Shown here: positions 1 to 64,000 of the stretch, piece by piece
Numbering within the stretch: position 1 is the first letter of the stretch
Layout: each line of letters opens with the position of its first letter
Origin: Sphaerisporangium rufum
GTDB lineage: Bacteria; Actinomycetota; Actinomycetes; Streptosporangiales; Streptosporangiaceae
DNA length: 64,000 nucleotides
Direction of reading: 5' to 3'
NCBI RefSeq assembly: GCF_016863395.1
Contig: NZ_BOOU01000012.1
Location: forward strand, 1-64,000
Notes under the pieces: generated by a model
Told to the model about the DNA's origin: nothing
Seen by the model: only the letters and a program-made list of their open reading frames with translations
Database searches by the model: none
Position numbers and translations under genes: made by a program

Positions 1-395
1 GGGCGCCGGGGCCTGGTGCGCCCGCTCCGGGCCGGAACGCTCGTCCGATCCTGGCGAGCCGGGTGGCGGGGGCTCGGCCGGCGTCCGGCCGGGAGCGCCG
101 GCCGGCAGTCGTCGGGAGGCGGGCGAGGTCTCGGGGGAGAGGTCGCCGGGCTGTTGAGGGACGCCGCCGGTGGGCCGCATGGGACGCTCCTTCGCTGTCG
201 GTGTGGCAGCAGGAAAGAGCAGCCGGCGGGCCGGCGGAACGCCGAGAGGTGATCGTCGGGCCGGATACGGCGGTGCCGCCCGCCGCCGGCCGCCGCTCTC
301 TGATCGTTTTCACGCCCGGTGGCGGACCGGTGGACCGCGGCCGTCGCCGCAGACCGGGGGGCCGCCGGCATCCGGTCTCACCTGGCGTTCGAGAT
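1..395. other. No supported gene
   Basis: Open frames here are short, Arg/Gly-rich and resemble no family I know, and no ribosome-binding site decides a start. The stretch is probably the intergenic or 3' flank of a gene outside the window plus the promoter region of the ArsR gene that follows. Confidence 0.4.
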
Positions 396-435
396 GTGAG
401 ACTTGACTCTCACGATATATGAGAGAAGACTCTCA
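396..435. promoter_or_regulatory. Two adjacent inverted repeats at the ArsR gene start
   Basis: GTGAGA (396-401) and TCTCAC (408-413) form a perfect 6-bp inverted repeat around CTTGAC. TGAGAG (420-425) and CTCTCA (430-435) form a second one around AAGA. Both lie directly on the start region of the downstream ArsR-family gene, which fits an autoregulatory operator. That a regulator binds here is inference. Confidence 0.5.
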
Positions 436-439
436 CGTC

Positions 440-1048
440 ATGGAGCAGCGAAACCGGATGGGTGACTTCGAGATCACCGACCCCCAGACCATGCGCGCGC
501 TGGCGCACCCGGTGCGGCTGGCGATCCTCGAACGCCTGCAGCGGCACGGCCCGGCGACGGCGACCCAGCTCGCCCCCGACGTGGGCGCGACCCCGTCGGT
601 GACCAGCTGGCATCTCCGGCACCTGGCCGCCTTCGGGCTGGTCCGCGACGCCGAGCCCGGCCCGGACCGCCGCCAGCGGTGGTGGGAGGCGGTGGCGCGC
701 GGCTTCCGGTTCCAGGCACCCGAGGACCCCGACGACGGGGAGGGCTGGTCGGCGGCGAGCGTGCTGACCCGGGAGATGTTCCTGCGGTCCCAGGACCTGC
801 CCGGCCGGTGGGCCGCCGAGGTCGAGCCCGGGCTCGAACCGGCGTGGCGGCGCCTCGCGGGACTGGCCGACACCCGCGTCGTCGTCTCCGCCGAGGAACT
901 CGCCGCCATCGAGGACGCGATCGAGAGCATCCTCGCGCCGTACGTGACGCGCGACCCGGCCGAGCGTCCAGGCGACGGCCGCAGCGTCCGGCTGCTGCGC
1001 TACACCCTGCCGGAGGCCGCCGAGGACCGGACCGGAGGGACGTCATGA
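440..1048 (+). CDS. ArsR-family winged-helix transcriptional regulator
   Basis: A cytoplasmic DNA-binding repressor of about 202 residues. The N-terminal third carries the classic signature DPQTMRALAHPVRLAILERL followed by a winged helix (ATQLAPDV, VTSWHLRHLAAFGLV). The C-terminal half is helical and probably holds the dimer or ligand interface; no CxC metal motif is seen, so metal sensing is unlikely. In-frame ATGs at 419, 440 and 458 all fit; 458 would give the common family N-terminus MGDFEITDP with GGAG upstream. The stop overlaps the start of the MFS transporter (ATGA), so the two form an operon and the regulator probably controls efflux. Confidence 0.88.
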   Translation: MEQRNRMGDFEITDPQTMRALAHPVRLAILERLQRHGPATATQLAPDVGATPSVTSWHLRHLAAFGLVRDAEPGPDRRQRWWEAVARGFRFQAPEDPDDGEGWSAASVLTREMFLRSQDLPGRWAAEVEPGLEPAWRRLAGLADTRVVVSAEELAAIEDAIESILAPYVTRDPAERPGDGRSVRLLRYTLPEAAEDRTGGTS

Positions 1049-2373
1049 AGACCGCCGACCAGACCCCGACCGTTTCGCTGTGGCGCGACCGGCGGTTCCG
1101 CCGGTTCTGGGCCGGCCAGTCGATCTCGCAGTTCGGCGACCGGATCACCGAACTGGCCCTGCCGCTGATCGCCGTGGCCACGCTGCACGCCTCGGCCGAC
1201 CAGGTGGCGTGGCTGACCGCGCTGATCTGGACCCCCAACCTGCTCGCGATCGTGCTCGGCGCCTGGGTCGACCGCCGCGCCCGCAAGCGGGCCCTGATGG
1301 TGCTGGCCGACCTGGTGCGCGCCGCGGTCCTGCTCTCCGTCCCGGTCGCCTACGTGATGGGGGCGGTGACGCTGGGCCAGCTGTACGCCGTGGCGCTGCT
1401 GACCGGTGCCGCCGGGGTGCTGTTCAACACCGCCTATCCGCCGTTCTTCACCCGCCTGGTGCCCCGGTCGTCCTACGTCGACGCGAACAGCAAGCTCAGC
1501 GCCAGCCGCTCGGTGTCCTACGTCGCCGGCCCGGCGATCGGCGGGGCCCTGGTCCAGCTGGTCACCGCGCCCGTCGCCCTCGTCGTGGACGCGCTGACGT
1601 TCCTGGCGTCCGCCGTGCTGGTCGGCCGGGTATCGGTCGACGAGACCCCGGCCGCCCACGACCCGGCGGCGGCCACGCTGCTGCGGCGCGCCCGGGAAGG
1701 GCTGGTGTTCGTGATCCGCCACCCGGTGCTGCGGGCGGGCCTCGGGTGCGCGGCGACCGTCAACTTCTTCACCTTCGTCGCGGGCAGCGGGCTGATCGTG
1801 CTGTTCGCCAGCCGGAATCTCGGCCTGGACGCGGGCGTCATCGGCCTGGCGTTCGGCATCGGCGCCACCGGCTCGCTCCTCGGCGCGGTGCTCGCCCCGA
1901 GGGTCTCGCGACGGATCGGCGTGGGCCGCAGCATCGTCGTGGGCGCCGTGATGTACCCCGCGCCGATCGCCGTCATCGCCGCCGCCACCGCCGACGGCCC
2001 GGTGTGGACCCGCGCCGGAGCCCTGGCCCTGGCCGAGTTCCTGTCCGGCGTCGGTGTCATGCTGTTCGACGTCAACCTCAACTCCCTGCAGGCGGCCGTG
2101 ATCCCCGACGGCATGCGCAGCCGGGTGGCCGGTGCGTTCGGCACGCTCAACTACGGCGTCCGCCCGGTCGGCGCCGTCATCGGCGGCCTGCTCGCCACCT
2201 TCGCCGGCCTGCGGGTGACCCTGCTGGTCGGCGCGGTCGGCGGAGCCCTGTCGCTGCTCTGGCTGCTGCCCTCCCCGATCCCGCGCATCCGCTCCCTGAC
2301 CCCCGACGACCCGGCATTCGCCGCGATCCCCGGCAGGGACGTGACCGGTGACGAGCGGCACGCGCATCCCTGA
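1045..2373 (+). CDS. MFS efflux transporter (MFS_3/EntS-like)
   Basis: A 442-residue integral membrane protein with about twelve hydrophobic helices. It begins with the soluble lead-in SLWRDRRFRRFWAGQSISQFGD typical of the MFS_3 exporter group (macrolide/siderophore-type efflux). The loop WVDRRARKRAL is the MFS motif A. The start is fixed by GGAGGG about 10 bases upstream and by the 4-base overlap with the ArsR gene, which implies translational coupling. Substrate is unknown; drug or toxic metabolite export under ArsR control is the likely role. Confidence 0.88.
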   Translation: MKTADQTPTVSLWRDRRFRRFWAGQSISQFGDRITELALPLIAVATLHASADQVAWLTALIWTPNLLAIVLGAWVDRRARKRALMVLADLVRAAVLLSVPVAYVMGAVTLGQLYAVALLTGAAGVLFNTAYPPFFTRLVPRSSYVDANSKLSASRSVSYVAGPAIGGALVQLVTAPVALVVDALTFLASAVLVGRVSVDETPAAHDPAAATLLRRAREGLVFVIRHPVLRAGLGCAATVNFFTFVAGSGLIVLFASRNLGLDAGVIGLAFGIGATGSLLGAVLAPRVSRRIGVGRSIVVGAVMYPAPIAVIAAATADGPVWTRAGALALAEFLSGVGVMLFDVNLNSLQAAVIPDGMRSRVAGAFGTLNYGVRPVGAVIGGLLATFAGLRVTLLVGAVGGALSLLWLLPSPIPRIRSLTPDDPAFAAIPGRDVTGDERHAHP

Positions 2374-2397
2374 TCGGCAGGGTTCCCCGGGACGGCG

Positions 2398-3006
2398 CTA
2401 GCGCTGATCCAGGTCGATCCGCATCACGACGCGACGGGTGGTCGGGTGGCTGACCTGGTGGAACCCGGCCGCCACGAACGTGTTCCGGGAGCCGACGTTC
2501 ATCTCGCCCCAGGACACGGTCTGCCCGGGGTGGGGGATCATCGGGTATCCCTCGACGGCCTTGGCGCCGCGCGCTCGCGCGTACTCGACGGCCGCCTCGG
2601 CGAGCGGCCGGGTGAGGCCCTGTCCCCGGTAACCGGGGCGGATCGCGAAGCAGACGATCGCCCACACGTCCGGGTCGTCAGGATCCTCGGCCCGGCCGGC
2701 CCACGGCACCGGCGACCCGCGCAGCCGCCGGTAGCCGGCCCGCGGCTCGACGGCGACCCAGCCGACCGGCACCCCGTCCAGGTAGGCGACCATGCCGGTC
2801 GTGCCGTCCGCCTCCGGGTTGCCGCAGTCGGTCTCCGCGCGCAGCCGATGCGCCCGCTCCTCGACCGGCATGGCGTACCAGTCGCGGTCGCCCAGCTTGA
2901 TCCGCCGGCACTGGCACCTGGCCGCGGCGCCCCGCCCGAACACCGCCTGCAGGTCGTCCCAGCTCGCCTCGTTGGCGGGCACCACCGACACTTCGCTCCC
3001 CGGCAT
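2398..3006 (-). CDS. GNAT-family N-acetyltransferase
   Basis: About 202 residues with a GNAT fold. The acetyl-CoA-binding motif A is visible as IRPGYRGQGLTRPLAEAAVEYARARG, preceded by a conserved beta strand (VWAIVCFAI). The N-terminal part has a CQCRR stretch and a Trp/Tyr segment seen in actinobacterial GNAT proteins that end with a Phe-His-x-Val-Ser strand. The substrate cannot be told. A longer reading from 3036 is possible, but the ATG at 3006 begins a more normal N-terminus. It stands alone, convergent with the MFS gene. Confidence 0.8.
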   Translation of the reverse strand: MPGSEVSVVPANEASWDDLQAVFGRGAAARCQCRRIKLGDRDWYAMPVEERAHRLRAETDCGNPEADGTTGMVAYLDGVPVGWVAVEPRAGYRRLRGSPVPWAGRAEDPDDPDVWAIVCFAIRPGYRGQGLTRPLAEAAVEYARARGAKAVEGYPMIPHPGQTVSWGEMNVGSRNTFVAAGFHQVSHPTTRRVVMRIDLDQR

Positions 3007-3206
3007 AGGCAGCACCCAAGCACACCCCCCTGACATTACCTACCGCACCAGCATCATGGTCGCCCAATGTAGTCGGGCTGCTACGATCGGGTTTCGTCGG
3101 TGAAGGGCGTAGCGATTGGAGTATCGACGTCCGGCACCCAGGGCAGATCCAGAAGGCGGGCCGCGGCCAGGGATCTTCGCGACTCGTGGAAAGGGCGGGA
3201 CAGGTG

Positions 3207-3893
3207 ATGGGCGGGCTCCGGGTTCTTGATCGGCGGGTCATGAGTGCGCGTGCTGCGGCTCGTCAGCTTCGCATACCGCCGACCACCTTGATCCACTGGT
3301 TGGAAGGCGAGGAGCGGCAGGGCCGTTTCCATCCGCCGGTGCTCCGGGAGGAGCCGACCGGCAGTCACGATGTGACCTGGGGTGAGATGGTCGAGGCCCG
3401 CTACCTGCGCGCGTATCGCGGGCGCAATGTGTCGATGCAACGATTGCGGCCACTGATCGCCGGCCTGCGCCGGGAGTTCGGCGTACCGTATCCATTGGCG
3501 CACTTCACGCCGTTCGTCGACAGCCGGCACCGGTTCCTGCTGGAGATTCAGGATCGGCTCGATATCCCAGCCGGACTCCGGATGGTGTACCAGGTCGGTG
3601 ACGGCCAACTCGTGCTGGACAACCGCGTCCTCGACTTCCTGGACCAGATCGACTTCAGCGAGACGGCCGATCGGGAGGCTCGGCGAATCCACCCGCTGGG
3701 GCGGAACTCGCCGGTGGTGATCGATCCGCTGCTCTCGTCTGGAGCCGCCACCGTGCAGGGAGTTCGTACCGAGATCCTTGCCGAGCTCGCCGATGCGCAG
3801 GTCCCGGTGGAGGAGATCGCCGAAGATTTCCAGCTCCCGATCTCGGCGGTCAAGGCGGCGCTCGCCTGGGAATGGCAGCCGGATGCCGCCTGA
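3207..3893 (+). CDS. VapB45-like DUF433 antitoxin
   Basis: A 228-residue protein with an N-terminal MerR-like helix-turn-helix (SARAAARQLRIPPTTLIHWLEG) and a C-terminal DUF433 domain (about residues 165-225: VVIDPLLSSGAATVQGVRT, then PVEEIAEDFQLPISAVKAAL). DUF433 proteins are antitoxins of PIN-like toxins; the best parallel I know is Rv2018/VapB45 of M. tuberculosis, of similar length. The PIN-like gene follows 6 bases downstream. The start at 3207 is chosen for the upstream AAAGGGCGGG; a GTG at 3186 would add seven residues. The pair probably represses itself. Confidence 0.75.
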   Translation: MGGLRVLDRRVMSARAAARQLRIPPTTLIHWLEGEERQGRFHPPVLREEPTGSHDVTWGEMVEARYLRAYRGRNVSMQRLRPLIAGLRREFGVPYPLAHFTPFVDSRHRFLLEIQDRLDIPAGLRMVYQVGDGQLVLDNRVLDFLDQIDFSETADREARRIHPLGRNSPVVIDPLLSSGAATVQGVRTEILAELADAQVPVEEIAEDFQLPISAVKAALAWEWQPDAA

Positions 3894-3899
3894 CGTCCC

Positions 3900-4337
3900 A
3901 TGAAGCACGTCACGGCGCGCTGGTACATCGACGCGGACGCTCTAGGTTTAGCCCACGTTCTGATACGTGCTCGACGGGACGTGACGTTCTGCGGTGATGA
4001 CGGGCAACGCCACCACAAGTCGTGGACTCTGGCGCCCTGTCTGGTCCAGGACACGGCCACCCCGGACGACGTCTGGATCCCGCGAGTCGCCGGAGCCGGG
4101 CTGGCGATCATCACCCGCGACAAGCACATCTCGATGCGGACGGCGGAGAAGAACGCTGTCCTGGCGGCTCGCGCCAGGATGTTCGCGATCACTTCGGACG
4201 AGAGTCTCGACGCGTGGGGGATGCTCGAGGTCATCGTGACCCAATGGCGTCACATCGAGAAGGCGGCGACCAGGCCGGGGCCGTACATCTACGCGGTGAC
4301 CCGTTCGGGCATCAGAGAAATCGCCTTGACCTCGTAA
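3900..4337 (+). CDS. VapC45-like PIN-domain toxin
   Basis: A 145-residue PIN-like protein. The first acidic residues are in WYIDADALGLAHVL, a second acidic region is FCGDDG, and a third is the strand LAIITRDKHISMR, matching the PIN-like subgroup that pairs with DUF433 antitoxins (Rv2019/VapC45 type). Such toxins are expected to be metal-dependent ribonucleases acting on RNA involved in translation. The gene directly follows its presumed antitoxin, so the two are cotranscribed. The target RNA is unknown. Confidence 0.75.
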   Translation: MKHVTARWYIDADALGLAHVLIRARRDVTFCGDDGQRHHKSWTLAPCLVQDTATPDDVWIPRVAGAGLAIITRDKHISMRTAEKNAVLAARARMFAITSDESLDAWGMLEVIVTQWRHIEKAATRPGPYIYAVTRSGIREIALTS

Positions 4338-4577
4338 GCGGCGGATCAGGCGCGGTCGTCGCCCACGCCGGTGCCGGCCACGGCCGGGCGCCGCGTCAGC
4401 TCCTCGGCCCGGCCGGCTCCCTGCTGCACAGCTGACCGCTCGGGCGGCCGACCTCGCCCTGGGCAACGGGATCGGCCACGTGCCGGTGGCGGAGGACTCC
4501 CGGCAGGGCGCGCCCGAGTAGACGGGTACGCGGCGGCGGTGGGCCATGGGCCGGCGGATGCCGGAAGAGAAGGACGG

Positions 4578-5285
4578 TCACTCCTCGATGGCACCGCCGA
4601 CGGAGCGCAGGTGCTCGCGGAAGGTCAGTGCGGGGTTCTCGCGGCGCCGGGCGAGATAGGCGGCGAAGTCCACCTGTTCGCGCAGCGAGACGCCGGCCAG
4701 GATCCGCTCGGCCTGGCGCCGCTCGGTGTCGCGGATGTTCTCCGCGAGCGCGAGCAGGTCGGCCAGGCCGGCGGCCGGGACGAAGATGACGCCGTCGTCG
4801 TCGCCCAGCACGACGTCGTCGCCGCTGACCGTCCATTCGCCCACGGTGGCCGACGCCAGTGCGTCCGCCGGCCGGTCGTCCAGGCGCTGCGGGCCGGCCG
4901 GCAGGGATCCGAGGCTGAAGACGGGCAGCCCGATCCGCCGGATGTCGGCCGTGTCGCGGTGCAGGCCCCAGATCACGATGCCCGACACTCCGGCGGCCCC
5001 GGCCTCCAGGGCCGCCAGGTCGCCGACGCAGGCCTCGTCGAGCCGCCCGCCGTTGTCGACCACCAGCACGTCGCCGGCTTCGGCTCCCTCGAACGCCTCC
5101 AGGAACACGTCCACGCTGCCGACGTGCCGGGCGGGGAGCACCCGTCCGGCCACCCGGCCGCCCGGCACCGCGGCCCGCAGGGCCGGGGGAGCACATCGCA
5201 CCGGGACCTTCGCCCGGACGCAGGCGTCCGCCAGGTGCGCGGTGGTCAGGGCCGCGAACCGCTGCCGCAACGCGTGGTGGTCCAT
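4578..5285 (-). CDS. RraA-family protein (HMG/CHA aldolase-like)
   Basis: A 235-residue member of the RraA/demethylmenaquinone methyltransferase-like fold. The core is intact: GDVLVVDNGGRLDEACVGD, then GVSGIVIWGLHRDTADIRRI with the catalytic Arg-Asp, and GDDVVLGDDDGVIFVP. Members are class II, metal-dependent 4-hydroxy-4-methyl-2-oxoglutarate or 4-carboxy-4-hydroxy-2-oxoadipate aldolases and oxaloacetate decarboxylases. The true RraA RNase E inhibitor is shorter, so an aldolase/decarboxylase role is favoured. The gene lies about 115 bases downstream of the CoA-binding gene, probably the end of a ROK-led operon. Confidence 0.8.
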   Translation of the reverse strand: MDHHALRQRFAALTTAHLADACVRAKVPVRCAPPALRAAVPGGRVAGRVLPARHVGSVDVFLEAFEGAEAGDVLVVDNGGRLDEACVGDLAALEAGAAGVSGIVIWGLHRDTADIRRIGLPVFSLGSLPAGPQRLDDRPADALASATVGEWTVSGDDVVLGDDDGVIFVPAAGLADLLALAENIRDTERRQAERILAGVSLREQVDFAAYLARRRENPALTFREHLRSVGGAIEE

Positions 5286-5402
5286 GGGCTCTCCTACTGG
5301 TCGTGTAGTTCAAGGGTCGGCGGCGCCGGCGTGCCGGTCACGGGGCGGCGGTGCTGGGCGGATTGGTGGAGGGTCGGCGGTGCCGGGCCTGCCGGTGGCG
5401 GG

Positions 5403-5957
5403 TCAGCGGCGCAGGGCCCATTCGACGGCGGGGCAGCGGTCCATGACGACGGCGAGGCCGGCCGCCGCGGCCCGCTCGGCGGCGGCCGGGTCGACCACGC
5501 CGAGCGGCAGCCATACCGCGCCCGCGCCGGCGGCGATGGCCTCGTCCACCACCTGGCCGGCGAACTCCGACCGCCGGTACACCCCGACGACGTCCATCCG
5601 GTCCGGCACGTCGGCCAGGGAGGCGTATCCCAGCTCGCCCAGCACGGTCTCGGCGGCCGGGTGCACCGGGATGATCCGCCGGCCGCGCAACTGCAGCAGC
5701 CGGGCCTGGTCGTACGCGGTGCGCGAGGGGTCGTCCCGTAGGCCGACGAAGGCCCAGGTCTTCGACTCGTCGAGCAGCCGGCTGATGACCCGCGGGTCGG
5801 CGAAACGATCGTCCACGTCCTGCCCAACGCGCTCGGTGCCGCGGAGCTTCCCGGCCGGGCCGCAGACCCTGGCATCGGTTCCGGGCCTGGGGCGGTGCCG
5901 GCTCCTCGCGTCGACCCCGGTGTTCCGGGTGTCGACTCCGGCCGGGGAGGGTGTCAC
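5403..5957 (-). CDS. CoA-binding protein (CoA_binding_2, YccU-like)
   Basis: The last 135 or so residues form a Rossmann-like CoA-binding domain: ISRLLDESKTWAFVGLRDD, RGRRIIPVHP, and the C-terminal DRCPAVEW that is the family hallmark. The first 45 residues are Arg/Pro-rich and unlike the family, so the real start could be the GTG at 5816, giving about 137 residues. The longer reading starts with a GTG that overlaps the ROK stop (GTGA), which suggests translational coupling. Function of this family is not firmly established. Confidence 0.72.
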   Translation of the reverse strand: MTPSPAGVDTRNTGVDARSRHRPRPGTDARVCGPAGKLRGTERVGQDVDDRFADPRVISRLLDESKTWAFVGLRDDPSRTAYDQARLLQLRGRRIIPVHPAAETVLGELGYASLADVPDRMDVVGVYRRSEFAGQVVDEAIAAGAGAVWLPLGVVDPAAAERAAAAGLAVVMDRCPAVEWALRR

Positions 5958-7192
5958 GGGCTCACCGGGTCGCGCCGGCCGGCCGGGGTCAGCCGGGCGA
6001 GGGCGTCGAGGGGGTCGGCCAGCAGGCCGGCGAAGGCGAGTTCGGCGGCGCCGACCAGGGTGGCGTCGTCGCCGAGAGCCGAGGTGCGCAGCCGTACCCG
6101 TTCCCGGGAGATCGCCAGGACGTTGGCGGCCACCCGGGCGTGCACCTGCGCCGCGGCGCGGGGGTAGACCTCGCGCAGCATGCCACCGAAGATCACCAGG
6201 CCGGGGTTGAAGAGGTTGATCAGGTTGGCCACTCCGATGCCGAGCCAGTCGCCGATCCGCCGCACCGCCTCCCGCGCGGCGACGTCACCGCGGCCGGCGG
6301 CCCGGACCACCGCCCGCACCCCGTCCCGGCCGGACAGCTCGGCGGTCCGGCCGGCGGCGTCGATGAGGGCCTGCTCGCCGACCTCCGCCTCCAGGCAGCC
6401 GCGCGAGCCGCACCCGCAGGGGCGCCCGTCGTAGGGGTTGACCATCATGTGCCCGAGTTCGCAGCCGTACCCGCCGTCACCGTCCAGCAGCTTGCCGCCG
6501 ACGATGATCCCGCCGCCCACGCCGACGTCCCCGTGCAGGTAGACCAGGTTCTGGAAGCCCACGCCCGCGCCGCGCTGGTGTTCGGCCAGCGCGCCCAGAT
6601 GGGCCTCGTTGCCGACCGCGACCGGCAGGCCGAGGCCCAGGCGGAAGGCGAGTTCGGTGCCGAAGGCCTGGTCAACCCAGCCCATGTTCGGCCCGAAACG
6701 CACCATCCCGTCGTCCCGCCGGATCATGCCGCAGTACGCGGCGCCGGCTCCCGCGCACTGTGATCCGGCACCCGCTTCGCGGTGCAGCCGGCGGGCGAAC
6801 CCGGCGAGCACCCCGACCACCTCGTGGACGTCGGCACCGGCGCGCCGCCGGGCCGCCTCCCGGCGGTCCAGGATCCGCCCGCCCAGCCCGACCCGGGCGG
6901 CGATCAGCCGGTCCACCCGGACGTCGAAGGCCAGCACGTACACCCGCTCGGACTCCGGCCGGACCACCAGGGACGGCCGCCCCGCCTTGCCGGTGTCGGT
7001 GGGAAGCTCCTCGCGGACCAGGCCGGCCGCGGTGAGGTCGGCGGTCAGCCCCTTGATGGTGCTGCGGTTCAGCCCCAGCCGGTCGGCGAGGGCGGCGCGG
7101 GAGGCCGGGCCGCCCAGGTGCACCTGCCGGAGCAGGGCGCTCAGATTGGACCGGCGAATCTCCTCCTGGGATCGGCCGGCTCTCATCATCAT
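5954..7192 (-). CDS. ROK-family transcriptional regulator
   Basis: 412 residues. An N-terminal winged helix (about residues 15-70: PASRAALADRLGLNRSTIKGLTADLTAAGLV) is joined to a ROK sugar-kinase-like domain. The ROK zinc motif is intact as CGCGSRGCLE, and the ligand half carries GHMMVNPYDGRPC. Such proteins are sugar-responsive repressors (XylR/NagC type). Three ATG codons open the gene; the first is preceded by AGGA. It leads the operon with the CoA-binding and RraA-like genes, which suggests control of a small carbohydrate or aromatic-acid pathway; the effector is unknown. Confidence 0.87.
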   Translation of the reverse strand: MMMRAGRSQEEIRRSNLSALLRQVHLGGPASRAALADRLGLNRSTIKGLTADLTAAGLVREELPTDTGKAGRPSLVVRPESERVYVLAFDVRVDRLIAARVGLGGRILDRREAARRRAGADVHEVVGVLAGFARRLHREAGAGSQCAGAGAAYCGMIRRDDGMVRFGPNMGWVDQAFGTELAFRLGLGLPVAVGNEAHLGALAEHQRGAGVGFQNLVYLHGDVGVGGGIIVGGKLLDGDGGYGCELGHMMVNPYDGRPCGCGSRGCLEAEVGEQALIDAAGRTAELSGRDGVRAVVRAAGRGDVAAREAVRRIGDWLGIGVANLINLFNPGLVIFGGMLREVYPRAAAQVHARVAANVLAISRERVRLRTSALGDDATLVGAAELAFAGLLADPLDALARLTPAGRRDPVSP

Positions 7193-7316
7193 GGGGATCC
7201 TGACGACTCGGGGTTGTCATTCACGCGCGGCGACGGTGGCGCCGGGCCGGCCGTGGCACCGCGAACGGCGCACGGTCCCTCCAACGGACGATATATCAAC
7301 GACGGCCGTCTGCCGA

Positions 7317-7949
7317 TCAACCTGAGCCGGGGGGACCACCTGGCCGGTTCTCGGGCGGCTCGGCGGCCACCGACCCGAGCAGGCGCGCCGCCTCGGCCGC
7401 CACCGCCGGGAGGGCGCCGGCCGGGTCGCCGGCCCGGGCGAGCAGCATGCCGGCCTCGCACAGCGCGCCGAACATGAGCTGGGCGCGGACGAGCGGGTCG
7501 CCGCCGGCCATCCGCCCGTCCGCGATCGCCGCCCCGATGCCCGCGGTGAGGACGCGCAGCGTGTGCTCGCGCTCGATCTCGCGGACCGTCTCCCAGCCGA
7601 GGACGGCCGGGCCGTCCAGCAGCACGACCTGCCGGAACGTGGGGTCCAGGCAGTGCTCCAGGAAGGTGAGGCAGCCGCGCAGCAGGGCCGACCACGAGTC
7701 GGGTTCGGCGGCGGCGGCCTGCTCCAGCCGGGCCGAGATCCGCCGCTGTTCGTGGACGAACACCGCGCGGAACAGCGCCGCCTTGTTCTGGAAGTGGTGG
7801 TAGGCGGCGCCCTTGGTGACGCCGCCGGCGGCGGCCACCGCGTCGATCCCGGTGGCGGCGTAGCCGTCCCGCCCGAACAGCTCCCGCGCCGCGGCGACCA
7901 GGGCGGCCGTCGTCCGGTCGGTTCGCTCGGTCTGGGTGCGGCGCGGCAT
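7317..7949 (-). CDS. TetR-family transcriptional repressor
   Basis: 210 residues with a canonical TetR helix-turn-helix (about residues 13-60: ALVAAARELFGRDGYAATGI, GVTKGAAYHHFQNKAALF) and a helical ligand-binding C-terminus. The start ATG follows AAGGGGAG. It is divergent from the saccharopine-dehydrogenase-like gene, and a perfect 14-bp palindrome lies in the shared intergenic region, so it probably represses both itself and the divergent genes. The inducer is unknown. Confidence 0.9.
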   Translation of the reverse strand: MPRRTQTERTDRTTAALVAAARELFGRDGYAATGIDAVAAAGGVTKGAAYHHFQNKAALFRAVFVHEQRRISARLEQAAAAEPDSWSALLRGCLTFLEHCLDPTFRQVVLLDGPAVLGWETVREIEREHTLRVLTAGIGAAIADGRMAGGDPLVRAQLMFGALCEAGMLLARAGDPAGALPAVAAEAARLLGSVAAEPPENRPGGPPGSG

Positions 7950-7959
7950 GGCACTCCCC

Positions 7960-7991
7960 TTGACAGTTCGATCATGCCGAACATATGTTCG
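7960..7991. promoter_or_regulatory. Divergent promoter with TetR-type palindrome
   Basis: On the + strand TTGACA (7960-7965) and TATGTT (7984-7989) are 18 bases apart and fit a sigma-70 promoter for the reductase gene. The perfect palindrome CGAACATATGTTCG (7978-7991) overlaps the -10 element, and a further GTTCG (7966-7970) extends the pattern. The position suits repression by the adjacent TetR protein; binding is inferred. Confidence 0.6.
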
Positions 7992-8030
7992 ATCCTCGGT
8001 TACATACTCTCGGTATGGAAGTGAGCCGTC

Positions 8031-9044
8031 ATGACCCCACCTCCCATCGCAATCTATGGCGCCACCGGACATACCGGCCGGCTGGTGGCCGCCGAGCTGC
8101 ACGCCCGCGGGCACGCCATGGTGCTGGCCGGGCGAGACGCCGCCGCCCTGGACGCGATGGCCGCCGAGTTCGGCGCCAGCGCCTGCCACGCGCCGCTGGA
8201 CGATCCGGCGGCGCTGCGCGCGCTGGCCGGGATCGCGGCGGTGCTGGTGAACTGCGCGGGCCCGTACTCGGCGACCGGCGCGCCGGTGGCGACCGCCGCC
8301 GCCGAGGCCGGCTGCCACTACATCGACCACGCCGTCGAGCCGCACCACGTGAAGTGGCTGTTCGACACCCTGCAGGCCCCGGCGCAGCGGTCGGGCGCCA
8401 CCATGATCCCGTCGCTCAGCTTCTACGGCGGCCTCGGTGACCTGCTGGCCGCCGCCGTGGCGCGCGGCGTGGCCGGGATCGACCGGGTGACCGCCGCCTA
8501 CGCGGTGGCCGGCTGGCGGCTGACGGCCGGCGCCCTGGAGACCGCCCGGCAGCTGTTCGCCGACACCCGGCGGATCGGCTTCACCGGCGGCGCCCAGCAG
8601 GTCGGCTGGGTCGAGCCGCGCAACGCCGTGTTCGCCTTCCCGCCGCCGATCGGCCCGCGGGCGATGATCGCGCCGGTGCCGTTCCCCGAGGCGCTGACCG
8701 TCCCGCGGCACGTCCCGGCCCGCGAGGTGGAGGCGATGCTCACCGCGCGCACCTTCGAGGAGGAAGGCGTGTTCGACGGCGTGCACGCCACCGCCGCCAC
8801 CCGGGCGGGCACCGACTTCACCGTGGCCGTCCAGGTCATCGCCGAGCATGGCGGCCGGTCCGGGCAGCTCAGCGGGCGCGACCTGTGGCGGGCCGCCGCG
8901 CTGGCCTCGGTGGAGGGCGCGGTGCGGCTGGCCGAAGGCGACCCGCCCGCCAAGAGCGGCGTGCTGGCCCCGGCCGAGGTCTTCCCCGCCGAGCCGTTCC
9001 TGCGCGACCTCGAACGCCTCGGCGCGTTCACCCTGCAGCTGTGA
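8031..9044 (+). CDS. Saccharopine dehydrogenase NADP-binding family protein
   Basis: 337 residues with an N-terminal Rossmann fold: IAIYGATGHTGRLVAAELHARG is the dinucleotide-binding loop, followed by LAGRDAAALDA and VLVNCAGPYSATGAPV, all typical of the saccharopine-dehydrogenase-like/trans-acting enoyl reductase group. An NAD(P)-dependent oxidoreductase role is likely; the substrate is not evident. It is the first gene after the divergent promoter, and the NmrA-like gene follows 32 bases downstream, so both are probably under TetR control. Confidence 0.82.
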   Translation: MTPPPIAIYGATGHTGRLVAAELHARGHAMVLAGRDAAALDAMAAEFGASACHAPLDDPAALRALAGIAAVLVNCAGPYSATGAPVATAAAEAGCHYIDHAVEPHHVKWLFDTLQAPAQRSGATMIPSLSFYGGLGDLLAAAVARGVAGIDRVTAAYAVAGWRLTAGALETARQLFADTRRIGFTGGAQQVGWVEPRNAVFAFPPPIGPRAMIAPVPFPEALTVPRHVPAREVEAMLTARTFEEEGVFDGVHATAATRAGTDFTVAVQVIAEHGGRSGQLSGRDLWRAAALASVEGAVRLAEGDPPAKSGVLAPAEVFPAEPFLRDLERLGAFTLQL

Positions 9045-9076
9045 GACGCATGTCAAAGCCCCATGGAGGAGACACG

Positions 9077-9952
9077 ATGGAGCCGATACTGGTCACCGGC
9101 GCGGCCGGCGGGCGGCAGGGGTCGACCGGCATGCGCGTCGCCCGGCTGCTGCTGGAACGCGGTCGGGCGGTGCGCGCCCTGGTCCGCCAGGACGACGCCC
9201 GGGCCGCCCGGCTGCGCGAGTGGGGTGCGCAGGTCGTGCTCGGCGACCTGCGCGAGATCACCTCGGTCATGCCGGCTCTGCGCGGGGTTCGCCGCGCGTT
9301 CTTCACCTACCCGGTGAGTGACGGCATGCTGGAGGCGGCGGCCGTGTTCGCCGCCGCCGCCCGCCGGGAAGGGCTGGACCGGGTGGTCGAGGTCTCGCAG
9401 CTCGCCGCCGACCCCTACGCCGGCACGCCGCACATGCGCCGGCACTGGGTGGCCGAGGAGCTGTTCGACCGGGCCGGCGTCGGCGCGGTGCACCTGCGGG
9501 CCGGGGTGTTCTTCGAGAACCTGGCCGTCCTGGTGCGCGCGGCGGGCGGGCGCGAGCTGGCGCTGCCGCTCGGCCCGCCGGACACGGTGCTGCCGCTGGT
9601 CGCGGCGGCCGATGTGGCGCGGGTGGCGGCCGGGCTGCTCAGCGCGCCCGCCGGCGAGCCCGACCCGATCTGCCGGATCACCGGCGAGGTCATGAGCATC
9701 GGCGCCGCGGTGCGGACCTTCGGTACCGGCCTGGTGTACGTGGAGCAGGATCCGGAGGAGTGGCGGCGCAAGGCCATGGCGCTGTACGAGGACGCGGTGG
9801 CGGTCGAGCACCTGTCCGCCCTGTGGGAGCTGTTCCGCCAGATCGGGGCGCACCACGAGCTTTACGAGGTCACCGAGTCGATCCGCCGCTTCGGCGGCCG
9901 CGCGCCGATGACCCTGCGCGAGTTCGCCACCGAGGAGGGCCCGTTCAGCTGA
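9077..9952 (+). CDS. NmrA-like NAD(P)-binding protein (atypical SDR)
   Basis: 291 residues. The N-terminus has an expanded nucleotide-binding loop (LVTGAAGGRQGSTGMRVARLL), followed by VRALVRQDDARAARL and a YPVSDGM segment, as in NmrA/QorB-like atypical short-chain dehydrogenases. No YxxxK catalytic pair is obvious, so it may act as a redox sensor or use another mechanism. The ATG is fixed by GGAGGAGA eight bases upstream. It is cotranscribed with the upstream reductase. Confidence 0.78.
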   Translation: MEPILVTGAAGGRQGSTGMRVARLLLERGRAVRALVRQDDARAARLREWGAQVVLGDLREITSVMPALRGVRRAFFTYPVSDGMLEAAAVFAAAARREGLDRVVEVSQLAADPYAGTPHMRRHWVAEELFDRAGVGAVHLRAGVFFENLAVLVRAAGGRELALPLGPPDTVLPLVAAADVARVAAGLLSAPAGEPDPICRITGEVMSIGAAVRTFGTGLVYVEQDPEEWRRKAMALYEDAVAVEHLSALWELFRQIGAHHELYEVTESIRRFGGRAPMTLREFATEEGPFS

Positions 9953-10068
9953 CCGGGCCGGCCGGACGCGCGGCGAAGGCGGACGGCCGATGGGCGGCCC
10001 GCCGGGCGGTCCCGGATCTCCGGCCTTCGGCCTGGTGAGGTTCGTCACATCCGGCGGGCGGCTGACCG

Positions 10069-10105
10069 CCTGGCCGGCGCGGGCGGGACGCGCGCGCCGG
10101 CCAGG
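10069..10105. terminator. Bidirectional hairpin between convergent genes
   Basis: A 13-bp perfect stem, 10069-10081 against 10093-10105, lies between the convergent NmrA-like and CBM2 genes. There is no T-run, as is common for terminators at this GC content. Confidence 0.5.
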
Positions 10106-10111
10106 TCGAGG

Positions 10112-10975
10112 TCACCGGCAGGTGGCGCCGTTGAGCTGCCAGGCCGCCGGGGAGGGGTTGGCGCCGGTGTGGGCGCCGTTGAAGCCGATGAGGATGCTCT
10201 TGCCGGGCTTGAGATCCTGGTTCCAGGCCGGCGCCGCCGCGGTCACCGCCGAGCCGGTCTGCGACCAGACCGCCGACCACCCGCTGATCACCCGCTGCCC
10301 CGGGTCGGGGAAGGTAAAGGTGAGCCGCCAGCCGGAGATCGTCGTGCTGCCGGTGTTGGTGACCTCCAGCGTCGAGGTCATGCCGCTGTGCCAACTGTAG
10401 GAGTTGTAGGTCACCTTGCAGTTACCGGGCACCGGCGTGGGCGTCCAGGGGACCTGGTCGTTGTGGATGGTGACCTGCACCGTCGCGGACCGCGGGCTCT
10501 CGGCGCCCCACACGTCGACGGCGACCACGTACAGATTGGCGACACGCGACGCCACGCCCGAGGACGGCCAGTTCACCAGGAAGGTCGCCCCCAGCGCGTC
10601 ACCGGCGACGGTGGCCAGCTTCTGCTGGGTGCTGCCGTAGTCCTCGTAGACCTTGTAACAGGCGATCCCGTCGGGGTCGACCGAGGCGCTCCAGGTCATC
10701 TGCACCTGGTTCAACACCCTCACCGACGCCTGCGGCGAGCCCGGCGCGGGCGGCGGCGTCAGCGGCGGGCTGCTCGGCGGCGGGGTCTGCGGGTCGTAGC
10801 ACGGCCAGGGCAGCCCCGGCCCTGGCGTGCCCCCGGACGGGAACACCGTCGGTGACGCCGTCCCCTGCGCCGACGCGGCTGCCTCGCCGGCGGAGGCGCT
10901 CGCCACCGCCGGGATCAGGAATCCCGTGGCGACCGTTATGGCGACGGCCCACGATACGGCCCAGCGTCCTGTCAT
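10112..10975 (-). CDS. Secreted FnIII-CBM2 carbohydrate-binding protein without a catalytic domain
   Basis: 287 residues. A signal peptide (MTGRWAVSWAVAITVATGFL...ASA) is followed by a Pro-rich linker, a fibronectin type III-like domain (about residues 80-165) and a C-terminal CBM2 domain (about 180-287). The CBM2 bears its framing cysteines (NCKVTY and GATCR) and the aromatic residues SWHSGMTSTLEV, GWRLTF, ISGWSAVW and PAWNQDL. CBM2 domains bind cellulose, chitin or xylan. No glycoside hydrolase or oxygenase domain is present, so it may be a substrate-tethering or accessory protein. It is monocistronic. Confidence 0.85.
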   Translation of the reverse strand: MTGRWAVSWAVAITVATGFLIPAVASASAGEAAASAQGTASPTVFPSGGTPGPGLPWPCYDPQTPPPSSPPLTPPPAPGSPQASVRVLNQVQMTWSASVDPDGIACYKVYEDYGSTQQKLATVAGDALGATFLVNWPSSGVASRVANLYVVAVDVWGAESPRSATVQVTIHNDQVPWTPTPVPGNCKVTYNSYSWHSGMTSTLEVTNTGSTTISGWRLTFTFPDPGQRVISGWSAVWSQTGSAVTAAAPAWNQDLKPGKSILIGFNGAHTGANPSPAAWQLNGATCR

Positions 10976-11396
10976 GGATTTCCCCCTTGTATCCGGTGCG
11001 GATGCCGTGCGGTCCGAGAATGGGAATGGAACGGCCGCCGGTCAACGGGGAGCGGGACTCGCGGACGCGACCGGCGAGGACGGGCAGGTGGTGGCCGGTG
11101 CTGCCGGTGCTACACCCCGTCAGGGTATGAACGTTTCATCCGCCGGGACGCCCGCCGCGGCCTGGACCGGCACCGTCGCGCCGGACCGCGGGGGTGGCCG
11201 CGGGCGGATTTCGGCCATCCGCAAACATGTCCGGCGGATCACATCCGTCCCCGCCGGCCGGGCGGCCGGAGCCCGCCCGCGGGCACCGAGGCGGGCAGGC
11301 CGGACGCCGGGCCGCCGGGGGACGCGCGTTCGCCGTCGCGCGCCGCGTGCCCGGTGCCGGGCACGCGGCGGCCGGGGACGGGCCGGCCCGGGGCGG
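10976..11396. other. Intergenic region with no gene
   Basis: Between the CBM2 gene start and the PepSY gene stop I see no credible coding frame. It contains the promoter side of the CBM2 gene and the strong hairpin at 11341-11370. Confidence 0.6.
11341..11370. terminator. Strong palindromic hairpin downstream of the PepSY gene
   Basis: Bases 11341-11354 are the exact reverse complement of 11357-11370, a near-continuous 14-bp palindrome with a two-base centre. It sits about 27 bases past the stop of the minus-strand PepSY gene. Confidence 0.65.
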
Positions 11397-12854
11397 TCAG
11401 CCGAAGGCGCGGCGGAGCCGGGGGACGCGGCGCAGCAGCAGGCCGTCCGCCGCCAGCGCGACCAGCATGGTCAGCCCGGCCAGCGGGAACAGCAGGCCGA
11501 GGACGGCCATGATGGCCAGCACGCCGAAGGTGGTCCGCCGGTCGGCCGCGCGGGCCGGGGCGCCGACCCGGCCGGCCGGGCGGCGTTTCCACCACATCCA
11601 CACCCCGGTGACGGTCAGCGTGACCAGCGCCAGGCAGGCGCCGAGCATGACCACCAGGTTGGCCGGGCCGAAGCGCCGGCCCTCGTGGATCGCGATGCCC
11701 TGCTCCACCGTCTTGGCCAGCACGCCGTACTCCGGCCAGCCGTACGACACCAGCACCCGGCCGTTGTACTGGTCGACGTGCACGGTCCGCGACCCCGCCG
11801 GGTCGCGGCGCGGTTCGGCGACGACGGTGTAGACGCCCTCGCGCCCGCCGGGCAGCAGCACCTTGAGGTCGCAGTCGCCGGGCCGGCAGCCGCGCAGCAC
11901 CGGCCGGGCCGCCGCCAGGGCCTGCTCGACGGTGATCGCCCCCTGCTGCAGCACCCCGCCGGTCGCGGTGTGCCCGGCGTGCCCGCCGGCCGGGTCGGTG
12001 CCGGACGGCGGGACGGGGAGCCGCTCGGCCGACCACGGCACCTTGGCGTCCGGGTGCTGCGACAGGTCCCCCGACAGCGCGGGCGGAGTCGAGGTGTTCG
12101 GGAAGGAGTCCGCGCTGGGTGAGGTGGAGCCGGTCTTCTCCTGTACGCGCTGCAGTCCGTCACCCCAGAACCCCGACCAGGGCAGCCCGGACAGGATCAG
12201 GAAGACGATCACCACGCCGGCGCCGGCCCCGGTGAGGGCGTGCACCCGGCGCAGCCGCGCCCGCCCGGTCCGCGGGGCGCGCCGGCGGGCCGGGCCGCGC
12301 CACCACAGGTAGGTGCCGGTGGCGGCCAGAATGAGGGCCCAGCAGGCGGCGGTCTCCACGATCCGGTCGCCGGCGGTGCCGGCCAGCAGCTCGCCGTGCA
12401 CGGTGCGGACCACCCGCATGAAGGTGGCCGAGTCGTCGATCTGCCCGAGGACCCGGCCGGTGCCCGGGTCGACGTAGACCGAGACGCCCTGCGCGAACGG
12501 CCCCGTCTCCGTCCCGGACATGATCACCCGGGTGGAGCGGTCGGGCGCGGCCGGCGGGATGACCGACATCACGTCGGTGCCGGGCCGGGCCCGCCGGGCG
12601 GCGTCGATCTGGTCCGACAGCGGGATCGCACCGGCGACGGGGGCGGCGAGCGTGCGGACGTCCTGGTAGCGCCACTCCTCGAACGGCTCTTTGAACAGGT
12701 AGATCGAGCCGGTGATCGCCAGGACGAGCAGGACGGGGGCGACGATCAGGCCGGCGTAGAAATGCCAGCGCCACACGGCGCGGTACCGGCGGGAGGTGCC
12801 GCGCGGGGACGGCGTGGCCGGTTCGGTGTCCGGGTGGACGGCGACGGACGTCAT
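11397..12854 (-). CDS. PepSY-associated TM helix protein
   Basis: 485 residues with about five membrane helices and the family pattern: WRWHFYAGLIVAPVLLVLAI with the first conserved His, SIYLFKEPFEEWRY, RTVHGELLAGTAGDRIVE, TGTYLWWRG, and AIHEGRRFGP before VTGVWMWWKRR. The family is linked to iron/heme or flavin-dependent reduction at the membrane; ferric-siderophore reductases belong here. A periplasmic His-rich and Cys-containing stretch (HAGHTATGG, CRPGDCDL) is present. The start at 12854 is set by GGAG upstream. It may share a transcript with the upstream His-rich membrane protein gene. Confidence 0.83.
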   Translation of the reverse strand: MTSVAVHPDTEPATPSPRGTSRRYRAVWRWHFYAGLIVAPVLLVLAITGSIYLFKEPFEEWRYQDVRTLAAPVAGAIPLSDQIDAARRARPGTDVMSVIPPAAPDRSTRVIMSGTETGPFAQGVSVYVDPGTGRVLGQIDDSATFMRVVRTVHGELLAGTAGDRIVETAACWALILAATGTYLWWRGPARRRAPRTGRARLRRVHALTGAGAGVVIVFLILSGLPWSGFWGDGLQRVQEKTGSTSPSADSFPNTSTPPALSGDLSQHPDAKVPWSAERLPVPPSGTDPAGGHAGHTATGGVLQQGAITVEQALAAARPVLRGCRPGDCDLKVLLPGGREGVYTVVAEPRRDPAGSRTVHVDQYNGRVLVSYGWPEYGVLAKTVEQGIAIHEGRRFGPANLVVMLGACLALVTLTVTGVWMWWKRRPAGRVGAPARAADRRTTFGVLAIMAVLGLLFPLAGLTMLVALAADGLLLRRVPRLRRAFG

Positions 12855-13025
12855 GGGGGTACTCCGTTTCGAAGGCACGCGGGTGACGCGTGCGGCACGC
12901 GGGGCGTGCGAAGGCGAGAGGGGGCCGGTCAGGCGCCGGTGGCGGGCATGACCGGCCGGCCGGGCGGCTCCACCGCCGCGGGGGCGGCGGAGCGGCGCGC
13001 CGGTGACGGGCGCGTGGGCGGACCA

Positions 13026-13181
13026 GGCCTCGGCACCACCGCGCGGGGACGCGGGAGGCCGGCCGGGCTCGGCGGGACGGCGCCAGGACGCGTGGGGTCG
13101 GCCGGGCTCGGCGCGACGGCGCGAGGACGCGCGGGGTCGGCTGGGCTCGGCGCGACGGCGCGGGGCCGCGTGCTGGGCCGG
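13026..13181. repeat. 39-bp minisatellite, about four copies
   Basis: The word GGGCTCGGCG or a close variant recurs at 13026, 13065, 13104 and 13143, exactly 39 bases apart, with the bases between also similar; the outer copies are more degenerate. The array lies in the roughly 400-bp gap between the PepSY gene start and the membrane-protein stop. The period is a multiple of three, so all six frames give 13-residue repeats, but none has a family match or start signal. Confidence 0.75.
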
Positions 13182-13260
13182 CCGCCCGCGGCGCCGGGGA
13201 CGAGGCCGTACCGGGGCCGGGACGGACCGGCCGCCCGGTGACCCCGTACGGGCCTGGCGC

Positions 13261-13854
13261 TCAGGCGCGGGCGAGGGCCGGCGGGCCGCGGCGGGAGAGC
13301 GGGGACGCCGCCGGCCGTCCGGTGGCGGCGGGGCCGCCGGCCGCGCGGCGCGGCGCGGGCCGGCACGGTGCGGCCGGTCCGGCCGCCTGGAGCAGGGCCA
13401 GCGTCCGCCGCAGCGGCGGCAGCGAGCAGGCGAGGGTGAGCAGCAGCGTGGCCAGCGCGGTATCGCCGCGGGCCAGCCACCAGGCCGACAGCAGGGCCAC
13501 CAGCACGTGCACCAGGAGCATCACCAGGGCGGCGGGCAGGTCGCCGGTGGCATGCCCGCCGTGGTGCCCGGCCGGATGCGGGCCGTCGGGCGGCGCCGCG
13601 CCGGCGCCGAAGAGCTGGTGCATGCCGTACTGGGCGGCGAAGCAGGCCGCGAGCAGCGTGCCGGGCCCGCGCCGGCGCCCGCCGAGCGCCAGCCCCAGCA
13701 GGCCGGTGGCGGCGATGGCGGCCACGGCGACCTGCGGCCGTACCGAGGCGCCGCCGGCGAGCACGTGCCCGCCCAGGGACACCGTCCCGCACACCATGGC
13801 GAACACGGCCGCCCGCAGGGCGCGGATCGCCGGATGCCGGATGGTCGGCTGCAC
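13261..13854 (-). CDS. Small membrane protein with His-rich loop
   Basis: About 197 residues with four or five hydrophobic segments. A loop between helices reads HPAGHHGGHATGD, a His cluster that could bind copper, zinc or another metal. The C-terminal 50 residues are Arg/Pro/Ala-rich and probably cytosolic. The start is uncertain: GTG 13854 is chosen because the residues that follow lead straight into the first helix; longer readings reach 13974. It lies upstream of the PepSY gene on the same strand, which supports a metal-related job for both; no family name is recognised. Confidence 0.65.
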   Translation of the reverse strand: MQPTIRHPAIRALRAAVFAMVCGTVSLGGHVLAGGASVRPQVAVAAIAATGLLGLALGGRRRGPGTLLAACFAAQYGMHQLFGAGAAPPDGPHPAGHHGGHATGDLPAALVMLLVHVLVALLSAWWLARGDTALATLLLTLACSLPPLRRTLALLQAAGPAAPCRPAPRRAAGGPAATGRPAASPLSRRGPPALARA

Positions 13855-14382
13855 AGGCCCGATCGTGGCAGAACCATCGGGGACGGCAAGCCCTCGCCGG
13901 CGGCGCGCACGCCGGGCCCGGTCACCGCGTTTTTCGGTGACCGGTCTTGGCGCCGCGGCCGGATGGCCTTCCACGAGCGGAGATACGCGCGGGCCGTGCC
14001 GCCGGTTCGATCCGCGCGCCGGCGATCATCTCCGGATGCTCGGCGCTGGACGGAGAAACCGAATGAAAGATCCACGCCGGTGCACCCGTCGCGGACCGGT
14101 CGCGGCCGCGCGACCGGTGCACCGGGGCCCGACGCGGGCGTCGGTTCCGGCAGGAGTCCCCGGCGACGCGTGCGGTGGTTCCGGGTGGCCGCTCTCCCGG
14201 CCGGCGGATGCGACGGCCGGCCCGGGTCTCGCGGTCGTCCGCTCGGGTCGGCGGGCAGATAACCGGTAAAACGGTTTTCCCGGCGGCGCCCACCGTGATG
14301 GGGTGGCCTCCGTGATTCGCAACAAACTGTGTGAAACGGGACTGGATGATCGGGTGAGCGGCGGGGCGGGGCCGGTGGGGGA
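13855..14382. other. Divergent intergenic region, no gene seen
   Basis: About 530 bases between the minus-strand His-rich membrane protein and the plus-strand MFS gene. Open frames are short and Arg/Pro-rich with no recognisable family. It must carry both promoters, but no clear -35/-10 pair stands out. Confidence 0.5.
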
Positions 14383-15648
14383 GTGAGCCGGCGGATGCTG
14401 TTCCTGCTGGCGGTGACCTGCGGGGTCGCGGTCGGCAACGTGTACTTCCCGCAGGCCGGCATCGCGCCGGTGGCCGCCGGGTTCGGCGTCCCGCCCGGTA
14501 CGGCCGCGCTGGTGGTGACCGCGGTGCAGGCCGGGTACGCCGCCGGGATCTTCCTGCTGGTGCCGCTCGGCGACCGGGTCCCGCACCGCCGGCTGATCGT
14601 CACCCTGCTGGTGCTGACCGGCCTGGGCCTGGCCGCGGCGGCCGCCGCGCCCGGGCTGGGAACGCTGGTCGCGGCGAGCGCGGCCATCGGCGTCACCACC
14701 GTGGTCGCGCCGATCGCCGGGCCGATGGCGGCCGGCCTGGTGCCGGCGGGACGGCGGGGCGTGGTCAGCGGGACGCTGCTCAGCGGCTCGCTCGGCGGCA
14801 TGCTGCTGTCTCGCACCGCCGGCGGGGCGCTCGGCGAGCGGCTCGGCTGGCGGGTCCCGTACCTGGTGGCGGCGCTGCTCACCCTGGCGCTGGCCGCGCT
14901 GCTGCACCGCGCGCTGCCCGCGCACCGGCGGGCGTCCGGGGACCGGCCGGAACCGGAACCGCCGCGCCCGCGGGTGGTGGCGGCCGGGCGGCGTTACCTG
15001 GCACTGATCATCGAGCCGCTGCGGCTGCTGCGCGCCGAGCCGGAGCTGCGCCGGTCCGGCCTCTACCAGGCGGCGATCTTCGGCGGGTTCTCCGCGGCGT
15101 GGACCGGGCTGGCGCTGTTGCTCACCGGGCCGCCCTACCGGCTGGGCGCGCAGGCGTTGGGGCTGCTCGCGCTGGTCAACGCGGTCACCATGCTGTGCAC
15201 GCCAGTGGCCGGCCGCCAGGTGGACCGCCGCGGATCGGACGCGGTCAACCTCGTCACCATGACCGCGGTGATCGTCGCGGCCGGCGTCCTGCTGGCCGGC
15301 GGCGCGGGCGGCTGGGCCGGCCTCGCGGCGCTGGCCGCCGGCACGCTGCTGCTGGACGTCGCGATGCAGTCCGGCATGGTCGCCAACCAGGTGCGCATCT
15401 ACGCGCTGCCCGTGGAGATCCACGCCCGGCTGAACACCGCGTACATGGTATGCGCGTATCTCGGCGGCGCGGCCGGGTCGTGGCTGGCCGCCCGGGCCCA
15501 CGCCCTGGCCGGCTGGCCGGCCGTGTGCGCCCTGGTCGCGCTGCTCGCCGCCGCGGTTCTCGCCGTCCACCTGGCGGTCACCCGCGCCCGGCGCCGCGGC
15601 GGCGCGGGCGGTCCGGTGGCGGCCCCGAAGGTGGCCGGGATCGAGTGA
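14383..15648 (+). CDS. MFS transporter (YgaY/NepI-like)
   Basis: 421 residues and about twelve membrane helices. The start GVAVGNVYFPQAGIAPVA and the segment VTAVQAGYAAGIFLLVPLGD, followed by HRRLI, are characteristic of the MFS subgroup containing YgaY and purine/arabinose-type exporters. Start is GTG at 14383 after GGGGGA. The gene stands alone, so the substrate cannot be inferred. A basic loop rich in Arg and Pro separates the two six-helix halves. Confidence 0.85.
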   Translation: MSRRMLFLLAVTCGVAVGNVYFPQAGIAPVAAGFGVPPGTAALVVTAVQAGYAAGIFLLVPLGDRVPHRRLIVTLLVLTGLGLAAAAAAPGLGTLVAASAAIGVTTVVAPIAGPMAAGLVPAGRRGVVSGTLLSGSLGGMLLSRTAGGALGERLGWRVPYLVAALLTLALAALLHRALPAHRRASGDRPEPEPPRPRVVAAGRRYLALIIEPLRLLRAEPELRRSGLYQAAIFGGFSAAWTGLALLLTGPPYRLGAQALGLLALVNAVTMLCTPVAGRQVDRRGSDAVNLVTMTAVIVAAGVLLAGGAGGWAGLAALAAGTLLLDVAMQSGMVANQVRIYALPVEIHARLNTAYMVCAYLGGAAGSWLAARAHALAGWPAVCALVALLAAAVLAVHLAVTRARRRGGAGGPVAAPKVAGIE

Positions 15649-15838
15649 GCGGGCACGCCGGGCGGCCCGTGCCGGCCGGTGGCCGGCGACCCGAGGCCCC
15701 GCGTCACGGCCGTTGCCTCGCCCCGCCGCCGGTCCGGGCCCCCGAGACCGGCGCCGGCGGGGATGCCGCCACCGGCGAGGTGCCGCCGGCGGTTCCCGCG
15801 GGGGCGGTGGCCGCCCGGCGGACGGGCGGGTCCGGGGG

Positions 15839-16798
15839 TCAGCCGGCGGGCCACCAGTCGGGCAGGTCGGGCTCGTCGGAGGCCCGGGACGGCTCGGGGC
15901 CGTCCGGGCCGACCCGGATCATGCGGACGCCGCGGATGATGCGGAACAGGTGGCCGGCGACGACCAGGTCACCGGTGATCCGGCCGGGCGGGCACCCGGC
16001 GGTGCGCACCGCCTCGGCGACCTCGTCGGCGGTCCAGCCGGGCGGCGGGAAGCGGGGGAGGATCTCCCGGAAGTAGCCGGCCAGCGCCTCGCGTGCCCGG
16101 CCCGGCCCGGACGCCTGGCCGACCGGCGTCCAGTCGCCGTCCCGCAGCTCCATGGCCCGGTAGCACAGCGGCAGCAGGACGATGCCGGGGTATCTCTCCA
16201 GCGCGGCCCGGGCGTCCAGCCAGGTCTGCGCGGACACCGTGCCGGGCTCGGGAACGAGATTGACCAGGTCCAGCCGCAGCGCGGCCTCGGTCGGCGCGGT
16301 CGGCGCCACCGGGTCGAGCAGGAACCCCCGCTCGGGGTGGCGGTCGGCGGGGTCGACGTCGGTCACCCGGGCCGGCTCCGGCCCGTCGGCGCCCCAGCGG
16401 ACGAACTCGTGCCCGCGGACGACGCGGTAGCGGCGCCCGCCGACCACCCACTCGTTGCCGCGCGCCGGCCGGCCCCGGTCCAGCCCGGGGTCCAGCCGGG
16501 TGGCCAGCCGGAACATCTCCGCCCGGACCGCCGGGTCGCGGGTGCGCCGGCCGGTGCGGCGCAGGTGGGACGCGAAGCCGACCCGCACGTCCCACGGGTC
16601 GGATTCGGCGCCGAGGACGATGCGCCACCGCCCGTCGTAGGCGGCCAGCCAGAACTGGGCGGGGCCGCCGCCCATCAGCGCCGGGTACCGCACCGAGCGC
16701 TCCGCGGCCTCGCGTTCCTGCGCCGCCAGGGCGGTGCCGGCCACCTCGATCACGTTGATCAGGCCGAAGCCGGGCATGCTGCCGGGGGTCATGCCCAT
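15839..16798 (-). CDS. DUF5954 family protein
   Basis: 319 residues, soluble. Two sections share the pattern RRYRVVRGHEFVRWGADGPEP and LFRIIRGVRMIRVGPDGPEP, each followed by Pro-Ser/Arg-x-Ser/Asp, the hallmark of DUF5954 proteins known mainly from Streptomyces and relatives. So the protein seems built of two similar strands-rich repeats with an intervening helical part. No catalytic motif is visible. The ATG at 16798 begins MGMTPGSMPGFG; ribosome-binding signal is weak. It lies about 115 bases after the DUF1266-type pair on the same strand. Confidence 0.75.
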   Translation of the reverse strand: MGMTPGSMPGFGLINVIEVAGTALAAQEREAAERSVRYPALMGGGPAQFWLAAYDGRWRIVLGAESDPWDVRVGFASHLRRTGRRTRDPAVRAEMFRLATRLDPGLDRGRPARGNEWVVGGRRYRVVRGHEFVRWGADGPEPARVTDVDPADRHPERGFLLDPVAPTAPTEAALRLDLVNLVPEPGTVSAQTWLDARAALERYPGIVLLPLCYRAMELRDGDWTPVGQASGPGRAREALAGYFREILPRFPPPGWTADEVAEAVRTAGCPPGRITGDLVVAGHLFRIIRGVRMIRVGPDGPEPSRASDEPDLPDWWPAG

Positions 16799-16914
16799 AT
16801 GGTGACCGCTCGCCGCCGGATACGCCACGTGTTCGTTCGGATTCGTAGCGTGTGCGACCGGGGTGTCGGGGCGGGCCGGCCGATCCGCTGGTGTGGGCGC
16901 CACCGCCCCGGCGG

Positions 16915-17760
16915 TCAGCGCCGATGTCCGTCCGCTTCCGGCGCGCCCAGGACAGGTTCGCGGGCGGCGGCCAGGCGGGTGGTGACCCGCAGGCCCCACT
17001 CCGCGGCGGACCGGTCGACGCTCAGCAGGTCGGGAAGCAGAACGGCCGCCCGGAGCACCCGCCACGACGGATACCAGCGGCCGGCGAGGGCGCCGGCCCG
17101 CCGGACGTGCGTGGCCGCCGCCGTGCCGCTCATCATGCCGATCCGCAGTCCGGTACGGGCGAGATGGACGCCGTCCGCCCATTGGGCGGCAAGGACGCTC
17201 GGCACCCGCTCGCCGGGGTCGAGGACGCCCCGGCCGCGCAGTTCCGCCTCGGCACGCTCCACGGCGTCCGCCACCTGGTGCAGCAGCGACCGCTGTGCCG
17301 GGGAGGCAGACTCGTCCAGCGCGTGCCGCCACAGGTCCGGACCGGCGAGTTCCCGCCGGCGTAGCACCTCCTCCACCGCCGACAGCGCCGGTCGCACCAC
17401 CTCCGCGGTGCCGCCGAGCACCGCCCACAGCGCGGCCCGCAGGTTGTCCTCCACCGGCATGTCGGGATCCTCGGCCTTGACCAGGCGCTCGGCCTCCGCC
17501 CAGGCGTGGCGGCGCGAGCACCGGCGCGGCAGGACGTTGACCGGTTCTCCGGCACGGGTGGCGCGCAGCGCGCCGACGGCGAGCCCGGCGGCCAGCTCGG
17601 GATCGTAGGACGGGTCGTCCTCCCATCGGGGCTCCTCCGCCGGTGGGCGCCTCAGTGATCTGCGGCCGAGCATGCGGTAGGCGGTGCCGTACACCCAGAG
17701 CAGCACGGTGCCGGCCAGCACGGGGCCGAGAATCCACGGCAGGACGGTTTCGAGCGTCAT
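16915..17760 (-). CDS. Membrane-anchored divergent DUF1266-type protein
   Basis: 281 residues: one N-terminal membrane helix (VLPWILGPVLAGTVLLWVYG) and a helical soluble part. The C-terminal section AGALAGRWYPSWRVLRAAVL...AEWGLRVTTRLAAAREPVLG lines up with AGALAAATYRSWDEYSAGYI...MWYDTALATHRVLTG of the adjacent DUF1266 protein, so I take the two as tandem paralogues. It lacks the Trp-Gly-Ile-Thr-Asp motif of that family. Its ATG overlaps the stop of the upstream gene (ATGA), implying coupled translation. Function unknown. Confidence 0.65.
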   Translation of the reverse strand: MTLETVLPWILGPVLAGTVLLWVYGTAYRMLGRRSLRRPPAEEPRWEDDPSYDPELAAGLAVGALRATRAGEPVNVLPRRCSRRHAWAEAERLVKAEDPDMPVEDNLRAALWAVLGGTAEVVRPALSAVEEVLRRRELAGPDLWRHALDESASPAQRSLLHQVADAVERAEAELRGRGVLDPGERVPSVLAAQWADGVHLARTGLRIGMMSGTAAATHVRRAGALAGRWYPSWRVLRAAVLLPDLLSVDRSAAEWGLRVTTRLAAAREPVLGAPEADGHRR

Positions 17761-18632
17761 CGGGTCGGGGCCGGTCGCGCCTGCCAGGCCAGGGTCCGCC
17801 AGGGGCTTGCCGGGTCGCCGGTCAGGACGCGGTGCGTGGCCAGCGCGGTGTCGTACCACATGCCGAACTCGTCGTTGTCGAACTGCAGGACACGGCCCAG
17901 GATGTAGCCGGCGGAGTACTCGTCCCACGACCGGTAGGTGGCGGCGGCGAGCGCGCCGGCCTGGAGCACCGCGGTCCGCGCCTCGGGCTCGCCGCAGTAA
18001 CCGGCGCGCAGGTTCCACAGCGCCAGCGGAGGGACGCGGCCGTAGTCGAAGGCGCGCACGGTGTGGACCAGGCCTTCCAGCGGGAGCACCCCGTCGGCGC
18101 GCAGCCGTGCCTCGTAGCGGGTGATCCGTTCGGCGATCGCGCCCAGTTCGGTGATGGCGATCTCGCTGAAGCCGCACTCCCGGCCCGTCTGGAGCAGGGC
18201 GTCCCGCCACTGCGCCAGGTTGGGGGGGAAGCCGGCCTGGGCGAGCCACCGCTGCCGGATGCCGAGCGCCACCTTCACCGCCGGGTCGCCGCCCGCCGCG
18301 TCGAGCAGGTTCGTGACGGTCTCGCCCCAGGAACGGGCGTCGGTGATGCCCCAGATGTCGCGTAGGTCGGCGATGGCGATGCTCGGGTGCTCGCGGTCCG
18401 GAACCAGCGCGTTCCACGGCTCGCCGTTGGCGTGCAAGAGGGGCGCACCGCACGCCATGGCCTGGGCGAACTCGCCGACGATCGGGGCACCGGGGAAGGT
18501 GACCAGCCGGTGCATCCGCAACTGTTTACGAACGACCCGGCCGGCGCGGACGCCTCGGACCACCCCCCACCCGGATAGACCGACGGCGAGGACCATCAGT
18601 ACCACGATCACGGCGAACATGAGATCGGACAT
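17757..18632 (-). CDS. DUF1266 domain-containing membrane protein
   Basis: 291 residues with one N-terminal membrane helix and a soluble DUF1266 region. The family motif is seen as IWGITDARSWGETVTNLLD, followed by FDYGRVPPLALWNLRAGYCGE and SWDEYSAGYILGRVLQFD. DUF1266 proteins (YbeR/YbeU-like) have no established role; some sit next to polymorphic toxin or secretion genes. Here it is the first gene of a two- or three-gene run with its paralogue and the DUF5954 gene. Confidence 0.75.
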   Translation of the reverse strand: MSDLMFAVIVVLMVLAVGLSGWGVVRGVRAGRVVRKQLRMHRLVTFPGAPIVGEFAQAMACGAPLLHANGEPWNALVPDREHPSIAIADLRDIWGITDARSWGETVTNLLDAAGGDPAVKVALGIRQRWLAQAGFPPNLAQWRDALLQTGRECGFSEIAITELGAIAERITRYEARLRADGVLPLEGLVHTVRAFDYGRVPPLALWNLRAGYCGEPEARTAVLQAGALAAATYRSWDEYSAGYILGRVLQFDNDEFGMWYDTALATHRVLTGDPASPWRTLAWQARPAPTR

Positions 18633-18796
18633 CGCGCATCTCCAGCATTGATCCCCGGCGGGAGCGATCGGGCCCCCTCCCTAAATGATCAAGCTTATCC
18701 GCAAATGTGATCTTGTCGGAATCCGCAGGCCACCGGGCCGGTGCGGGCACCTCCCGGCCGGGCGAGGCCGGCGGCGGACCGCCGCGGCTCCCGCGG

Positions 18797-19591
18797 TCAC
18801 CGCGGCGCGGGGCCGGCGACGGAGAACGTCTCGCCGTTCGCCGGGACGCCCACCTCGAACCAGGTGAACGGGACACCGGTCGCGCCGGCCGGGTCCGGCC
18901 GGTCCATCAGCTGGAAGTGGACGTGCGGCTCGCTGGAGTTGCCGGAGTCGCCGCACTCGGCCAGCACCTGCCCGGCGGTGACCCGGTCGCCCGCGCGCAC
19001 CTTGAGCGAGCCGCGGCGCAGGTGGGCGTAGAGGGCGAAGGTGCCGTCTCCGAGGTCGAGCACCAGATGGTTGCCGATGACCCGGTGTGCGCCCAGCAGC
19101 TCGCGGACGGCGCCCTCCACCACCAGGTAGAGCAGCGCGGGATAGGAGTTGCGGCTCAGGTGATCGCGCTGCCGGTCGGTCGCGCGGACCACCGTGGCGT
19201 CGGCGACGGCGTGCAGCGGCGCGCCGAACGCGGGGAAGTCGCGGTTGCGGCGCATGATCGGCCACCAGCCGAAGCGGGGGCGGGTCCCGCCGGCCGGCTC
19301 GGCGACGACGTCGATCGCGTACGTCTGGCCGTAGGCGTGCGTGCCGTGGCTGGGCGCCTTGTCGGCCGGGCTGTTGAGCGCCGACCATCGCCCGGTGACC
19401 GGCGGGCGGACCTCGACGGGCCGGGTCTGATCGGCGGTGGGCGCCCGGCCGGCGGCGAACTGCAGGACGAGCATCGCGCCGAGCGGGATCCACGCCCACA
19501 TCCAGGAGATGTCGTAGTAGTAACTCGCCACCACCAGGGCGAAGAACGCCGCCCAGCAGCACCGGTTCAGCGTCGTGACATTGCGGTGCAT
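18797..19591 (-). CDS. Membrane-anchored M23-type peptidase
   Basis: 264 residues. Two N-terminal membrane helices (about 10-45) are followed by a LytM/M23 domain: SHGTHAYGQTYAIDVV holds the first metal His and Asp, and SEPHVHFQLMD holds the HxH pair, with ALYAHLRRGSLKVRAGDRV and GQVLAECGDSGNSS between. It should be an extracytoplasmic endopeptidase acting on peptidoglycan cross-links. The ArsR-like gene lies 85 bases upstream on the same strand, suggesting a regulator-peptidase operon. Confidence 0.83.
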   Translation of the reverse strand: MHRNVTTLNRCCWAAFFALVVASYYYDISWMWAWIPLGAMLVLQFAAGRAPTADQTRPVEVRPPVTGRWSALNSPADKAPSHGTHAYGQTYAIDVVAEPAGGTRPRFGWWPIMRRNRDFPAFGAPLHAVADATVVRATDRQRDHLSRNSYPALLYLVVEGAVRELLGAHRVIGNHLVLDLGDGTFALYAHLRRGSLKVRAGDRVTAGQVLAECGDSGNSSEPHVHFQLMDRPDPAGATGVPFTWFEVGVPANGETFSVAGPAPR

Positions 19592-19676
19592 CGGAGACCT
19601 CCATCGTCGGTATCGGGCTGGTCTGGGAGTGCTCGGACGACTCCCCTCCTTCCGGTGGGCCGCTCCGGGGCGGAAC

Positions 19677-20186
19677 TCAGGGCCGGGAGGCGAGCAGCGC
19701 CACCAGCAGCGGGACCACCCGCCCTGGCGGGACCTCGTGCCGGCCGCGGCCGGTGGTGTGCAGCCAGCCGGCCGCGGCGAGTTGCCGCAGGTGGTGGTAC
19801 ACCTGCCCGGTGGTGCCCAGGCCGGGGAGTTCGGTCAGCTCGGCGGCGGTACGCCGGCCGCCGAGGATCTCGCGCAGCAGGCGCAGCCGGACCGGATGGC
19901 CGAGGGCCGCGAACGACTCCGCGGCGGCCGGCCAGTCGCCGGCCAGCAGCGCGTCGGTGCCGAGCGCCTGCTGCCACTCGTAGCGCTCGCCGGCCGGCAG
20001 GCGAACCGTGCCGGTGAACAGCACGCCGCCGTCGCCGGCGCCGTCGGCGGCCAGCTTCGCGGTGAGGCCGTCCAGCGCCCAGAAGTCGCCGTCCGCCCGG
20101 GCGCCGTCCGGGCGGACGGCGCGCCCGGCGCCCTCCAGTTCGGCGACCCGGCGCTCCAGCTCGGCGAGTCGCTCCTCCAATTCCAT
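19677..20186 (-). CDS. ArsR-like winged-helix regulator with N-terminal coiled coil
   Basis: 169 residues. An N-terminal coiled coil (MELEERLAELERRVAELEG) precedes a linker and an ArsR winged helix (LGHPVRLRLLREILGGRRTA, GTTGQVYHHLRQLAAAGWL, GRGRHEVPPGRVVPLL). The Gln-Val-Tyr-His-His recognition helix is typical of this actinobacterial type, which is often next to an M23 peptidase gene as here. The intergenic inverted repeat at 20194-20216 begins 8 bases before the start codon, which supports autoregulation. Confidence 0.85.
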   Translation of the reverse strand: MELEERLAELERRVAELEGAGRAVRPDGARADGDFWALDGLTAKLAADGAGDGGVLFTGTVRLPAGERYEWQQALGTDALLAGDWPAAAESFAALGHPVRLRLLREILGGRRTAAELTELPGLGTTGQVYHHLRQLAAAGWLHTTGRGRHEVPPGRVVPLLVALLASRP

Positions 20187-20193
20187 ATTTTCG

Positions 20194-20216
20194 ATATTAC
20201 GTAATCACGTAGATAT
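20194..20216. promoter_or_regulatory. AT-rich palindrome upstream of the ArsR-like gene
   Basis: TACGT (20198-20202) and ACGTA (20207-20211) form an inverted repeat about AATC, flanked by ATAT on both sides (20194-20197 and 20213-20216). An overlapping perfect TTACGTAA lies at 20197-20204. In this GC-rich background such an AT-rich palindrome just before the start codon is a good operator candidate for the adjacent ArsR-like protein. Confidence 0.55.
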
Positions 20217-20438
20217 GTCAATCGGGCAGGTGCCATGGCCACGAGACCGGGGTGGTCGATCGGGTCTGCCGCGCGCCCGGTATCGGCCCGCCGGTTCCTG
20301 ATCAAGGGCGGGACCGGGTCCGTTATCTCTCCCAGCGAACGGCGGAGCAGCTCAGCGGCCGGAAAATCAGGCGATACCGGCCGCGGCCTCGTATAACGTG
20401 ATCCGAGTGAATCTCCCCCGTCGCGGCGAGGTGGGACC

Positions 20439-22172
20439 GTGCTGAGCCGGCTGCTCCGCGCCCATCTGCGTCCCTACTCGGCCGCCCTGGCGCTGGTCGT
20501 GCTGTTCCAGCTGGTCGGCACCATCGCGTCCCTGTACCTGCCCAGCCTGAACGCCGACATCATCGACCGGGGCGTCGCCCGCGGCGACACCGGTTACATC
20601 CTCGGTACCGGCGGGTGGATGCTGGCGGTGTCGCTGCTGCAGATCGCCTGCGCGATCGCCGCCGTCTACTACGGCGCCAAGGTGGCGGCCGGCTTCGGCC
20701 GGGACGTGCGCGGCGCGGTGTTCCACCGGGTGATCGGGTTCTCCACCCGGGAGGTCACCGGCCTGGGCGCGCCGTCACTGATCACCCGCTGCACCAACGA
20801 CGTGCAGCAGGTGCAGATGCTGGTCGTGATGACCTGCACGATGCTGGTCGCCGCCCCGATCATGGGGGTCGGCGGCATCATCATGGCGCTGCGCGAGGAC
20901 GTCGGCCTGTCGTGGCTGATGCTGGTCTGCGTCCCGGCGCTGCTCATCTCGGTCGGCCTGATCGTCTGGCGGATGGTGCCGCAGTTCCGCCTCATGCAGG
21001 AGCGCATCGACCTGGTCAACCAGGTGCTGCGCGAGCAGCTCACCGGCATCCGGGTGGTCCGGGCCTTCGTCCGCGAGCGCGAGGAGACCCGGCGGTTCGC
21101 CGCGGCCAACGAGGCGCTGACCGACACCGCGCTGCGCGTCGGGCGGCTCACCGCGCTCATCTTCCCCACCGTGATGCTGATCTTCAACGCCTCCATGGTC
21201 GCGGTGCTGTGGTTCGGCGCCTCCCGGGTGGACGGCGGCGAGATGCAGGTCGGCGGGCTGATCGCCTTCCTCAGCTATCTGATGCAGATCCTCACCGCGA
21301 TGATGATGGCCACCTTCATCTCGATCATGATCCCGCGGGCCGCCGTGTGCGCCGAGCGCATCGTGGAGGTGCTGGACACCGACTCCTCGGTGCGCGCCGC
21401 CGGCCGCCCGGTCCGCGAGGTGCACCGCCGGGGCGAGGTGGAGATGCGCGAGGTGGAGTTCCGCTATCCCGGCGCGGCGGCGCCCGTGCTGTCCGGCATC
21501 ACCTTCCAGGCCCTGCCCGGGCGGACCACCGCGGTCATCGGCAGCACCGGCTCGGGCAAGACGACGTTGCTGTCGCTGATCCCGCGGCTGTTCGACGCGA
21601 CCGCAGGCACCGTGTCGGTGGACGGCGTGGACGTGCGCGAGCTGGACCCGCAGGTGCTATGGACCAGGATCGGCCTGGTGCCGCAGAAGCCCTACCTGTT
21701 CAGCGGCACCGTGGCCAGCAACCTGCGGTACGGCAATCCCGCCGCCACCGACGAGGAGCTGTGGGAGGCGCTGGAGGTGGCGCAGGCCCGCGACTTCGTC
21801 GAAGCGATGCCCGAAGGCCTGGCCGCGCCCATCTCCCAGGGCGGCACCAACGTCTCCGGCGGGCAGCGGCAGCGGCTGTCCATCGCCCGGGCCCTGGTGG
21901 CCCGGCCGGAGATCTACCTCTTCGACGACGCGTTCTCCGCGCTCGACCTGGCCACCGACGCCCGGCTGCGCGCCGCGCTGCGCCCCTACACCGCCGAGGC
22001 CGCCGTGGTCATCGTCGGGCAGCGGGTGTCCACCATCGCCGACGCCGACCAGATCATCGTGCTGGACGGCGGCCGCATCGCCGGCATCGGCACCCATCAC
22101 CAGCTGCTGGAGACCTGCCCCACCTACGTGGAGATCGTGGAGTCCCAGCTGACCGCGGAGAGTGCGGCATGA
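20439..22172 (+). CDS. ABC exporter half-transporter, subunit with degenerate catalytic site
   Basis: 577 residues: six membrane helices (about 1-320) followed by an ATPase domain. Walker A is [13 protein letters not shown] (near residue 367), the Q-loop VPQKPYLF, the signature [16 protein letters not shown] is canonical, but Walker B reads [11 protein letters not shown], with Asp instead of the catalytic Glu. That is the pattern of the non-hydrolysing site in heterodimeric exporters (TmrAB, BmrCD, Rv1272c-Rv1273c type). Its stop overlaps the next ATG, so the two halves are made together. Substrate unknown; lipid or drug export is likely. Confidence 0.9.
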
Positions 22173-24190
22173 GCGACCGTCCCACCGCGCCGGCGGGCAA
22201 GGCGCCCGCCGCGCCCGCCGCACCGGCCCGCCCGCCGGCCGGCGGCGGCCCGTTCGGGCGCGGCCCGTTCGGCGGCGCCGGGATGCCCGCCGAGAAGTCG
22301 ATGGACTTCTGGCCGTCCGCCCGCCGGCTGCTCGGCCGGCTGCGCCCGGAACGGCCCCGGCTGGTGGCGGTCATCCTGCTCGCGGTGTCCAGCGTGGCAC
22401 TGCAGGTCATCGGGCCCAAGATCCTCGGCCACGCCACCGACCTGATCTTCAGCGGCGTGGTGTCCCGCGGGCTGCCGTCCGGCATCACCGCCGAGCAGGC
22501 GGTCCAGGGCGCCCGCGCGTCCGGCAACGGCAACCTCGCCGACATGCTCGCCCGGATGGACCTGACGCCTGGCCGGGGCATCGACTTCGTCGCGCTCGGC
22601 ACCACGCTGACCTGGGTGCTCGTCATCTTCGTGGTGTCCTCGCTGTTCATGTGGCTGCAGGGCCACCTGCTCAACGACGTCACCCAGCGCACCGTCTACC
22701 GGCTGCGCTCGGACGTGGAGGACAAGCTGCACCGGCTGCCGCTGCGCTATTTCGACGGCCGGCCGCGCGGCGAGCTGCTCAGCCGGGTCACCAACGACAT
22801 CGACAACGTCGCCCAGACCATGCAGCAGACGCTCAGCCAGCTGCTGGTCTCGGTGCTCACCGTGGTCGGCGTGCTGGCGATGATGTTCGTGATCTCGCCG
22901 CTGCTCGCGCTGATCGCGCTGGTCACCGTGCCGGTGTCCATGGTGCTCACCGGCCTGGTGGCCAAGCGCTCGCAGAAGCTGTTCGTCGCGCAGTGGGCGC
23001 ACACCGGCACCCTGAACGGCCACATCGAGGAGGCGTTCACCGGGCACGAGCTGGTCAAGGTGTTCGGGCGCGGCCCGGAGGTCGAGGAGGTCTTCCGGCA
23101 GCGCAACGAGGAGCTGTACAAGTCGAGCTTCGGCGCCCAGTTCATCAGCGGGATCATCATGCCGCTGATGATGTTCGTCGGGAACCTCAACTACGTGGCG
23201 GTCGCCGTGGTCGGCGGCCTGCGGGTGGCCACCGGCTCGATGTCGCTGGGCGACGTGCAGGCGTTCATCCAGTACTCTCGCCAGTTCACCCAGCCGCTCA
23301 GCCAGGTCGCCTCGATGGCCAACCTGCTGCAGTCCGGGGTGGCCTCGGCCGAGCGGGTCTTCGAGCTGCTGGACGCCGCCGAGCAGGAGCCGGACCCGGC
23401 CGAGCCGGTGCCGGCCACCGCGCGGCGCGGGCGGGTGGAGTTCGAGCACGTCTCGTTCCGCTACGAGCCGGACCGGCCGCTCATCGAGGACCTGTCGCTG
23501 GTCGCCGAGCCCGGCCACACCATCGCCATCGTTGGCCCCACCGGCGCCGGGAAGACCACCCTGGTCAACCTGATCATGCGGTTCTACGAGCTGGACGCCG
23601 GCCGGATCACCCTGGACGGGGTGGACATCACCGCGATGAGCCGCGACGAGCTGCGCGCGCAGACCGGCATGGTGCTCCAGGACACCTGGCTGTTCGGCGG
23701 CACCATCCGCGACAACATCGCCTACGGCGACCCGCGGGCCACCGAGGAGCAGATCATGGCCGCGGCCCGGGCGACCTATGTCGACCGGTTCGTGCGCACG
23801 CTGCCGGACGGCTACGACACGGTGATCGACGACGAGGGCGGCAACGTCAGCGCCGGCGAGAAGCAGCTGCTCACCATCGCTCGCGCGTTCCTCGCCGACC
23901 CCTCGCTGCTCATCCTGGACGAGGCGACCAGCTCGGTGGACACCCGCACCGAGGTGCTGGTGCAGCACGCCATGGCGGCGCTGCGCTCCGACCGCACCAG
24001 CTTCGTCATCGCGCACCGGCTGTCCACCATCCGCGACGCCGACCTCATCCTGGTGATGGAGGAGGGCAGCATCGTCGAGCACGGCACGCACGAGGAGCTG
24101 CTCGCCGCCCGCGGCGCCTACCACCGGCTGTACTCGGCGCAGTTCGCCGGCGCCCTGGTGCCGGCGGACGGCGAAGCCGCCCAGGGCTGA
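22169..24190 (+). CDS. ABC exporter half-transporter, catalytically intact subunit
   Basis: 673 residues. A Gly/Pro/Phe-rich cytosolic N-terminus of about 40 residues leads to a membrane domain with an insertion between helices 1 and 2 (about residues 90-135), then the ATPase domain. Walker A is [13 protein letters not shown] (near 455), Q-loop VLQDTWLF, Walker [13 protein letters not shown] with the catalytic Glu, and H-loop IAHRLSTI. The signature is [16 protein letters not shown], not SGGQ. This complements the partner: one working ATP site and one degenerate site per heterodimer. The ATGA overlap fixes the start. Confidence 0.92.
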
Positions 24191-24204
24191 CCCCGTCCGA
24201 TCAT

Positions 24205-24250
24205 CCGGCCCCGGCCACCCGGCCGCGCGACACGGCGTGGCCGGGGCCGG
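24205..24250. terminator. Bidirectional terminator hairpin
   Basis: A perfect 14-bp stem, 24205-24218 against 24237-24250, with an 18-base loop, sits between the convergent ABC operon and the minus-strand gene that ends at 24255. Confidence 0.65.
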
Positions 24251-24254
24251 CGGC

Positions 24255-24836
24255 TCAGCCGGGGGTCTGCGCCGTCTCCAGCCGGCGGATGATCGGCGTC
24301 ACCAGCTCGTTCAGCTCGCGGACCAGCACGGTGACGGCCAGCCGGGCGGACTCGGCCAGCCCGGCGGACGGGCCCTCCGGGGCCGGCGGCAGCGCGTCCA
24401 GCGGCACCGGCGCGTCGATCAGCAGGGTGGTGCGCAGGAACGGCGCGCGGCTCACGTCCTGGTCGGTGGGCTCCAGGTACTGGCCGAAGGTCTGCGGCCA
24501 CTCGCGCCAGCCGCGGTCGCGCCACCACTCGCGCGAGGCGGTCAGCTCGGCCGGCAGCGGGGACACCATCAGGATGTGCGCGGTCAGCGTGCCGTCCCAC
24601 GGGTTGCGGTCGCAGGCGGCCGACAGGATGCGCCGGTGCCGGCGGACGTACGGCGGGGACGGCGTGACGGCCAGCCGCCAGGCGGCGCAGGCGAAGGTGA
24701 CCGGCGCGATGTCGCCGTAGGACCCCTCGAACGCGAGGCTGTGCTTGTGGACGTATTCGGCGTAGTGGCTGAGGCCGTCCGCGGCGAGCTGCCGGTCGTG
24801 GCCGTGGTCGATCCAGAAGGCATCGTGCTCGCCCAT
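24255..24836 (-). CDS. Hypothetical protein, 193 residues
   Basis: Soluble, acidic start MGEHDAFWIDHGHDRQLA, Trp-rich middle (REWWRDRGWREWPQTFGQYL). I do not recognise a family. It has coding character (consistent third-position GC, no low complexity) and a clear ATG. It ends beside the ABC exporter terminator and is divergent from the RiPP precursor gene at 25070, from which it is separated by about 230 bases. Confidence 0.6.
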   Translation of the reverse strand: MGEHDAFWIDHGHDRQLAADGLSHYAEYVHKHSLAFEGSYGDIAPVTFACAAWRLAVTPSPPYVRRHRRILSAACDRNPWDGTLTAHILMVSPLPAELTASREWWRDRGWREWPQTFGQYLEPTDQDVSRAPFLRTTLLIDAPVPLDALPPAPEGPSAGLAESARLAVTVLVRELNELVTPIIRRLETAQTPG

Positions 24837-25069
24837 GCGTACCTCTCCGTGCGGTGGTCCCGCCCGCCATCCAACGCGATCCGGCCGGGGCGGCGCGCCC
24901 GGTTTCTCCCACAGCCGACAGCCGGCCGGCCGCGGCCGCCGATGCTCACCGAAAGTGGCGTCCCGGTGATAGCTCGCAGTCGGAAAAGGGCGCACAATCG
25001 GGGCGAGTTCCAGCAGTTCGGGGGATCCACCAGCCGTCCGCTTCCGATCACGAGAGACGAAGGCAGCCG

Positions 25070-25360
25070 ATGGACGAGGGCCACCGCCCGGAAGAGCAGG
25101 GCACCGAGATCGAGCTCGACTTACCCGACCTCGATCTGACCGACATCGACGCGCTGGACGGCACCGCGCTGGGCGCGATCCTCCAGGAGATCTACGGCTC
25201 CGGCCGCGACATCACCGCCGGCGGCTCGCCGGTGGGGCAGATCTTCAGCTCGCACAGCTCGCACAGCCGGTTCAGCTCGTTCAGCTCGTTCTCCTCCTTC
25301 AGTTCCTTCTCGTCGTTCTCCTCCTTCAGCTCGCACAGCTCCACCTCGTGGGCGACGTAG
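25070..25360 (+). CDS. RiPP precursor peptide with aromatic-Ser-Ser repeats
   Basis: 96 residues. The first half is an acidic leader (ELDLPDLDLTDIDALDGTAL then GAILQEIYG) of the kind seen in FxsA-type precursors. From residue 59 the peptide is a run of triads: FSS, HSS, HSR, seven FSS in a row (68-88), HSS, then TSWAT. Each triad fits the aromatic-x-x motif on which radical SAM/SPASM enzymes build three-residue cyclophanes. Serine codons vary between triads (AGC TCG, TCC TCC, AGT TCC, TCG TCG), so the repeat is kept at protein level. Its stop lies inside the maturase reading frame (13-base overlap). ATG follows GAAGG. Confidence 0.82.
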   Translation: MDEGHRPEEQGTEIELDLPDLDLTDIDALDGTALGAILQEIYGSGRDITAGGSPVGQIFSSHSSHSRFSSFSSFSSFSSFSSFSSFSSHSSTSWAT

Positions 25361-26544
25361 CCGGGCGGCCGGCGGCGGTCACCGGCGCCGAGCCGTTCCG
25401 GTCGTTCATCTGCAAGGTGGCCTCGCGCTGCAACCTCGACTGCGACTACTGCTACGTCTACCGGCACGCCGACCAGTCCTGGCGCGCCCAGCCGCAACGC
25501 ATGTCGCTGGCGACGGCCGCCCAGCTCGGCCGGCGGATCAACGAGCACGCCGTCGCGCACGGCCTGGCCCAGGTCGACTTCGTGCTGCACGGCGGCGAGC
25601 CGCTGCTGCTCGGGGTGGACTACCTGCGGGCGCTGTGCCAGGCGGTCACCCGGCACGCCCCGGACGTGCGGATCAGGTGGAACGGGCAGACCAACGGCAC
25701 CGCGCTCACCGAGGAGGTGCTGGACTTCTGCCAGGAGTGGGACGTCACCTTCGGGCTCAGCGTCGACGGCCCGCGCGCGGTGAACGACCGGCACCGGCGC
25801 GACCACGCCGGCCGGTCGTCGTTCGACGAGGTGGCCCGGGCGCTGGAGTTGTTCGGCGGCGAGCGCGGCCGGCCGTACTGGGGCGGCGTGCTGGCGGTGA
25901 TCGACCTGGCCGCCGACCCGCTGGAGTGCTACTCCTACCTGCGCTCGTTCGGCCCGCCGTCCATCGACTTCCTGCTGCCGCTCGGGCACCACGACCTGCG
26001 GCCGCCCGGCAAGGAGCACAGCCTGACCGGCACCCCGTACGCCGACTGGCTGCTGGAGATCTTCCAGGTCTGGTACCGCGAGCGGCCGCAGCCGCTGCGC
26101 ATCCGCCGGTTCCGCGACATCATCGCGCTCTACCTCGGCGCCACCCGCAGCTCCGAGGAGTGGGGACTGCAGGCGGTCGACTTCATCGTGGTGGAGACCG
26201 ACGGGGAGATCCAGGCGGTCGACACGCTCAAGGTGACCTATCCGGGCGCCTGCCGGCTCGGCCTGGACATCTTCCGGCACGACTTCGACGCGGCGCTCGC
26301 CTCCCCGCTGGTCCGCGCCCGCCAGGAGAGCTGGCGGGCGCTCGGCGAGACCTGCCGCCGCTGCGAGGTGGTCCGCGTCTGCGGTGGCGGCTACTTCCCC
26401 CAGCGGTACTCGCGGCGCGGCGGCTTCCAGAACACCTCGGTCTACTGCGCCGACCTGATGAAGCTCATCCGCACGGTCACCGGCACGGTGCTGGCCGACC
26501 TGCGCGAGGTGTCCCGGCCCCCGACCGAAAGGCCCGCGCGGTGA
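25348..26544 (+). CDS. Radical SAM/SPASM peptide maturase (FxsB-like)
   Basis: 398 residues. The radical SAM cluster motif is C28-x3-C32-x2-C35 (SRCNLDCDYCYVYRH), followed by LHGGEPLLLG and QTNGTAL. The SPASM part has CRLGLDIF, CRRCEVVRVCGGGYFPQRYS and NTSVYCADLMKLI, which match the FxsB type closely. Such enzymes bind extra Fe-S clusters and form C-C links between an aromatic ring and the side chain two residues later. GTG start at 25348 overlaps the precursor gene, and its stop overlaps the next start (GTGA). The presumed substrate is the adjacent Ser-rich peptide. Confidence 0.87.
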   Translation: MGDVAGRPAAVTGAEPFRSFICKVASRCNLDCDYCYVYRHADQSWRAQPQRMSLATAAQLGRRINEHAVAHGLAQVDFVLHGGEPLLLGVDYLRALCQAVTRHAPDVRIRWNGQTNGTALTEEVLDFCQEWDVTFGLSVDGPRAVNDRHRRDHAGRSSFDEVARALELFGGERGRPYWGGVLAVIDLAADPLECYSYLRSFGPPSIDFLLPLGHHDLRPPGKEHSLTGTPYADWLLEIFQVWYRERPQPLRIRRFRDIIALYLGATRSSEEWGLQAVDFIVVETDGEIQAVDTLKVTYPGACRLGLDIFRHDFDAALASPLVRARQESWRALGETCRRCEVVRVCGGGYFPQRYSRRGGFQNTSVYCADLMKLIRTVTGTVLADLREVSRPPTERPAR

Positions 26545-29513
26545 CCGTCCGACTCGACACCACCACGATCGCCTCCTTCGCCGCGCCGGCCGGCCGCACC
26601 GGCCCGAACCGCGCGGTGTTCGCCGCCCGCTACTACGACACCCTGGTCGGGCTGCGCCGGCTGCGCGACCTGCTCGCCGACGCCCGGCCGGACTGCCTGG
26701 CCGAGTCGGGGTACGCCGAGCACCTGGCCGTGCTGAGCACCGCCCCCGGCCCGGTGCAGCGGCGGGTGCTCGGCCATCCGAGCGCGGGCTTCTGGGTGGA
26801 CGTGGCGTGGAGCCTGGTCCGCCGCCGCGCGCACGAGCGCTTCCCCGGCATGCACCTGGTCCCGCACCTGCGGGAGTTCGCCCGGTTCGCCGCGAGCGCG
26901 GCGGTGCTGGCCGGCGGCTCATCCCCGCCGGCGGCCGTCCGCGCCGACCGCGACGGGCGGGTCGCGCTGCCCGGCGCCGGCCTGGCCCTGCGGCCGCGCG
27001 GCGCCACCCCGTACGCCCGCACCACGCTCGCCGTCGAGGCCGGCGAGCCGGCCGGCGGGCCGCACCTGGACCGGGTGCCCCACCTGGCGGCCGGCCCCGA
27101 GCTGAACTGGCTGGACGCCGACCTGCGGCTGGGCGGCCGCACCCGCTACGACTTCGCCGTGCTCGCAGCGCCGGAGGCCGAGCGGTGGCGGCGGGAACTG
27201 GACGAGTGCTTCGCGACGGTGCGGCGGGTGCACGAGCCGCTGCACGCCGAGCTGGCCGGCGGGCTGCGGGCGATCGTGCCGATCCGCGCGCCGGACGCCT
27301 CGACGCACGTCAGCGGCAGCTTCCGCGAGGCGCCCGGCCTGGTCGCACTCGCGCTCGGCACCGAGGTGGCCACGGTCGAGGCCCTGGTCCACGAGTACGG
27401 GCACCAGAAGTTGTACGCGCTGATGATGCTGGACCCGCTCATCGCCGGCGACACCGGCGAGGCCGTGCACTACTCGCCCTGGCGGGACGACCCGCGCCCG
27501 CTCGGCGGGCTGCTCCAGGCGGTCTACACCTTCGTGTCGGTGCTGCACTTCTACCGGGCCGCGCTCGGCACGCCGGGCACCGGCGGCCTGCCCGCCGCCG
27601 AGGTGATCACCCGCGCCTACCAGCTGACCGGCCAGGTGCGCGACGGGCTGGCCGGGCTGCGCGAGCGCGACGCGTTCTCGCCGCTCGGCCGGGCGCTGGC
27701 CGCGGCGCTGGAGCTGCGGCTGGCCGAGGCGACCGGGGACCTGCCCGCGCCGCCGGCGGCCGACCGCCGCGGAATCGACGCGGCGCGCCGGGAGCACCGG
27801 GCCCGCTGGGCCGCGCGCAACGGCCCGGCGAATCCGGCACCCCCGGGCGCCCGCGCCGAGCCCGCCGGCCGGCCGGCGACCGCATCGTCGGGCGCGGCGG
27901 CCCTTCCACCGGCAGACCCGGCGGACCGAGATCCGGCGGGCCGGGATCCGGCGGACCGGGTGGGCCGGGCGGGTTCGGGGGGGCCGGTGACCCGGGTGGC
28001 GGGCTCGTCCGGTCCGGTGGCAGAGGCAGGACCGGACGGCGGGGCGCGAACCGAGCTGGAGGCGCGCACCCTGCGGGCGCTCGGCCTGCCGGAACGGTGG
28101 ACGGCCGGCGCCATCCTGCGCCGCTGGTACCCGGGCGACTCCCTGCTGGAACGGGTGCGCCACCTGAGCGAGCGGGGCGAGCTCGTCCTGCCGCCCGCGC
28201 CGGCCGGCGCCTCGCTGATCACCGACCTGGCCGCGGCGCACGCCGCCTACGTCCGCGACGACCATCCGGAGGCGGCGGCGCGTTACGCGGCGTGCGTCGC
28301 GCACGACCCGGGCAGCCCGTACTTCTGGCAGTGCTACGCCTTCGCGCTGCGGCACCTGGGCCGGCACGCCGAGGCGCTGTACATCCTGGCGCACACCGCC
28401 TACCTGCTGACCACCGGCCGGGTGCCCGACCCCGCCACCGACGTGCGCCGGACCCCGGCCGCCCGGAACTGGGGCCTGGCGCTGCCGCCCGCCGGGCCGG
28501 AGCCGTCCGGCCCGGCGGCCGGCCCCACCGGCGACGCGGTCGCCGACGAGCTGCGGCACAGCCGGTACCGGGACTTCGTCGCGGCGACCGGCGGCGGGCA
28601 ACTGCCGGCGCTCATCGCGGTCGCCCAAGGGCTGAAGCCGGCGATGGACGTGTGGATCCCGCCGGCCGGGTGGCCGGCGTTCCTGCGCGCCGCCGACCGG
28701 CTGGGCCTGGTTCACCACGTGGACGCGTGCTTCGACCGGCACTCACCGCAGCTCGCCCAGGTGCCGCCCGACCAGCTGACCACCACCCGGGCCGGGTTCA
28801 GCCCGGAGCTGCGGCCCGGCACCGAGGCGCACGTGTTCCTGGCCCGGGACCGCGCGGCGCTCGACCGGGTGGTGGGCGCCGGATGGTACCCGCTGGTCAT
28901 CGGCGGCAAGGTGGTCAACAAGCACCGCGCCGACCACGACAAGTTCGGCGACGCGCTCGGCTACCCGCCCTGCTGCCAGGAGTTCTTCCGGCACCGCAAC
29001 AACTGGCACGACGACAACACCTACTACGCGGCGCTGCTGGCCACCAAGGGCGAGCCGTCGGCCTGGTGCAACCCGTTCCTGCGCCACACGATGTACGGCC
29101 TGGTTCCGTACATGCCCTGTTCGTACGCGTGCCCGGCCACCACCGCGTTCGCCGGGCGGCTGCGCGACGCCGTCGCCGGGGAGCTGCCGGAGTACCTGGC
29201 GGCGATGGAACGGGCGCTGCGCAAGCCGTTGCTGTGCGTGTCGGAGCTGCGCATGTACTGGTTCCACGACGAGTCGGTGACGCGGGACGACGCCGGGGAG
29301 GGCGTGGTGACGATCGCCTACCGGGGCGTGGAGTCGCTCTACCCGATCGAGGAGGACGACCCGCTGTGCCGGCTGCTGGCGTCCGGGGACCGGCTGGAGC
29401 TGGACGGCGAGGTCATCCGGGTGTACGCGGGGGACGCCTACGTCGGCGGCCATCAGGCCCGCGGCGACCGGCACGGCCCCGAGTGCCCCTTCGTGCTGAC
29501 CTTCGCTCCCTGA
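26541..29513 (+). CDS. HExxH peptide beta-hydroxylase-like protein fused to helical repeat and Cys-rich DUF483-like domain
   Basis: 990 residues, three parts. Residues 1 to about 420 match the HExxH peptide-modification domain found next to FxsB-type maturases: VEALVHEYGHQKLYAL with H284, E285 and H288, then HYSPWRDDPRPLGGLLQAVY from 310. Related proteins are thought to be 2-oxoglutarate-dependent peptide hydroxylases. A low-complexity linker (about 425-500) leads to a TPR-like helical part (about 560-630) and a C-terminal domain with GYPPCCQEFF (C811, C812) and MPCSYACPAT (C860, C864), resembling DUF483. GTG overlaps the maturase stop, so all three genes form one unit. The role of the C-terminal domain is unknown. 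Confidence 0.78.
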   Translation: MTVRLDTTTIASFAAPAGRTGPNRAVFAARYYDTLVGLRRLRDLLADARPDCLAESGYAEHLAVLSTAPGPVQRRVLGHPSAGFWVDVAWSLVRRRAHERFPGMHLVPHLREFARFAASAAVLAGGSSPPAAVRADRDGRVALPGAGLALRPRGATPYARTTLAVEAGEPAGGPHLDRVPHLAAGPELNWLDADLRLGGRTRYDFAVLAAPEAERWRRELDECFATVRRVHEPLHAELAGGLRAIVPIRAPDASTHVSGSFREAPGLVALALGTEVATVEALVHEYGHQKLYALMMLDPLIAGDTGEAVHYSPWRDDPRPLGGLLQAVYTFVSVLHFYRAALGTPGTGGLPAAEVITRAYQLTGQVRDGLAGLRERDAFSPLGRALAAALELRLAEATGDLPAPPAADRRGIDAARREHRARWAARNGPANPAPPGARAEPAGRPATASSGAAALPPADPADRDPAGRDPADRVGRAGSGGPVTRVAGSSGPVAEAGPDGGARTELEARTLRALGLPERWTAGAILRRWYPGDSLLERVRHLSERGELVLPPAPAGASLITDLAAAHAAYVRDDHPEAAARYAACVAHDPGSPYFWQCYAFALRHLGRHAEALYILAHTAYLLTTGRVPDPATDVRRTPAARNWGLALPPAGPEPSGPAAGPTGDAVADELRHSRYRDFVAATGGGQLPALIAVAQGLKPAMDVWIPPAGWPAFLRAADRLGLVHHVDACFDRHSPQLAQVPPDQLTTTRAGFSPELRPGTEAHVFLARDRAALDRVVGAGWYPLVIGGKVVNKHRADHDKFGDALGYPPCCQEFFRHRNNWHDDNTYYAALLATKGEPSAWCNPFLRHTMYGLVPYMPCSYACPATTAFAGRLRDAVAGELPEYLAAMERALRKPLLCVSELRMYWFHDESVTRDDAGEGVVTIAYRGVESLYPIEEDDPLCRLLASGDRLELDGEVIRVYAGDAYVGGHQARGDRHGPECPFVLTFAP

Positions 29514-29551
29514 CCGGCGACTCCGACCGGCGACCCTGGGAGGAGCCGCCT

Positions 29552-29573
29552 GCCGGCCCTACCTGCGGCCGGC
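29552..29573. terminator. Hairpin downstream of the RiPP operon
   Basis: GCCGGCC (29552-29558) pairs with GGCCGGC (29567-29573) around an 8-base loop, between convergent genes. Short but perfect; a modest terminator candidate. Confidence 0.35.
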
Positions 29574-29671
29574 CCGCCGGGATCGCGGCACCGGACGCCT
29601 GGCGGCCACCGGTCCCGGCGAGCCGGCGATCCGGGGGGCCCGCTCCTGCCGGGCCGCCGGTCGTGCCGGGC

Positions 29672-30619
29672 TCAGCGGGCCGGGGCGGGGATGCGGCCGA
29701 TGCCGAGGGTGTTGGCGGTCGGCAGCACGCCGGACTCCAGCGCGGCGACCAGCAGCGGCATGACCAGCTCGGCCAGCCGCTCGGCCCGCTCGGTGCCGAG
29801 CGCGCGCCACGGCCCGTAGGCCAGGTCGTCGGTGCGGCGCTCGACCTCCTCGCGCAGCGCCCGGCCGCGCTCGGTGGCCGCGCCGGCCGCGTCCAGCAGG
29901 CCGCGGGCGGCGAGCCGGTCCCGGGCGGCGGCCCACTCCTCGGCGGTCCAGCCGCGGCTCGCGAAGGTCTCCTGCGGCGCGGCGCCCACGGCGGCGAACG
30001 ACACCAGCGCCTCGCACGGGTCCAGCTCCGCGGTGAGCAGCGCGGCGATGTGCCCGTCGCCGCGGTGCTCGCGCAGCACCCCGATGGCCTGCCACAGCGC
30101 CAGGTGCGGCTCGTCCGGCCAGGGCAGCGCCGCGTTGGCGGCGGCCAGCGGGCGGCCCGCGGTACCGGCCGCCTCGGCCGCCGCCCGGGCCAGCCGGGCC
30201 GCCTCGGCGAGGCCGGGGTCGGTGATCCGGTCGCCGAGCATGGTGCGGTACATCCGGTCCACGGCGCGCAGCCGGCCCGCCAGCACCCGCCGGGCCGGCG
30301 CGACGGCCCAGGCGGCCGGGATGTGCTCGGCCACCATGCGCGGGCTGAAGCTGTAGAAGGCCGCGCTCACCAGGGCGGCGCTCGCCTCGCCCAGCGGGGC
30401 CGCGCGCCAGGCGAAGTAGCTCGGCCAGCGGCTGTGCACCGGGAACCCCAGATCCGCCGCCTCCTTGAGCATCTCCGGGCCGTACCAGAACGGCGCGTGC
30501 ACCGGCTCCAGCTGGTGCCACATCCGCCGCGCGAACCCGGGGTCCTCACCCATCGTCCCCACCCTCTCCATACCGGTCCGGTGCTCGCCGGACACCGCGT
30601 CGTGCTGATGGTCCGACAT
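29672..30619 (-). CDS. SCO6745-family protein (SalK-like)
   Basis: About 315 residues, helical, soluble. Its conserved start ARRMWHQLEPVHAPFWYGPE and the section FYSFSPRMVAEHIPAAW are the marks of the SCO6745 family, which includes a salinomycin-cluster protein of unknown function. The C-terminal half resembles a winged helix with GWTAEEWAAARDRLAARGLLD. The start is unsure: ATG 30619 is only 5 bases from an inverted repeat, and the ATG at 30553 has a better ribosome-binding site (AGAGGGTGGGG). It is convergent with the RiPP operon and probably unrelated to it. Confidence 0.78.
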   Translation of the reverse strand: MSDHQHDAVSGEHRTGMERVGTMGEDPGFARRMWHQLEPVHAPFWYGPEMLKEAADLGFPVHSRWPSYFAWRAAPLGEASAALVSAAFYSFSPRMVAEHIPAAWAVAPARRVLAGRLRAVDRMYRTMLGDRITDPGLAEAARLARAAAEAAGTAGRPLAAANAALPWPDEPHLALWQAIGVLREHRGDGHIAALLTAELDPCEALVSFAAVGAAPQETFASRGWTAEEWAAARDRLAARGLLDAAGAATERGRALREEVERRTDDLAYGPWRALGTERAERLAELVMPLLVAALESGVLPTANTLGIGRIPAPAR

Positions 30620-30623
30620 ATTA

Positions 30624-30638
30624 GATAGTAGAACTATC
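30624..30638. promoter_or_regulatory. Inverted repeat at the SCO6745-like gene start
   Basis: GATAGT (30624-30629) and ACTATC (30633-30638) form a perfect inverted repeat about AGA, in an AT-rich island directly before the 30619 ATG. It could be an operator or include the -10 element of this gene. Confidence 0.45.
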
Positions 30639-30834
30639 GAATGTCCAGTCGAGACGGGATGCGGTGCGGGTCTGTGGTGGCGGGCCCGGGTACGGGACCC
30701 GGTGCGGGCGGGCCGCCTTGGGCGATGCGCGGGGATGCGAGGGAACCGGAGGGATTCGGGGGAGGTGGAGGCCCGAAGGGGCCGGCGCGGCCGGCGGGGT
30801 CACGCCACCCGGCCGGCCGCGGCGGACGGCGGGG

Positions 30835-31158
30835 TCAGGGCGACCTGATCTCCGCCGGGGGCCGGCCCTGGGCGGGCCGGGGCTGGCGGATGGTGGTGGA
30901 CGGCCGGTCGCCCCGCTTGCGCGCGTAATAGGTGGGATAGCAGTCGTAGTAGCACCAGTACGGGTCGCAGTACCGCAGGAAACAGATGTACGGGCGGGTC
31001 GCGGCGGATGCCTCGGCCGCCGGGCAGACCACCGCCGAGCCGGTGGCCGGCGCGGTCCGGGCCGCCGCGGACGCGGGCGCCGCCGGCAGGCCGAACCCGG
31101 CGCCGGCGATCACCATTCCGGCCAGGGCCGTTCCGGCGGTATGGAGGAACCTGTGCAT
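30835..31158 (-). CDS. Small secreted Cys/Tyr-rich peptide
   Basis: 107 residues. A signal peptide (MHRFLHTAGTALAGMVIAGAGF...ASA) should be cut near residue 31. The mature part carries a dense aromatic and cysteine stretch, YICFLRYCDPYWCYYDCYPT, then a basic Pro-rich tail. Together with one Cys further upstream it has an odd number of cysteines, so disulphides plus a free thiol or metal binding are possible. I do not recognise a family. It is monocistronic; a 16-bp palindrome lies just upstream. Confidence 0.6.
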   Translation of the reverse strand: MHRFLHTAGTALAGMVIAGAGFGLPAAPASAAARTAPATGSAVVCPAAEASAATRPYICFLRYCDPYWCYYDCYPTYYARKRGDRPSTTIRQPRPAQGRPPAEIRSP

Positions 31159-31181
31159 GATCTTCCCTTCTCGCGGATCGA

Positions 31182-31197
31182 CTTGATCATGATCAAG
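31182..31197. promoter_or_regulatory. Perfect 16-bp palindrome CTTGATCATGATCAAG
   Basis: The palindrome lies 23 bases upstream of the start codon of the Cys/Tyr-rich secreted peptide gene, in its likely promoter region. Operator is the first guess; binding protein unknown. Confidence 0.5.
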
Positions 31198-31692
31198 CTA
31201 GCCGGACGATCACCTCAGGTCACGGACCCGTCGCGGTGCGGAGCCGATCTCTGTCGCCGATCTCGGTCGCCGGTGGCGCAGGGCGGTCCAGAGAGTCGAT
31301 GCCCGATCTCCCGCCTGCGCGGCCAGGACCCGATCCGGCGGGCCGGCGCGTCCTGAGGGGCTCGCGTGCCGCAAGGCCACGGCGCCGGTCGCGGTCGACG
31401 CGGCCCCGGCGTGCGTCGGCGGGGCCGCCTAGGAGGTCGAGGAGCAGGGGGGCGGGGGTCAGGGGCGCGTCAGGGGGTGCCGGTTAGCTTGGTGATCATG
31501 TGGGAGCCGGATGCCCTGGCGGCGGTGGGCCCGGCGGCCGGACGGCCCGCGCCGGCCGCCGGCGCGGGCCGCCGCCGCTGGAGTGGTGGTCCGCCGGAAC
31601 GGGCCGCGGGGTGGCGTCGACCGGCGGATCGGCTAGAGTTGAGTTGCTCGCTCTCTTGTACCATTCGTGTTTGTGAAGGCAGGTTCCGCGCC
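31198..31692. other. Intergenic region upstream of furA, no gene seen
   Basis: Nearly 500 bases. A frame runs in phase into furA from further upstream, but its residues are Arg/Gly/Ala-rich and unlike the family. The section around 31632-31680 is less GC-rich and probably holds the furA-katG promoter and the Fur operator. Confidence 0.5.
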
Positions 31693-32139
31693 ATGACCAC
31701 ACCCCGGACACCGACCGCCGCCGAGGAGTTGCGCGCGGCCGGGCTGCGGGTGACGGCCGCCCGCGTCGCCCTGCTGGAGACCGTCCGGGGCGGTGACCAC
31801 CTGGAGGCCGAGGCGGTCGCCGCCGGGGTGCGGGAGCGGGTCGGCCACATCTCTCTCCAGGCCGTGTACGAGGCCCTGCACGCCCTCACCGCGGCCGGGC
31901 TGGTCCGCCGGATCGAGCCGGCCGGCAGCCCCGCCCGGTTCGAGGGACGCGTGGGGGACAACCATCACCACATCGTGTGCCGGTCATGCGGCACCGTCGC
32001 CGATGTCGACTGCGAGGTCGGCGAGGCGCCCTGCCTGACGGCGTCCGACGACCACGGCTTCGTGATCGACGAGGCCGAGGTCATCTACTGGGGGCTGTGC
32101 CCCGGGTGCTCCACCGCCCGCAGTTCCCGAGCACTGTGA
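31693..32139 (+). CDS. FurA-type ferric uptake/peroxide regulator
   Basis: 148 residues. A winged helix (LRAAGLRVTAARVALLETV, ISLQAVYEALHALTAAGLV) is followed by the Fur dimer domain with the metal motif HHHIVCRSCG and a C-terminal CPGC, giving two CxxC pairs for structural zinc. It lies 24 bases before katG, the classic furA-katG arrangement of mycobacteria and Streptomyces, where the regulator represses its own operon and releases it under peroxide stress. The ATG at 31693 is chosen over an upstream in-frame extension. Confidence 0.92.
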   Translation: MTTPRTPTAAEELRAAGLRVTAARVALLETVRGGDHLEAEAVAAGVRERVGHISLQAVYEALHALTAAGLVRRIEPAGSPARFEGRVGDNHHHIVCRSCGTVADVDCEVGEAPCLTASDDHGFVIDEAEVIYWGLCPGCSTARSSRAL

Positions 32140-34401
<2,262 letters not shown>

Positions 34402-34408
34402 GCCCGCC

Positions 34409-34480
34409 GGACGCCTCCCGGCCGGACCCGGTCACCGGCGCACCGCCCGGTGACCGGGGCCGCCGGCCCGGGAGGCGTCC
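34409..34480. terminator. Very strong bidirectional terminator
   Basis: A 13-bp outer stem (34409-34421 with 34468-34480) encloses a 12-bp inner stem (34427-34438 with 34447-34458). Only short unpaired parts separate them. It lies between the convergent katG and NmrA-like genes and begins 8 bases after the katG stop. Confidence 0.8.
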
Positions 34481-34574
34481 GACCGGGTCATGACGTCCGG
34501 CCCGGCCGCCGCGCGGCCGGGCCGGACGCCGTTCAGCGGGCGGGCCTCCGGGACCGGGCCGGCGGGGGCCGGGA

Positions 34575-35423
34575 TCAGCGGAAGTCGTCGGCGTGGTCGC
34601 GGGCCCACCGGGCGTAGGGGGTCGCCGGCCGGCCGATCAGCCGCTCGACGGTCGGCAGCACCGGCTCGGGCGCGGCCACCATCGCCGCCTGCCCCGCGAT
34701 GATCGTCGCGGCCATCTCGACCGGCATGCCGCCGGCCACCATCTGCTCGCGCGCCTGGCCGGGGTCCAGCTCCACCCAGCGCACCGGCCGGCCGATCGCC
34801 TCGCCGATCGCCGCCGCCTGCTCGGCCTGGGTGAGCGTCTCCGGCCCGGTCAGCTCGTACACCGCGCCGTCGTGTCCCGGCGTGGTCAGCACGTGCGCGG
34901 CCACCGCGGCGATGTCCCGCTCGTGGATCAGGGACCGGCCCGCGTCGCCGTACACCCAGTGCACATCCCCGGTCTGGCGGATCTGCGGTGCCCACATCAG
35001 CGTGTTGGCGGCGAACCCGCCGGGCCGCAGGAAGGTGTGCGCCGCCCCGGAGCCGGCGATGAGCCGCTCCAGCAGCGCGTGCGAGCCGAGAATGGACCCG
35101 GGGACCGGCTCGGTGTCCGGGGTGACCCCGCGCGTGGACAGGTAGACGATCCGCCGGGCCCGCGCCGCGAGCGCGGCGATCGTGGCGGGCGCGGCGTGGT
35201 CGGCCGCCAGCGTGGGCCAGACCAGGAAGACGGTGTCCACCCCGTCCAGCGCCGCGTCCAGCGACCCGGGATCGGCCAGGTCGCCGCGGGCCACGCCGGC
35301 CGCCGCGGGCAGGTCCGCCCGCGCCGGGTCGCGGGTCAGCGCGCGCACCTTGGCGCCCCGCTCCAGCAGCATCTGCACCACGTGCCGCCCGACGTTCCCG
35401 GTGGCCCCGGTTACCAGGATCAT
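34575..35423 (-). CDS. NmrA/SDR-family NAD(P)-binding protein
   Basis: 282 residues. The nucleotide-binding loop is ILVTGATGNVGRHVVQMLL, then VRALTRDPARADLPA, RIVYLSTRGV and FLRPGGFAANTLMWAP, as in NmrA-like/quinone-oxidoreductase-type atypical SDRs. YxxxK is not seen. The ATG at 35423 is preceded by AGGAGTGTCC; a longer frame to 35486 lacks such support. It is convergent with katG; a link to oxidative stress is possible but not shown. Confidence 0.8.
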   Translation of the reverse strand: MILVTGATGNVGRHVVQMLLERGAKVRALTRDPARADLPAAAGVARGDLADPGSLDAALDGVDTVFLVWPTLAADHAAPATIAALAARARRIVYLSTRGVTPDTEPVPGSILGSHALLERLIAGSGAAHTFLRPGGFAANTLMWAPQIRQTGDVHWVYGDAGRSLIHERDIAAVAAHVLTTPGHDGAVYELTGPETLTQAEQAAAIGEAIGRPVRWVELDPGQAREQMVAGGMPVEMAATIIAGQAAMVAAPEPVLPTVERLIGRPATPYARWARDHADDFR

Positions 35424-35714
35424 GGACACTCCTCGTTCGCTCGCCTCGCTGCGGCGGTCGCCGCCGGCACCAGCGTGGAACATCAACCGAGGTTCAGGTC
35501 AACCCGGCGGTCCGGCCGGTCCCGAGCCGACGCCAGGGCCGGGAGGGGCGGGCGACCGGGCCGGGACGCGGTGGTCGCCAGGGTGCGGGATACTACAGAG
35601 TCGGTCACGAAACGCCATCCGGGCGTCGGCCGGACAGCCTCCGGCCCGCCGGCCGGAGGTCGGAGTCGAAGGAGCGGGCCGGCGCGGCCGCCCGCCGGGA
35701 GAGGGGACCGGCCG

Positions 35715-37316
35715 GTGAGGGACGTCGTCGCGGAGGCGGCTCGCAGGCGGACGTTCGCGGTGATCAGCCATCCGGACGCCGGTAAGTCCACGATGACCGA
35801 GGCGCTGGCGCTGCACGCCTCGGCGATCACCCAGGCGGGCGCGGTGCACGGCAAGGGGGAGCGGCGCGGCGTCACCTCCGACTGGATGGAGATGGAACGC
35901 GCCCGCGGCATCTCGATCACCTCGGCGGCGCTGCGGTTCGAGTACCGCGACCACGTCTTCAACCTGGTGGACACCCCCGGGCACGCCGACTTCTCCGAGG
36001 ACACCTACCGGGTGCTGGCCGCGGTCGACTGCGCGGTCATGCTGATCGACGCCGCCAAGGGCATGGAGCCGCAGACGCTCAAGCTGTTCGAGGTCTGCCG
36101 GCACCGCCGCATCCCGGTCATCACGTTCGTCAACAAGTGGGACCGGCCGGGCCGCGAGGCGCTGGAGCTGCTGGACGAGGTGGAGGAGCGCACCGGCCTG
36201 CGCCCGACCCCGGTGACCTGGCCGCTCGGTGTGGCCGGCGACTTCCACGGCGTGGTGGAGCGGCCCGGCGGCCGGATCGTCCGGTACACCCGCACGCCCG
36301 GCGGGGCGACCCGGGCGCTGGAGACCGAGCTCAGCCCCGGGCAGGCCGCCGCCGAGCTCGGCGCGGACTGGACCCGTGCCGACGAGGAGCGCGCGCTGCT
36401 GGACGCCATCGGCGCCGACCACGACCAGAAGCGGTTCGAGTCGCACGAGTCGACGCCGGTGCTGTTCGGCGCGGCGCTGACCAACTTCGGGGTGGCCCGG
36501 CTGCTGGACCTGATGGTCGAGCTGGCGCCGCGCCCGCAGGCCCGGCTGGACGTGCGCGAGCGGCCCCGCCCGCTGGCCGCGCCGATGTCCGGCCTGGTGT
36601 TCAAGGTGCAGGCCAACATGGACCCGGCGCACCGCGACCGCATCGCCTTCGTCCGGGTGTGCTCGGGGCGGTTCGAGCGCGGCATGGTCCTGACCCACGC
36701 CGCCACCGGCCGGCCGTTCGCCACCAAGTACGCCCAGACCGTGTTCGGCCAGGAGCGCGCCACCGTCGACGAGGCCTACCCCGGCGACGTGGTCGGCCTG
36801 GTCAACGCGGGCGCGCTCCGCCCCGGCGACACCCTGTACGAAGGGCCGGCGGTGGAGTTCCCGCCCATCCCGAGCTTCGCGCCCGAGCACTTCGCGGTGG
36901 CCCGGGTCCGCGACAGCGGCAAGTCCAAGCGGTTCCGCCGCGGCATCGAGCAGCTGGACGCCGAGGGGGTGGTGCAGGTGCTGCGGTCACCGGCGCGCGG
37001 CGACCAGGCACCGGTGCTGGCCGCGGTGGGGCCGATGCAGTTCGAGGTGGTGCGGCACCGGCTGGCCGCCGAGTTCGGCGCCGAGATCAGCCTGGACCGG
37101 CTGGACTACTCGGTGGCCCGGGTGACCGACGCGGCCTCGGCCGAGCGGCTGGCCGGCCAGCGTGGTGCCGAGGTGCTCACCCGGGGGTACGACGGGGCGC
37201 TGCTCGCCCTGTTCGCCGACCGGTGGCGGATGCGGTTCATCCAGCGGGAGATCTCCGGGCTGGTGCTCCGGCCGCTGATCGCCGACACCACGGCGGAGCC
37301 GGCCGACGGCGGCTGA
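35715..37316 (+). CDS. Peptide chain release factor 3
   Basis: 533 residues, the usual RF3 length. The GTPase motifs are intact: G1 SHPDAGKSTMTEAL, the switch region RGISITSAALRFEY, G3 DTPGHADFSEDTYR and G4 VNKWDRPGRE, with domain II around residue 300 and the RF3 C-terminal domain ending FIQREISGLVL. RF3 uses GTP to recycle RF1/RF2 from the ribosome after termination. GTG start follows GAGGGGACC. It is followed by a clean terminator, so it is monocistronic. Confidence 0.95.
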   Translation: MRDVVAEAARRRTFAVISHPDAGKSTMTEALALHASAITQAGAVHGKGERRGVTSDWMEMERARGISITSAALRFEYRDHVFNLVDTPGHADFSEDTYRVLAAVDCAVMLIDAAKGMEPQTLKLFEVCRHRRIPVITFVNKWDRPGREALELLDEVEERTGLRPTPVTWPLGVAGDFHGVVERPGGRIVRYTRTPGGATRALETELSPGQAAAELGADWTRADEERALLDAIGADHDQKRFESHESTPVLFGAALTNFGVARLLDLMVELAPRPQARLDVRERPRPLAAPMSGLVFKVQANMDPAHRDRIAFVRVCSGRFERGMVLTHAATGRPFATKYAQTVFGQERATVDEAYPGDVVGLVNAGALRPGDTLYEGPAVEFPPIPSFAPEHFAVARVRDSGKSKRFRRGIEQLDAEGVVQVLRSPARGDQAPVLAAVGPMQFEVVRHRLAAEFGAEISLDRLDYSVARVTDAASAERLAGQRGAEVLTRGYDGALLALFADRWRMRFIQREISGLVLRPLIADTTAEPADGG

Positions 37317-37385
37317 CCGTCCCCGGGGCCGCCGTGCCCGCATGGGCCGCCCGGACGCCGACCGTCCCGGGCGGGCGCGCTCGCG

Positions 37386-37419
37386 GTGCCGTCCGCCGGC
37401 GGGACACGCCGGACGGCAC
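37386..37419 (+). terminator. Terminator after prfC
   Basis: GTGCCGTCCG (37386-37395) pairs with CGGACGGCAC (37410-37419), a perfect 10-bp stem followed by TTAATGGGGTTT. Confidence 0.65.
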
Positions 37420-37470
37420 TTAATGGGGTTTCGGCCTGGTTTGTCGGCGAATAGCTGAGAAGCTGGGGTT

Positions 37471-38322
37471 ATGCGGATCGATCTCCACTGCCACTCCACC
37501 GCCAGTGACGGCACCGACGCCCCCGGAGGGCTGATGGCGGCGGCCGCGGCCGCCGGGCTGGGCGTGGTGGCGATCACCGACCATGACACCACGGCGGGCT
37601 GGGACGCGGCCGCGGCGGCGGTGCCGGCCGGGATGACGCTGGTGCGCGGTGCCGAGCTGTCCGGCCGGTGGTACGGCGCCGGGCAGTCGGTCGGGCTGCA
37701 CCTGCTGGCCTACCTGTTCGACCCCGGCCATCCACCGCTGGTGGCGGAGCTGGCCCGGGTACGGCGCTCGCGCGACGTGCGCGCCGAGAACGTCGTCGCG
37801 CTGCTGAACGCGGACGGCATCGACGTCGGCATGGACGAGATCCGCGGGCAGGCCCCCGGCGCCACGGTCGGCCGCCCGCACATCGCCCGGGCCCTGGTCG
37901 CCCGCGGGCTGGTCGGCTCGGTGAACGAGGCTTTCGCGCCGGAGTGGCTGGGGCGGCGCTACCGGCTGCCCAAGACCGACATGGACGTGCTCACCGCCAT
38001 CGGGCTGGTCGGCGCGGCCGGCGGCGTCACGGTGCTCGCCCACCCCCGGGCGGGCAGCCGCGGGCACATCGTGCCGGACGCGCTGATCGCCGAGCTGGCC
38101 GCGGCCGGGCTGTGGGGCGTGGAGGCCGGCCACGTGGACCACGAGCCGGCCGACCAGGAGCACGTGCGGGCGCTGGCCCGCGAGCTCGGACTGCGGGTCA
38201 CCGGCTCCAGCGACTACCACGGCGAGAACAAGACGGTCCGGCTGGGGGCGTTCACCACCGCCCCGGAGGTGTACGAGGAACTCGCCGCCGCGGCCACCGG
38301 CACCCCGCCGCTGGCCGGCTGA
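37471..38322 (+). CDS. PHP-domain phosphoesterase (RNase AM/TrpH-like)
   Basis: 283 residues. The PHP metal motifs are visible: MRIDLHCHSTASDGT, VAITDHDTTAGW, then TVLAHPRAGSRGH, and the C-terminal GSSDYHGENK. These give the trinuclear metal site of 3',5'-nucleoside bisphosphate phosphatases, which degrade pAp-type products and trim RNA 5' ends. An insertion of about 90 residues between the second and third motifs is typical of this group. It lies between prfC and ppdK with terminator-like hairpins on both sides. Confidence 0.85.
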   Translation: MRIDLHCHSTASDGTDAPGGLMAAAAAAGLGVVAITDHDTTAGWDAAAAAVPAGMTLVRGAELSGRWYGAGQSVGLHLLAYLFDPGHPPLVAELARVRRSRDVRAENVVALLNADGIDVGMDEIRGQAPGATVGRPHIARALVARGLVGSVNEAFAPEWLGRRYRLPKTDMDVLTAIGLVGAAGGVTVLAHPRAGSRGHIVPDALIAELAAAGLWGVEAGHVDHEPADQEHVRALARELGLRVTGSSDYHGENKTVRLGAFTTAPEVYEELAAAATGTPPLAG

Positions 38323-38325
38323 GCC

Positions 38326-38353
38326 GGTCCCTTTCCGGCCGCGAAAAAGGGCC
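38326..38353 (+). terminator. Possible terminator after the PHP gene
   Basis: GGTCCCTTT (38326-38334) pairs with AAAGGGCC (38346-38353) with one bulged T, right after the stop codon. The hairpin is modest. Confidence 0.4.
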
Positions 38354-38606
38354 TGTGGTCTACACCAATTACCGCCCTTGAATCGGCGGCGGGCCGGCGG
38401 GTGAATTGGTTCATACCATTCCGTACGGCAGCGCTGGTTTTTCCGCGCGATGCGGTCGCCGGGCAAATGGATTAGACCGCCATGATGGCTCTACCAGCGA
38501 GAACGTCTTCTTGACCTGGTGGTGACGTTCCGTCGTGTGAAAAATAGGTAGAGTCCCGGCAAGCGCGGCGGGAACATGCGCCGTCGAAGTCGTGGGAGGC
38601 GTTCGA

Positions 38607-41267
38607 GTGCCCAAGTACGTTTACGATTTCACCGAGGGAAACAGGGATCTCAAAGATCTCCTCGGCGGCAAGGGTGCCAATCTCGCGGAGATGACCGGGC
38701 TGGGCCTTCCGGTCCCGCCGGGGTTCACGATCACGACCGAGGCGTGCCGCCACTACCTGACCGAGGGCGGCCTGCCCGACGGGCTGTCCGGCGAGATCGA
38801 CACGCACCTGGCCGCGCTGGAGCGGGCCATGGGCAAGCGCCTCGGCGCGCCCGACGACCCGCTGCTGGTCAGCGTGCGCTCCGGTGCCAAGTACTCCATG
38901 CCCGGCATGATGGAGACGGTCCTCAACATCGGCCTCAACGACGAATCGGTGCACGGCCTGGCCAAGCAGGCCGGCGACGAGCGGTTCGCCTGGGACTCCT
39001 ACCGGCGGCTCATCCAGATGTTCGGCAAGACCGTCCTGGACATCGACGGCGACCTGTTCGAGGACGCCCTGGCCGCCGCCAAGCGCGACAAGGGCGTGCC
39101 CGACGACCTGGACCTGTCGGCGGCCGACTTCCAGCGGCTGGTGGAGACCTACAAGGGCATCGTCCGCGAGCACACCGGCGAGGACTTCCCCGCCGACCCG
39201 CGCCGGCAGATGCGCCTGGCCGTCCAGGCGGTCTTCTCCTCGTGGAACGCGCCACGCGCCGTCGTCTACCGGCGGCAGGAGCGGATCCCGGCCGACCTCG
39301 GCACCGCGGTCAACATCGTGGCCATGGTCTTCGGCAACCTCGGCATGGACTCCGGCACCGGGGTGGCCTTCACCCGCGACCCCGGCTCCGGCCGCCAGGG
39401 CGTGTACGGCGACTACCTGCAGAACGCCCAGGGCGAGGACGTTGTGGCCGGCATCCGCAACACCGTGCCGCTGCAGGACCTGGAGCGCATCGACCCCGCC
39501 TGCTATCGCGAGCTGCTCGGCATCATGGAGACGCTGGAGAACCACTACCGCGACCTGTGCGACATCGAGTTCACCATCGAGCGCGGGAAGCTGTGGATGC
39601 TGCAGACCCGGGTCGGCAAGCGCACCGCGGCGGCGGCGTTCTGCATCGCGGTCCAGCTGGTCGACCAGGGCCTGATCGACCTGGACGAGGCGGTGCGCCG
39701 GGTCACCGGCGAGCAGCTCGCCCAGCTGATGTTCCCCCGGTTCGACACCGGCGCCGACCGGCGGCTGATCACCAAGGGCATGAACGCCTCGCCCGGCGCC
39801 GCGGTGGGCAAGGCGGTGTTCACCCCGGCCCGGGCCAAGGAGCTGGCCGACCGGGGCGAGGACGTCATCCTGGTCCGCCGGGAGACCACGCCCGACGACC
39901 TGGTCGGCATGATCGCCGCCCGCGGCGTGCTGACCAGCCGCGGCGGCAAGACCTCGCACGCGGCCGTGGTGGCCCGCGGCATGGGCAAGACCTGCGTCTG
40001 CGGCGCCGAGGAGCTGGACGTCGACGCCGCCGGCGGCCGGTTCACCGCGCCCGGCGGCCTGGTCATCGAAGACGGCGACGTCATCTCCATCGACGGCGGC
40101 ACCGGCGAGGTGTACCAGGGCGAGGTACCGGTGGTCGACTCGCCGGTGGTGGAGTACTTCGAGACCGGGCGGGACGGCGGCGAGGAGCTGGTCGGGGCGG
40201 TCGACCGCCTGATGCGGCACGCCGACACCGGCCGGCGGCTGGCGGTGCGCGCCAACGCCGACAACGCCGAGGACGCCGCCCGGGCCCGCCGCTTCGGCGC
40301 GCAGGGCATCGGGCTGTGCCGCACCGAGCACATGTTCCTCGGCGACCGGCGCCGGCTGGTCGAGGACCTGATCCTGGCCGGCTCCGCCGGCGAGCGCGAG
40401 GCGGCGCTGGAGGCGCTGCGGCCGCTCCAGCGGTCCGACTTCGCGGCGATCTTCGCCGAGATGGACGGGCTGCCGGTCACCATCCGGCTCATCGACCCGC
40501 CGCTGCACGAGTTCCTGCCCGACCTGACCGCGCTGTCGGTGCAGGTCGCCCTGGCCGGGGACGAGGCGTCGCCGCGGGACCGCAGGCTGCTGGAAGCGGT
40601 CCGGCGGCTGCACGAGCAGAACCCGATGCTCGGCCTGCGCGGCGTCCGGCTCGGCCTGGTCATCCCGGGGCTGTTCGAGATGCAGGTCCGGGCGATCGCC
40701 GAGGCGGCGGCCGAGCGGCGCGCGGCCGGCGGCGACCCGCGCGCGGAGATCATGATCCCGCTGGTCAGCGCGGTTCAGGAGCTGGAGGGCGTCCGCGACG
40801 AGGCCCGGCGAATCCTGGCCGAGGTGGGGGTGGCCGCGCTGGTCGGCACCATGATCGAGGTGCCGCGCGCGGCGCTGACCGCCGGGCAGATCGCCGAGGC
40901 CGCCGAGTTCTTCTCGTTCGGCACCAACGATCTGACCCAGATGACCTGGGGATTCTCCCGCGACGACGTGGAGGCCGCGTTCTTCTCCCGCTACCTGGAA
41001 CTGGGCATCTTCGGGGTGTCCCCGTTCGAGACCATCGACGCCGACGGCGTCGGCCGGCTGATGACGATCGCCGTCGCGGAGGGCCGCCGGGCCCGCCCGG
41101 ACATCAAGCTCGGCATCTGCGGCGAGCACGGCGGCGACCCCGAGTCGGTGCGCTTCTGCCACCGGATCGGGCTGGACTACGTCTCCTGCTCGCCGTTCCG
41201 CGTCCCGGTGGCCCGGCTGGAGGCCGGCCGGGCCGCGCTGGCCGGCGGCGACAGCGACACCCGCTGA
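38607..41267 (+). CDS. Pyruvate, phosphate dikinase
   Basis: 886 residues. The N-terminal nucleotide-binding domain starts KYVYDFTEGNRDLKDLLGGKGANL, the swivelling phospho-His domain has GGKTSHAAVVARGMGK, and the C-terminal PEP/pyruvate barrel carries GTNDLTQMTWGFSRDD and the catalytic Cys in GICGEHGGDP. The enzyme interconverts pyruvate + ATP + Pi with PEP + AMP + PPi. The GTG at 38607 is preferred over 38592 because GGGAGGC lies 7 bases before it. The upstream region (38354-38606) is relatively AT-rich and probably holds the promoter. Confidence 0.95.
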   Translation: MPKYVYDFTEGNRDLKDLLGGKGANLAEMTGLGLPVPPGFTITTEACRHYLTEGGLPDGLSGEIDTHLAALERAMGKRLGAPDDPLLVSVRSGAKYSMPGMMETVLNIGLNDESVHGLAKQAGDERFAWDSYRRLIQMFGKTVLDIDGDLFEDALAAAKRDKGVPDDLDLSAADFQRLVETYKGIVREHTGEDFPADPRRQMRLAVQAVFSSWNAPRAVVYRRQERIPADLGTAVNIVAMVFGNLGMDSGTGVAFTRDPGSGRQGVYGDYLQNAQGEDVVAGIRNTVPLQDLERIDPACYRELLGIMETLENHYRDLCDIEFTIERGKLWMLQTRVGKRTAAAAFCIAVQLVDQGLIDLDEAVRRVTGEQLAQLMFPRFDTGADRRLITKGMNASPGAAVGKAVFTPARAKELADRGEDVILVRRETTPDDLVGMIAARGVLTSRGGKTSHAAVVARGMGKTCVCGAEELDVDAAGGRFTAPGGLVIEDGDVISIDGGTGEVYQGEVPVVDSPVVEYFETGRDGGEELVGAVDRLMRHADTGRRLAVRANADNAEDAARARRFGAQGIGLCRTEHMFLGDRRRLVEDLILAGSAGEREAALEALRPLQRSDFAAIFAEMDGLPVTIRLIDPPLHEFLPDLTALSVQVALAGDEASPRDRRLLEAVRRLHEQNPMLGLRGVRLGLVIPGLFEMQVRAIAEAAAERRAAGGDPRAEIMIPLVSAVQELEGVRDEARRILAEVGVAALVGTMIEVPRAALTAGQIAEAAEFFSFGTNDLTQMTWGFSRDDVEAAFFSRYLELGIFGVSPFETIDADGVGRLMTIAVAEGRRARPDIKLGICGEHGGDPESVRFCHRIGLDYVSCSPFRVPVARLEAGRAALAGGDSDTR

Positions 41268-41271
41268 CCCC

Positions 41272-41293
41272 GCCCGCCTTACCGGGGGCGGGC
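41272..41293 (+). terminator. Weak hairpin after ppdK
   Basis: GCCCGCC (41272-41278) pairs with GGCGGGC (41287-41293). Short stem; possible terminator. Confidence 0.3.
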
Positions 41294-41426
41294 CGGGCCG
41301 CGGGCACATCACCGGGACGCGCGGTGCGCGGTGCGCGCCGGGATGTGCGAAGTTCACCCCGGACATCAGCGGTTTCCAGGAGGTTCACCGTCTCGCGCGC
41401 CGCACGGGGGTACCATCCGGCTAGCA

Positions 41427-42662
41427 ATGGAAGGTTACGGACAGTCCGATCAGGCCAGGTGGGTGCCGGAAGGCCCCGGCAACCGCGAGCGCGGCGCGTT
41501 CGAGCGCGACCGGGCGCGGGTGCTGCACAGCGCGGCGCTGCGCCGGCTGGCCGCCAAGACGCAGGTGGTCGGCCCGGGGGACGTCGCCGACCACGGGCGG
41601 CACATCCCGCGTACCCGGCTGACGCATTCCCTGGAATGCGCGCAGATCGGCCGGGAGATGGGCAAGGCGCTGGGCTGCGACCCCGACCTGGTGGAGACCG
41701 CCTGCCTGGCGCACGATCTCGGCCACCCGCCGTTCGGGCACAACGGCGAGGCGGTGCTGAACGAGCTGGCCGCCCGGTGCGGCGGCTTCGAGGGCAACGC
41801 GCAGAGCCTGCGGCTGCTCACCCGGCTGGAGGCCAAGGTGCTCGCCCCGGGCGGCGGCAGCGCCGGTCTCAACCTCACCCGGGCCACGCTCGACTCCTCG
41901 CTCAAGTACCCTTGGACGTCCGCCCGCGGGGCCAAGTTCGGCGTGTACCCCGACGACCTGCCGGTGTTCGACTGGATCCGGCGCGGCGCGCCGGAGGGCC
42001 GGGTCAGCTTCGAGGCGCAGGTCATGGACTGGTCCGACGACGTCGCCTACTCGGTGCACGACCTGGAGGACGCTCTGCACTCCGGGCATCTCACCCCGGC
42101 GCTGCTGCGCGACCCCGGGCAGCGGCGCGAGGTGTGCGAGCGCACCCTGAAGTGGTACGCCCCGGACGCCTCGCTGACCGAGCTGGAGGAGACCCTGGCG
42201 GGCCTGCTCGCCGCGCCGCTGTGGCCGGCCGGCTTCGCGGGCACCATGGCCGACCTGGTGGCGCTGAAGTCGCTGACCAGCGCCCTCATCGGCCGGTTCT
42301 GCCTGGCCGCCCAGGCCGCCACGCTCGCCGCCTACGGCCCGGGGCTGACCCGGTACCGGGCCGACCTGCTCGTGCCGCGGGCCGTCCGGCTGGAGTGCGC
42401 GCTGCTCAAGGGGGTCACCGCGCACTACGTGATGTCCCGGGACGACCACCACGCCAACCAGGCCCGCCAGCGCGAGCTGATCGCCGAGCTGGCCTCCATG
42501 ATCATGTTGCGGGCGCCGGAGAGCCTGGAGCCGGCGCTGCGGGAGGCCTTCACCGGCGCGGCCGATGACGCCGCCCGGCTGCGCGTGGTGATCGACCAGA
42601 TCGCCTCGCTGACCGACGTGTCCGCGGTGGCCCTGCACCGCGCCCTCGGCGCCCGCCGCTGA
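41427..42662 (+). CDS. dGTP triphosphohydrolase-like HD protein
   Basis: 411 residues. Conserved start [29 protein letters not shown], then the HD metal site: [12 protein letters not shown] gives the first His, [17 protein letters not shown] gives the HD pair, and [18 protein letters not shown] holds the later Asp. Members remove triphosphate from dGTP or other dNTPs. It is the dnaG-proximal dgt of actinobacteria, with dnaG only 1.3 kb downstream, as in Mycobacterium and Streptomyces. ATG 41427 has weak ribosome-binding sequence. Confidence 0.92.
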
Positions 42663-42720
42663 CCGCCGCCACCGGGCCGGCCGCCGCCATCGCCTGCGGC
42701 CGGCGCCGCCTGGGGGCCGG

Positions 42721-42771
42721 CGCCGCGTGACGACCGGCGCCGCGTGACGACCGGCGCCGCGTGACGACCGG
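42721..42771. repeat. 17-bp direct repeat, three perfect copies
   Basis: CGCCGCGTGACGACCGG occurs at 42721, 42738 and 42755 without gaps. The array fills the short gap between the convergent dgt and LytM-like genes. Replication slippage is the likely source. Confidence 0.85.
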
Positions 42772-42776
42772 CGGGG

Positions 42777-43784
42777 TCAGCCGCGGGTGACGTCCGGCGG
42801 GGTGGTCTCGGTGGGGGTGGGCCGGCTGGTGGGCTTCCTGGTCGGGCGCTTGCCCGAGCACAGCGTGCGGCAGGGCGGGGTGGCGCCCACCCGGGCGCGC
42901 GTCCCGGCGACCTCGCCGGCCGGGGAGAGGGTGGCGTTGCCGTTCTTCCAGGCGTCCAGGTAGCTCCACGGGTCGACCATGCCGCGCCGCACCCACCAGT
43001 ACTTGGCCGCGGTGGCCCAGGACATCGCGAAGTACACGTTCGGCCCGCCGTTCCCGGCGTTGCCGGAGTTGCCGGCCCGGCCGAGGGTCTGGCCGGCGTT
43101 CACCCGCACCCCGGCCCGGATGCCCGGCTCGACCGCGGCCAGATGGGCGCCCACGTACAGCACGCCGTCGTCGCCGCGCACCGACACCAGCCGGCCCTCG
43201 CGGTCGATGCCGCGGTCGGTCGAGGCCCGCCACCGGTCGCCGCGCACCGCCTCGTGCACCACGCCGCCGACCGGGGCGACGAACGCGCAGCCGCTGCCGG
43301 TCCAGATCGTCGTCCGCGGCGGCACCGGCCGCTGGTCGGTGAAGCTGGTGCGGCAGCCGCGCACCGGGAAGGCGTAGGTGAAGGGGGAGAGCTTGGGCGG
43401 CGGTACCCGGACCGGGTCGTCGCCGGGCGGCGGCTGCACCGCGGGCGGTACCGCGACCGGAGAGGTATCGGTGTCGGCGGTCTTCTCGCCGTCCCCGGTC
43501 TCCCCGCCGCCCTGCTCGGCGGGCGGTGTCGCGGTGGCCGGGGCGATCCGGGCGGCGGCCGCCTCGACGGTCTCCCGCGGCCCCGAGCCGGTGCCGGGGC
43601 CCGTGCCGGTGCCGGGGCCCGTGCCGGTGCCGGTGCCGGTGCCGGACGGTCCGGCGGCGGCGGCGCCCGCGTCCGGTGCCGGGGCGGGCGGCAGGGTGCT
43701 GACCCCGGCCACCCCGGCCGGCGCCGTGCAGGCGGCGGTGACGAGCACCGTCGCGGCAAGTGCGGCGAGTCGTCCCGTTCGCAT
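42777..43784 (-). CDS. LytM-like lipoprotein lacking metal ligands
   Basis: 335 residues. The signal peptide ends in a lipobox, LVTAAC, so it is probably lipid-anchored. A Gly-Thr-Pro low-complexity stretch and a Pro-rich spacer lead to an M23/LytM fold (about residues 165-285). Its metal ligands look lost: where an HxxxD is expected there is RTTIWTGSGCAFVAPVGG, and HxH is replaced by VYFAMSW. The fold is otherwise well kept (VLYVGAHLAAVEPG, VNAGQTLGRAGNSGNAG). It may bind peptidoglycan or activate another hydrolase rather than cut. It has a basic Thr/Pro tail. Confidence 0.75.
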   Translation of the reverse strand: MRTGRLAALAATVLVTAACTAPAGVAGVSTLPPAPAPDAGAAAAGPSGTGTGTGTGPGTGTGPGTGSGPRETVEAAAARIAPATATPPAEQGGGETGDGEKTADTDTSPVAVPPAVQPPPGDDPVRVPPPKLSPFTYAFPVRGCRTSFTDQRPVPPRTTIWTGSGCAFVAPVGGVVHEAVRGDRWRASTDRGIDREGRLVSVRGDDGVLYVGAHLAAVEPGIRAGVRVNAGQTLGRAGNSGNAGNGGPNVYFAMSWATAAKYWWVRRGMVDPWSYLDAWKNGNATLSPAGEVAGTRARVGATPPCRTLCSGKRPTRKPTSRPTPTETTPPDVTRG

Positions 43785-43926
43785 GATCTCCACCCGTCGG
43801 ACGTTACCGAAAATGAGCGTTTCCTTGATAGTCGAGCGCAATGGCACTCGCGACCCTTTTGCCGAAAATGTGAAGCCTGTGCTGGTCGCGGGCGAGGCTG
43901 TCGGCCGCGGGCCGTAGACTCGCGGC

Positions 43927-45804
43927 GTGGCAGGGCGGATCAGTGACGAGGACATCGCGCTCGTGCGCGAGCGGTCGGCCATCGCCGAGATCGTCGGCGA
44001 GCATATCCAGCTGCGCAACGCGGGCGGCGGCAATCTCAAGGGCCTGTGCCCGTTCCACGATGAGAAGTCCCCGTCCTTCAACGTGACCCCGGCCCGGGGC
44101 TACTGGTACTGCTTCGGCTGCGGCGAGGGCGGCGACGTCATCACCTTCGTCCGCAAGCTGGAGCACCTGACCTTCAGCGAGGCGATCGAGCGGCTGGCAC
44201 AGCGCGCCGGCCTCTCGCTCCGCTACGAGCAGGGCGGGTACGTCCCCGGCCGCGAGCAGGGCGAGCGCAGCAGGCTCATCGACGCGCACCGGGCCGCCGC
44301 CGAGTTCTACGCCGGCCTGCTGGCCTCGCCCGAGGCCGCCCCCGGCCGGCGGTTCCTGGCCGAGCGGGGCTTCGAGCAGGTCGACGCCGAGCGCTTCGGC
44401 GTCGGGTTCGCCCCGCCGGAGTGGGACCGGCTGGCCCGCCACCTGATGGGCCGCGGCTTCTCCGCCGCCGAGCTGATCAAGGGCGGCCTGGCCCGCGAGG
44501 GCCGCCGGGGCCCGGTCGACCGGTTCCGCGGCCGGCTGATGTGGCCGATCCGCGACATCACCGGCGAGGTCATCGGGTTCGGCGCCCGCCGGCTGCTGGA
44601 CGGCGACGACGGGCCGAAGTACCTCAACACCCCGGAAAGCCCCATCTACAAGAAGAGCACCGTGCTCTACGGCGTCGACCTGGCCAAGCGCGAGATCTCC
44701 AAGCGCTCGCAGGCGGTGGTCGTCGAGGGTTACACCGACGTGATGGCCTGCCACCTGGCCGGCGTGCCCACCGCCGTCGCCACCTGCGGCACCTCCTTCG
44801 GCGAGGAGCACATCAAGGTGCTGCGCCGGCTGTTGCTGGACCAGGCCGAGTTCCGCGGCGAGGTCGTCTTCACCTTCGACGGCGACTCCGCCGGGCAGAA
44901 GGCCGCGCTGCGCGCCTTCGCCGACGAGCAGAAGTTCGTCACCCAGACCTTCGTCGCCGTGCAGCCCGACGGCCTGGACCCGTGCGACCTGCGGGTCAAG
45001 CACGGCGACGCGGCGGTCCGCGACCTGATCGCCGCCCGCGAGCCGCTGTTCGCGTTCGCCATCCGCAGCGTCATCTCCCGCTACGAGCTGGACACCAACG
45101 AGGGCCGGCTGGCCGCGCTGGACGCCGCCGCCCCGCTGGTCGCCGGCATCAAGGACCAGGCGCTGCGGGGGCGCTACGCCGTCGACCTCGACCGCTGGCT
45201 CGGCTTCATGGACGAGCGGATGGTGCTGCGCCGCATCCAGGAGGCCGGCGGCCGCGGCGCCGGCGGCCGGCCAGGCCAGGCCAGGCCCGGCGGGCGGCGT
45301 GCCCCGGCGGCGGCCCGGCCCGCCGACCAGGCCGACCCGGTGGTGCGGCTGGAGGCCGAGGCGCTGAAGCTCGCCGTCCAGCGGCCGGTGCTCATGGGGC
45401 CGGAGTTCGACGCGCTCGGCGCGCAGGCGTTCACCGCCGCCGAGCACATCGCGCTCTACGAGCTGATCATCGCGGCCGGCGGCACCGCGGCGGCCGGGCC
45501 GGGCGGCCGCGAATGGGTCGACCTGCTGCTCGCCGAGACCCATGACGACGAGCTGCGCGCGATGGTCACCCGGTTCGCCGTCGAGCCGGTGCGCACCGAC
45601 CTGGCCAGCGAGGAGCGTTACGGCCCGGCGGTCCTGGCCCGGCTGGGGGAGGTCGCGGTCACCCGGGCGCTGGTGCGGATCAAGGCGCGCATGGAGCGGC
45701 TCAACCCGGTCGAGCAGCAGCAGGAGTACAACCGCCTCTTCGGGGAACTGGTCGCGCTCGAACAACAACGACGGCTGCTCAGAGAACGCGCCGTGGGAGC
45801 GTAA
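43927..45804 (+). CDS. DNA primase DnaG
   Basis: 625 residues. The N-terminal zinc ribbon is GLCPFHDEKSPSF...YWYCFGCGEGGDVI (CxxH...CxxC). The TOPRIM core has VVVEGYTDVMACHLAGV, CGTSFGEEHIKVL and VVFTFDGDSAGQKAALRAF. The C-terminal part is a helicase-interacting domain (about 470-625). DnaG makes RNA primers for replication. GTG start at 43927. The sigma factor follows after 132 bases, the known dnaG-rpoD gene order. Confidence 0.97.
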   Translation: MAGRISDEDIALVRERSAIAEIVGEHIQLRNAGGGNLKGLCPFHDEKSPSFNVTPARGYWYCFGCGEGGDVITFVRKLEHLTFSEAIERLAQRAGLSLRYEQGGYVPGREQGERSRLIDAHRAAAEFYAGLLASPEAAPGRRFLAERGFEQVDAERFGVGFAPPEWDRLARHLMGRGFSAAELIKGGLAREGRRGPVDRFRGRLMWPIRDITGEVIGFGARRLLDGDDGPKYLNTPESPIYKKSTVLYGVDLAKREISKRSQAVVVEGYTDVMACHLAGVPTAVATCGTSFGEEHIKVLRRLLLDQAEFRGEVVFTFDGDSAGQKAALRAFADEQKFVTQTFVAVQPDGLDPCDLRVKHGDAAVRDLIAAREPLFAFAIRSVISRYELDTNEGRLAALDAAAPLVAGIKDQALRGRYAVDLDRWLGFMDERMVLRRIQEAGGRGAGGRPGQARPGGRRAPAAARPADQADPVVRLEAEALKLAVQRPVLMGPEFDALGAQAFTAAEHIALYELIIAAGGTAAAGPGGREWVDLLLAETHDDELRAMVTRFAVEPVRTDLASEERYGPAVLARLGEVAVTRALVRIKARMERLNPVEQQQEYNRLFGELVALEQQRRLLRERAVGA

Positions 45805-45936
45805 ATAACTTTACTATCCGCTGCTCACCGCCGCCAAACTTTGGTTTGATATCGATTCGGTAATACCGACGGCCTTACCTTTTGTGACAAAAATAGGCCT
45901 GCCGTTTCCCGGGGCCGGTACCGCAGACTATGTCCC

Positions 45937-47085
45937 GTGGGTGCATCGGTGCTGCCAAGTGGACCGCCATCGATCGACCAGGTGGCGGATCTCGTCGTGA
46001 CAGGAAGGGAGCGCGGGAGCGTCACCGTCGAGGACGTCGCCGCCGCGCTCGACCGCTCCGAGTTGCCGGCCGACGCGCTGGAGCGCGTCGTGCGGATGCT
46101 CGCCGACAAGGGTGTGGAGGTGCTCGAGCCCCAGGCCGACGACGAGCCGGCCCGCCCGGAGGAGGAGGACGTCGGCAAGCGGGCCCCCACCAGCGATCTG
46201 GTCCGCATCTACCTGCGCGAGATCGGCCGGGTGCCGCTGCTGACCGCCGAGGAGGAGGTGGAGCTGGCCAAGGCCATCGAGGCCGGGCTGTTCGCCGAGG
46301 ACAAGCTCTGCGACCTCGGGCTGCGGATCGCCAAGCCGGAGTTCGAGGAGCTGGTCTGGGAGGGCGTGCGGGCCAAGCAGCGCCTCATCGAGGCCAACCT
46401 GCGACTGGTGGTCTCCATCGCCAAACGCTATGTGGGCCGCGGAATGCTCTTCCTGGATCTCATCCAGGAGGGCAACCTGGGACTCATCCGGGCGGTCGAG
46501 AAATTCGACTACACCAAGGGATATAAGTTCTCGACGTACGCCACCTGGTGGATTCGCCAGGCGATCACCCGGGCGATCGCCGACCAGGCGAGGACCATTC
46601 GAATTCCGGTGCATATGGTCGAGACGATCAACAAGCTGGTCCGGGTGCAGCGCCAGCTCCACCAGGATCTCGGGCGCGAGCCGGTGCCCGAGGAGATCGC
46701 GCTGGAGATGGACCTGCCGATCGACCGGGTCGTGGAGATCCAGCGCATCGCCCAGGAGCCGGTGTCGCTCCAGTCGCCGATCGGCGAGGAGGACTCCGAC
46801 CTCGGTGACTTCATCGAGGACGCCGACGCGGTGGTGCCCATCGAGGCGGCGGCGTTCATCATGCTGCAGGACCAGCTGGACGACATCCTCGCCACCCTGT
46901 CCGACCGCGAGCAGCGGATCATCCAGCTGCGCTTCGGCCTGTCCGACGGCCACCCGCGCACCCTGGAGGAGGTCGGCCGCGAGTTCGGGGTGACCCGCGA
47001 GCGCATCCGGCAGATCGAGTCCAAGACGCTGGCCAAGCTCCGCCACCCCACCCGGGCCCAGATGCTCCGCGACTACCTGGAGTGA
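45937..47085 (+). CDS. RpoD/HrdB-family sigma-70 factor
   Basis: 382 residues. A short N-terminus (partial region 1.1, about 1-60) precedes the whole core: region 1.2 [20 protein letters not shown], region 2 [20 protein letters not shown] and [20 protein letters not shown], region 3 from [19 protein letters not shown], and region 4.2 [20 protein letters not shown]. This is a group 1 or group 2 sigma factor. It is shorter than the usual HrdB, so it may be a second, non-essential paralogue, though its place behind dnaG favours the housekeeping one. GTG start at 45937. Confidence 0.88.
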
Positions 47086-47118
47086 TCCCGCACGGCCCGG
47101 GCGGGTAGCGTTCGGGTC

Positions 47119-47598
47119 ATGCGACTTCCCTGGGGTTCGCGCGGCCTGCCCGCGACGGCCGCGGTCGCGCTGGAGCGGGGTGAGCGGGTGCTGGTGCACG
47201 CCCGCACCCCGGCCGGCGGGTACGTGGTGGTCACCGACCGCGCGCTGCACCTGCCGGACGGCGGGCCGCTGCCGTGGCATCGCGTGGAGAACGCGCTGTG
47301 GGACGAGGAAGGGCTGCGGGTGGTCACCACCGGCGGTGAGGAGCGCCGGGTGCCGCTGCCCGAACCGGGCCGGGTGCCCGAGGCGGTGCGCGAGCGGGTC
47401 ACCTCCTCCATCCTGGTCAACCGGCACGTGCGGCTCGGCGAGCGCGGCGGCGTGCGGCTGGTCGCCCGCCGGATGCCCGGCGGGGCCGAGGCGTCCTGGC
47501 AGATGGTCTTCGACGGCGGCGTGGACTCCGGCGACCCGGGGGTGCGGGCCGCCGCGGAGCAGGCGCTCGCGGGGCTGCGTCGCAGCCTCGGCGTCTGA
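47119..47598 (+). CDS. Conserved hypothetical, PH-like beta protein
   Basis: 159 residues, rich in beta strands: GERVLVHARTPAGGYVVVTD, RALHLPDGGPLPWHRVENAL, LRVVTTGGEERRVPLPEPG. This layout matches small actinobacterial proteins that resemble bacterial PH domains. No catalytic motif. It begins 33 bases after the sigma factor gene, so may be cotranscribed. The last codons and stop lie in a 22-bp tandem duplication. Confidence 0.65.
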   Translation: MRLPWGSRGLPATAAVALERGERVLVHARTPAGGYVVVTDRALHLPDGGPLPWHRVENALWDEEGLRVVTTGGEERRVPLPEPGRVPEAVRERVTSSILVNRHVRLGERGGVRLVARRMPGGAEASWQMVFDGGVDSGDPGVRAAAEQALAGLRRSLGV

Positions 47599-47630
47599 AC
47601 GCGGAAAGCTCGGCGTCTGAACGCGGAAAG
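47587..47630. repeat. 22-bp perfect tandem duplication across a stop codon
   Basis: CTCGGCGTCTGAACGCGGAA plus AG is present at 47587-47608 and again at 47609-47630 with no mismatch. The first copy holds the natural stop codon of the preceding gene, so the second copy is untranslated. Confidence 0.9.
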
Positions 47631-47661
47631 GCGGCCCGCGCGGATGGAGTCGCGGGCCGCC
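47630..47661. terminator. Bidirectional terminator hairpin
   Basis: Perfect 11-bp stem, 47630-47640 with 47651-47661, around a 10-base loop, between convergent genes. Confidence 0.7.
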
Positions 47662-47676
47662 CGGGGTCGGCGAGGG

Positions 47677-47979
47677 TCAGGTGACCCGGTTCATCTCGTT
47701 GTCCGGCCAGCCCGTGCCCGTGTCGTCCTTGGCGCCGCTCCACCCGTTGCGGTGCAGGAACGGCACCCGGTCGCCGAGGACACCGCCGATCTTCGTCTTG
47801 GTCACCTCGGCGGCCTTGGACGCCTGGGCGCCGGCCAGTCCGGCCGCCTGCTGCACCATCGGGCTGTCGGTCATCCGCTGGGCCGCCCGCTTGATCTGCT
47901 CGTACCGCTCGCGACCGGCCCGGCTGCCCAGCACGTAGCCCACGGCCATACCGGTGACGAACGTGAATTTGTATCGCAT
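47677..47979 (-). CDS. YtxH-like small membrane-associated protein
   Basis: 100 residues. The N-terminal segment MRYKFTFVTGMAVGYVLGSRAGRERYEQI is typical of YtxH-like proteins: one short membrane helix, then GSRAGRERYE and an amphipathic helix. The second half is hydrophilic with a VPFLHRNGW segment. Such proteins are stress-associated in Firmicutes; in actinobacteria the function is unknown. Confidence 0.7.
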   Translation of the reverse strand: MRYKFTFVTGMAVGYVLGSRAGRERYEQIKRAAQRMTDSPMVQQAAGLAGAQASKAAEVTKTKIGGVLGDRVPFLHRNGWSGAKDDTGTGWPDNEMNRVT

Positions 47980-48192
47980 CTACTACCTCCGGGTGCGGCT
48001 GCCATCCTGCTCTCGGCTTCCCCTACCCCTCTGGCGGCCGGTTATGGTCCTCCGGCGCGGCGAGTCACCTCGGCGGCTCGCGGTCCCGGACCGGCCCGGC
48101 GGATCGGGCGGAACACACACCCCTCGGAATGCGCTAATCTAGTTCCGCGCCGGACGGAAGGGCTTCAGCCCGGACCGCGCGGCGTGCAGCGA

Positions 48193-48265
48193 TCCCGTGT
48201 AGCTCAATCGGCAGAGCAGCCGGCTGTTAACCGGCAGGTTATAGGTTCGAGTCCTATCGCGGGAG
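48193..48265 (+). tRNA. tRNA-Asn(GTT)
   Basis: A 73-base cloverleaf. Acceptor stem 48193-48199 pairs with 48258-48264 (one G-T pair); the anticodon arm GCCGG/CCGGC (48219-48223 with 48231-48235) shows loop CTGTTAA with anticodon GTT at 48226-48228. The T arm GGTTCGAGTCC is standard. The 3' CCA is not encoded. A 9-10-bp hairpin terminator follows. Confidence 0.96.
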
Positions 48266-48275
48266 CCCGTCTCGG

Positions 48276-48303
48276 CGGCCTCGGGGGTTCCCTCCCGGGG
48301 CCG
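48276..48303 (+). terminator. Terminator after tRNA-Asn
   Basis: CGGCCTCGGG (48276-48285) pairs with CCCGGGGCCG (48294-48303) with one G-T pair, followed by TTT. Confidence 0.65.
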
Positions 48304-48438
48304 TTTCGCGTTTCCGGCGCGTGATTCCCGCCTCCCCGTGCCGTGCCGCCGCCCGTCCTCCCGGCCGCCCGGCGGGCGACGGGCGGCCGCCCATGGTGTA
48401 GAACAATATTCGGCAGGGTGGATCTCCCAGGAGGTGCG

Positions 48439-49215
48439 ATGTCCGATCTGGTGCTCTCGTCGGTGCGGGACGGCGTGCTCACGCTCACGTTCAACCGGCC
48501 GGAGCGGCTGAACGCGTGGATCGATCCGCTCGGCCGGCGCTACTTCGACCTGCTGGAGGAGGCCGAACGCGACCCGCAGGTGCGGGTCGTGGTGGTGACC
48601 GGCGCCGGCCGCGGGTTCTGCGCCGGCGCCGACTTCGCCGACCTCACCGCCCTGCAGGAGGGCAGCTACGACACCGAGCCGGACCGGCGGCCGGCCACCC
48701 ACCCGACGACGATCCGCAAGCCGCTCATCGCCGCGGTGAACGGCGCCTGCGCCGGCCTGGGCATGGTGCACGCCCTGATGTGCGACGTGGTCTTCACCGC
48801 GGCCGAGGCCAAGTGGACCACCGCCTTCGCCCGGCGCGGCCTGATCGCCGAGTACGGCCTGGCCTGGGTGCTGCCCAGGCTGGCCGGCCAGGCCCGCGCG
48901 ATGGAGCTGCTGCTGTCCGGCCGTACGTTCACCGGCGCCGAGGCCGGGGAGCTGGGGTTGGCGGCCCGGGTGGTGCCCGGCGAGCACCTGCTGGCGGAGA
49001 CCCTCGCCTACGCCCGGGAACTCGCCGTGCACAGCTCGCCGGCGTCGATGGCGGTGATCAAGCGGCAGGTGTGGGGGGATTGGGAGAGGTCGCTGGACGA
49101 TTCCGCGGCCGAGGCCGTCCGGCTGATGATGGAATCGTTCGGCCGCGCGGACTTCGCCGAGGGCGTAGCGAGCTTCCTGGAGCGGCGGCCACCTGCGTTC
49201 CCACCGCTGTTCTGA
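48439..49215 (+). CDS. Enoyl-CoA hydratase/isomerase family protein
   Basis: 258 residues, crotonase fold. Conserved segments: LTLTFNRPERLNAW, VVVVTGAGRGFCAGADFADL (oxyanion-hole loop), KPLIAAVNGACAGLGMVHAL (second oxyanion loop), and LAGQARAMELLLSGRTFTGA. A Glu in the AEYGLAWVLPRL segment may act as catalytic base, as in hydratases. It probably takes part in fatty-acid or aromatic acyl-CoA breakdown; the acyl substrate is unknown. ATG follows CCAGGAGG. Confidence 0.9.
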   Translation: MSDLVLSSVRDGVLTLTFNRPERLNAWIDPLGRRYFDLLEEAERDPQVRVVVVTGAGRGFCAGADFADLTALQEGSYDTEPDRRPATHPTTIRKPLIAAVNGACAGLGMVHALMCDVVFTAAEAKWTTAFARRGLIAEYGLAWVLPRLAGQARAMELLLSGRTFTGAEAGELGLAARVVPGEHLLAETLAYARELAVHSSPASMAVIKRQVWGDWERSLDDSAAEAVRLMMESFGRADFAEGVASFLERRPPAFPPLF

Positions 49216-49458
49216 GCGGCGGCCACCCGCCGTGCACCGGAAGTTCACCGGGGCGATGCCGCGTCGCGTTCGCCATCGGGGGGTTCCATGGTGTTGAATA
49301 GGGAGCGGTTGTAGTAGAAGTTCGTTACGTGTAGCAGCGCCTGCGGAGTTCTGAACAGCGGGCGCTTCGGCATGGGGAGACTCCAGCGGGCGGTCGCGAT
49401 ACAACCCGGGGCACCACGTCCGTGGTCCCTGTAGATCGCTTAGTAGGAGATCAGTTTT
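49216..49458 (+). promoter_or_regulatory. Long leader of the cold-shock gene
   Basis: The 240-base region before the cold-shock gene is less GC-rich than its surroundings, has no credible gene, and ends in TAGTAGGAGATCAG just before the ATG. Cold-shock genes often have long structured 5' leaders controlling translation at low temperature; that this one does so is inference. Confidence 0.45.
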
Positions 49459-49662
49459 ATGGCACAGGGCACCGTCAAGTGGTTCAACGCCGAGAAGGGC
49501 TTCGGTTTCATCGCCCCCGACGACGGTAGTGCGGACGTCTTCGTCCACTACTCCGCCATCGAGTCGAGCGGTTACCGCAGCCTGGAGGAGAACCAGCGCG
49601 TGGACTTCCAGACCACGCGTGGCCCGAAGGGCCCGCAGGCCGAGCAGGTCCGCCCGCTCTGA
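49459..49662 (+). CDS. Cold-shock domain protein (CspA family)
   Basis: 67 residues, exact family size. It starts [20 protein letters not shown] (RNP1 is KGFGFI) and has DVFVHYSAI (RNP2), then [13 protein letters not shown]. It is a nucleic-acid-binding beta barrel acting as RNA chaperone. The ribosome-binding site is GGAG 11 bases upstream. Two hairpins follow. Confidence 0.97.
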
Positions 49663-49696
49663 AGCGGGTGAGCCCCGCGGCTTCGCGAGGCTCGTG

Positions 49697-49764
49697 ACGG
49701 CGGCTGACCGCCGCCGTACTCAAGGACGCGTCACCGGGCGGTCCACGCAACGCGTGGGCCGCCC
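49697..49764 (+). terminator. Two successive terminator hairpins after the cold-shock gene
   Basis: Stem 1 is 49697-49704 with 49710-49717 (8 bp, perfect). Stem 2 is 49736-49748 with 49752-49764 (13 bp with one G-T pair, 3-base loop). The second lies 26 bases before the next start codon, so it may also restrain readthrough into the STAS gene. Confidence 0.7.
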
Positions 49765-49789
49765 CCCGCGTCGATTGGAGGTCCTGACC

Positions 49790-50134
49790 ATGGACCTGAT
49801 CCTGACCGACCGCGCCGACTCCGTCTGGGGCCGGATCAGTGGCGACCTGGACATCTCGACATCCCCCTGCCTGCGCCGGCGCCTGGTCGCCGCGCTGGAG
49901 CCCCCGCGGGTCGGCCTGGTGCTCGACCTGTCGGAGGTCACCTTCATGGACGCCAGCGCCCTCGGCGCGCTGATGGCCGCACGGCAGCGCTCGCTCACCA
50001 TCGGCGGCGACGGCATCCGCCTGTCGGCCCCCTCCCGGCCGGTACTGCGGCTGCTGAACGCGGCCGGACTGCAGGACCGATTCCCCCCGATCATCATTCC
50101 CGCCCAGCGCGCCGCGGCCGAGCCCGCGACCTGA
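49790..50134 (+). CDS. STAS-domain anti-sigma factor antagonist
   Basis: 114 residues, one STAS domain. The phospho-site region reads VLDLSEVTFMDASALGALMA, where Ser is likely the phosphorylated residue as in SpoIIAA/RsbV proteins. These bind and free partner anti-sigma kinases. No kinase or sigma gene lies next to it. ATG follows TGGAGG. Sequence otherwise typical, with the N-terminal strand DLILTDRADSVWGRISGDLD. Confidence 0.85.
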   Translation: MDLILTDRADSVWGRISGDLDISTSPCLRRRLVAALEPPRVGLVLDLSEVTFMDASALGALMAARQRSLTIGGDGIRLSAPSRPVLRLLNAAGLQDRFPPIIIPAQRAAAEPAT

Positions 50135-50171
50135 CCCCCGGGGCCGGCGGCCTGGGCCCAGCGGCCCGGGG

Positions 50172-51308
50172 TCAGGCCAGGCGCCGGGCGCCGGGCGCCG
50201 GGGTGGCGGGCAGCAAGCGCGGCGCCGCCCAGCCCCGCTCCCGGTAGGACCGCTCGACCTCCTCGCGCACCGCGCCGGCCCGCTCGCCGGCCACCAGGGC
50301 GATCGCCGAGCCGCCGAACCCGCCGCCGGTCATCCGCGCGCCGCGCGCCCCGCCGCGCACCGCCGCCTCCACCGCCACGTCCAGCTCCGGGCAGGACACC
50401 TCGTAGTCGTCGCGCAGCGAGATGTGCGAGGCGTTGAGCAGCGGGCCGATCTCGCGCACCGCGCCGGCGCGCAGCAGGCCGATGAGCGCCTCCACCCGGT
50501 GGTTCTCGGTGACCACGTGCCGGACCCGCCGGCGCTCGTCGCCCGCCAGCCGGGACAGCGCACCCGAAAGGTCGGTGACGTCGCGCAGCGCGTCGACCCC
50601 CAGGCGCTTGGCGGCGCTCTCGCAGTCGCGCCGCCGGCGGGCGTACTGCCCGTCGGCCAGCTCGTGGTGGACGCCGGTGTCGATGATGAGCAGTTCCAGC
50701 CCCGCGGCGGCCAGGTCGAGCGGCACCGCCCGGGTGGCCAGGCTGCGGCAGTCCATGAACAGCGCGTGCCCCTCGCGGCTCAGCGCCGAGGCGGCCTGGT
50801 CCATGATGCCGCACGGCATGCCGACGAAGTCGTTCTCCGCCCGCTGGGCCAGCAGCGCCAGGTCGAGTCGGCCCAGGCCGAGACCGGCCAGTTCGTTCAG
50901 CGCGGCCGCCACCGACACCTCCAGGGCGGCGCTGGAGGACAGCCCGGCGCCCTGGGGGACGTCGCCGTCCACCACGATGTCGGCGCCGCGCACCGGGTGG
51001 CCGGCCTCGCGCATCGCCCACAACACCCCGGCCACGTACCGCGCCCAGCCCTCGGCGGCGGCCAGGTCGGCGAGCTCCACCGGCCGGCCGGCGTCCGCCC
51101 CGTCGCCGGCCTGCAGCGAGAGCAGCCGCAGCGTGTCGTCGCCGCGGGCGGCGACCGCGGCGGTCACCCCCCACGGCACCGCGAACGGCAGCACGAACCC
51201 GTCGTTGTAGTCGGTGTGCTCGCCGATCAGGTTGACCCGGCCGGGCGCGTGCCACACCCCCTCGGGGGCACGGCCGAAGGTGGCGCGGAAAGCCTCGGCA
51301 GCGCGCAT
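50172..51308 (-). CDS. Galactokinase
   Basis: 378 residues, full length. GHMP-kinase motifs: [20 protein letters not shown] (galactokinase signature), [13 protein letters not shown] (ATP loop), [12 protein letters not shown] with the catalytic Asp, and [14 protein letters not shown]. It phosphorylates galactose with ATP to galactose-1-phosphate in the Leloir pathway. No galT or galE is adjacent, so the pathway is split. The stop is close to and convergent with the STAS gene. Confidence 0.94.
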
Positions 51309-51391
51309 GATGGCGATCTCCTCGTCTGCTCGGGGGTCGGCTCGTAGCCTACCGACGCCCGCCGGGCCGGCGGCATGGCAGGATCGCCGCT

Positions 51392-52402
51392 GTGGACGAC
51401 CCCGGCGAGACGCGGTCCCGGCCGGCCGCCGCGGGCCTGGCGCTCCGGCTGCCCACCCCGGTGACCGAGGTGCGCGACGAGCGGCTGCGCGGCGTGCGGC
51501 TCTTCCTCAAACGCGACGATCTGCTGCATCCGGAGCTGCCGGGCGGCAAGTGGCGCAAGCTGCGGCACAACCTGGCCGAGGCGGACCGCCAGGGCCATCA
51601 CACGCTGCTCACCTTCGGTGGGGCCTACTCCAACCACCTGCGGGCGGTGGCGGCGGCCGGCCACCACTTCGGGTTCGCCACCGTCGGGGTGGTCCGCGGC
51701 GAGCCGTACGAGCCGCTCAACCCCTCGCTGGCCTTCGCCGCCGCGCGGGGCATGCGGCTCACCTACCTGGACCGGGCGGCTTACCGGGCCAAGGACACCC
51801 CGGGGGTGCTGGCCGGGTTGCACGAGCGGTGGGGCGACTTCTACCTGCTGCCGGAGGGCGGCAGCAACGCCTGGGCGGTCCGCGGCTGCGCCGAACTGCC
51901 CGCCGAGCTGGACGCCCAGCTGGCCCCGGCCGGCGTCCCGGACCAGGCCGGCTTCGACGTGATCGCCTGTGCCTGCGGGACCGGCGGCACGCTGGCCGGG
52001 CTGGCCGCGGGCCTTGGGCCCGGGCGGCGGGCGCTGGGCTTCCCGGTGCTGAAGGGCGGCGCCTTCCTGGCCGGGGAGGTGCGGCGGCTGCAGGTGGCGG
52101 CGTACGGCGCGCCGGCCGGGGACTGGACGCTGGATCACCGCTTCCACTTCGGCGGGTACGCCCGGCGCACCCGCGAGCTGGACGACTTCACCGACGACTT
52201 CGCCGGGCGGCACGGCGTGCGGCTGGACCGGGTCTACGTGGCCAAGATGATGGCCGGCCTGTTCGCCCACGCCGCCCAGGGGTCGTTCCCGCCCGGCACC
52301 CGGGTCGTCGCCCTGGTCAGCGGGCCGGCGGCCGACCCCTCCTGGGACGGCCGGCCCCCGCCGCGCGGGCCGGCCGCCCGGCGGGCGAACCCGGTCGGCT
52401 AG
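51392..52402 (+). CDS. PLP-dependent ACC deaminase/D-cysteine desulfhydrase family enzyme
   Basis: 336 residues, fold-type II PLP enzyme. [20 protein letters not shown] carries the Schiff-base Lys and [18 protein letters not shown] the substrate-binding loop; [16 protein letters not shown] is the phosphate-binding Gly loop. Members act on 1-aminocyclopropane-1-carboxylate or D-cysteine; the specificity cannot be told. It starts with GTG at 51392, divergent from galK. The Pro/Arg-rich C-terminus is variable. Confidence 0.82.
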
Positions 52403-52488
52403 GCTCCACCGCGCAAGCCACGAAACACTCCGCAGAGCACTCTCGCGCGGGTCGGCCGCCGGGCCGGCCGGGAAAGGCGGGTGGGGCC

Positions 52489-53337
52489 GTGCCGGATCGG
52501 CGCGTGCTGTTCGTCCATGCACATCCGGACGACGAGACGATCGGCACCGGCGCGACCATGGCCAGGTACGCGGCCGAAGGCGCGCACGTCTGCCTGGTCA
52601 CCTGCACGCTGGGGGAGGAGGGCGAGGTCATCCCGCCCGAGCTGCGGCACCTGGCCGCCGACCGGGAGGACCGGCTCGGCGCGCACCGGGCCGGCGAGCT
52701 GCGGCGGGCCTGCGCGGCGCTGGGCGTGAGCGACCAGCGGTTCCTCGGCGGGGCCGGCCGCTGGCGCGACTCGGGCATGATGGGCGCGCCGTCCAACGAC
52801 CGTCCGGAGTGCTTCTGGCAGGCCGACCTCGACGAGGCGGCCGCCGAGCTGGTGTCGGTGGTCCGCGAGGTCCGGCCGCAGGTCATCGTCACCTACGACG
52901 ACAACGGCTACTACGGTCACCCCGACCACATCCAGGCGCACCGGGTGGCCTGGCGGGCGTTCGAGCGGGCGGGCGACCCGGCGTTCGGCGCCGGCGAGCC
53001 GTGGGCGCCGTCCCGTTTCTACGCCACCGCGATGCCGCTGTCGGTGCTGGCCGGCGCGGTGGGCACCGGGCCGTTCCGGCAGGTGACCTCGGTGGCCGAG
53101 TTCGGGTTCGGGGTGCCGGACGAGCAGGTGACCACCCGGGTCGACGCGGCGGGGCACCTGGCGGCGAAGGTGGCGGCGCTGCGGGCGCACCACACCCAGA
53201 TCAGCGTGGCCGGCGGCCATTTCGCGCTGTCCAACGACGTCGGGCAGCCGGTGCTCGGGGCGGAGTACTACACCCGACTGGCCGGCGACCCCGGGCCGGC
53301 CGGCGCGGACGGCCGGGAGGCGGGCCTGTTCGGCTGA
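52489..53337 (+). CDS. Mycothiol deacetylase MshB (LmbE/PIG-L family)
   Basis: 282 residues. Zinc motif [20 protein letters not shown] and the second ligand in [15 protein letters not shown]-like [20 protein letters not shown] and [20 protein letters not shown] match MshB, which deacetylates GlcNAc-inositol in mycothiol biosynthesis. The paralogue Mca (mycothiol conjugate amidase) is a less likely reading. GTG at 52489 follows a GGAAAGG sequence. It begins 86 bases after the PLP enzyme gene on the same strand. Confidence 0.86.
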
Positions 53338-53391
53338 CCCGCCATACCGGGACGGCGGTGGGTGGTGGTCCCGCCGCCCCGGCCGCGCGGG

Positions 53392-53679
53392 TCAGGCGGT
53401 CTGCTCCTCCACGTGGAAGGAGATGCCGCCCTGGTCGTCCACGTCGGCGTGCAGGGACTTGTCGTCCAGCACGGTCGCGGCGACCGGGTCGAGGAAGACC
53501 TTGGCCCCCTCGCTCTCCACGACCTGGTCGGTGCTCTGCGGCCCGTCGGCGACCGAGAGCATCAGCGATCCGGCGTCCTCGCCGTGCGACGAGATCCGGA
53601 TGCCCTTGTCGGCCTCCTCGCCGGACCTGGTGTTGAGATCACGGATCACCTTGGCGGCGGTGTCTGTCAGCGTCAGCAT
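53392..53679 (-). CDS. HesB/IscA-like protein without cysteines
   Basis: 95 residues. The fold pattern of HesB/IscA scaffold proteins is seen (LTLTDTAAKVIRDLNTR, GIRISSHGE, AKVFLDPVAATVLDD), but all Fe-S ligand cysteines are absent; the protein contains no Cys at all. Such cysteine-free HesB-like proteins occur in actinobacteria and probably have another role. It is monocistronic and convergent with mshB. Confidence 0.8.
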   Translation of the reverse strand: MLTLTDTAAKVIRDLNTRSGEEADKGIRISSHGEDAGSLMLSVADGPQSTDQVVESEGAKVFLDPVAATVLDDKSLHADVDDQGGISFHVEEQTA

Positions 53680-53808
53680 TACTTGCTCCCTCGCCGGGGT
53701 GGTTTGTCGGATCAGTGACGCCTTTGCCGCTTAGAGAGCATATAAACCGTATGTCGGGATTATTGGCGGCGAATCTTCCTGATCGGCCCGGCCCGCGCGC
53801 GCGGCGGC

Positions 53809-54279
53809 CTAGCGGGCCGCGGTGACGGTGAAGGTCACCGTGGCCGCCGAGCCGCCGTGCGTCGCGTCGCCGCCGTAGGCGACCCGCACGTGATGGACCG
53901 CCAGCCCGGGGTGCCCGATCATGAACGCCGCGTTGCCGTGCACCACCGGTGCCGCGCCGAGCAGGGTGCCGAACTCGGTGAACGTCACCTCCCCGGCGGC
54001 GTCCCGCGCCGCCACCCCGGGCCGCCGCAGTTCGGCGATCCGCACCTGGACGGTCACCGGGCCGCCGGCCGGCACCGGATCGGGCTCGGCGGTGGCCGTC
54101 AGCACCGTCGGGATCAACGGGACCCCGGAGACGTCGAGTACTCCGGGGACGGGTTCGGCGGTGGCCGCGGCGGCCGGCGGGACGGCCGGTATGGCGATCA
54201 TCACGCCCGCCGCGAGCACCGCCGGCAGCCGGTGGCGGCGGGCGGGCCGGCGGGCGGCGTGGAATCGGTCGGTCAGCAT
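53809..54279 (-). CDS. Secreted Ig-like domain protein
   Basis: 156 residues. A signal peptide (HRLPAVLAAGVMIAIPAV...AAA) and a beta-rich domain resembling bacterial Ig-like repeats: LTATAEPDPVPAGGPVTVQV, AAGEVTFTEFGTLLGAAPV, VHHVRVAYGGDATHGGS and a final TVTFTVTAAR. Only one Ig-like unit is present. Such units usually come in series in adhesins; a lone one suggests a small wall-associated protein. Confidence 0.7.
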   Translation of the reverse strand: MLTDRFHAARRPARRHRLPAVLAAGVMIAIPAVPPAAAATAEPVPGVLDVSGVPLIPTVLTATAEPDPVPAGGPVTVQVRIAELRRPGVAARDAAGEVTFTEFGTLLGAAPVVHGNAAFMIGHPGLAVHHVRVAYGGDATHGGSAATVTFTVTAAR

Positions 54280-54509
54280 GTCATCCTCGCGAAGGTCCTC
54301 GAAGGTGCCGCGGCCGGCGGCAGGACGGTGGGCGGCCAGACCCGCCGGATACCCGCCCTACCGGGCCGCCACGCCACGCTTGATCTCCCCTTGGGCGGGT
54401 GGTGATCAAGGCTGGACCGGCCCGCCGGCCTCGGCCGTCCAGGGCCGGGGCCGGCGGACGCCGCCGCGTCGCCGGCCGCGCTCCGGCCGGCGGGCCGGCC
54501 GGGAGCGCG

Positions 54510-57194
54510 TCAGGACCTGACGAAGACCGCGACCGTCCGGGCCGGGACGGTCAGCGCGCCGGTCGCGGCGTCGAAGGCGGACCGCCGGACGACCGGATCG
54601 GCCGAGGCGGCCTGCACCGGGTGCAGGGCGACCGCGGCGCCGCGCAGCCCGGGCAGCACCGGCGCCTGCGCCTGCGGCGTCGCGTTGAACACCACGGTGA
54701 TCGATTTCCAGCGCGGATCCAGGCCGGTGGTGTCCAGGTGCATGGTGATGACGCCGGGGACCTCGCCGGCCACCGGGAACGACAGCCGCCGCCGCACCTC
54801 GGCGGCCGACCCCAGGCCGAAGCCCGGCGAGGAGGCGCGGATCTTCAGCAGCTCCCCGGTCCCCGCCCGGGCCGCGCCGATCGCCGCGCAGTCCGGGCGC
54901 AGCGCCGGATCGGCCAGCAGCGGCCGCGCGTACGGCCACTTGTCCTCGTTGTCGGCCCGCGGCGGCAGGCCGCCCCCGAAGCCGTTGCCCGCCGCGCAGT
55001 CCCACAGCAGGCGGTTGAACCAGTCGCCGGAGTCGTAGGAGTTGCGGTCCAGCGACTTGGAACGCAGCCGCTCGCTGCCGGCGTGCAGGAAGGCGGTGCC
55101 CTGCGACAGGATCGCCGTCGCCAGCGAGAGCGTCTGCATGCGCACCCGGTCGGCCATCGGCGTCGCCGGCGGCAGCTTGTAGGCCAGCGCGTCGAACAGC
55201 GTCTCGTTGTCGTGCGCGTCCACGTAGGTGACCGCCTCGCCGGGCGCGGCGGTGTAGCCGGCCGGCGCGCCGTTGTAGTCGACCTCCCCGCCGGTCACCT
55301 CGCGGCCCGAGGAGGCGGTGAACCGGTACTCGCGCAGGTTGCCGGCCAGCCCCACCTTGATCAGGTCGTGGTAGTGCAGCAGCCGGGCCCGCCGCTGCTC
55401 GTCGGTGCCGTTGGCCGGGGAGTCGTTCGGCGCGCCCGCCAGCCCGGAGCCCAGGCCCTGGACCCGCGGGTCGGCGTCGAACGGGGTGCCGCCGCGAACC
55501 GCGTCGCGCAGCCGGTCGTTGAAGGTGCCGACGCCGGTGCCCGCCATGTTCGCCTGGGTGGCCTGCACGAACCGGGCGCCGTCCGCGACCTCGCCGAAGT
55601 TCCAGCCCTCCCCGTACAGCACGATCGACCGGCCGTCCACGCCGTCACGCGCCGGCGTCAGCGCGTCGAGCGCCGCGCGCACCGCCAGGATGTTCGCCTT
55701 CGGGTGGTGGCCCATCAGGTCGAACCGGAAGCCGTCCACCTTGTACTCCCGGGCCCAGGTCACCACCGAGTCGACGACCAGCCGGCCCATCATTGCGTGC
55801 TCGGGCGCGGTGTTGGCGCAGCAGGTGGAGGTGGCCACCGACCCGTCGTCCAGCAGCCGGTGGTAGTACCCGGGCACCAGCCGGTCCAGCACCGACCGGG
55901 GGTCCTGCCCGGCGGCCAGGGTGTGGTTGTAGACCACGTCCATCACCACCCGCAGCCCGGCCCGGTTCAGCCCGGCCACCATGGCGCGGAAGTCGCGGAT
56001 CCGGCCCGGCCCGTCCGGGTCGGCGGTGTAGGACCCCTCCGGCACGGTGTAGTGCACCGGGTCGTAGCCCCAGTTGAAGGAGTCCTTCGCCGCGGTCGCC
56101 GCCACGCACTGCTGCTGCCGCTCGGAGTCGGGCGGCAGCGCGGCCAGGTCGCAGTCCGGCTCGGTGCGGCCGGCCCGGCGCTCCGGCACGCTGCCGAAGT
56201 CGAACGCCGGCAGCAGGTGGACGTGGGTCAGCCCGTCGGCGGCCATCGAGCGCAGCTCCTTCATCCCGGCCGAGTCGCCGGTGAAGGCCGCGTACGTGCC
56301 GCGCTCGGCGGCCGGTACGGTGGCGTCGGCGGCCGAGAAGTCGCGCACGTGCAACTCGTAGATCGAGGCGCGGTGCTGCGGTACGGCGGCCGGCTTGCGC
56401 AGCGCGTCCCACCCGGCCGGGCGCAGCGACCGGCCGGCCAGGTCCACCAGCCGGCTGCGGGCGCCGTCGGCGGCCAGCGCCACGCTGTAGGGGTCGGTCA
56501 CCTCGTTGGTGACCACCTTCTGGGCGGCGGGCGCGTACACGGTGACCAGGAAGGTGTAGTAACGGTCCCGCCAGGACGGCGTGCCGCGCGCCGACCACAC
56601 GCCGGTGGCGTCGTCCCGCCGCATCTCGTGCACGGTCCGGCCGCCGCCGGCCGGGTCGCGGTACAGGGCCAGCTCGACCTTCGCCGCGGTGGGCGCCCAC
56701 ACCGCGAGCGACGGCACCGCCCCCCGCCAGGCCGGGCCGAGCGGCGCCCGGGCCGCCGCCGCGTACAGGTCGTCCAGCACGCCGGGGACCTGCACGCCGG
56801 TCGCGGCCAGCAGCGCGCCGGACGCGGACCGCTCGACCGCCACCACCTGGCCGCGCAGCGCGTCGCGCACCCGGCCGGCGTCCCGCGGGTCCACCTTCAG
56901 CGCGGCATACCCGGAAAGGTGCGGCCATCTCGCCCGCTGCGCGGCGCTCAACCCGGCCGGGTCGGGGACCAGGCGGATGATCCGCAGGTCGCCGGTCAGC
57001 TCGCCGCCGGCGTAGGCGATGTCCCCGGCCCGGGAGTAGGCCAGCGCGTAGGCGGTCGCGGCGGACGGGGTGACCTGCCAGGCGACGGTGTCCCGGTCGA
57101 TCCAGTGCGCCCGCGCCTTGGCCAGGTCGGCGTCCGCGCCGCGGGCCGCCGGCTGCGGCAGCAGCTCGCCGGGCACCCCGGCCAGCCGCCACAC
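54510..57194 (-). CDS. 5'-truncated pullulanase (GH13)
   Basis: 894 residues from a GTG at 57194. It has the pullulanase type I parts: PUD remnant, CBM48-like region, GH13 barrel with VVMDVVYNHT, DGFRFDLMGHHP (nucleophile), VLYGEGWNFG (acid/base Glu) and YVDAHDNETL, then the C-terminal beta domain. These debranch alpha-1,6 links of pullulan, starch and glycogen. The beginning is missing: coding sequence matching the end of the PUD domain (IIRDGGEQDLPADQ) continues upstream in frame to about 57266, then similarity stops, and no signal peptide is present. The protein may be secretion-defective. Confidence 0.82.
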   Translation of the reverse strand: MWRLAGVPGELLPQPAARGADADLAKARAHWIDRDTVAWQVTPSAATAYALAYSRAGDIAYAGGELTGDLRIIRLVPDPAGLSAAQRARWPHLSGYAALKVDPRDAGRVRDALRGQVVAVERSASGALLAATGVQVPGVLDDLYAAAARAPLGPAWRGAVPSLAVWAPTAAKVELALYRDPAGGGRTVHEMRRDDATGVWSARGTPSWRDRYYTFLVTVYAPAAQKVVTNEVTDPYSVALAADGARSRLVDLAGRSLRPAGWDALRKPAAVPQHRASIYELHVRDFSAADATVPAAERGTYAAFTGDSAGMKELRSMAADGLTHVHLLPAFDFGSVPERRAGRTEPDCDLAALPPDSERQQQCVAATAAKDSFNWGYDPVHYTVPEGSYTADPDGPGRIRDFRAMVAGLNRAGLRVVMDVVYNHTLAAGQDPRSVLDRLVPGYYHRLLDDGSVATSTCCANTAPEHAMMGRLVVDSVVTWAREYKVDGFRFDLMGHHPKANILAVRAALDALTPARDGVDGRSIVLYGEGWNFGEVADGARFVQATQANMAGTGVGTFNDRLRDAVRGGTPFDADPRVQGLGSGLAGAPNDSPANGTDEQRRARLLHYHDLIKVGLAGNLREYRFTASSGREVTGGEVDYNGAPAGYTAAPGEAVTYVDAHDNETLFDALAYKLPPATPMADRVRMQTLSLATAILSQGTAFLHAGSERLRSKSLDRNSYDSGDWFNRLLWDCAAGNGFGGGLPPRADNEDKWPYARPLLADPALRPDCAAIGAARAGTGELLKIRASSPGFGLGSAAEVRRRLSFPVAGEVPGVITMHLDTTGLDPRWKSITVVFNATPQAQAPVLPGLRGAAVALHPVQAASADPVVRRSAFDAATGALTVPARTVAVFVRS

Positions 57195-57266
57195 CTCGCC
57201 GCCGGTCGCGGCCAGGTCCAGCGCCTGGTCGGCCGGCAGGTCCTGCTCGCCCCCGTCGCGGATGAT

Positions 57267-57745
57267 CGATGAACTCCTGATCGGACGATCGCGGACTCGG
57301 TCCGTGCCACGCGGCCATGCGACACCGCGAGGTTTCCTGTCTCATTGTGCCGTGTCGAGGACGGTCCAGGACCTACCCGCGCTTCGCCGGCGTTTCACCT
57401 CGCCGCCCGTCCTGCGGCGTGGCGGTTTCGCGGCGGCCGTCCCGGTCATGCCACCGTCTCGGACGAGCACGTCCACTCCACTGCCCCGGCGAGGAGGACG
57501 GCGCCACGGGTACGGCGTCCGCCTGTAGACCGGCGGCGTGCAGAGCCGCTGATCTTGGTGGTACGGAGGCCATGCCCGTGGGGGTCGGTGCAGTCGTCGC
57601 GGTGTCCGCGCGGCCGCGCCTCCATGGTCCGGGACAGAACTCGAACCGCCGGGCCTTGAGCGTCCGCCGCCTCTTCGACCGCGCGTTCACCGCGACTCAG
57701 ACCATGCTTGAGATCGCGTCACCGGCCATGGCCGGGCGCGCGTCA
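57267..57745. other. No gene seen; possible breakpoint region
   Basis: The 5' end of the pullulanase is lost at about 57266. Beyond it the sequence has only short frames (Arg/Pro-rich) that resemble no family. It could be the junction of an old deletion or insertion. Confidence 0.45.
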
Positions 57746-58192
57746 TCAGAAGGCGGGATCGAGATAACTGCCGATCGTCCACCAGCCCTCAAAGTAGGCG
57801 TGGTAGGCCTCGATCTTGGCAACCGGAAGGTTCGGCTTGGACGTTGACTGCAGGGTCGAGGTGAGCTTGTTGTAACTGACCACGGGATCGATACAGTAAG
57901 TCCACTTGTAGGTTCCGGCGGCGAGGTAGACGTCCACCGTTGGGTGGGTGGTTTGGGGGACGTCGTACTCTACAAGACCCCACTTATAGGTTCCCGAAGC
58001 GAGTTTGATCTCCTTGTTCCAGCAGACCTCCGGGTTCTCCGCACGCGGAAGCTCCAGGTAGATCTCTTTGACGTTATAGGCGGTCGACGCGGCCGCAGCC
58101 GCGGGTGTCGCGAGGCCGATCGCCAGCACGGCGCCGATCAAAGACACACCAATGGACTTTGCCAGGCGAGGGGAAAGCATTGCGCTCCTCAT
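57746..58192 (-). CDS. Secreted protein of unknown family
   Basis: 148 residues with a signal peptide (SIGVSLIGAVLAIGLATPAAAA). The mature part is rich in Tyr, Trp and Lys with paired phrases GTYKWGLVEYD and GTYKWTYCIDP, plus two cysteines. No family is recognised. Its bases are visibly less GC-rich than those of its neighbours, and it sits next to the truncated pullulanase, so it may be acquired. Start may be ATG 58192 or 58180. Confidence 0.6.
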   Translation of the reverse strand: MRSAMLSPRLAKSIGVSLIGAVLAIGLATPAAAAASTAYNVKEIYLELPRAENPEVCWNKEIKLASGTYKWGLVEYDVPQTTHPTVDVYLAAGTYKWTYCIDPVVSYNKLTSTLQSTSKPNLPVAKIEAYHAYFEGWWTIGSYLDPAF

Positions 58193-58529
58193 TGACGAAA
58201 CTTCGAGGCAGCGTAGCGGACGAAGATCACAACGGATTGCCGGTGGCGTTTCGGGGCTGTTTCGGTCGTCCGCCCGGGGTCACCTGAATCCCGGATCGGC
58301 CGCTGCGCGGCGGGACATCGAGCCAGGGTGGCCTTCCGGCGGTGATCATGGAGTGCTCGTCCACCTGGGCAAAGGCGGGACGCGGACCGAGAGGCGGTCG
58401 GGTTCGGCGTGGAACGGCCACCGCCCGGCGCCGGCGGCGAGCCAGGTTTGTGCGGCAAACCTCGCATACGGTGGCATTACCGGCGCACTTCGGGGGCAGA
58501 GGGAACGCACCATGGCGAAGGAGGCCCAG
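58193..58529. other. Divergent intergenic region, no gene seen
   Basis: Contains the promoters of the secreted protein gene and the hemerythrin gene. A frame extends the latter upstream but without family resemblance. Confidence 0.5.
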
Positions 58530-59123
58530 ATGAACCACCGTCCGGCGGCGTCCGAACCGTATGACGAGGCCGACGGCCACGACGTGGTCGGGCTGCTGCG
58601 GCGCCGGCACGCCCAGATCGCCGCGCTGTTCGACCAGGTCGCCGCGGCGACCGGCATCCGCCGGGAACAGGCCTTCCACCGGCTGGTCCGGCTCATCGCC
58701 ACGCACGAGACCGCCGAGGAGCAGGTCGTGCACCCCTACGCGCGGCTGGTGCTGCCCGGCGGCGACGCGGTCGTGGACCGGCTGCTGGCCGAGGAGCGCG
58801 AGCTGAAGATCCTGCTCGCCGAGGTGGAGGCCGTCGGACCGGACGGGCCGGGCTTCGAGCCCGAACTGCGGGCGCTGCGCGCGGCGGCCCTCGCGCACAT
58901 CGACGCCGAGGAACGCGACGAGCTCGGCCCGCTGGGCGAGCGGACCAACGCGGCCGAGCGGCGGACCCTGGCGGTCGCGGTGCGGGCCGCCGAGACCTTC
59001 GCGCCCACCCACCCGCATCCCGGCCTGGAGTCCGCCACGCTCAGCCTGCTGCTGGGCCCGCCGGCCGCGCTCTCCGACCGGGCCCGCGACCTGGTCAACC
59101 GGGTGACCGGCAGCGCCGGCTGA
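58530..59123 (+). CDS. Hemerythrin HHE-domain protein
   Basis: 197 residues. HHE ligands are LLRRRHAQIAALFDQV, ATHETAEEQVVHPYARL and ALAHIDAEERDELGPL, the di-iron helical bundle. These bind O2, NO or iron. The ATG at 58530 has GAAGGAGG upstream; an earlier ATG at 58512 adds six residues. The C-terminal extension (about 60 residues) is mostly helical. Possible role in oxygen or nitrosative stress sensing. Confidence 0.85.
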   Translation: MNHRPAASEPYDEADGHDVVGLLRRRHAQIAALFDQVAAATGIRREQAFHRLVRLIATHETAEEQVVHPYARLVLPGGDAVVDRLLAEERELKILLAEVEAVGPDGPGFEPELRALRAAALAHIDAEERDELGPLGERTNAAERRTLAVAVRAAETFAPTHPHPGLESATLSLLLGPPAALSDRARDLVNRVTGSAG

Positions 59124-59133
59124 CCGCGGCCGA

Positions 59134-59817
59134 TCAGCCGGGCAGGGACGGAGCCTGCCCGGACGCGGCCCGCCCGGACGGTGCGGGACCGTCCGGGACG
59201 GTCACCGGGATCTCGCCGCCCAGCAGCGCGCCCGCCGACAGCCGCAGGTCGTCCCCGCTCCAGAACCGGCCGGGGTCGTACCAGTTGGGGTTCCGGTCGG
59301 CCGGTAGCAGGCCCATGGCCTGGTAGGTGACCGCCACCACCTCCGCGCAGTAGGCCGACTCCAGCGCCGACCCCGCCGTCCGGCGGGGCAGCGGCACCCG
59401 GCCGCGCAGCCAGCGGCCGGCCAGCCGGGCGGTGGACGGGAACGGCGTGCCGTCCAGCCGGGCGATGGTCCGCAGCAGCGCGTCCTCCATCTCCCGGGTG
59501 ACCGGCCGGTCGAGCTGGCGCAGCCACGCGCGCTGACCGTACCGCCGCGCCCACACCACCACCGCGTCCCGCAGATCGTGCAACTGCACGCCCCGCTGAT
59601 TCGTGCCCGACCACAGGTCGGGCAGCGACCGTCCGAGCTCGGCGTGCCACATCAGCGGCGGCAGGTCGTCGAGCACCACCGACATGCCGACGTGGTTGAC
59701 CGGGCTGTTCGTCGTCATCTGGATGGCGCGGTCGGGCACCGTGCGGCCGCGGAACAGCCAGACGTCGCCGGTACGGGTCAGGTCGAGCGCCTCGTCGAGG
59801 CTGAGATGACCGGGCAT
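59134..59817 (-). CDS. YiiX/YebB-like permuted papain amidase (C92-like)
   Basis: 227 residues. The N-terminal SPVNHVGMSVVLDDLPPLMW offers the His and the middle ESAYCAEVVAVTYQAMGLL the Cys of a circularly permuted NlpC/P60-like fold, as in YiiX/YaeF. It begins MPGHLSLDEALDLTRTGDVWLFRG, as do others of this family (a GDVxLF motif). Expected role is hydrolysis of amide or thioester bonds in cell wall or lipids; it has no signal peptide. Convergent with the hemerythrin gene, 10 bases apart. Confidence 0.75.
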   Translation of the reverse strand: MPGHLSLDEALDLTRTGDVWLFRGRTVPDRAIQMTTNSPVNHVGMSVVLDDLPPLMWHAELGRSLPDLWSGTNQRGVQLHDLRDAVVVWARRYGQRAWLRQLDRPVTREMEDALLRTIARLDGTPFPSTARLAGRWLRGRVPLPRRTAGSALESAYCAEVVAVTYQAMGLLPADRNPNWYDPGRFWSGDDLRLSAGALLGGEIPVTVPDGPAPSGRAASGQAPSLPG

Positions 59818-59834
59818 CCCGCTAGCGTAGGGAC

Positions 59835-60131
59835 ATGCGATGGTGGAAGGTACTCGGACTGGCGGCTTTCGCGGGGGTCGCGGCGACCGGGATCGTGATC
59901 ACCCGGGCGGAGCGGCGGCGCCGTGCCTACACCCCGGAAGAGATCCGCACCCGGCTGCGCGACCGGCACGCGCAGGCCGTGGCGGCGGCCACCGGCCCGG
60001 CCGCAGCCCCCGTCCCGGACCGCCGGACCCTGCTCGAGCGGCTGGGAGCGGCGCCGCCCGGCGGCCCGGGCCGGCTCTGGGCGCCGTCGCCGCTCGCCAC
60101 CCGGGTGCGCCGCGCGCTGCGCCGCCGCTGA
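59835..60131 (+). CDS. Small single-helix membrane protein
   Basis: 98 residues. One N-terminal membrane helix (VLGLAAFAGVAATGIVITRA) then a basic stretch AERRRRAYTPEEIRTRLRDRH and a Pro/Arg-rich tail. No family recognised. Divergent from the C92-like gene by 17 bases, so promoters overlap. Confidence 0.6.
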   Translation: MRWWKVLGLAAFAGVAATGIVITRAERRRRAYTPEEIRTRLRDRHAQAVAAATGPAAAPVPDRRTLLERLGAAPPGGPGRLWAPSPLATRVRRALRRR

Positions 60132-60362
60132 ACCGCCCTCCGTCTCCCACCGGCCGCCCTCCGGGTGGCCGGGCGCGGGGGAATTCCGCCGGCGGCCGCC
60201 CAGTTCGACGGCGGTTTCCGCGGCCCGGCGGGCCGTCCGGCTCCGGTTCGGTCGAACACTTCGCCTCGCCCGCCCGTATCTCCCCGGGAACGGCGGTCCT
60301 GCGATGCCGTGGCGGAAAGCCTGCCCGGCGTCCCGCGGGACCACGAGCCGAAAGGGAGACGG

Positions 60363-61925
60363 ATGCATCGAGACCAGCGCAGATACGCGAACGGCGAGCT
60401 CCGCGGGGTCGCCGGCCTCCGTGGGCTCCGGCACCTGATCGGGACGCTGGCGGCCTGCGGGGCGATGGTCGGCTCGGTGGCCGGCTGCGCCGCCGACCGG
60501 CCGGATGAGCGGCTGCTGGGCGCGGCGTCCTTCCAGGCCGGGGACGCCGGCAAGGCGGCCTGCCCGAGCGTCGCCCGGGAGCTGCCCACCGACATCCCCG
60601 AGCAGGTGATCAGCCTGGTCGCGCGCAACCTCGGTCAGATGGAGCTGCAGCGGGTGTCCGCCGACCTGCGGCTCGCGGAGAAGGCCAAGGCACAGGTGGC
60701 CGACCCGGCCGCCGCGCAGCAGGCCGTGCTCGGCACGCTGGCCGGCCAGCGCTCGGTGCTGATCGAGGAGATCGCCAACGCCTTCGGCGAGGTGGGGGAG
60801 AAGCCGGCGGGCCTGGCCGCGCTCGCCGACTGCACCGTGGACGGCGGGGCCGCCGCGGCGCCGGCCGGGACCGAGACGCCGGTGGCCGCACCCGGCGGCG
60901 GTGACGCGCCGGCCGCCACCCCGGACGCGAGCGATCCGGCCGGCGCGAGCGGCGCACCGGACGCGGGATCGGCGAGCCCGGCCGCGACCCAGGACGGCGG
61001 TAACGGAACCGGCGGTGACACCGGCACGGGTGGTGGCGCGGGGACCGATGCCGCGACGCAGGGGCCGTACGGCTTCCGGGCCGGCGCGAAGGCCTCGGTC
61101 ACCCCCACCGGCAAGCCCGGCAACGGCAACGCCAAGAGCAACGGGAACGGCACGGCGAACGGGAACGCGAACGGCGACGGCAAGGCCAACGGGAACGGGA
61201 AGGGTGCCAAGGCGACCGGCTCGAAGGCTCCGGTGGCCATCGTGGACACCGGCACGCCCGAGCCGAAGGCCGCCGACGCGGCGCCGAGCGCCGATCCGGC
61301 GCAGACCGCGACCGCCGAGCCGTCGGGCGCGCCGGCGGCCACCGCCACCGGTGACGCCGCGGCCACGGACGCGGCCACGGACGCCGCGACGCCGGCCGCC
61401 ACCGGCCAGGCCGCCGCCGGCCTCGCGGTCGCGTGCCCGCCGGTGGCCGACGCGCTGGGCGAGGTGCCCGGGGTGATCAAGTCCGAGGTGGCCCGCAACC
61501 TGGGCCTGCTCGAACTGCAGATCGCCTCGGTGGATCGGCAGCTCACCGGCCAGGACGGGCAGGACGGCCGGGGTGAGGCCCTGCTGTCGGCCCTGCAGCG
61601 CAAGCGGTCCGTCGTCGTCGAGCGCATCGGCGCCACCGTCTACCAGGCCACCGGGTCCCCGGCCGAACTCGGCTCCCTGGTGGAGTGCACCCTGAACGAC
61701 GGCGGCGCGGCCACCGCGACCCCCGCCGACACCGCCGCACCCGCGGACACCGCGACGCCCGCGGACACCGCCGCCCCGACCGATGGCACCGGTTCCACCG
61801 GCGACGGCACCACGGGCGGCGGCTCCTCCGGTGCCACGGACGGCGCCACCGGCGGCACCACGGACGGCGGCTCGGACGGCGGCTCGACCGACTACGGCAC
61901 CGGTGATTCCACCGGTGGTTACTGA
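60363..61925 (+). CDS. Lipoprotein with duplicated helical domain and low-complexity linker
   Basis: 520 residues. The signal peptide ends in a lipobox (GSVAGC). Two related domains, about 65-160 and 355-445, share the pattern ACPsVA...EVxxxVARNLGxxELQ...RSV...EcTxxGGAA. Between and after them lie linkers rich in Gly, Asn, Thr and Ala, including an Asn-Gly run (about 255-280). No family is recognised. ATG 60363 follows AAAGGGAG. Cell-surface, probably structural. Confidence 0.65.
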   Translation: MHRDQRRYANGELRGVAGLRGLRHLIGTLAACGAMVGSVAGCAADRPDERLLGAASFQAGDAGKAACPSVARELPTDIPEQVISLVARNLGQMELQRVSADLRLAEKAKAQVADPAAAQQAVLGTLAGQRSVLIEEIANAFGEVGEKPAGLAALADCTVDGGAAAAPAGTETPVAAPGGGDAPAATPDASDPAGASGAPDAGSASPAATQDGGNGTGGDTGTGGGAGTDAATQGPYGFRAGAKASVTPTGKPGNGNAKSNGNGTANGNANGDGKANGNGKGAKATGSKAPVAIVDTGTPEPKAADAAPSADPAQTATAEPSGAPAATATGDAAATDAATDAATPAATGQAAAGLAVACPPVADALGEVPGVIKSEVARNLGLLELQIASVDRQLTGQDGQDGRGEALLSALQRKRSVVVERIGATVYQATGSPAELGSLVECTLNDGGAATATPADTAAPADTATPADTAAPTDGTGSTGDGTTGGGSSGATDGATGGTTDGGSDGGSTDYGTGDSTGGY

Positions 61926-62342
61926 TCCCCGTCCCGGCCGGGGCGCGGAGGCATCCGACGGCCGGTGTGGCCGCCGGTTCGCCCGGCGGGCGCCAGGGCC
62001 GGCCGTACCGGCGGCCACGGCGGGGGACGCCACCGCCGTGGCGCCAGGGGCGGCCGTACCGGCGGCCACGGCGGGGAACGCCGCCGCCGGGTATCGGATC
62101 CGGCCGCACCCGCGGCCGGGAATGCCCGCCGGGTGGCCGCCACACCGGACCGGCGGCACGGCGGAGACCGGAAGGCCGGGGTGCCAGATCGGCACTCCGG
62201 CCCGGTGCGGCGGCCGGGGAATGTAGCGTGAATTCGGCTGGAAAGGGGTCGCTGTTTCGGTCCCCGCCCGCTGGTCGGCGAGAAAAGGCGCGGTTATCGT
62301 CGATGGGTCCAGGAAACCGAATCTGTTTCAGGAGCTGCGGCG
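61926..62342. other. Intergenic region, no gene seen
   Basis: About 415 bases, containing the 51-bp tandem repeat at 61990-62091 and, near the end, a less GC-rich section (about 62225-62340) that probably holds the promoter of the STAND gene. Confidence 0.5.
61990..62091. repeat. 51-bp tandem duplication
   Basis: The units 61990-62040 and 62041-62091 match at 47 of 51 positions. The unit begins GCGCCAGGG and includes the palindrome-like GGCCGTACCGGCGGCC. It lies outside any supported gene. Confidence 0.8.
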
Positions 62343-64000
62343 GTGGCCGGGGGCGACGAGAACCGGAAGCGGTCCGCCGCCGCTGCCGGCGAGATTCCGC
62401 GGCCGCCTGCCGCCGGTGCCGATGAGGATCCGAAGCGATCTCCCGCCGGTGGCGAAGAGCGGCCGGCCCCGGCCTTCGCACCCTCGCAGGGTTCTCCAGG
62501 TCGCCACGGTCCGCCAGGTGGTGACGGCGGCCGGCAGCCGTCCGCGGCCGGAGAGGACCGCCCGGCCGGCGGAAACGACATCAGCGGGACGGTCGCGGGC
62601 CCCGCGGTCCAGGCACGCGCCATCCACGGCGATGTGCGCATCACCGTCGGCGGGCGCCCGGAGACACCGGTCCCGGCGCAGCTGCCCCCCGCCCCCGCGA
62701 TCTTCGTCGGCCGGGACGCCGAGCTGGCCGGACTCGACCGGTTCCTCGCCGAGGGCGGGCGCGCGCCGGACGCCCCCGCCGTCGTGGTCGTCACCGGGCT
62801 CGGCGGCGTCGGCAAGACCTCGCTGGCGCTGAGCTGGCTGCACCGGGTGCGCGACCGTTTCCCCGACGGGCAGCTGTACGTCGACCTGCGCGGCCCGGTG
62901 CCGCCCGGCGAGGTGCTGGAGCGGTTCCTGCGCGCGCTCGGCACGCCGCCGGAGCACCTGCCGTCCACCCTGGACGAGCAGGTGGCGGCGTTCCGCACCG
63001 CGGCCGCCGGCCGCCGACTGCTGATCATGCTGGACAACGCGATCTCCGCCGCCCAGGTCCGCACCGTACTGCCCGCCTCGGGTCACGGCCTGGTGCTGGC
63101 CACCTCGCGGGCGCGGCTGTCCGGGCTGGTGGTCGAGGGCGCCCGGTACGCCGACCTGGACCCGCTCGGCCCGGACGCCGCCGTCGACCTGCTGCACCGG
63201 CTGGTCGGCGGCGAGCGGGCCCGCGCCGAGCCGGCCGCGGCCGCCCGCTTGGTCGCGCTGTGCGGACGGCTGCCGATCGCGGTGTGCGCCTCGGCGGCCC
63301 GGCTGGCCCGGCGCCCCCGGCTGCCCATCGCGAGCCTGGTCGGCGAGCTGGCCGACGCCCGGCACCGGCTCGCTGTCCTCAGCGCGGACGACGAACTCTC
63401 CCCGCGCGCGGCCTTCGACGTCTCCTACGCCTCGCTCGCCGCCGACGAGGCCCGGCTTTACCGCATGCTCGGCCGGCATCCCGGCCCGTCGTTCGCGCCC
63501 GGCGCCGCCGCCGCGGCGGGCGGGCTGCCGGCGGAGACGGCGCGCCGCCTGCTGGACCGGCTGGCCGCCGCCGGCCTGGTCACCGCGGAGGCCGGCGGCC
63601 GGTTCCGGCTGCACGACCTGGTCCACCTGCACGCCCGGGAGACCTCGGCCGCGGCCGATCCGCCGGAGCTGCGCGCCGCGGCCTTCACCCGGATCGCGTT
63701 CTGGTACCTCCGCACCGCGGTGGCCGCCGACCTGGTGGTGGTGCCCGGCCGGTGGCATCTCGGCCCGATGTACGAGCCCGCCAAGGCGGCGCCGCCGGCC
63801 TACGACGGCCCGGCCGCCGCGCTGGACCGGCTGGACGACGAGCTGCCGAACCTGCGCGCCCTGCTCGGCCAGGCCCACGAAGAGGGCCGGCATGACCTGG
63901 TGTGGCAGCTCTGCGAGGCACTGTGGGGGCTGTTCCTGCACCGCAAGCACTACGCCGCCTGGGTGGAGACCCACGAGCTCGGGCTCGCCTCGGCGCGGGC
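62343..64000 (+). CDS. NB-ARC STAND ATPase (partial, runs off the window)
   Basis: A 5' partial coding sequence of at least 552 residues from GTG 62343 (AGGAGC upstream). The first 110 residues are low complexity, then AIHGDVRITVGG, a typical lead-in. The NB-ARC core has Walker A VTGLGGVGKTSLA, Walker B RRLLIMLDNA, ATSRARLSGL and LCGRLPIAV; a winged helix follows (RLLDRLAAAGLVTAEAGGRF and LHDLVHLHA). The C-terminus, probably TPR repeats, lies outside. Such proteins are signal-responsive regulators, some involved in antiphage defence. There is no AfsR-type DNA-binding domain at the start. Confidence 0.85.
   Translation, partial: MAGGDENRKRSAAAAGEIPRPPAAGADEDPKRSPAGGEERPAPAFAPSQGSPGRHGPPGGDGGRQPSAAGEDRPAGGNDISGTVAGPAVQARAIHGDVRITVGGRPETPVPAQLPPAPAIFVGRDAELAGLDRFLAEGGRAPDAPAVVVVTGLGGVGKTSLALSWLHRVRDRFPDGQLYVDLRGPVPPGEVLERFLRALGTPPEHLPSTLDEQVAAFRTAAAGRRLLIMLDNAISAAQVRTVLPASGHGLVLATSRARLSGLVVEGARYADLDPLGPDAAVDLLHRLVGGERARAEPAAAARLVALCGRLPIAVCASAARLARRPRLPIASLVGELADARHRLAVLSADDELSPRAAFDVSYASLAADEARLYRMLGRHPGPSFAPGAAAAAGGLPAETARRLLDRLAAAGLVTAEAGGRFRLHDLVHLHARETSAAADPPELRAAAFTRIAFWYLRTAVAADLVVVPGRWHLGPMYEPAKAAPPAYDGPAAALDRLDDELPNLRALLGQAHEEGRHDLVWQLCEALWGLFLHRKHYAAWVETHELGLASAR

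Follow-up and report, generated by a model that had tools for sequence, protein, structure and literature searches.

Several described RiPP systems pair a radical SAM enzyme with a precursor that carries aromatic three-residue motifs. In the FxsA/FxsB triceptides (TIGR04268/TIGR04269) the motif forms a short C-terminal Phe-x-Ser-x-x tail. In the sections of PMC11002830 covered here, known enzymes join Phe-Ser (MscB), His-Ala (HaaB) and His-Arg (YhhB). According to the covered part of PMC12636437, ChlH, of the aKG-HExxH family, acts on a peptide in which a cyclophane is already installed, and PflC/PosC, of the same family, hydroxylate several consecutive Gln residues. Repeat cores beside radical SAM enzymes also have precedents, namely TvgA and the Tyr-Asn-Arg/His-Asn-Arg peptides (PMC9062424, in part) and the His-Xaa-Ser HxsA models. 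The longest triad run met in the literature covered is the three-triad peptide with one Tyr-Asn-Arg and two His-Asn-Arg motifs (PMC9062424, in part), which we take to be one system with the YhhB chemistry of PMC11002830.

Here we describe a locus of Sphaerisporangium rufum, analysed within a stretch of 64,000 nucleotides (contig NZ_BOOU01000012.1, positions 1 to 64,000; the window), in which the kind of system is known but the core length and the maturase architecture look new. It shares with the FxsA/FxsB triceptides an enzyme above the family cut-off, a similar leader and the Phe-x-Ser triad, but across the window and its relatives it has 5-19 consecutive triads rather than a short tail, includes His triads with Ser, Arg, Gln or Ala, and places its hydroxylase domain in a TPR/Cys fusion that is encoded separately. 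Like the Tyr-Asn-Arg/His-Asn-Arg peptides and YhhB, as far as the covered sections describe them, it has a core of multiple triads, His-x-Arg among them, and an aKG-type oxidase nearby; unlike them, it exceeds three triads, is dominated by Phe-Ser, and has an enzyme that scores 373 bits against the YhhB maturase model NF041707, below the cut-off of 445. ChlB/ChlH (PDB 9gm3 and 8s5f; 22nu for the HExxH part) comprise the same two enzyme families, whereas here there are two genes, a hydroxylase that is joined to TPR-like and Cys-rich parts, and a repeat core. In TvgA/TvgB (TVGG repeats, poly-cyclopropylglycine) one radical SAM enzyme modifies a repeat core several times and an aKG-type enzyme lies in the cluster, but residue and bond differ from those here (PMC9062424, in part). 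We found no description of a long triad run in the open-licence PubMed Central literature, covered in part, and do not claim that it is absent from print.

Table 1. Features of the cassette in the window (positions count from its first nucleotide).
Feature	Position	Strand	Description and basis
Precursor gene	25070..25360	+	ATG start, 96 aa; ORF read directly; repeat-core precursors at six other loci
Acidic leader	25070..25243	+	Conserved part (D/E)LDL..(I/M/V)(D/E).L...(A/V)LG..L.E, from alignment of five precursors
Repeat core	25244..25342	+	11 triads FSS/HSS/HSR; direct reading, triad counts and 81-locus scan
C-terminal tail	25343..25360	+	TSWAT and stop; read directly, relatives compared
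FxsB-family radical SAM/SPASM maturase	25348..26544	+	398 aa; TIGR04269 432.6 bits, cut-off 370
Fusion protein	26541..29513	+	990 aa; HExxH hydroxylase domain, TPR-like stretch and Cys-rich domain
aKG-HExxH-type peptide beta-hydroxylase domain	27201..27710	+	Residues 221-390; TIGR04267 112.9 bits, cut-off 40
TPR-like stretch	28290..28379	+	Residues 584-613; PF13431 19.6 bits, below cut-off 24.4
C-terminal Cys-rich domain	28560..29510	+	DH, CC and three other Cys invariant in an alignment of seven

The precursor carries eleven consecutive aromatic triads

A preliminary description of this DNA had proposed a RiPP operon in which an FxsA-like acidic leader and a run of aromatic triads stand before an FxsB-like enzyme, and the features in Table 1 agree with this outline. 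The leader matched the FxSxx-COOH precursor model TIGR04268 over residues 17-43, though at 19.7 bits, below the cut-off of 28. None of the six repeat precursors scanned exceeded that cut-off; the one from L033 scored 14.2 bits, and those from L031, L032, L034 and L099 gave no match. The precursor ORF runs to a stop codon at 25358-25360, and its core reads FSS HSS HSR FSS FSS FSS FSS FSS FSS FSS HSS, giving ten F/H-S-S triads and one H-S-R triad without interruption, the same eleven that had been proposed. The probability that all 11 aromatic residues fall in one register by chance, given the core composition, is P = 1.6e-8.

The usual Phe-x-Ser-x-x tail, reported as missing, is indeed absent from the C-terminus of the window precursor and of its relatives. 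A final Trp-Ala-Thr is present as described, but Thr-Ser separates it from the last triad, so that it cannot count as a twelfth in-register triad. Relatives end in WSGR, WSGRA, WSGRG, WSR or STWSGRV.

An FxsB-family enzyme and a fusion with a hydroxylase domain follow the precursor

The precursor had been placed directly before the radical SAM gene. The two are more than adjacent, since the GTG start of the latter overlaps the end of the former. The motif CxxxCxxC and five C-terminal Cys were invariant in five aligned radical SAM sequences, and the nearest solved sequence was the radical SAM domain of ChlB (9gm3, 256.6 bits). The locus has the sequence hallmark of triceptides, an aromatic-X-X motif beside a radical SAM enzyme of a cyclophane-forming family.

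The interval given in the preliminary description ended at the stop codon of a third gene, which that description did not mention. The GTG of this gene overlaps the radical SAM stop by 4 bases, and its product is a fusion with an HEYGH motif at 27390-27404. H-E-x-G-H was invariant in five aligned fusions (window, L031, L033, L034 and L099), and the HExxH motif and an SPWRxDxRP stretch are common to ChlH (8s5f). Fusions of relatives also exceeded the TIGR04267 cut-off (L099 121.8, L031 122.8 and L034 110.3 bits). The TPR-like stretch, which had a designed consensus TPR protein among its profile matches, was conserved in the five aligned fusions. The Cys-rich domain scored 13.6 bits against DUF483 (PF04467), under the gathering cut-off of 25. 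Its model gave no Foldseek match at E 0.001 or better and one VIA-align match, a protein of unknown function (fold compared, 2guk), with pLDDT below 50 at model residues 146-189, which lie inside the Cys-rich part. A phmmer search with the whole fusion returned phosphoheptose isomerases (E 3.5e-4 to 3.9e-3, residues 221-322), which were absent in the profile search and were taken as chance.

The cassette is conserved in close relatives and rare elsewhere

Six other loci carry close FxsB orthologs (73-78%): L031, L032, L033, L034, L099 and L108. The repeat frame on which the preliminary description depended is conserved beside these maturases, with an in-frame triad-repeat precursor directly upstream of FxsB in all six (7/7 with the window). 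A quick tree with 80 rows placed the seven radical SAM enzymes together as one side of a branch with SH-aLRT 100. The fusion gene was present in six of the seven loci, including the window, and the contig of the seventh ends before that point; the same fusion domains were found in L031, L033, L034, L099 and L108.

Of the 81 fetched loci scanned, the 75 besides these six had no strict run of at least four triads. With a looser pattern (at least four of aromatic-any-S/D/N/R/Q/K/A), matches appeared in L053, L062, L069 and L082 (4/75), as well as on the minus strand of the window near 30401. Each match had four triads and lacked FSS/HSS, and these were set aside as chance.

When ORFs of at least 80 aa from positions 18501-36000 were compared with L031, L032, L033 and L034 (L099 and L108 lay outside the comparison), no gene outside the cassette matched, and an upstream ABC transporter pair was therefore left out of the cassette. 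There was no protease or exporter common to the window and L031-L034 that would account for release of the product. An AAA/TPR protein is encoded directly 3' of the cassette in L033 and a WD40 protein upstream of it in L034, each seen at that locus only.

The profile of the C-terminal domain matched (E <= 0.001) one of 396 genomes of the phylum, the window's own, and 6 of 297 genomes of the family, comprising strong matches in the window's own and G542, one at 1.6e-49 in G496, and three partial ones. Close FxsB sequences (E <= 1e-140) were found in 2/54 genomes of the genus of G542, 1/392 and 1/148 in two further samples, 3/345 of the order and 1/345 of the class; these samples overlap, and most genomes had only some first-look candidates scored (e.g. 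4 or 5), so counts may be low. Two genomes, G706 and G1150, proved by coordinates and precursor to be identical to the records L033 and L034. The ten other genomes of the window's genus had no match above 47% identity. Among 72,556 plasmid records, 275 contained an FxsB-like match, all of them below 60% identity.

Triad composition and codon usage

Triad number ranged from 5 to 19 per precursor. The 76 counted triads, which omit the end Trp triads of all loci and a Tyr-Ser-His that precedes the run in L032 and L108, had only F (50) or H (26) at position 1, S (68), D (5), N (2) or G (1) at position 2, and S (62), R (6), A (5) or Q (3) at position 3. Gly never occurred at position 3, where the residue always had a beta-carbon with hydrogen, although this strictness is partly by construction, as the runs were delimited by the same residues. 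The types seen across loci further included HSQ, HSA, FSA, FDS, FNS and FGS. Arg and Gln at position 3 followed His only (9/26, against 0/50 after Phe), with the caveat that the Fisher tests on such pairs take no account of relatedness among triads. The Trp triad at the end (WSG, WSR or WAT) stands outside this grammar, with Gly as its third residue in most members.

Variable Ser codons had been taken as proof that the pattern is maintained by selection and is not just slippage. The first part of this argument is weak alone. Within-run pN/pS, calculated from pairs that are not independent, ranged from 0.33 to 0.94 over the seven loci, and in two of them it was not far below 1 (0.75 in the window and 0.94 in L099), which counts against the explanation favoured below. 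The argument is further complicated by a positional bias, with AGY codons for 64 of 68 Ser at position 2 and TCN codons for 53 of 62 at position 3, for which growth of the run from a single ancestral unit is the likelier cause. The second part holds, and low-complexity slippage as the whole explanation is rejected, since the frame of the triads is retained, in differing codons, beside each of the six other close orthologs. The triad run was accepted as real because it is conserved across species, rather than by the codon argument.

Proposed product and alternative readings

The sequences themselves establish which genes are present, that these are conserved together as a cassette, which enzyme families they encode and which grammar the triads follow. 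From these we infer the cross-linking, the number of rings, the hydroxylated residues, and the release and role of the product. The reading we consider rather likely is a triceptide-type RiPP cassette in which FxsB makes an exceptionally long run of three-residue cyclophanes that the fusion then hydroxylates. The conserved leader would bring the peptide to the radical SAM enzyme, which would travel along the core triad after triad, bonding the aromatic ring at position 1 (Phe or His) to the beta-carbon at position 3 (Ser, Arg, Ala or Gln). The outcome would be strained three-residue cyclophanes in series, at most 11 for the window precursor and at most 18-19 for those of relatives. The fusion would next act through its aKG-HExxH domain, hydroxylating residues of the cyclised core, with the TPR-like and Cys-rich parts probably gripping the long substrate, and the end product would be a stiff, extended multi-ring peptide. 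Three of the triad pairs here (Phe-Ser, His-Ala and His-Arg) are those of known enzymes, which supports the cyclophane reading; for His-Ser, His-Gln and Phe-Ala, the covered part of PMC11002830 gives no enzyme. Hydroxylation by the fusion is probable, and its repeated action has a precedent in the consecutive Gln hydroxylations of PflC/PosC.

In this scheme not every triad need react, and the alternation of Phe and His and the changing triad number could be signals for recognition and not the places where rings form. Also weighing against the scheme are the lack of a shared protease or exporter, the low or missing TIGR04268 matches, the absent FxSxx tail and the end Trp triad outside the grammar. 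The best of the alternatives, although an unlikely one, is that cross-links form at only a few triads, such as the His triads close to either end, and that the remainder acts as a spacer or as an array on which the TPR fusion docks. His triads do recur at set places, as HSS closes the run in 7/7 loci and His triads occupy triads 1-3 in 6/7 (triads 5-6 in L034, the exception), and a number varying from 5 to 19 is spacer-like. In addition, three FxsB neighbours (L014, L017 and L049) have short, canonical-looking FxSxx-type tails, with TIGR04268 scores of 16.9, 23.9 and 24.7 bits that are also under the cut-off. Against this, Phe or His at every position 1 and the lack of Gly at position 3 are stricter than a spacer needs, partly by construction as noted.

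The free variation in triad number would also suit a product in which the triads are monomers, the HExxH protein or a host protease cutting the modified chain into many small ring peptides. In the covered sections, PflC/PosC are described as also cutting the backbone oxidatively (PMC12636437), and the authors of TvgA consider several small products per precursor likely (PMC9062424). We regard this as improbable here: no additional residue separates the triads to serve as a cutting site, the variants HSR, HSQ and FDS would yield a mixture, and the C-terminal ARMD motif recognised in the PflC/PosC cut is absent.

Anaerobic sulfatase maturases, to which FxsB is related, make formylglycine. The enzyme here could in principle oxidise Ser to a formylglycine-like aldehyde or aminomalonate without a cross-link, making the run an array of oxidised serines, and every one of the 76 triads contains at least one Ser. 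The 2 Da loss would be identical to that of a cyclophane, and mass alone cannot separate the two. Neither Ser position is invariant, however, while the aromatic one is, and the enzyme exceeds the FxsB cut-off but not that of the sulfatase maturase model (TIGR03942, 170.5 bits, cut-off 349.45), which makes this reading very doubtful. That the cassette is a His-Xaa-Ser (HxsA/HxsB/HxsC) system by another name is hardly credible: the two do share triad repeats next to radical SAM genes, and four of the six repeat precursors scanned gave weak HxsA-type matches (L032 18.7 and 10.6, L033 15.1, L031 12.5 and L034 11.5 bits), but these are far under the cut-offs (48 to 121.65), the window and L099 were unmatched, and the enzyme scored 61.3 bits against an HxsB cut-off of 370.

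Implications for triceptide biosynthesis

The fullest form of the serial cyclophane reading is that one radical SAM enzyme turns an uninterrupted 11-19 triads into mixed cyclophanes (Phe-Ser, Phe-Ala, His-Ser, His-Arg, His-Ala and His-Gln) and that a TPR-armed HExxH enzyme hydroxylates them, giving an encoded rigid rod whose length is set by the triad number. We hold this form tentatively, at a little short of an even chance. The L099 precursor alone would present six kinds of position-1/position-3 pair to its enzyme, and natural substrates of 5, 9, 11, 18 and 19 triads could probe the processivity and tolerance of cyclophane enzymes. According to the covered part of PMC12257519, the activities of triceptides are not yet known, and triceptide-type cross-links can fix peptides in a beta-strand-like conformation. 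If the reading is true, it would add to the triceptides a natural chain of strained rings that resembles a polymer, and the system would be a way to encode stiff peptide rods.

Triad-repeat precursor and its neighboring genes
Three open reading frames in the window, whose putative start codons were the mechanical first choice, overlap end to end and encode a precursor, a radical SAM/SPASM enzyme and a 990-residue fusion protein, together termed the cassette. The precursor reads MDEGHRPEEQGTEIELDLPDLDLTDIDALDGTALGAILQEIYGSGRDITAGGSPVGQI, followed by FSS, HSS, HSR, FSS seven times, HSS and a final TSWAT. All core aromatics of these triads (Phe or His, then mostly two Ser) share a single register (probability 1.6e-8 given the core composition) and runs of this kind occur in six other loci, which confirms the preliminary description of a triad run beside an FxsB-like enzyme. 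A minus-strand 246-aa ORF without a Pfam match separates the precursor from two ABC transporter half-genes, for which locus comparison found no counterpart in L031-L034, four loci with closely related FxsB enzymes.

Coordinates of the cassette and of features in related loci
Feature	Sequence	Position	Strand	Remarks
ABC transporter half-genes (two)	window	20439-24190	+	first by profile scan, second by eye
Precursor gene	window	25070-25360	+	96 aa, ORF read from sequence
Radical SAM ORF	window	25348-26544	+	GTG start within last codons of precursor
Third ORF	window	26541-29513	+	GTG start
AAA/TPR protein	L033, Nonomuraea typhae	9676-12318		directly after cassette
Region with a DUF483-like Cys motif	L102	5371-8593		same-genus genome
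DUF483-like Cys motif	L101	about 6318-6650		same-genus genome
Stand-alone C-terminal domain homolog	L100	6626-7717		33% identical
C-terminal domain fragments	L103 (G625)	about 6976-7074		
FxsB-like gene	L015	G005:C22:33607-34749		one in-frame TGA

At 432.6 bits, the radical SAM protein exceeds the curated cut-off of the FxsB model TIGR04269 (370) and is assigned to that family. Other assignments fell below their cut-offs, namely YhhB (373 bits, cut-off 445), sulfatase maturase (170.5, 349.45), XyeB (134.6, 450), AmcB (101.9, 425) and GrrM (100.7, 310). Residues 221-390 of the third protein match the aKG-HExxH peptide beta-hydroxylase domain (TIGR04267, 112.9 bits, cut-off 40), followed by a weak TPR match and a C-terminal domain touched solely by DUF483, below cut-off. 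The window's own genome has two more FxsB-family genes, L001 and L002 (contigs C25 and C89; 557.6 and 482.1 bits). The C25 gene is part of an open frame of 851 aa and is closely followed, in the same orientation, by an HExxH match.

Conservation of the repeat core
The window enzyme, used as a query across genome contigs, returned 61 loci. Four reached 73-78% best-segment identity, from Streptomyces ipomoeae (L031), S. laculatispora (L032), Nonomuraea typhae (L033) and Nocardia bovistercoris (L034), and in each of them a triad-repeat precursor directly precedes the enzyme gene. The remainder were at most 49% identical, except L091 (76%, over a 25-residue stretch only). Two more loci came from genome searches, L099 (G542, a genome of the window's family), whose enzyme is 73% identical, and L108 (G760), where the figure is 76%. 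The cores hold 76 triads (window 11, L031 18, L032 5, L108 5, L033 9, L034 9, L099 19). A strict scan for at least four consecutive triads in 81 fetched loci, including L016 (a duplicate of L002's place) and L091, matched these six and none of the other 75, where for L001, L002 and L005-L020 the flank was about 1.5 kb and a more distant precursor would escape. A looser pattern added four loci, which look like chance.

Conservation of the repeat beside homologous maturases, the check proposed in the preliminary description, thus held in six of six other close FxsB orthologs. The reading given there, a RiPP repeat core with cyclised triads, thereby gains partial support: the repeat proved to be conserved, while ring formation is predicted. 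The proposed assay, a loss of 2 Da per triad, is by itself compatible with Ser oxidation as well.

Small upstream ORFs beside other FxsB genes (L042, L046, L047, L048; L036, L039, L044) contain near their end Ala-Tyr-Val/Ala-His-Asn-Ser, -Asn-Thr, -Thr-Ser or -Ser-Ser, and are possibly single-triad His precursors. The FxsB-like gene of L015 is either a pseudogene or carries an assembly error.

Triad grammar and codon usage
Position 1 is F in 50 triads and H in 26; position 2 is S 68, D 5, N 2 and G 1; position 3 is S 62, R 6, A 5 and Q 3. The types are FSS 40, HSS 14, HSR 6, FDS 5, HSQ 3, HSA 3, FNS 2, FSA 2 and FGS 1. Arg or Gln at position 3 follows His in 9/26 triads and Phe in 0/50, and D, N or G at position 2 follows Phe in 8/50 and His in 0/26 (p 0.045), in statistics that count related, non-independent triads. 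Every position-3 residue has a C-beta hydrogen. MscB joins Phe C4 to Ser C-beta, HaaB His C2 to Ala C-beta and YhhB His C2 to Arg C-beta (PMC11002830), so that three of the six position-1/position-3 pairs are matched (Phe-Ser, His-Ala, His-Arg), whereas His-Ser, His-Gln and Phe-Ala are absent from the pairs given in the available part of that source.

Serine codons are AGY in 64/68 cases at position 2 and TCN in 53/62 at position 3, as if a single TTC-AGY-TCN unit had multiplied and its amino acids had afterwards been preserved. Neither Leu nor Tyr, each a single step from both TTC and CAC, occurs at position 1 of the 76 triads, although L032 and L108 have a Tyr-Ser-His ahead of the run. Codon variety had been taken as a sign of selection; within-run pN/pS (0.75 in the window, 0.94 in L099) counts against a strong claim of this kind.

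Cassette architecture and spread
HExxH, TPR-like and C-terminal domains all occur beside FxsB in L031, L033, L034, L099 and L108; the L032 contig stops partway through the HExxH gene. Four of the fusion proteins, aligned in full, are 51-63% identical to that of the window. No other locus of the 81 gave a C-terminal domain match at E 1e-4. Many have a nearby HExxH match (27-42% identity), as expected because the FxsB and HExxH families are known to pair.

Relatives of the C-terminal domain were also seen elsewhere. In L103, one fragment of 33 residues at 64% identity and a second stretch (E 1.4e-4) are apparently a decayed cassette remnant. The L100 homolog lies about 4 kb from a different radical SAM gene. 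In L102 the DUF483-like Cys motif is part of a protein of 494 aa that weakly matches a methyltransferase and has as neighbors a 175-aa gene and a radical SAM protein scored best by the AmcB model (71.4 bits, cut-off 425); the L102 and L101 genes are possibly another peptide-modifying system.

The seven repeat-core enzymes form one side of a branch (SH-aLRT 100) in an 80-row tree, made by a quick method after removal of L016 and L091, in which the program flagged long branches elsewhere. An FxsB stretch in G001, a genome of the window's genus, is identical to one from Sphaerisporangium (S. album), which is therefore the probable genus of the window. No gene beyond the cassette is common to the window and L031-L034. 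The cassette is found in Streptomycetaceae, Streptosporangiaceae and Nocardiaceae, the two members of genus g240 fall apart in the tree (support 87, below the program's star), and the cassette was rare in every genome sample searched; distribution and phylogeny therefore suggest that it may have spread horizontally.

The HxsA proteins, which carry His-Xaa-Ser repeats, have been annotated for longer, and their models weakly match four of six repeat precursors scanned. Many FxSxx peptides have been placed in conflict systems (PMC7159879). Among ten neighbors scanned, AAA/TPR or WD40 genes are near L033 and L034 only, and a conflict-system role is therefore not transferred to the triad cassette. 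Triceptides and FxsB are already known; apart from these, the core length, the mixed triads and the maturase architecture look new.
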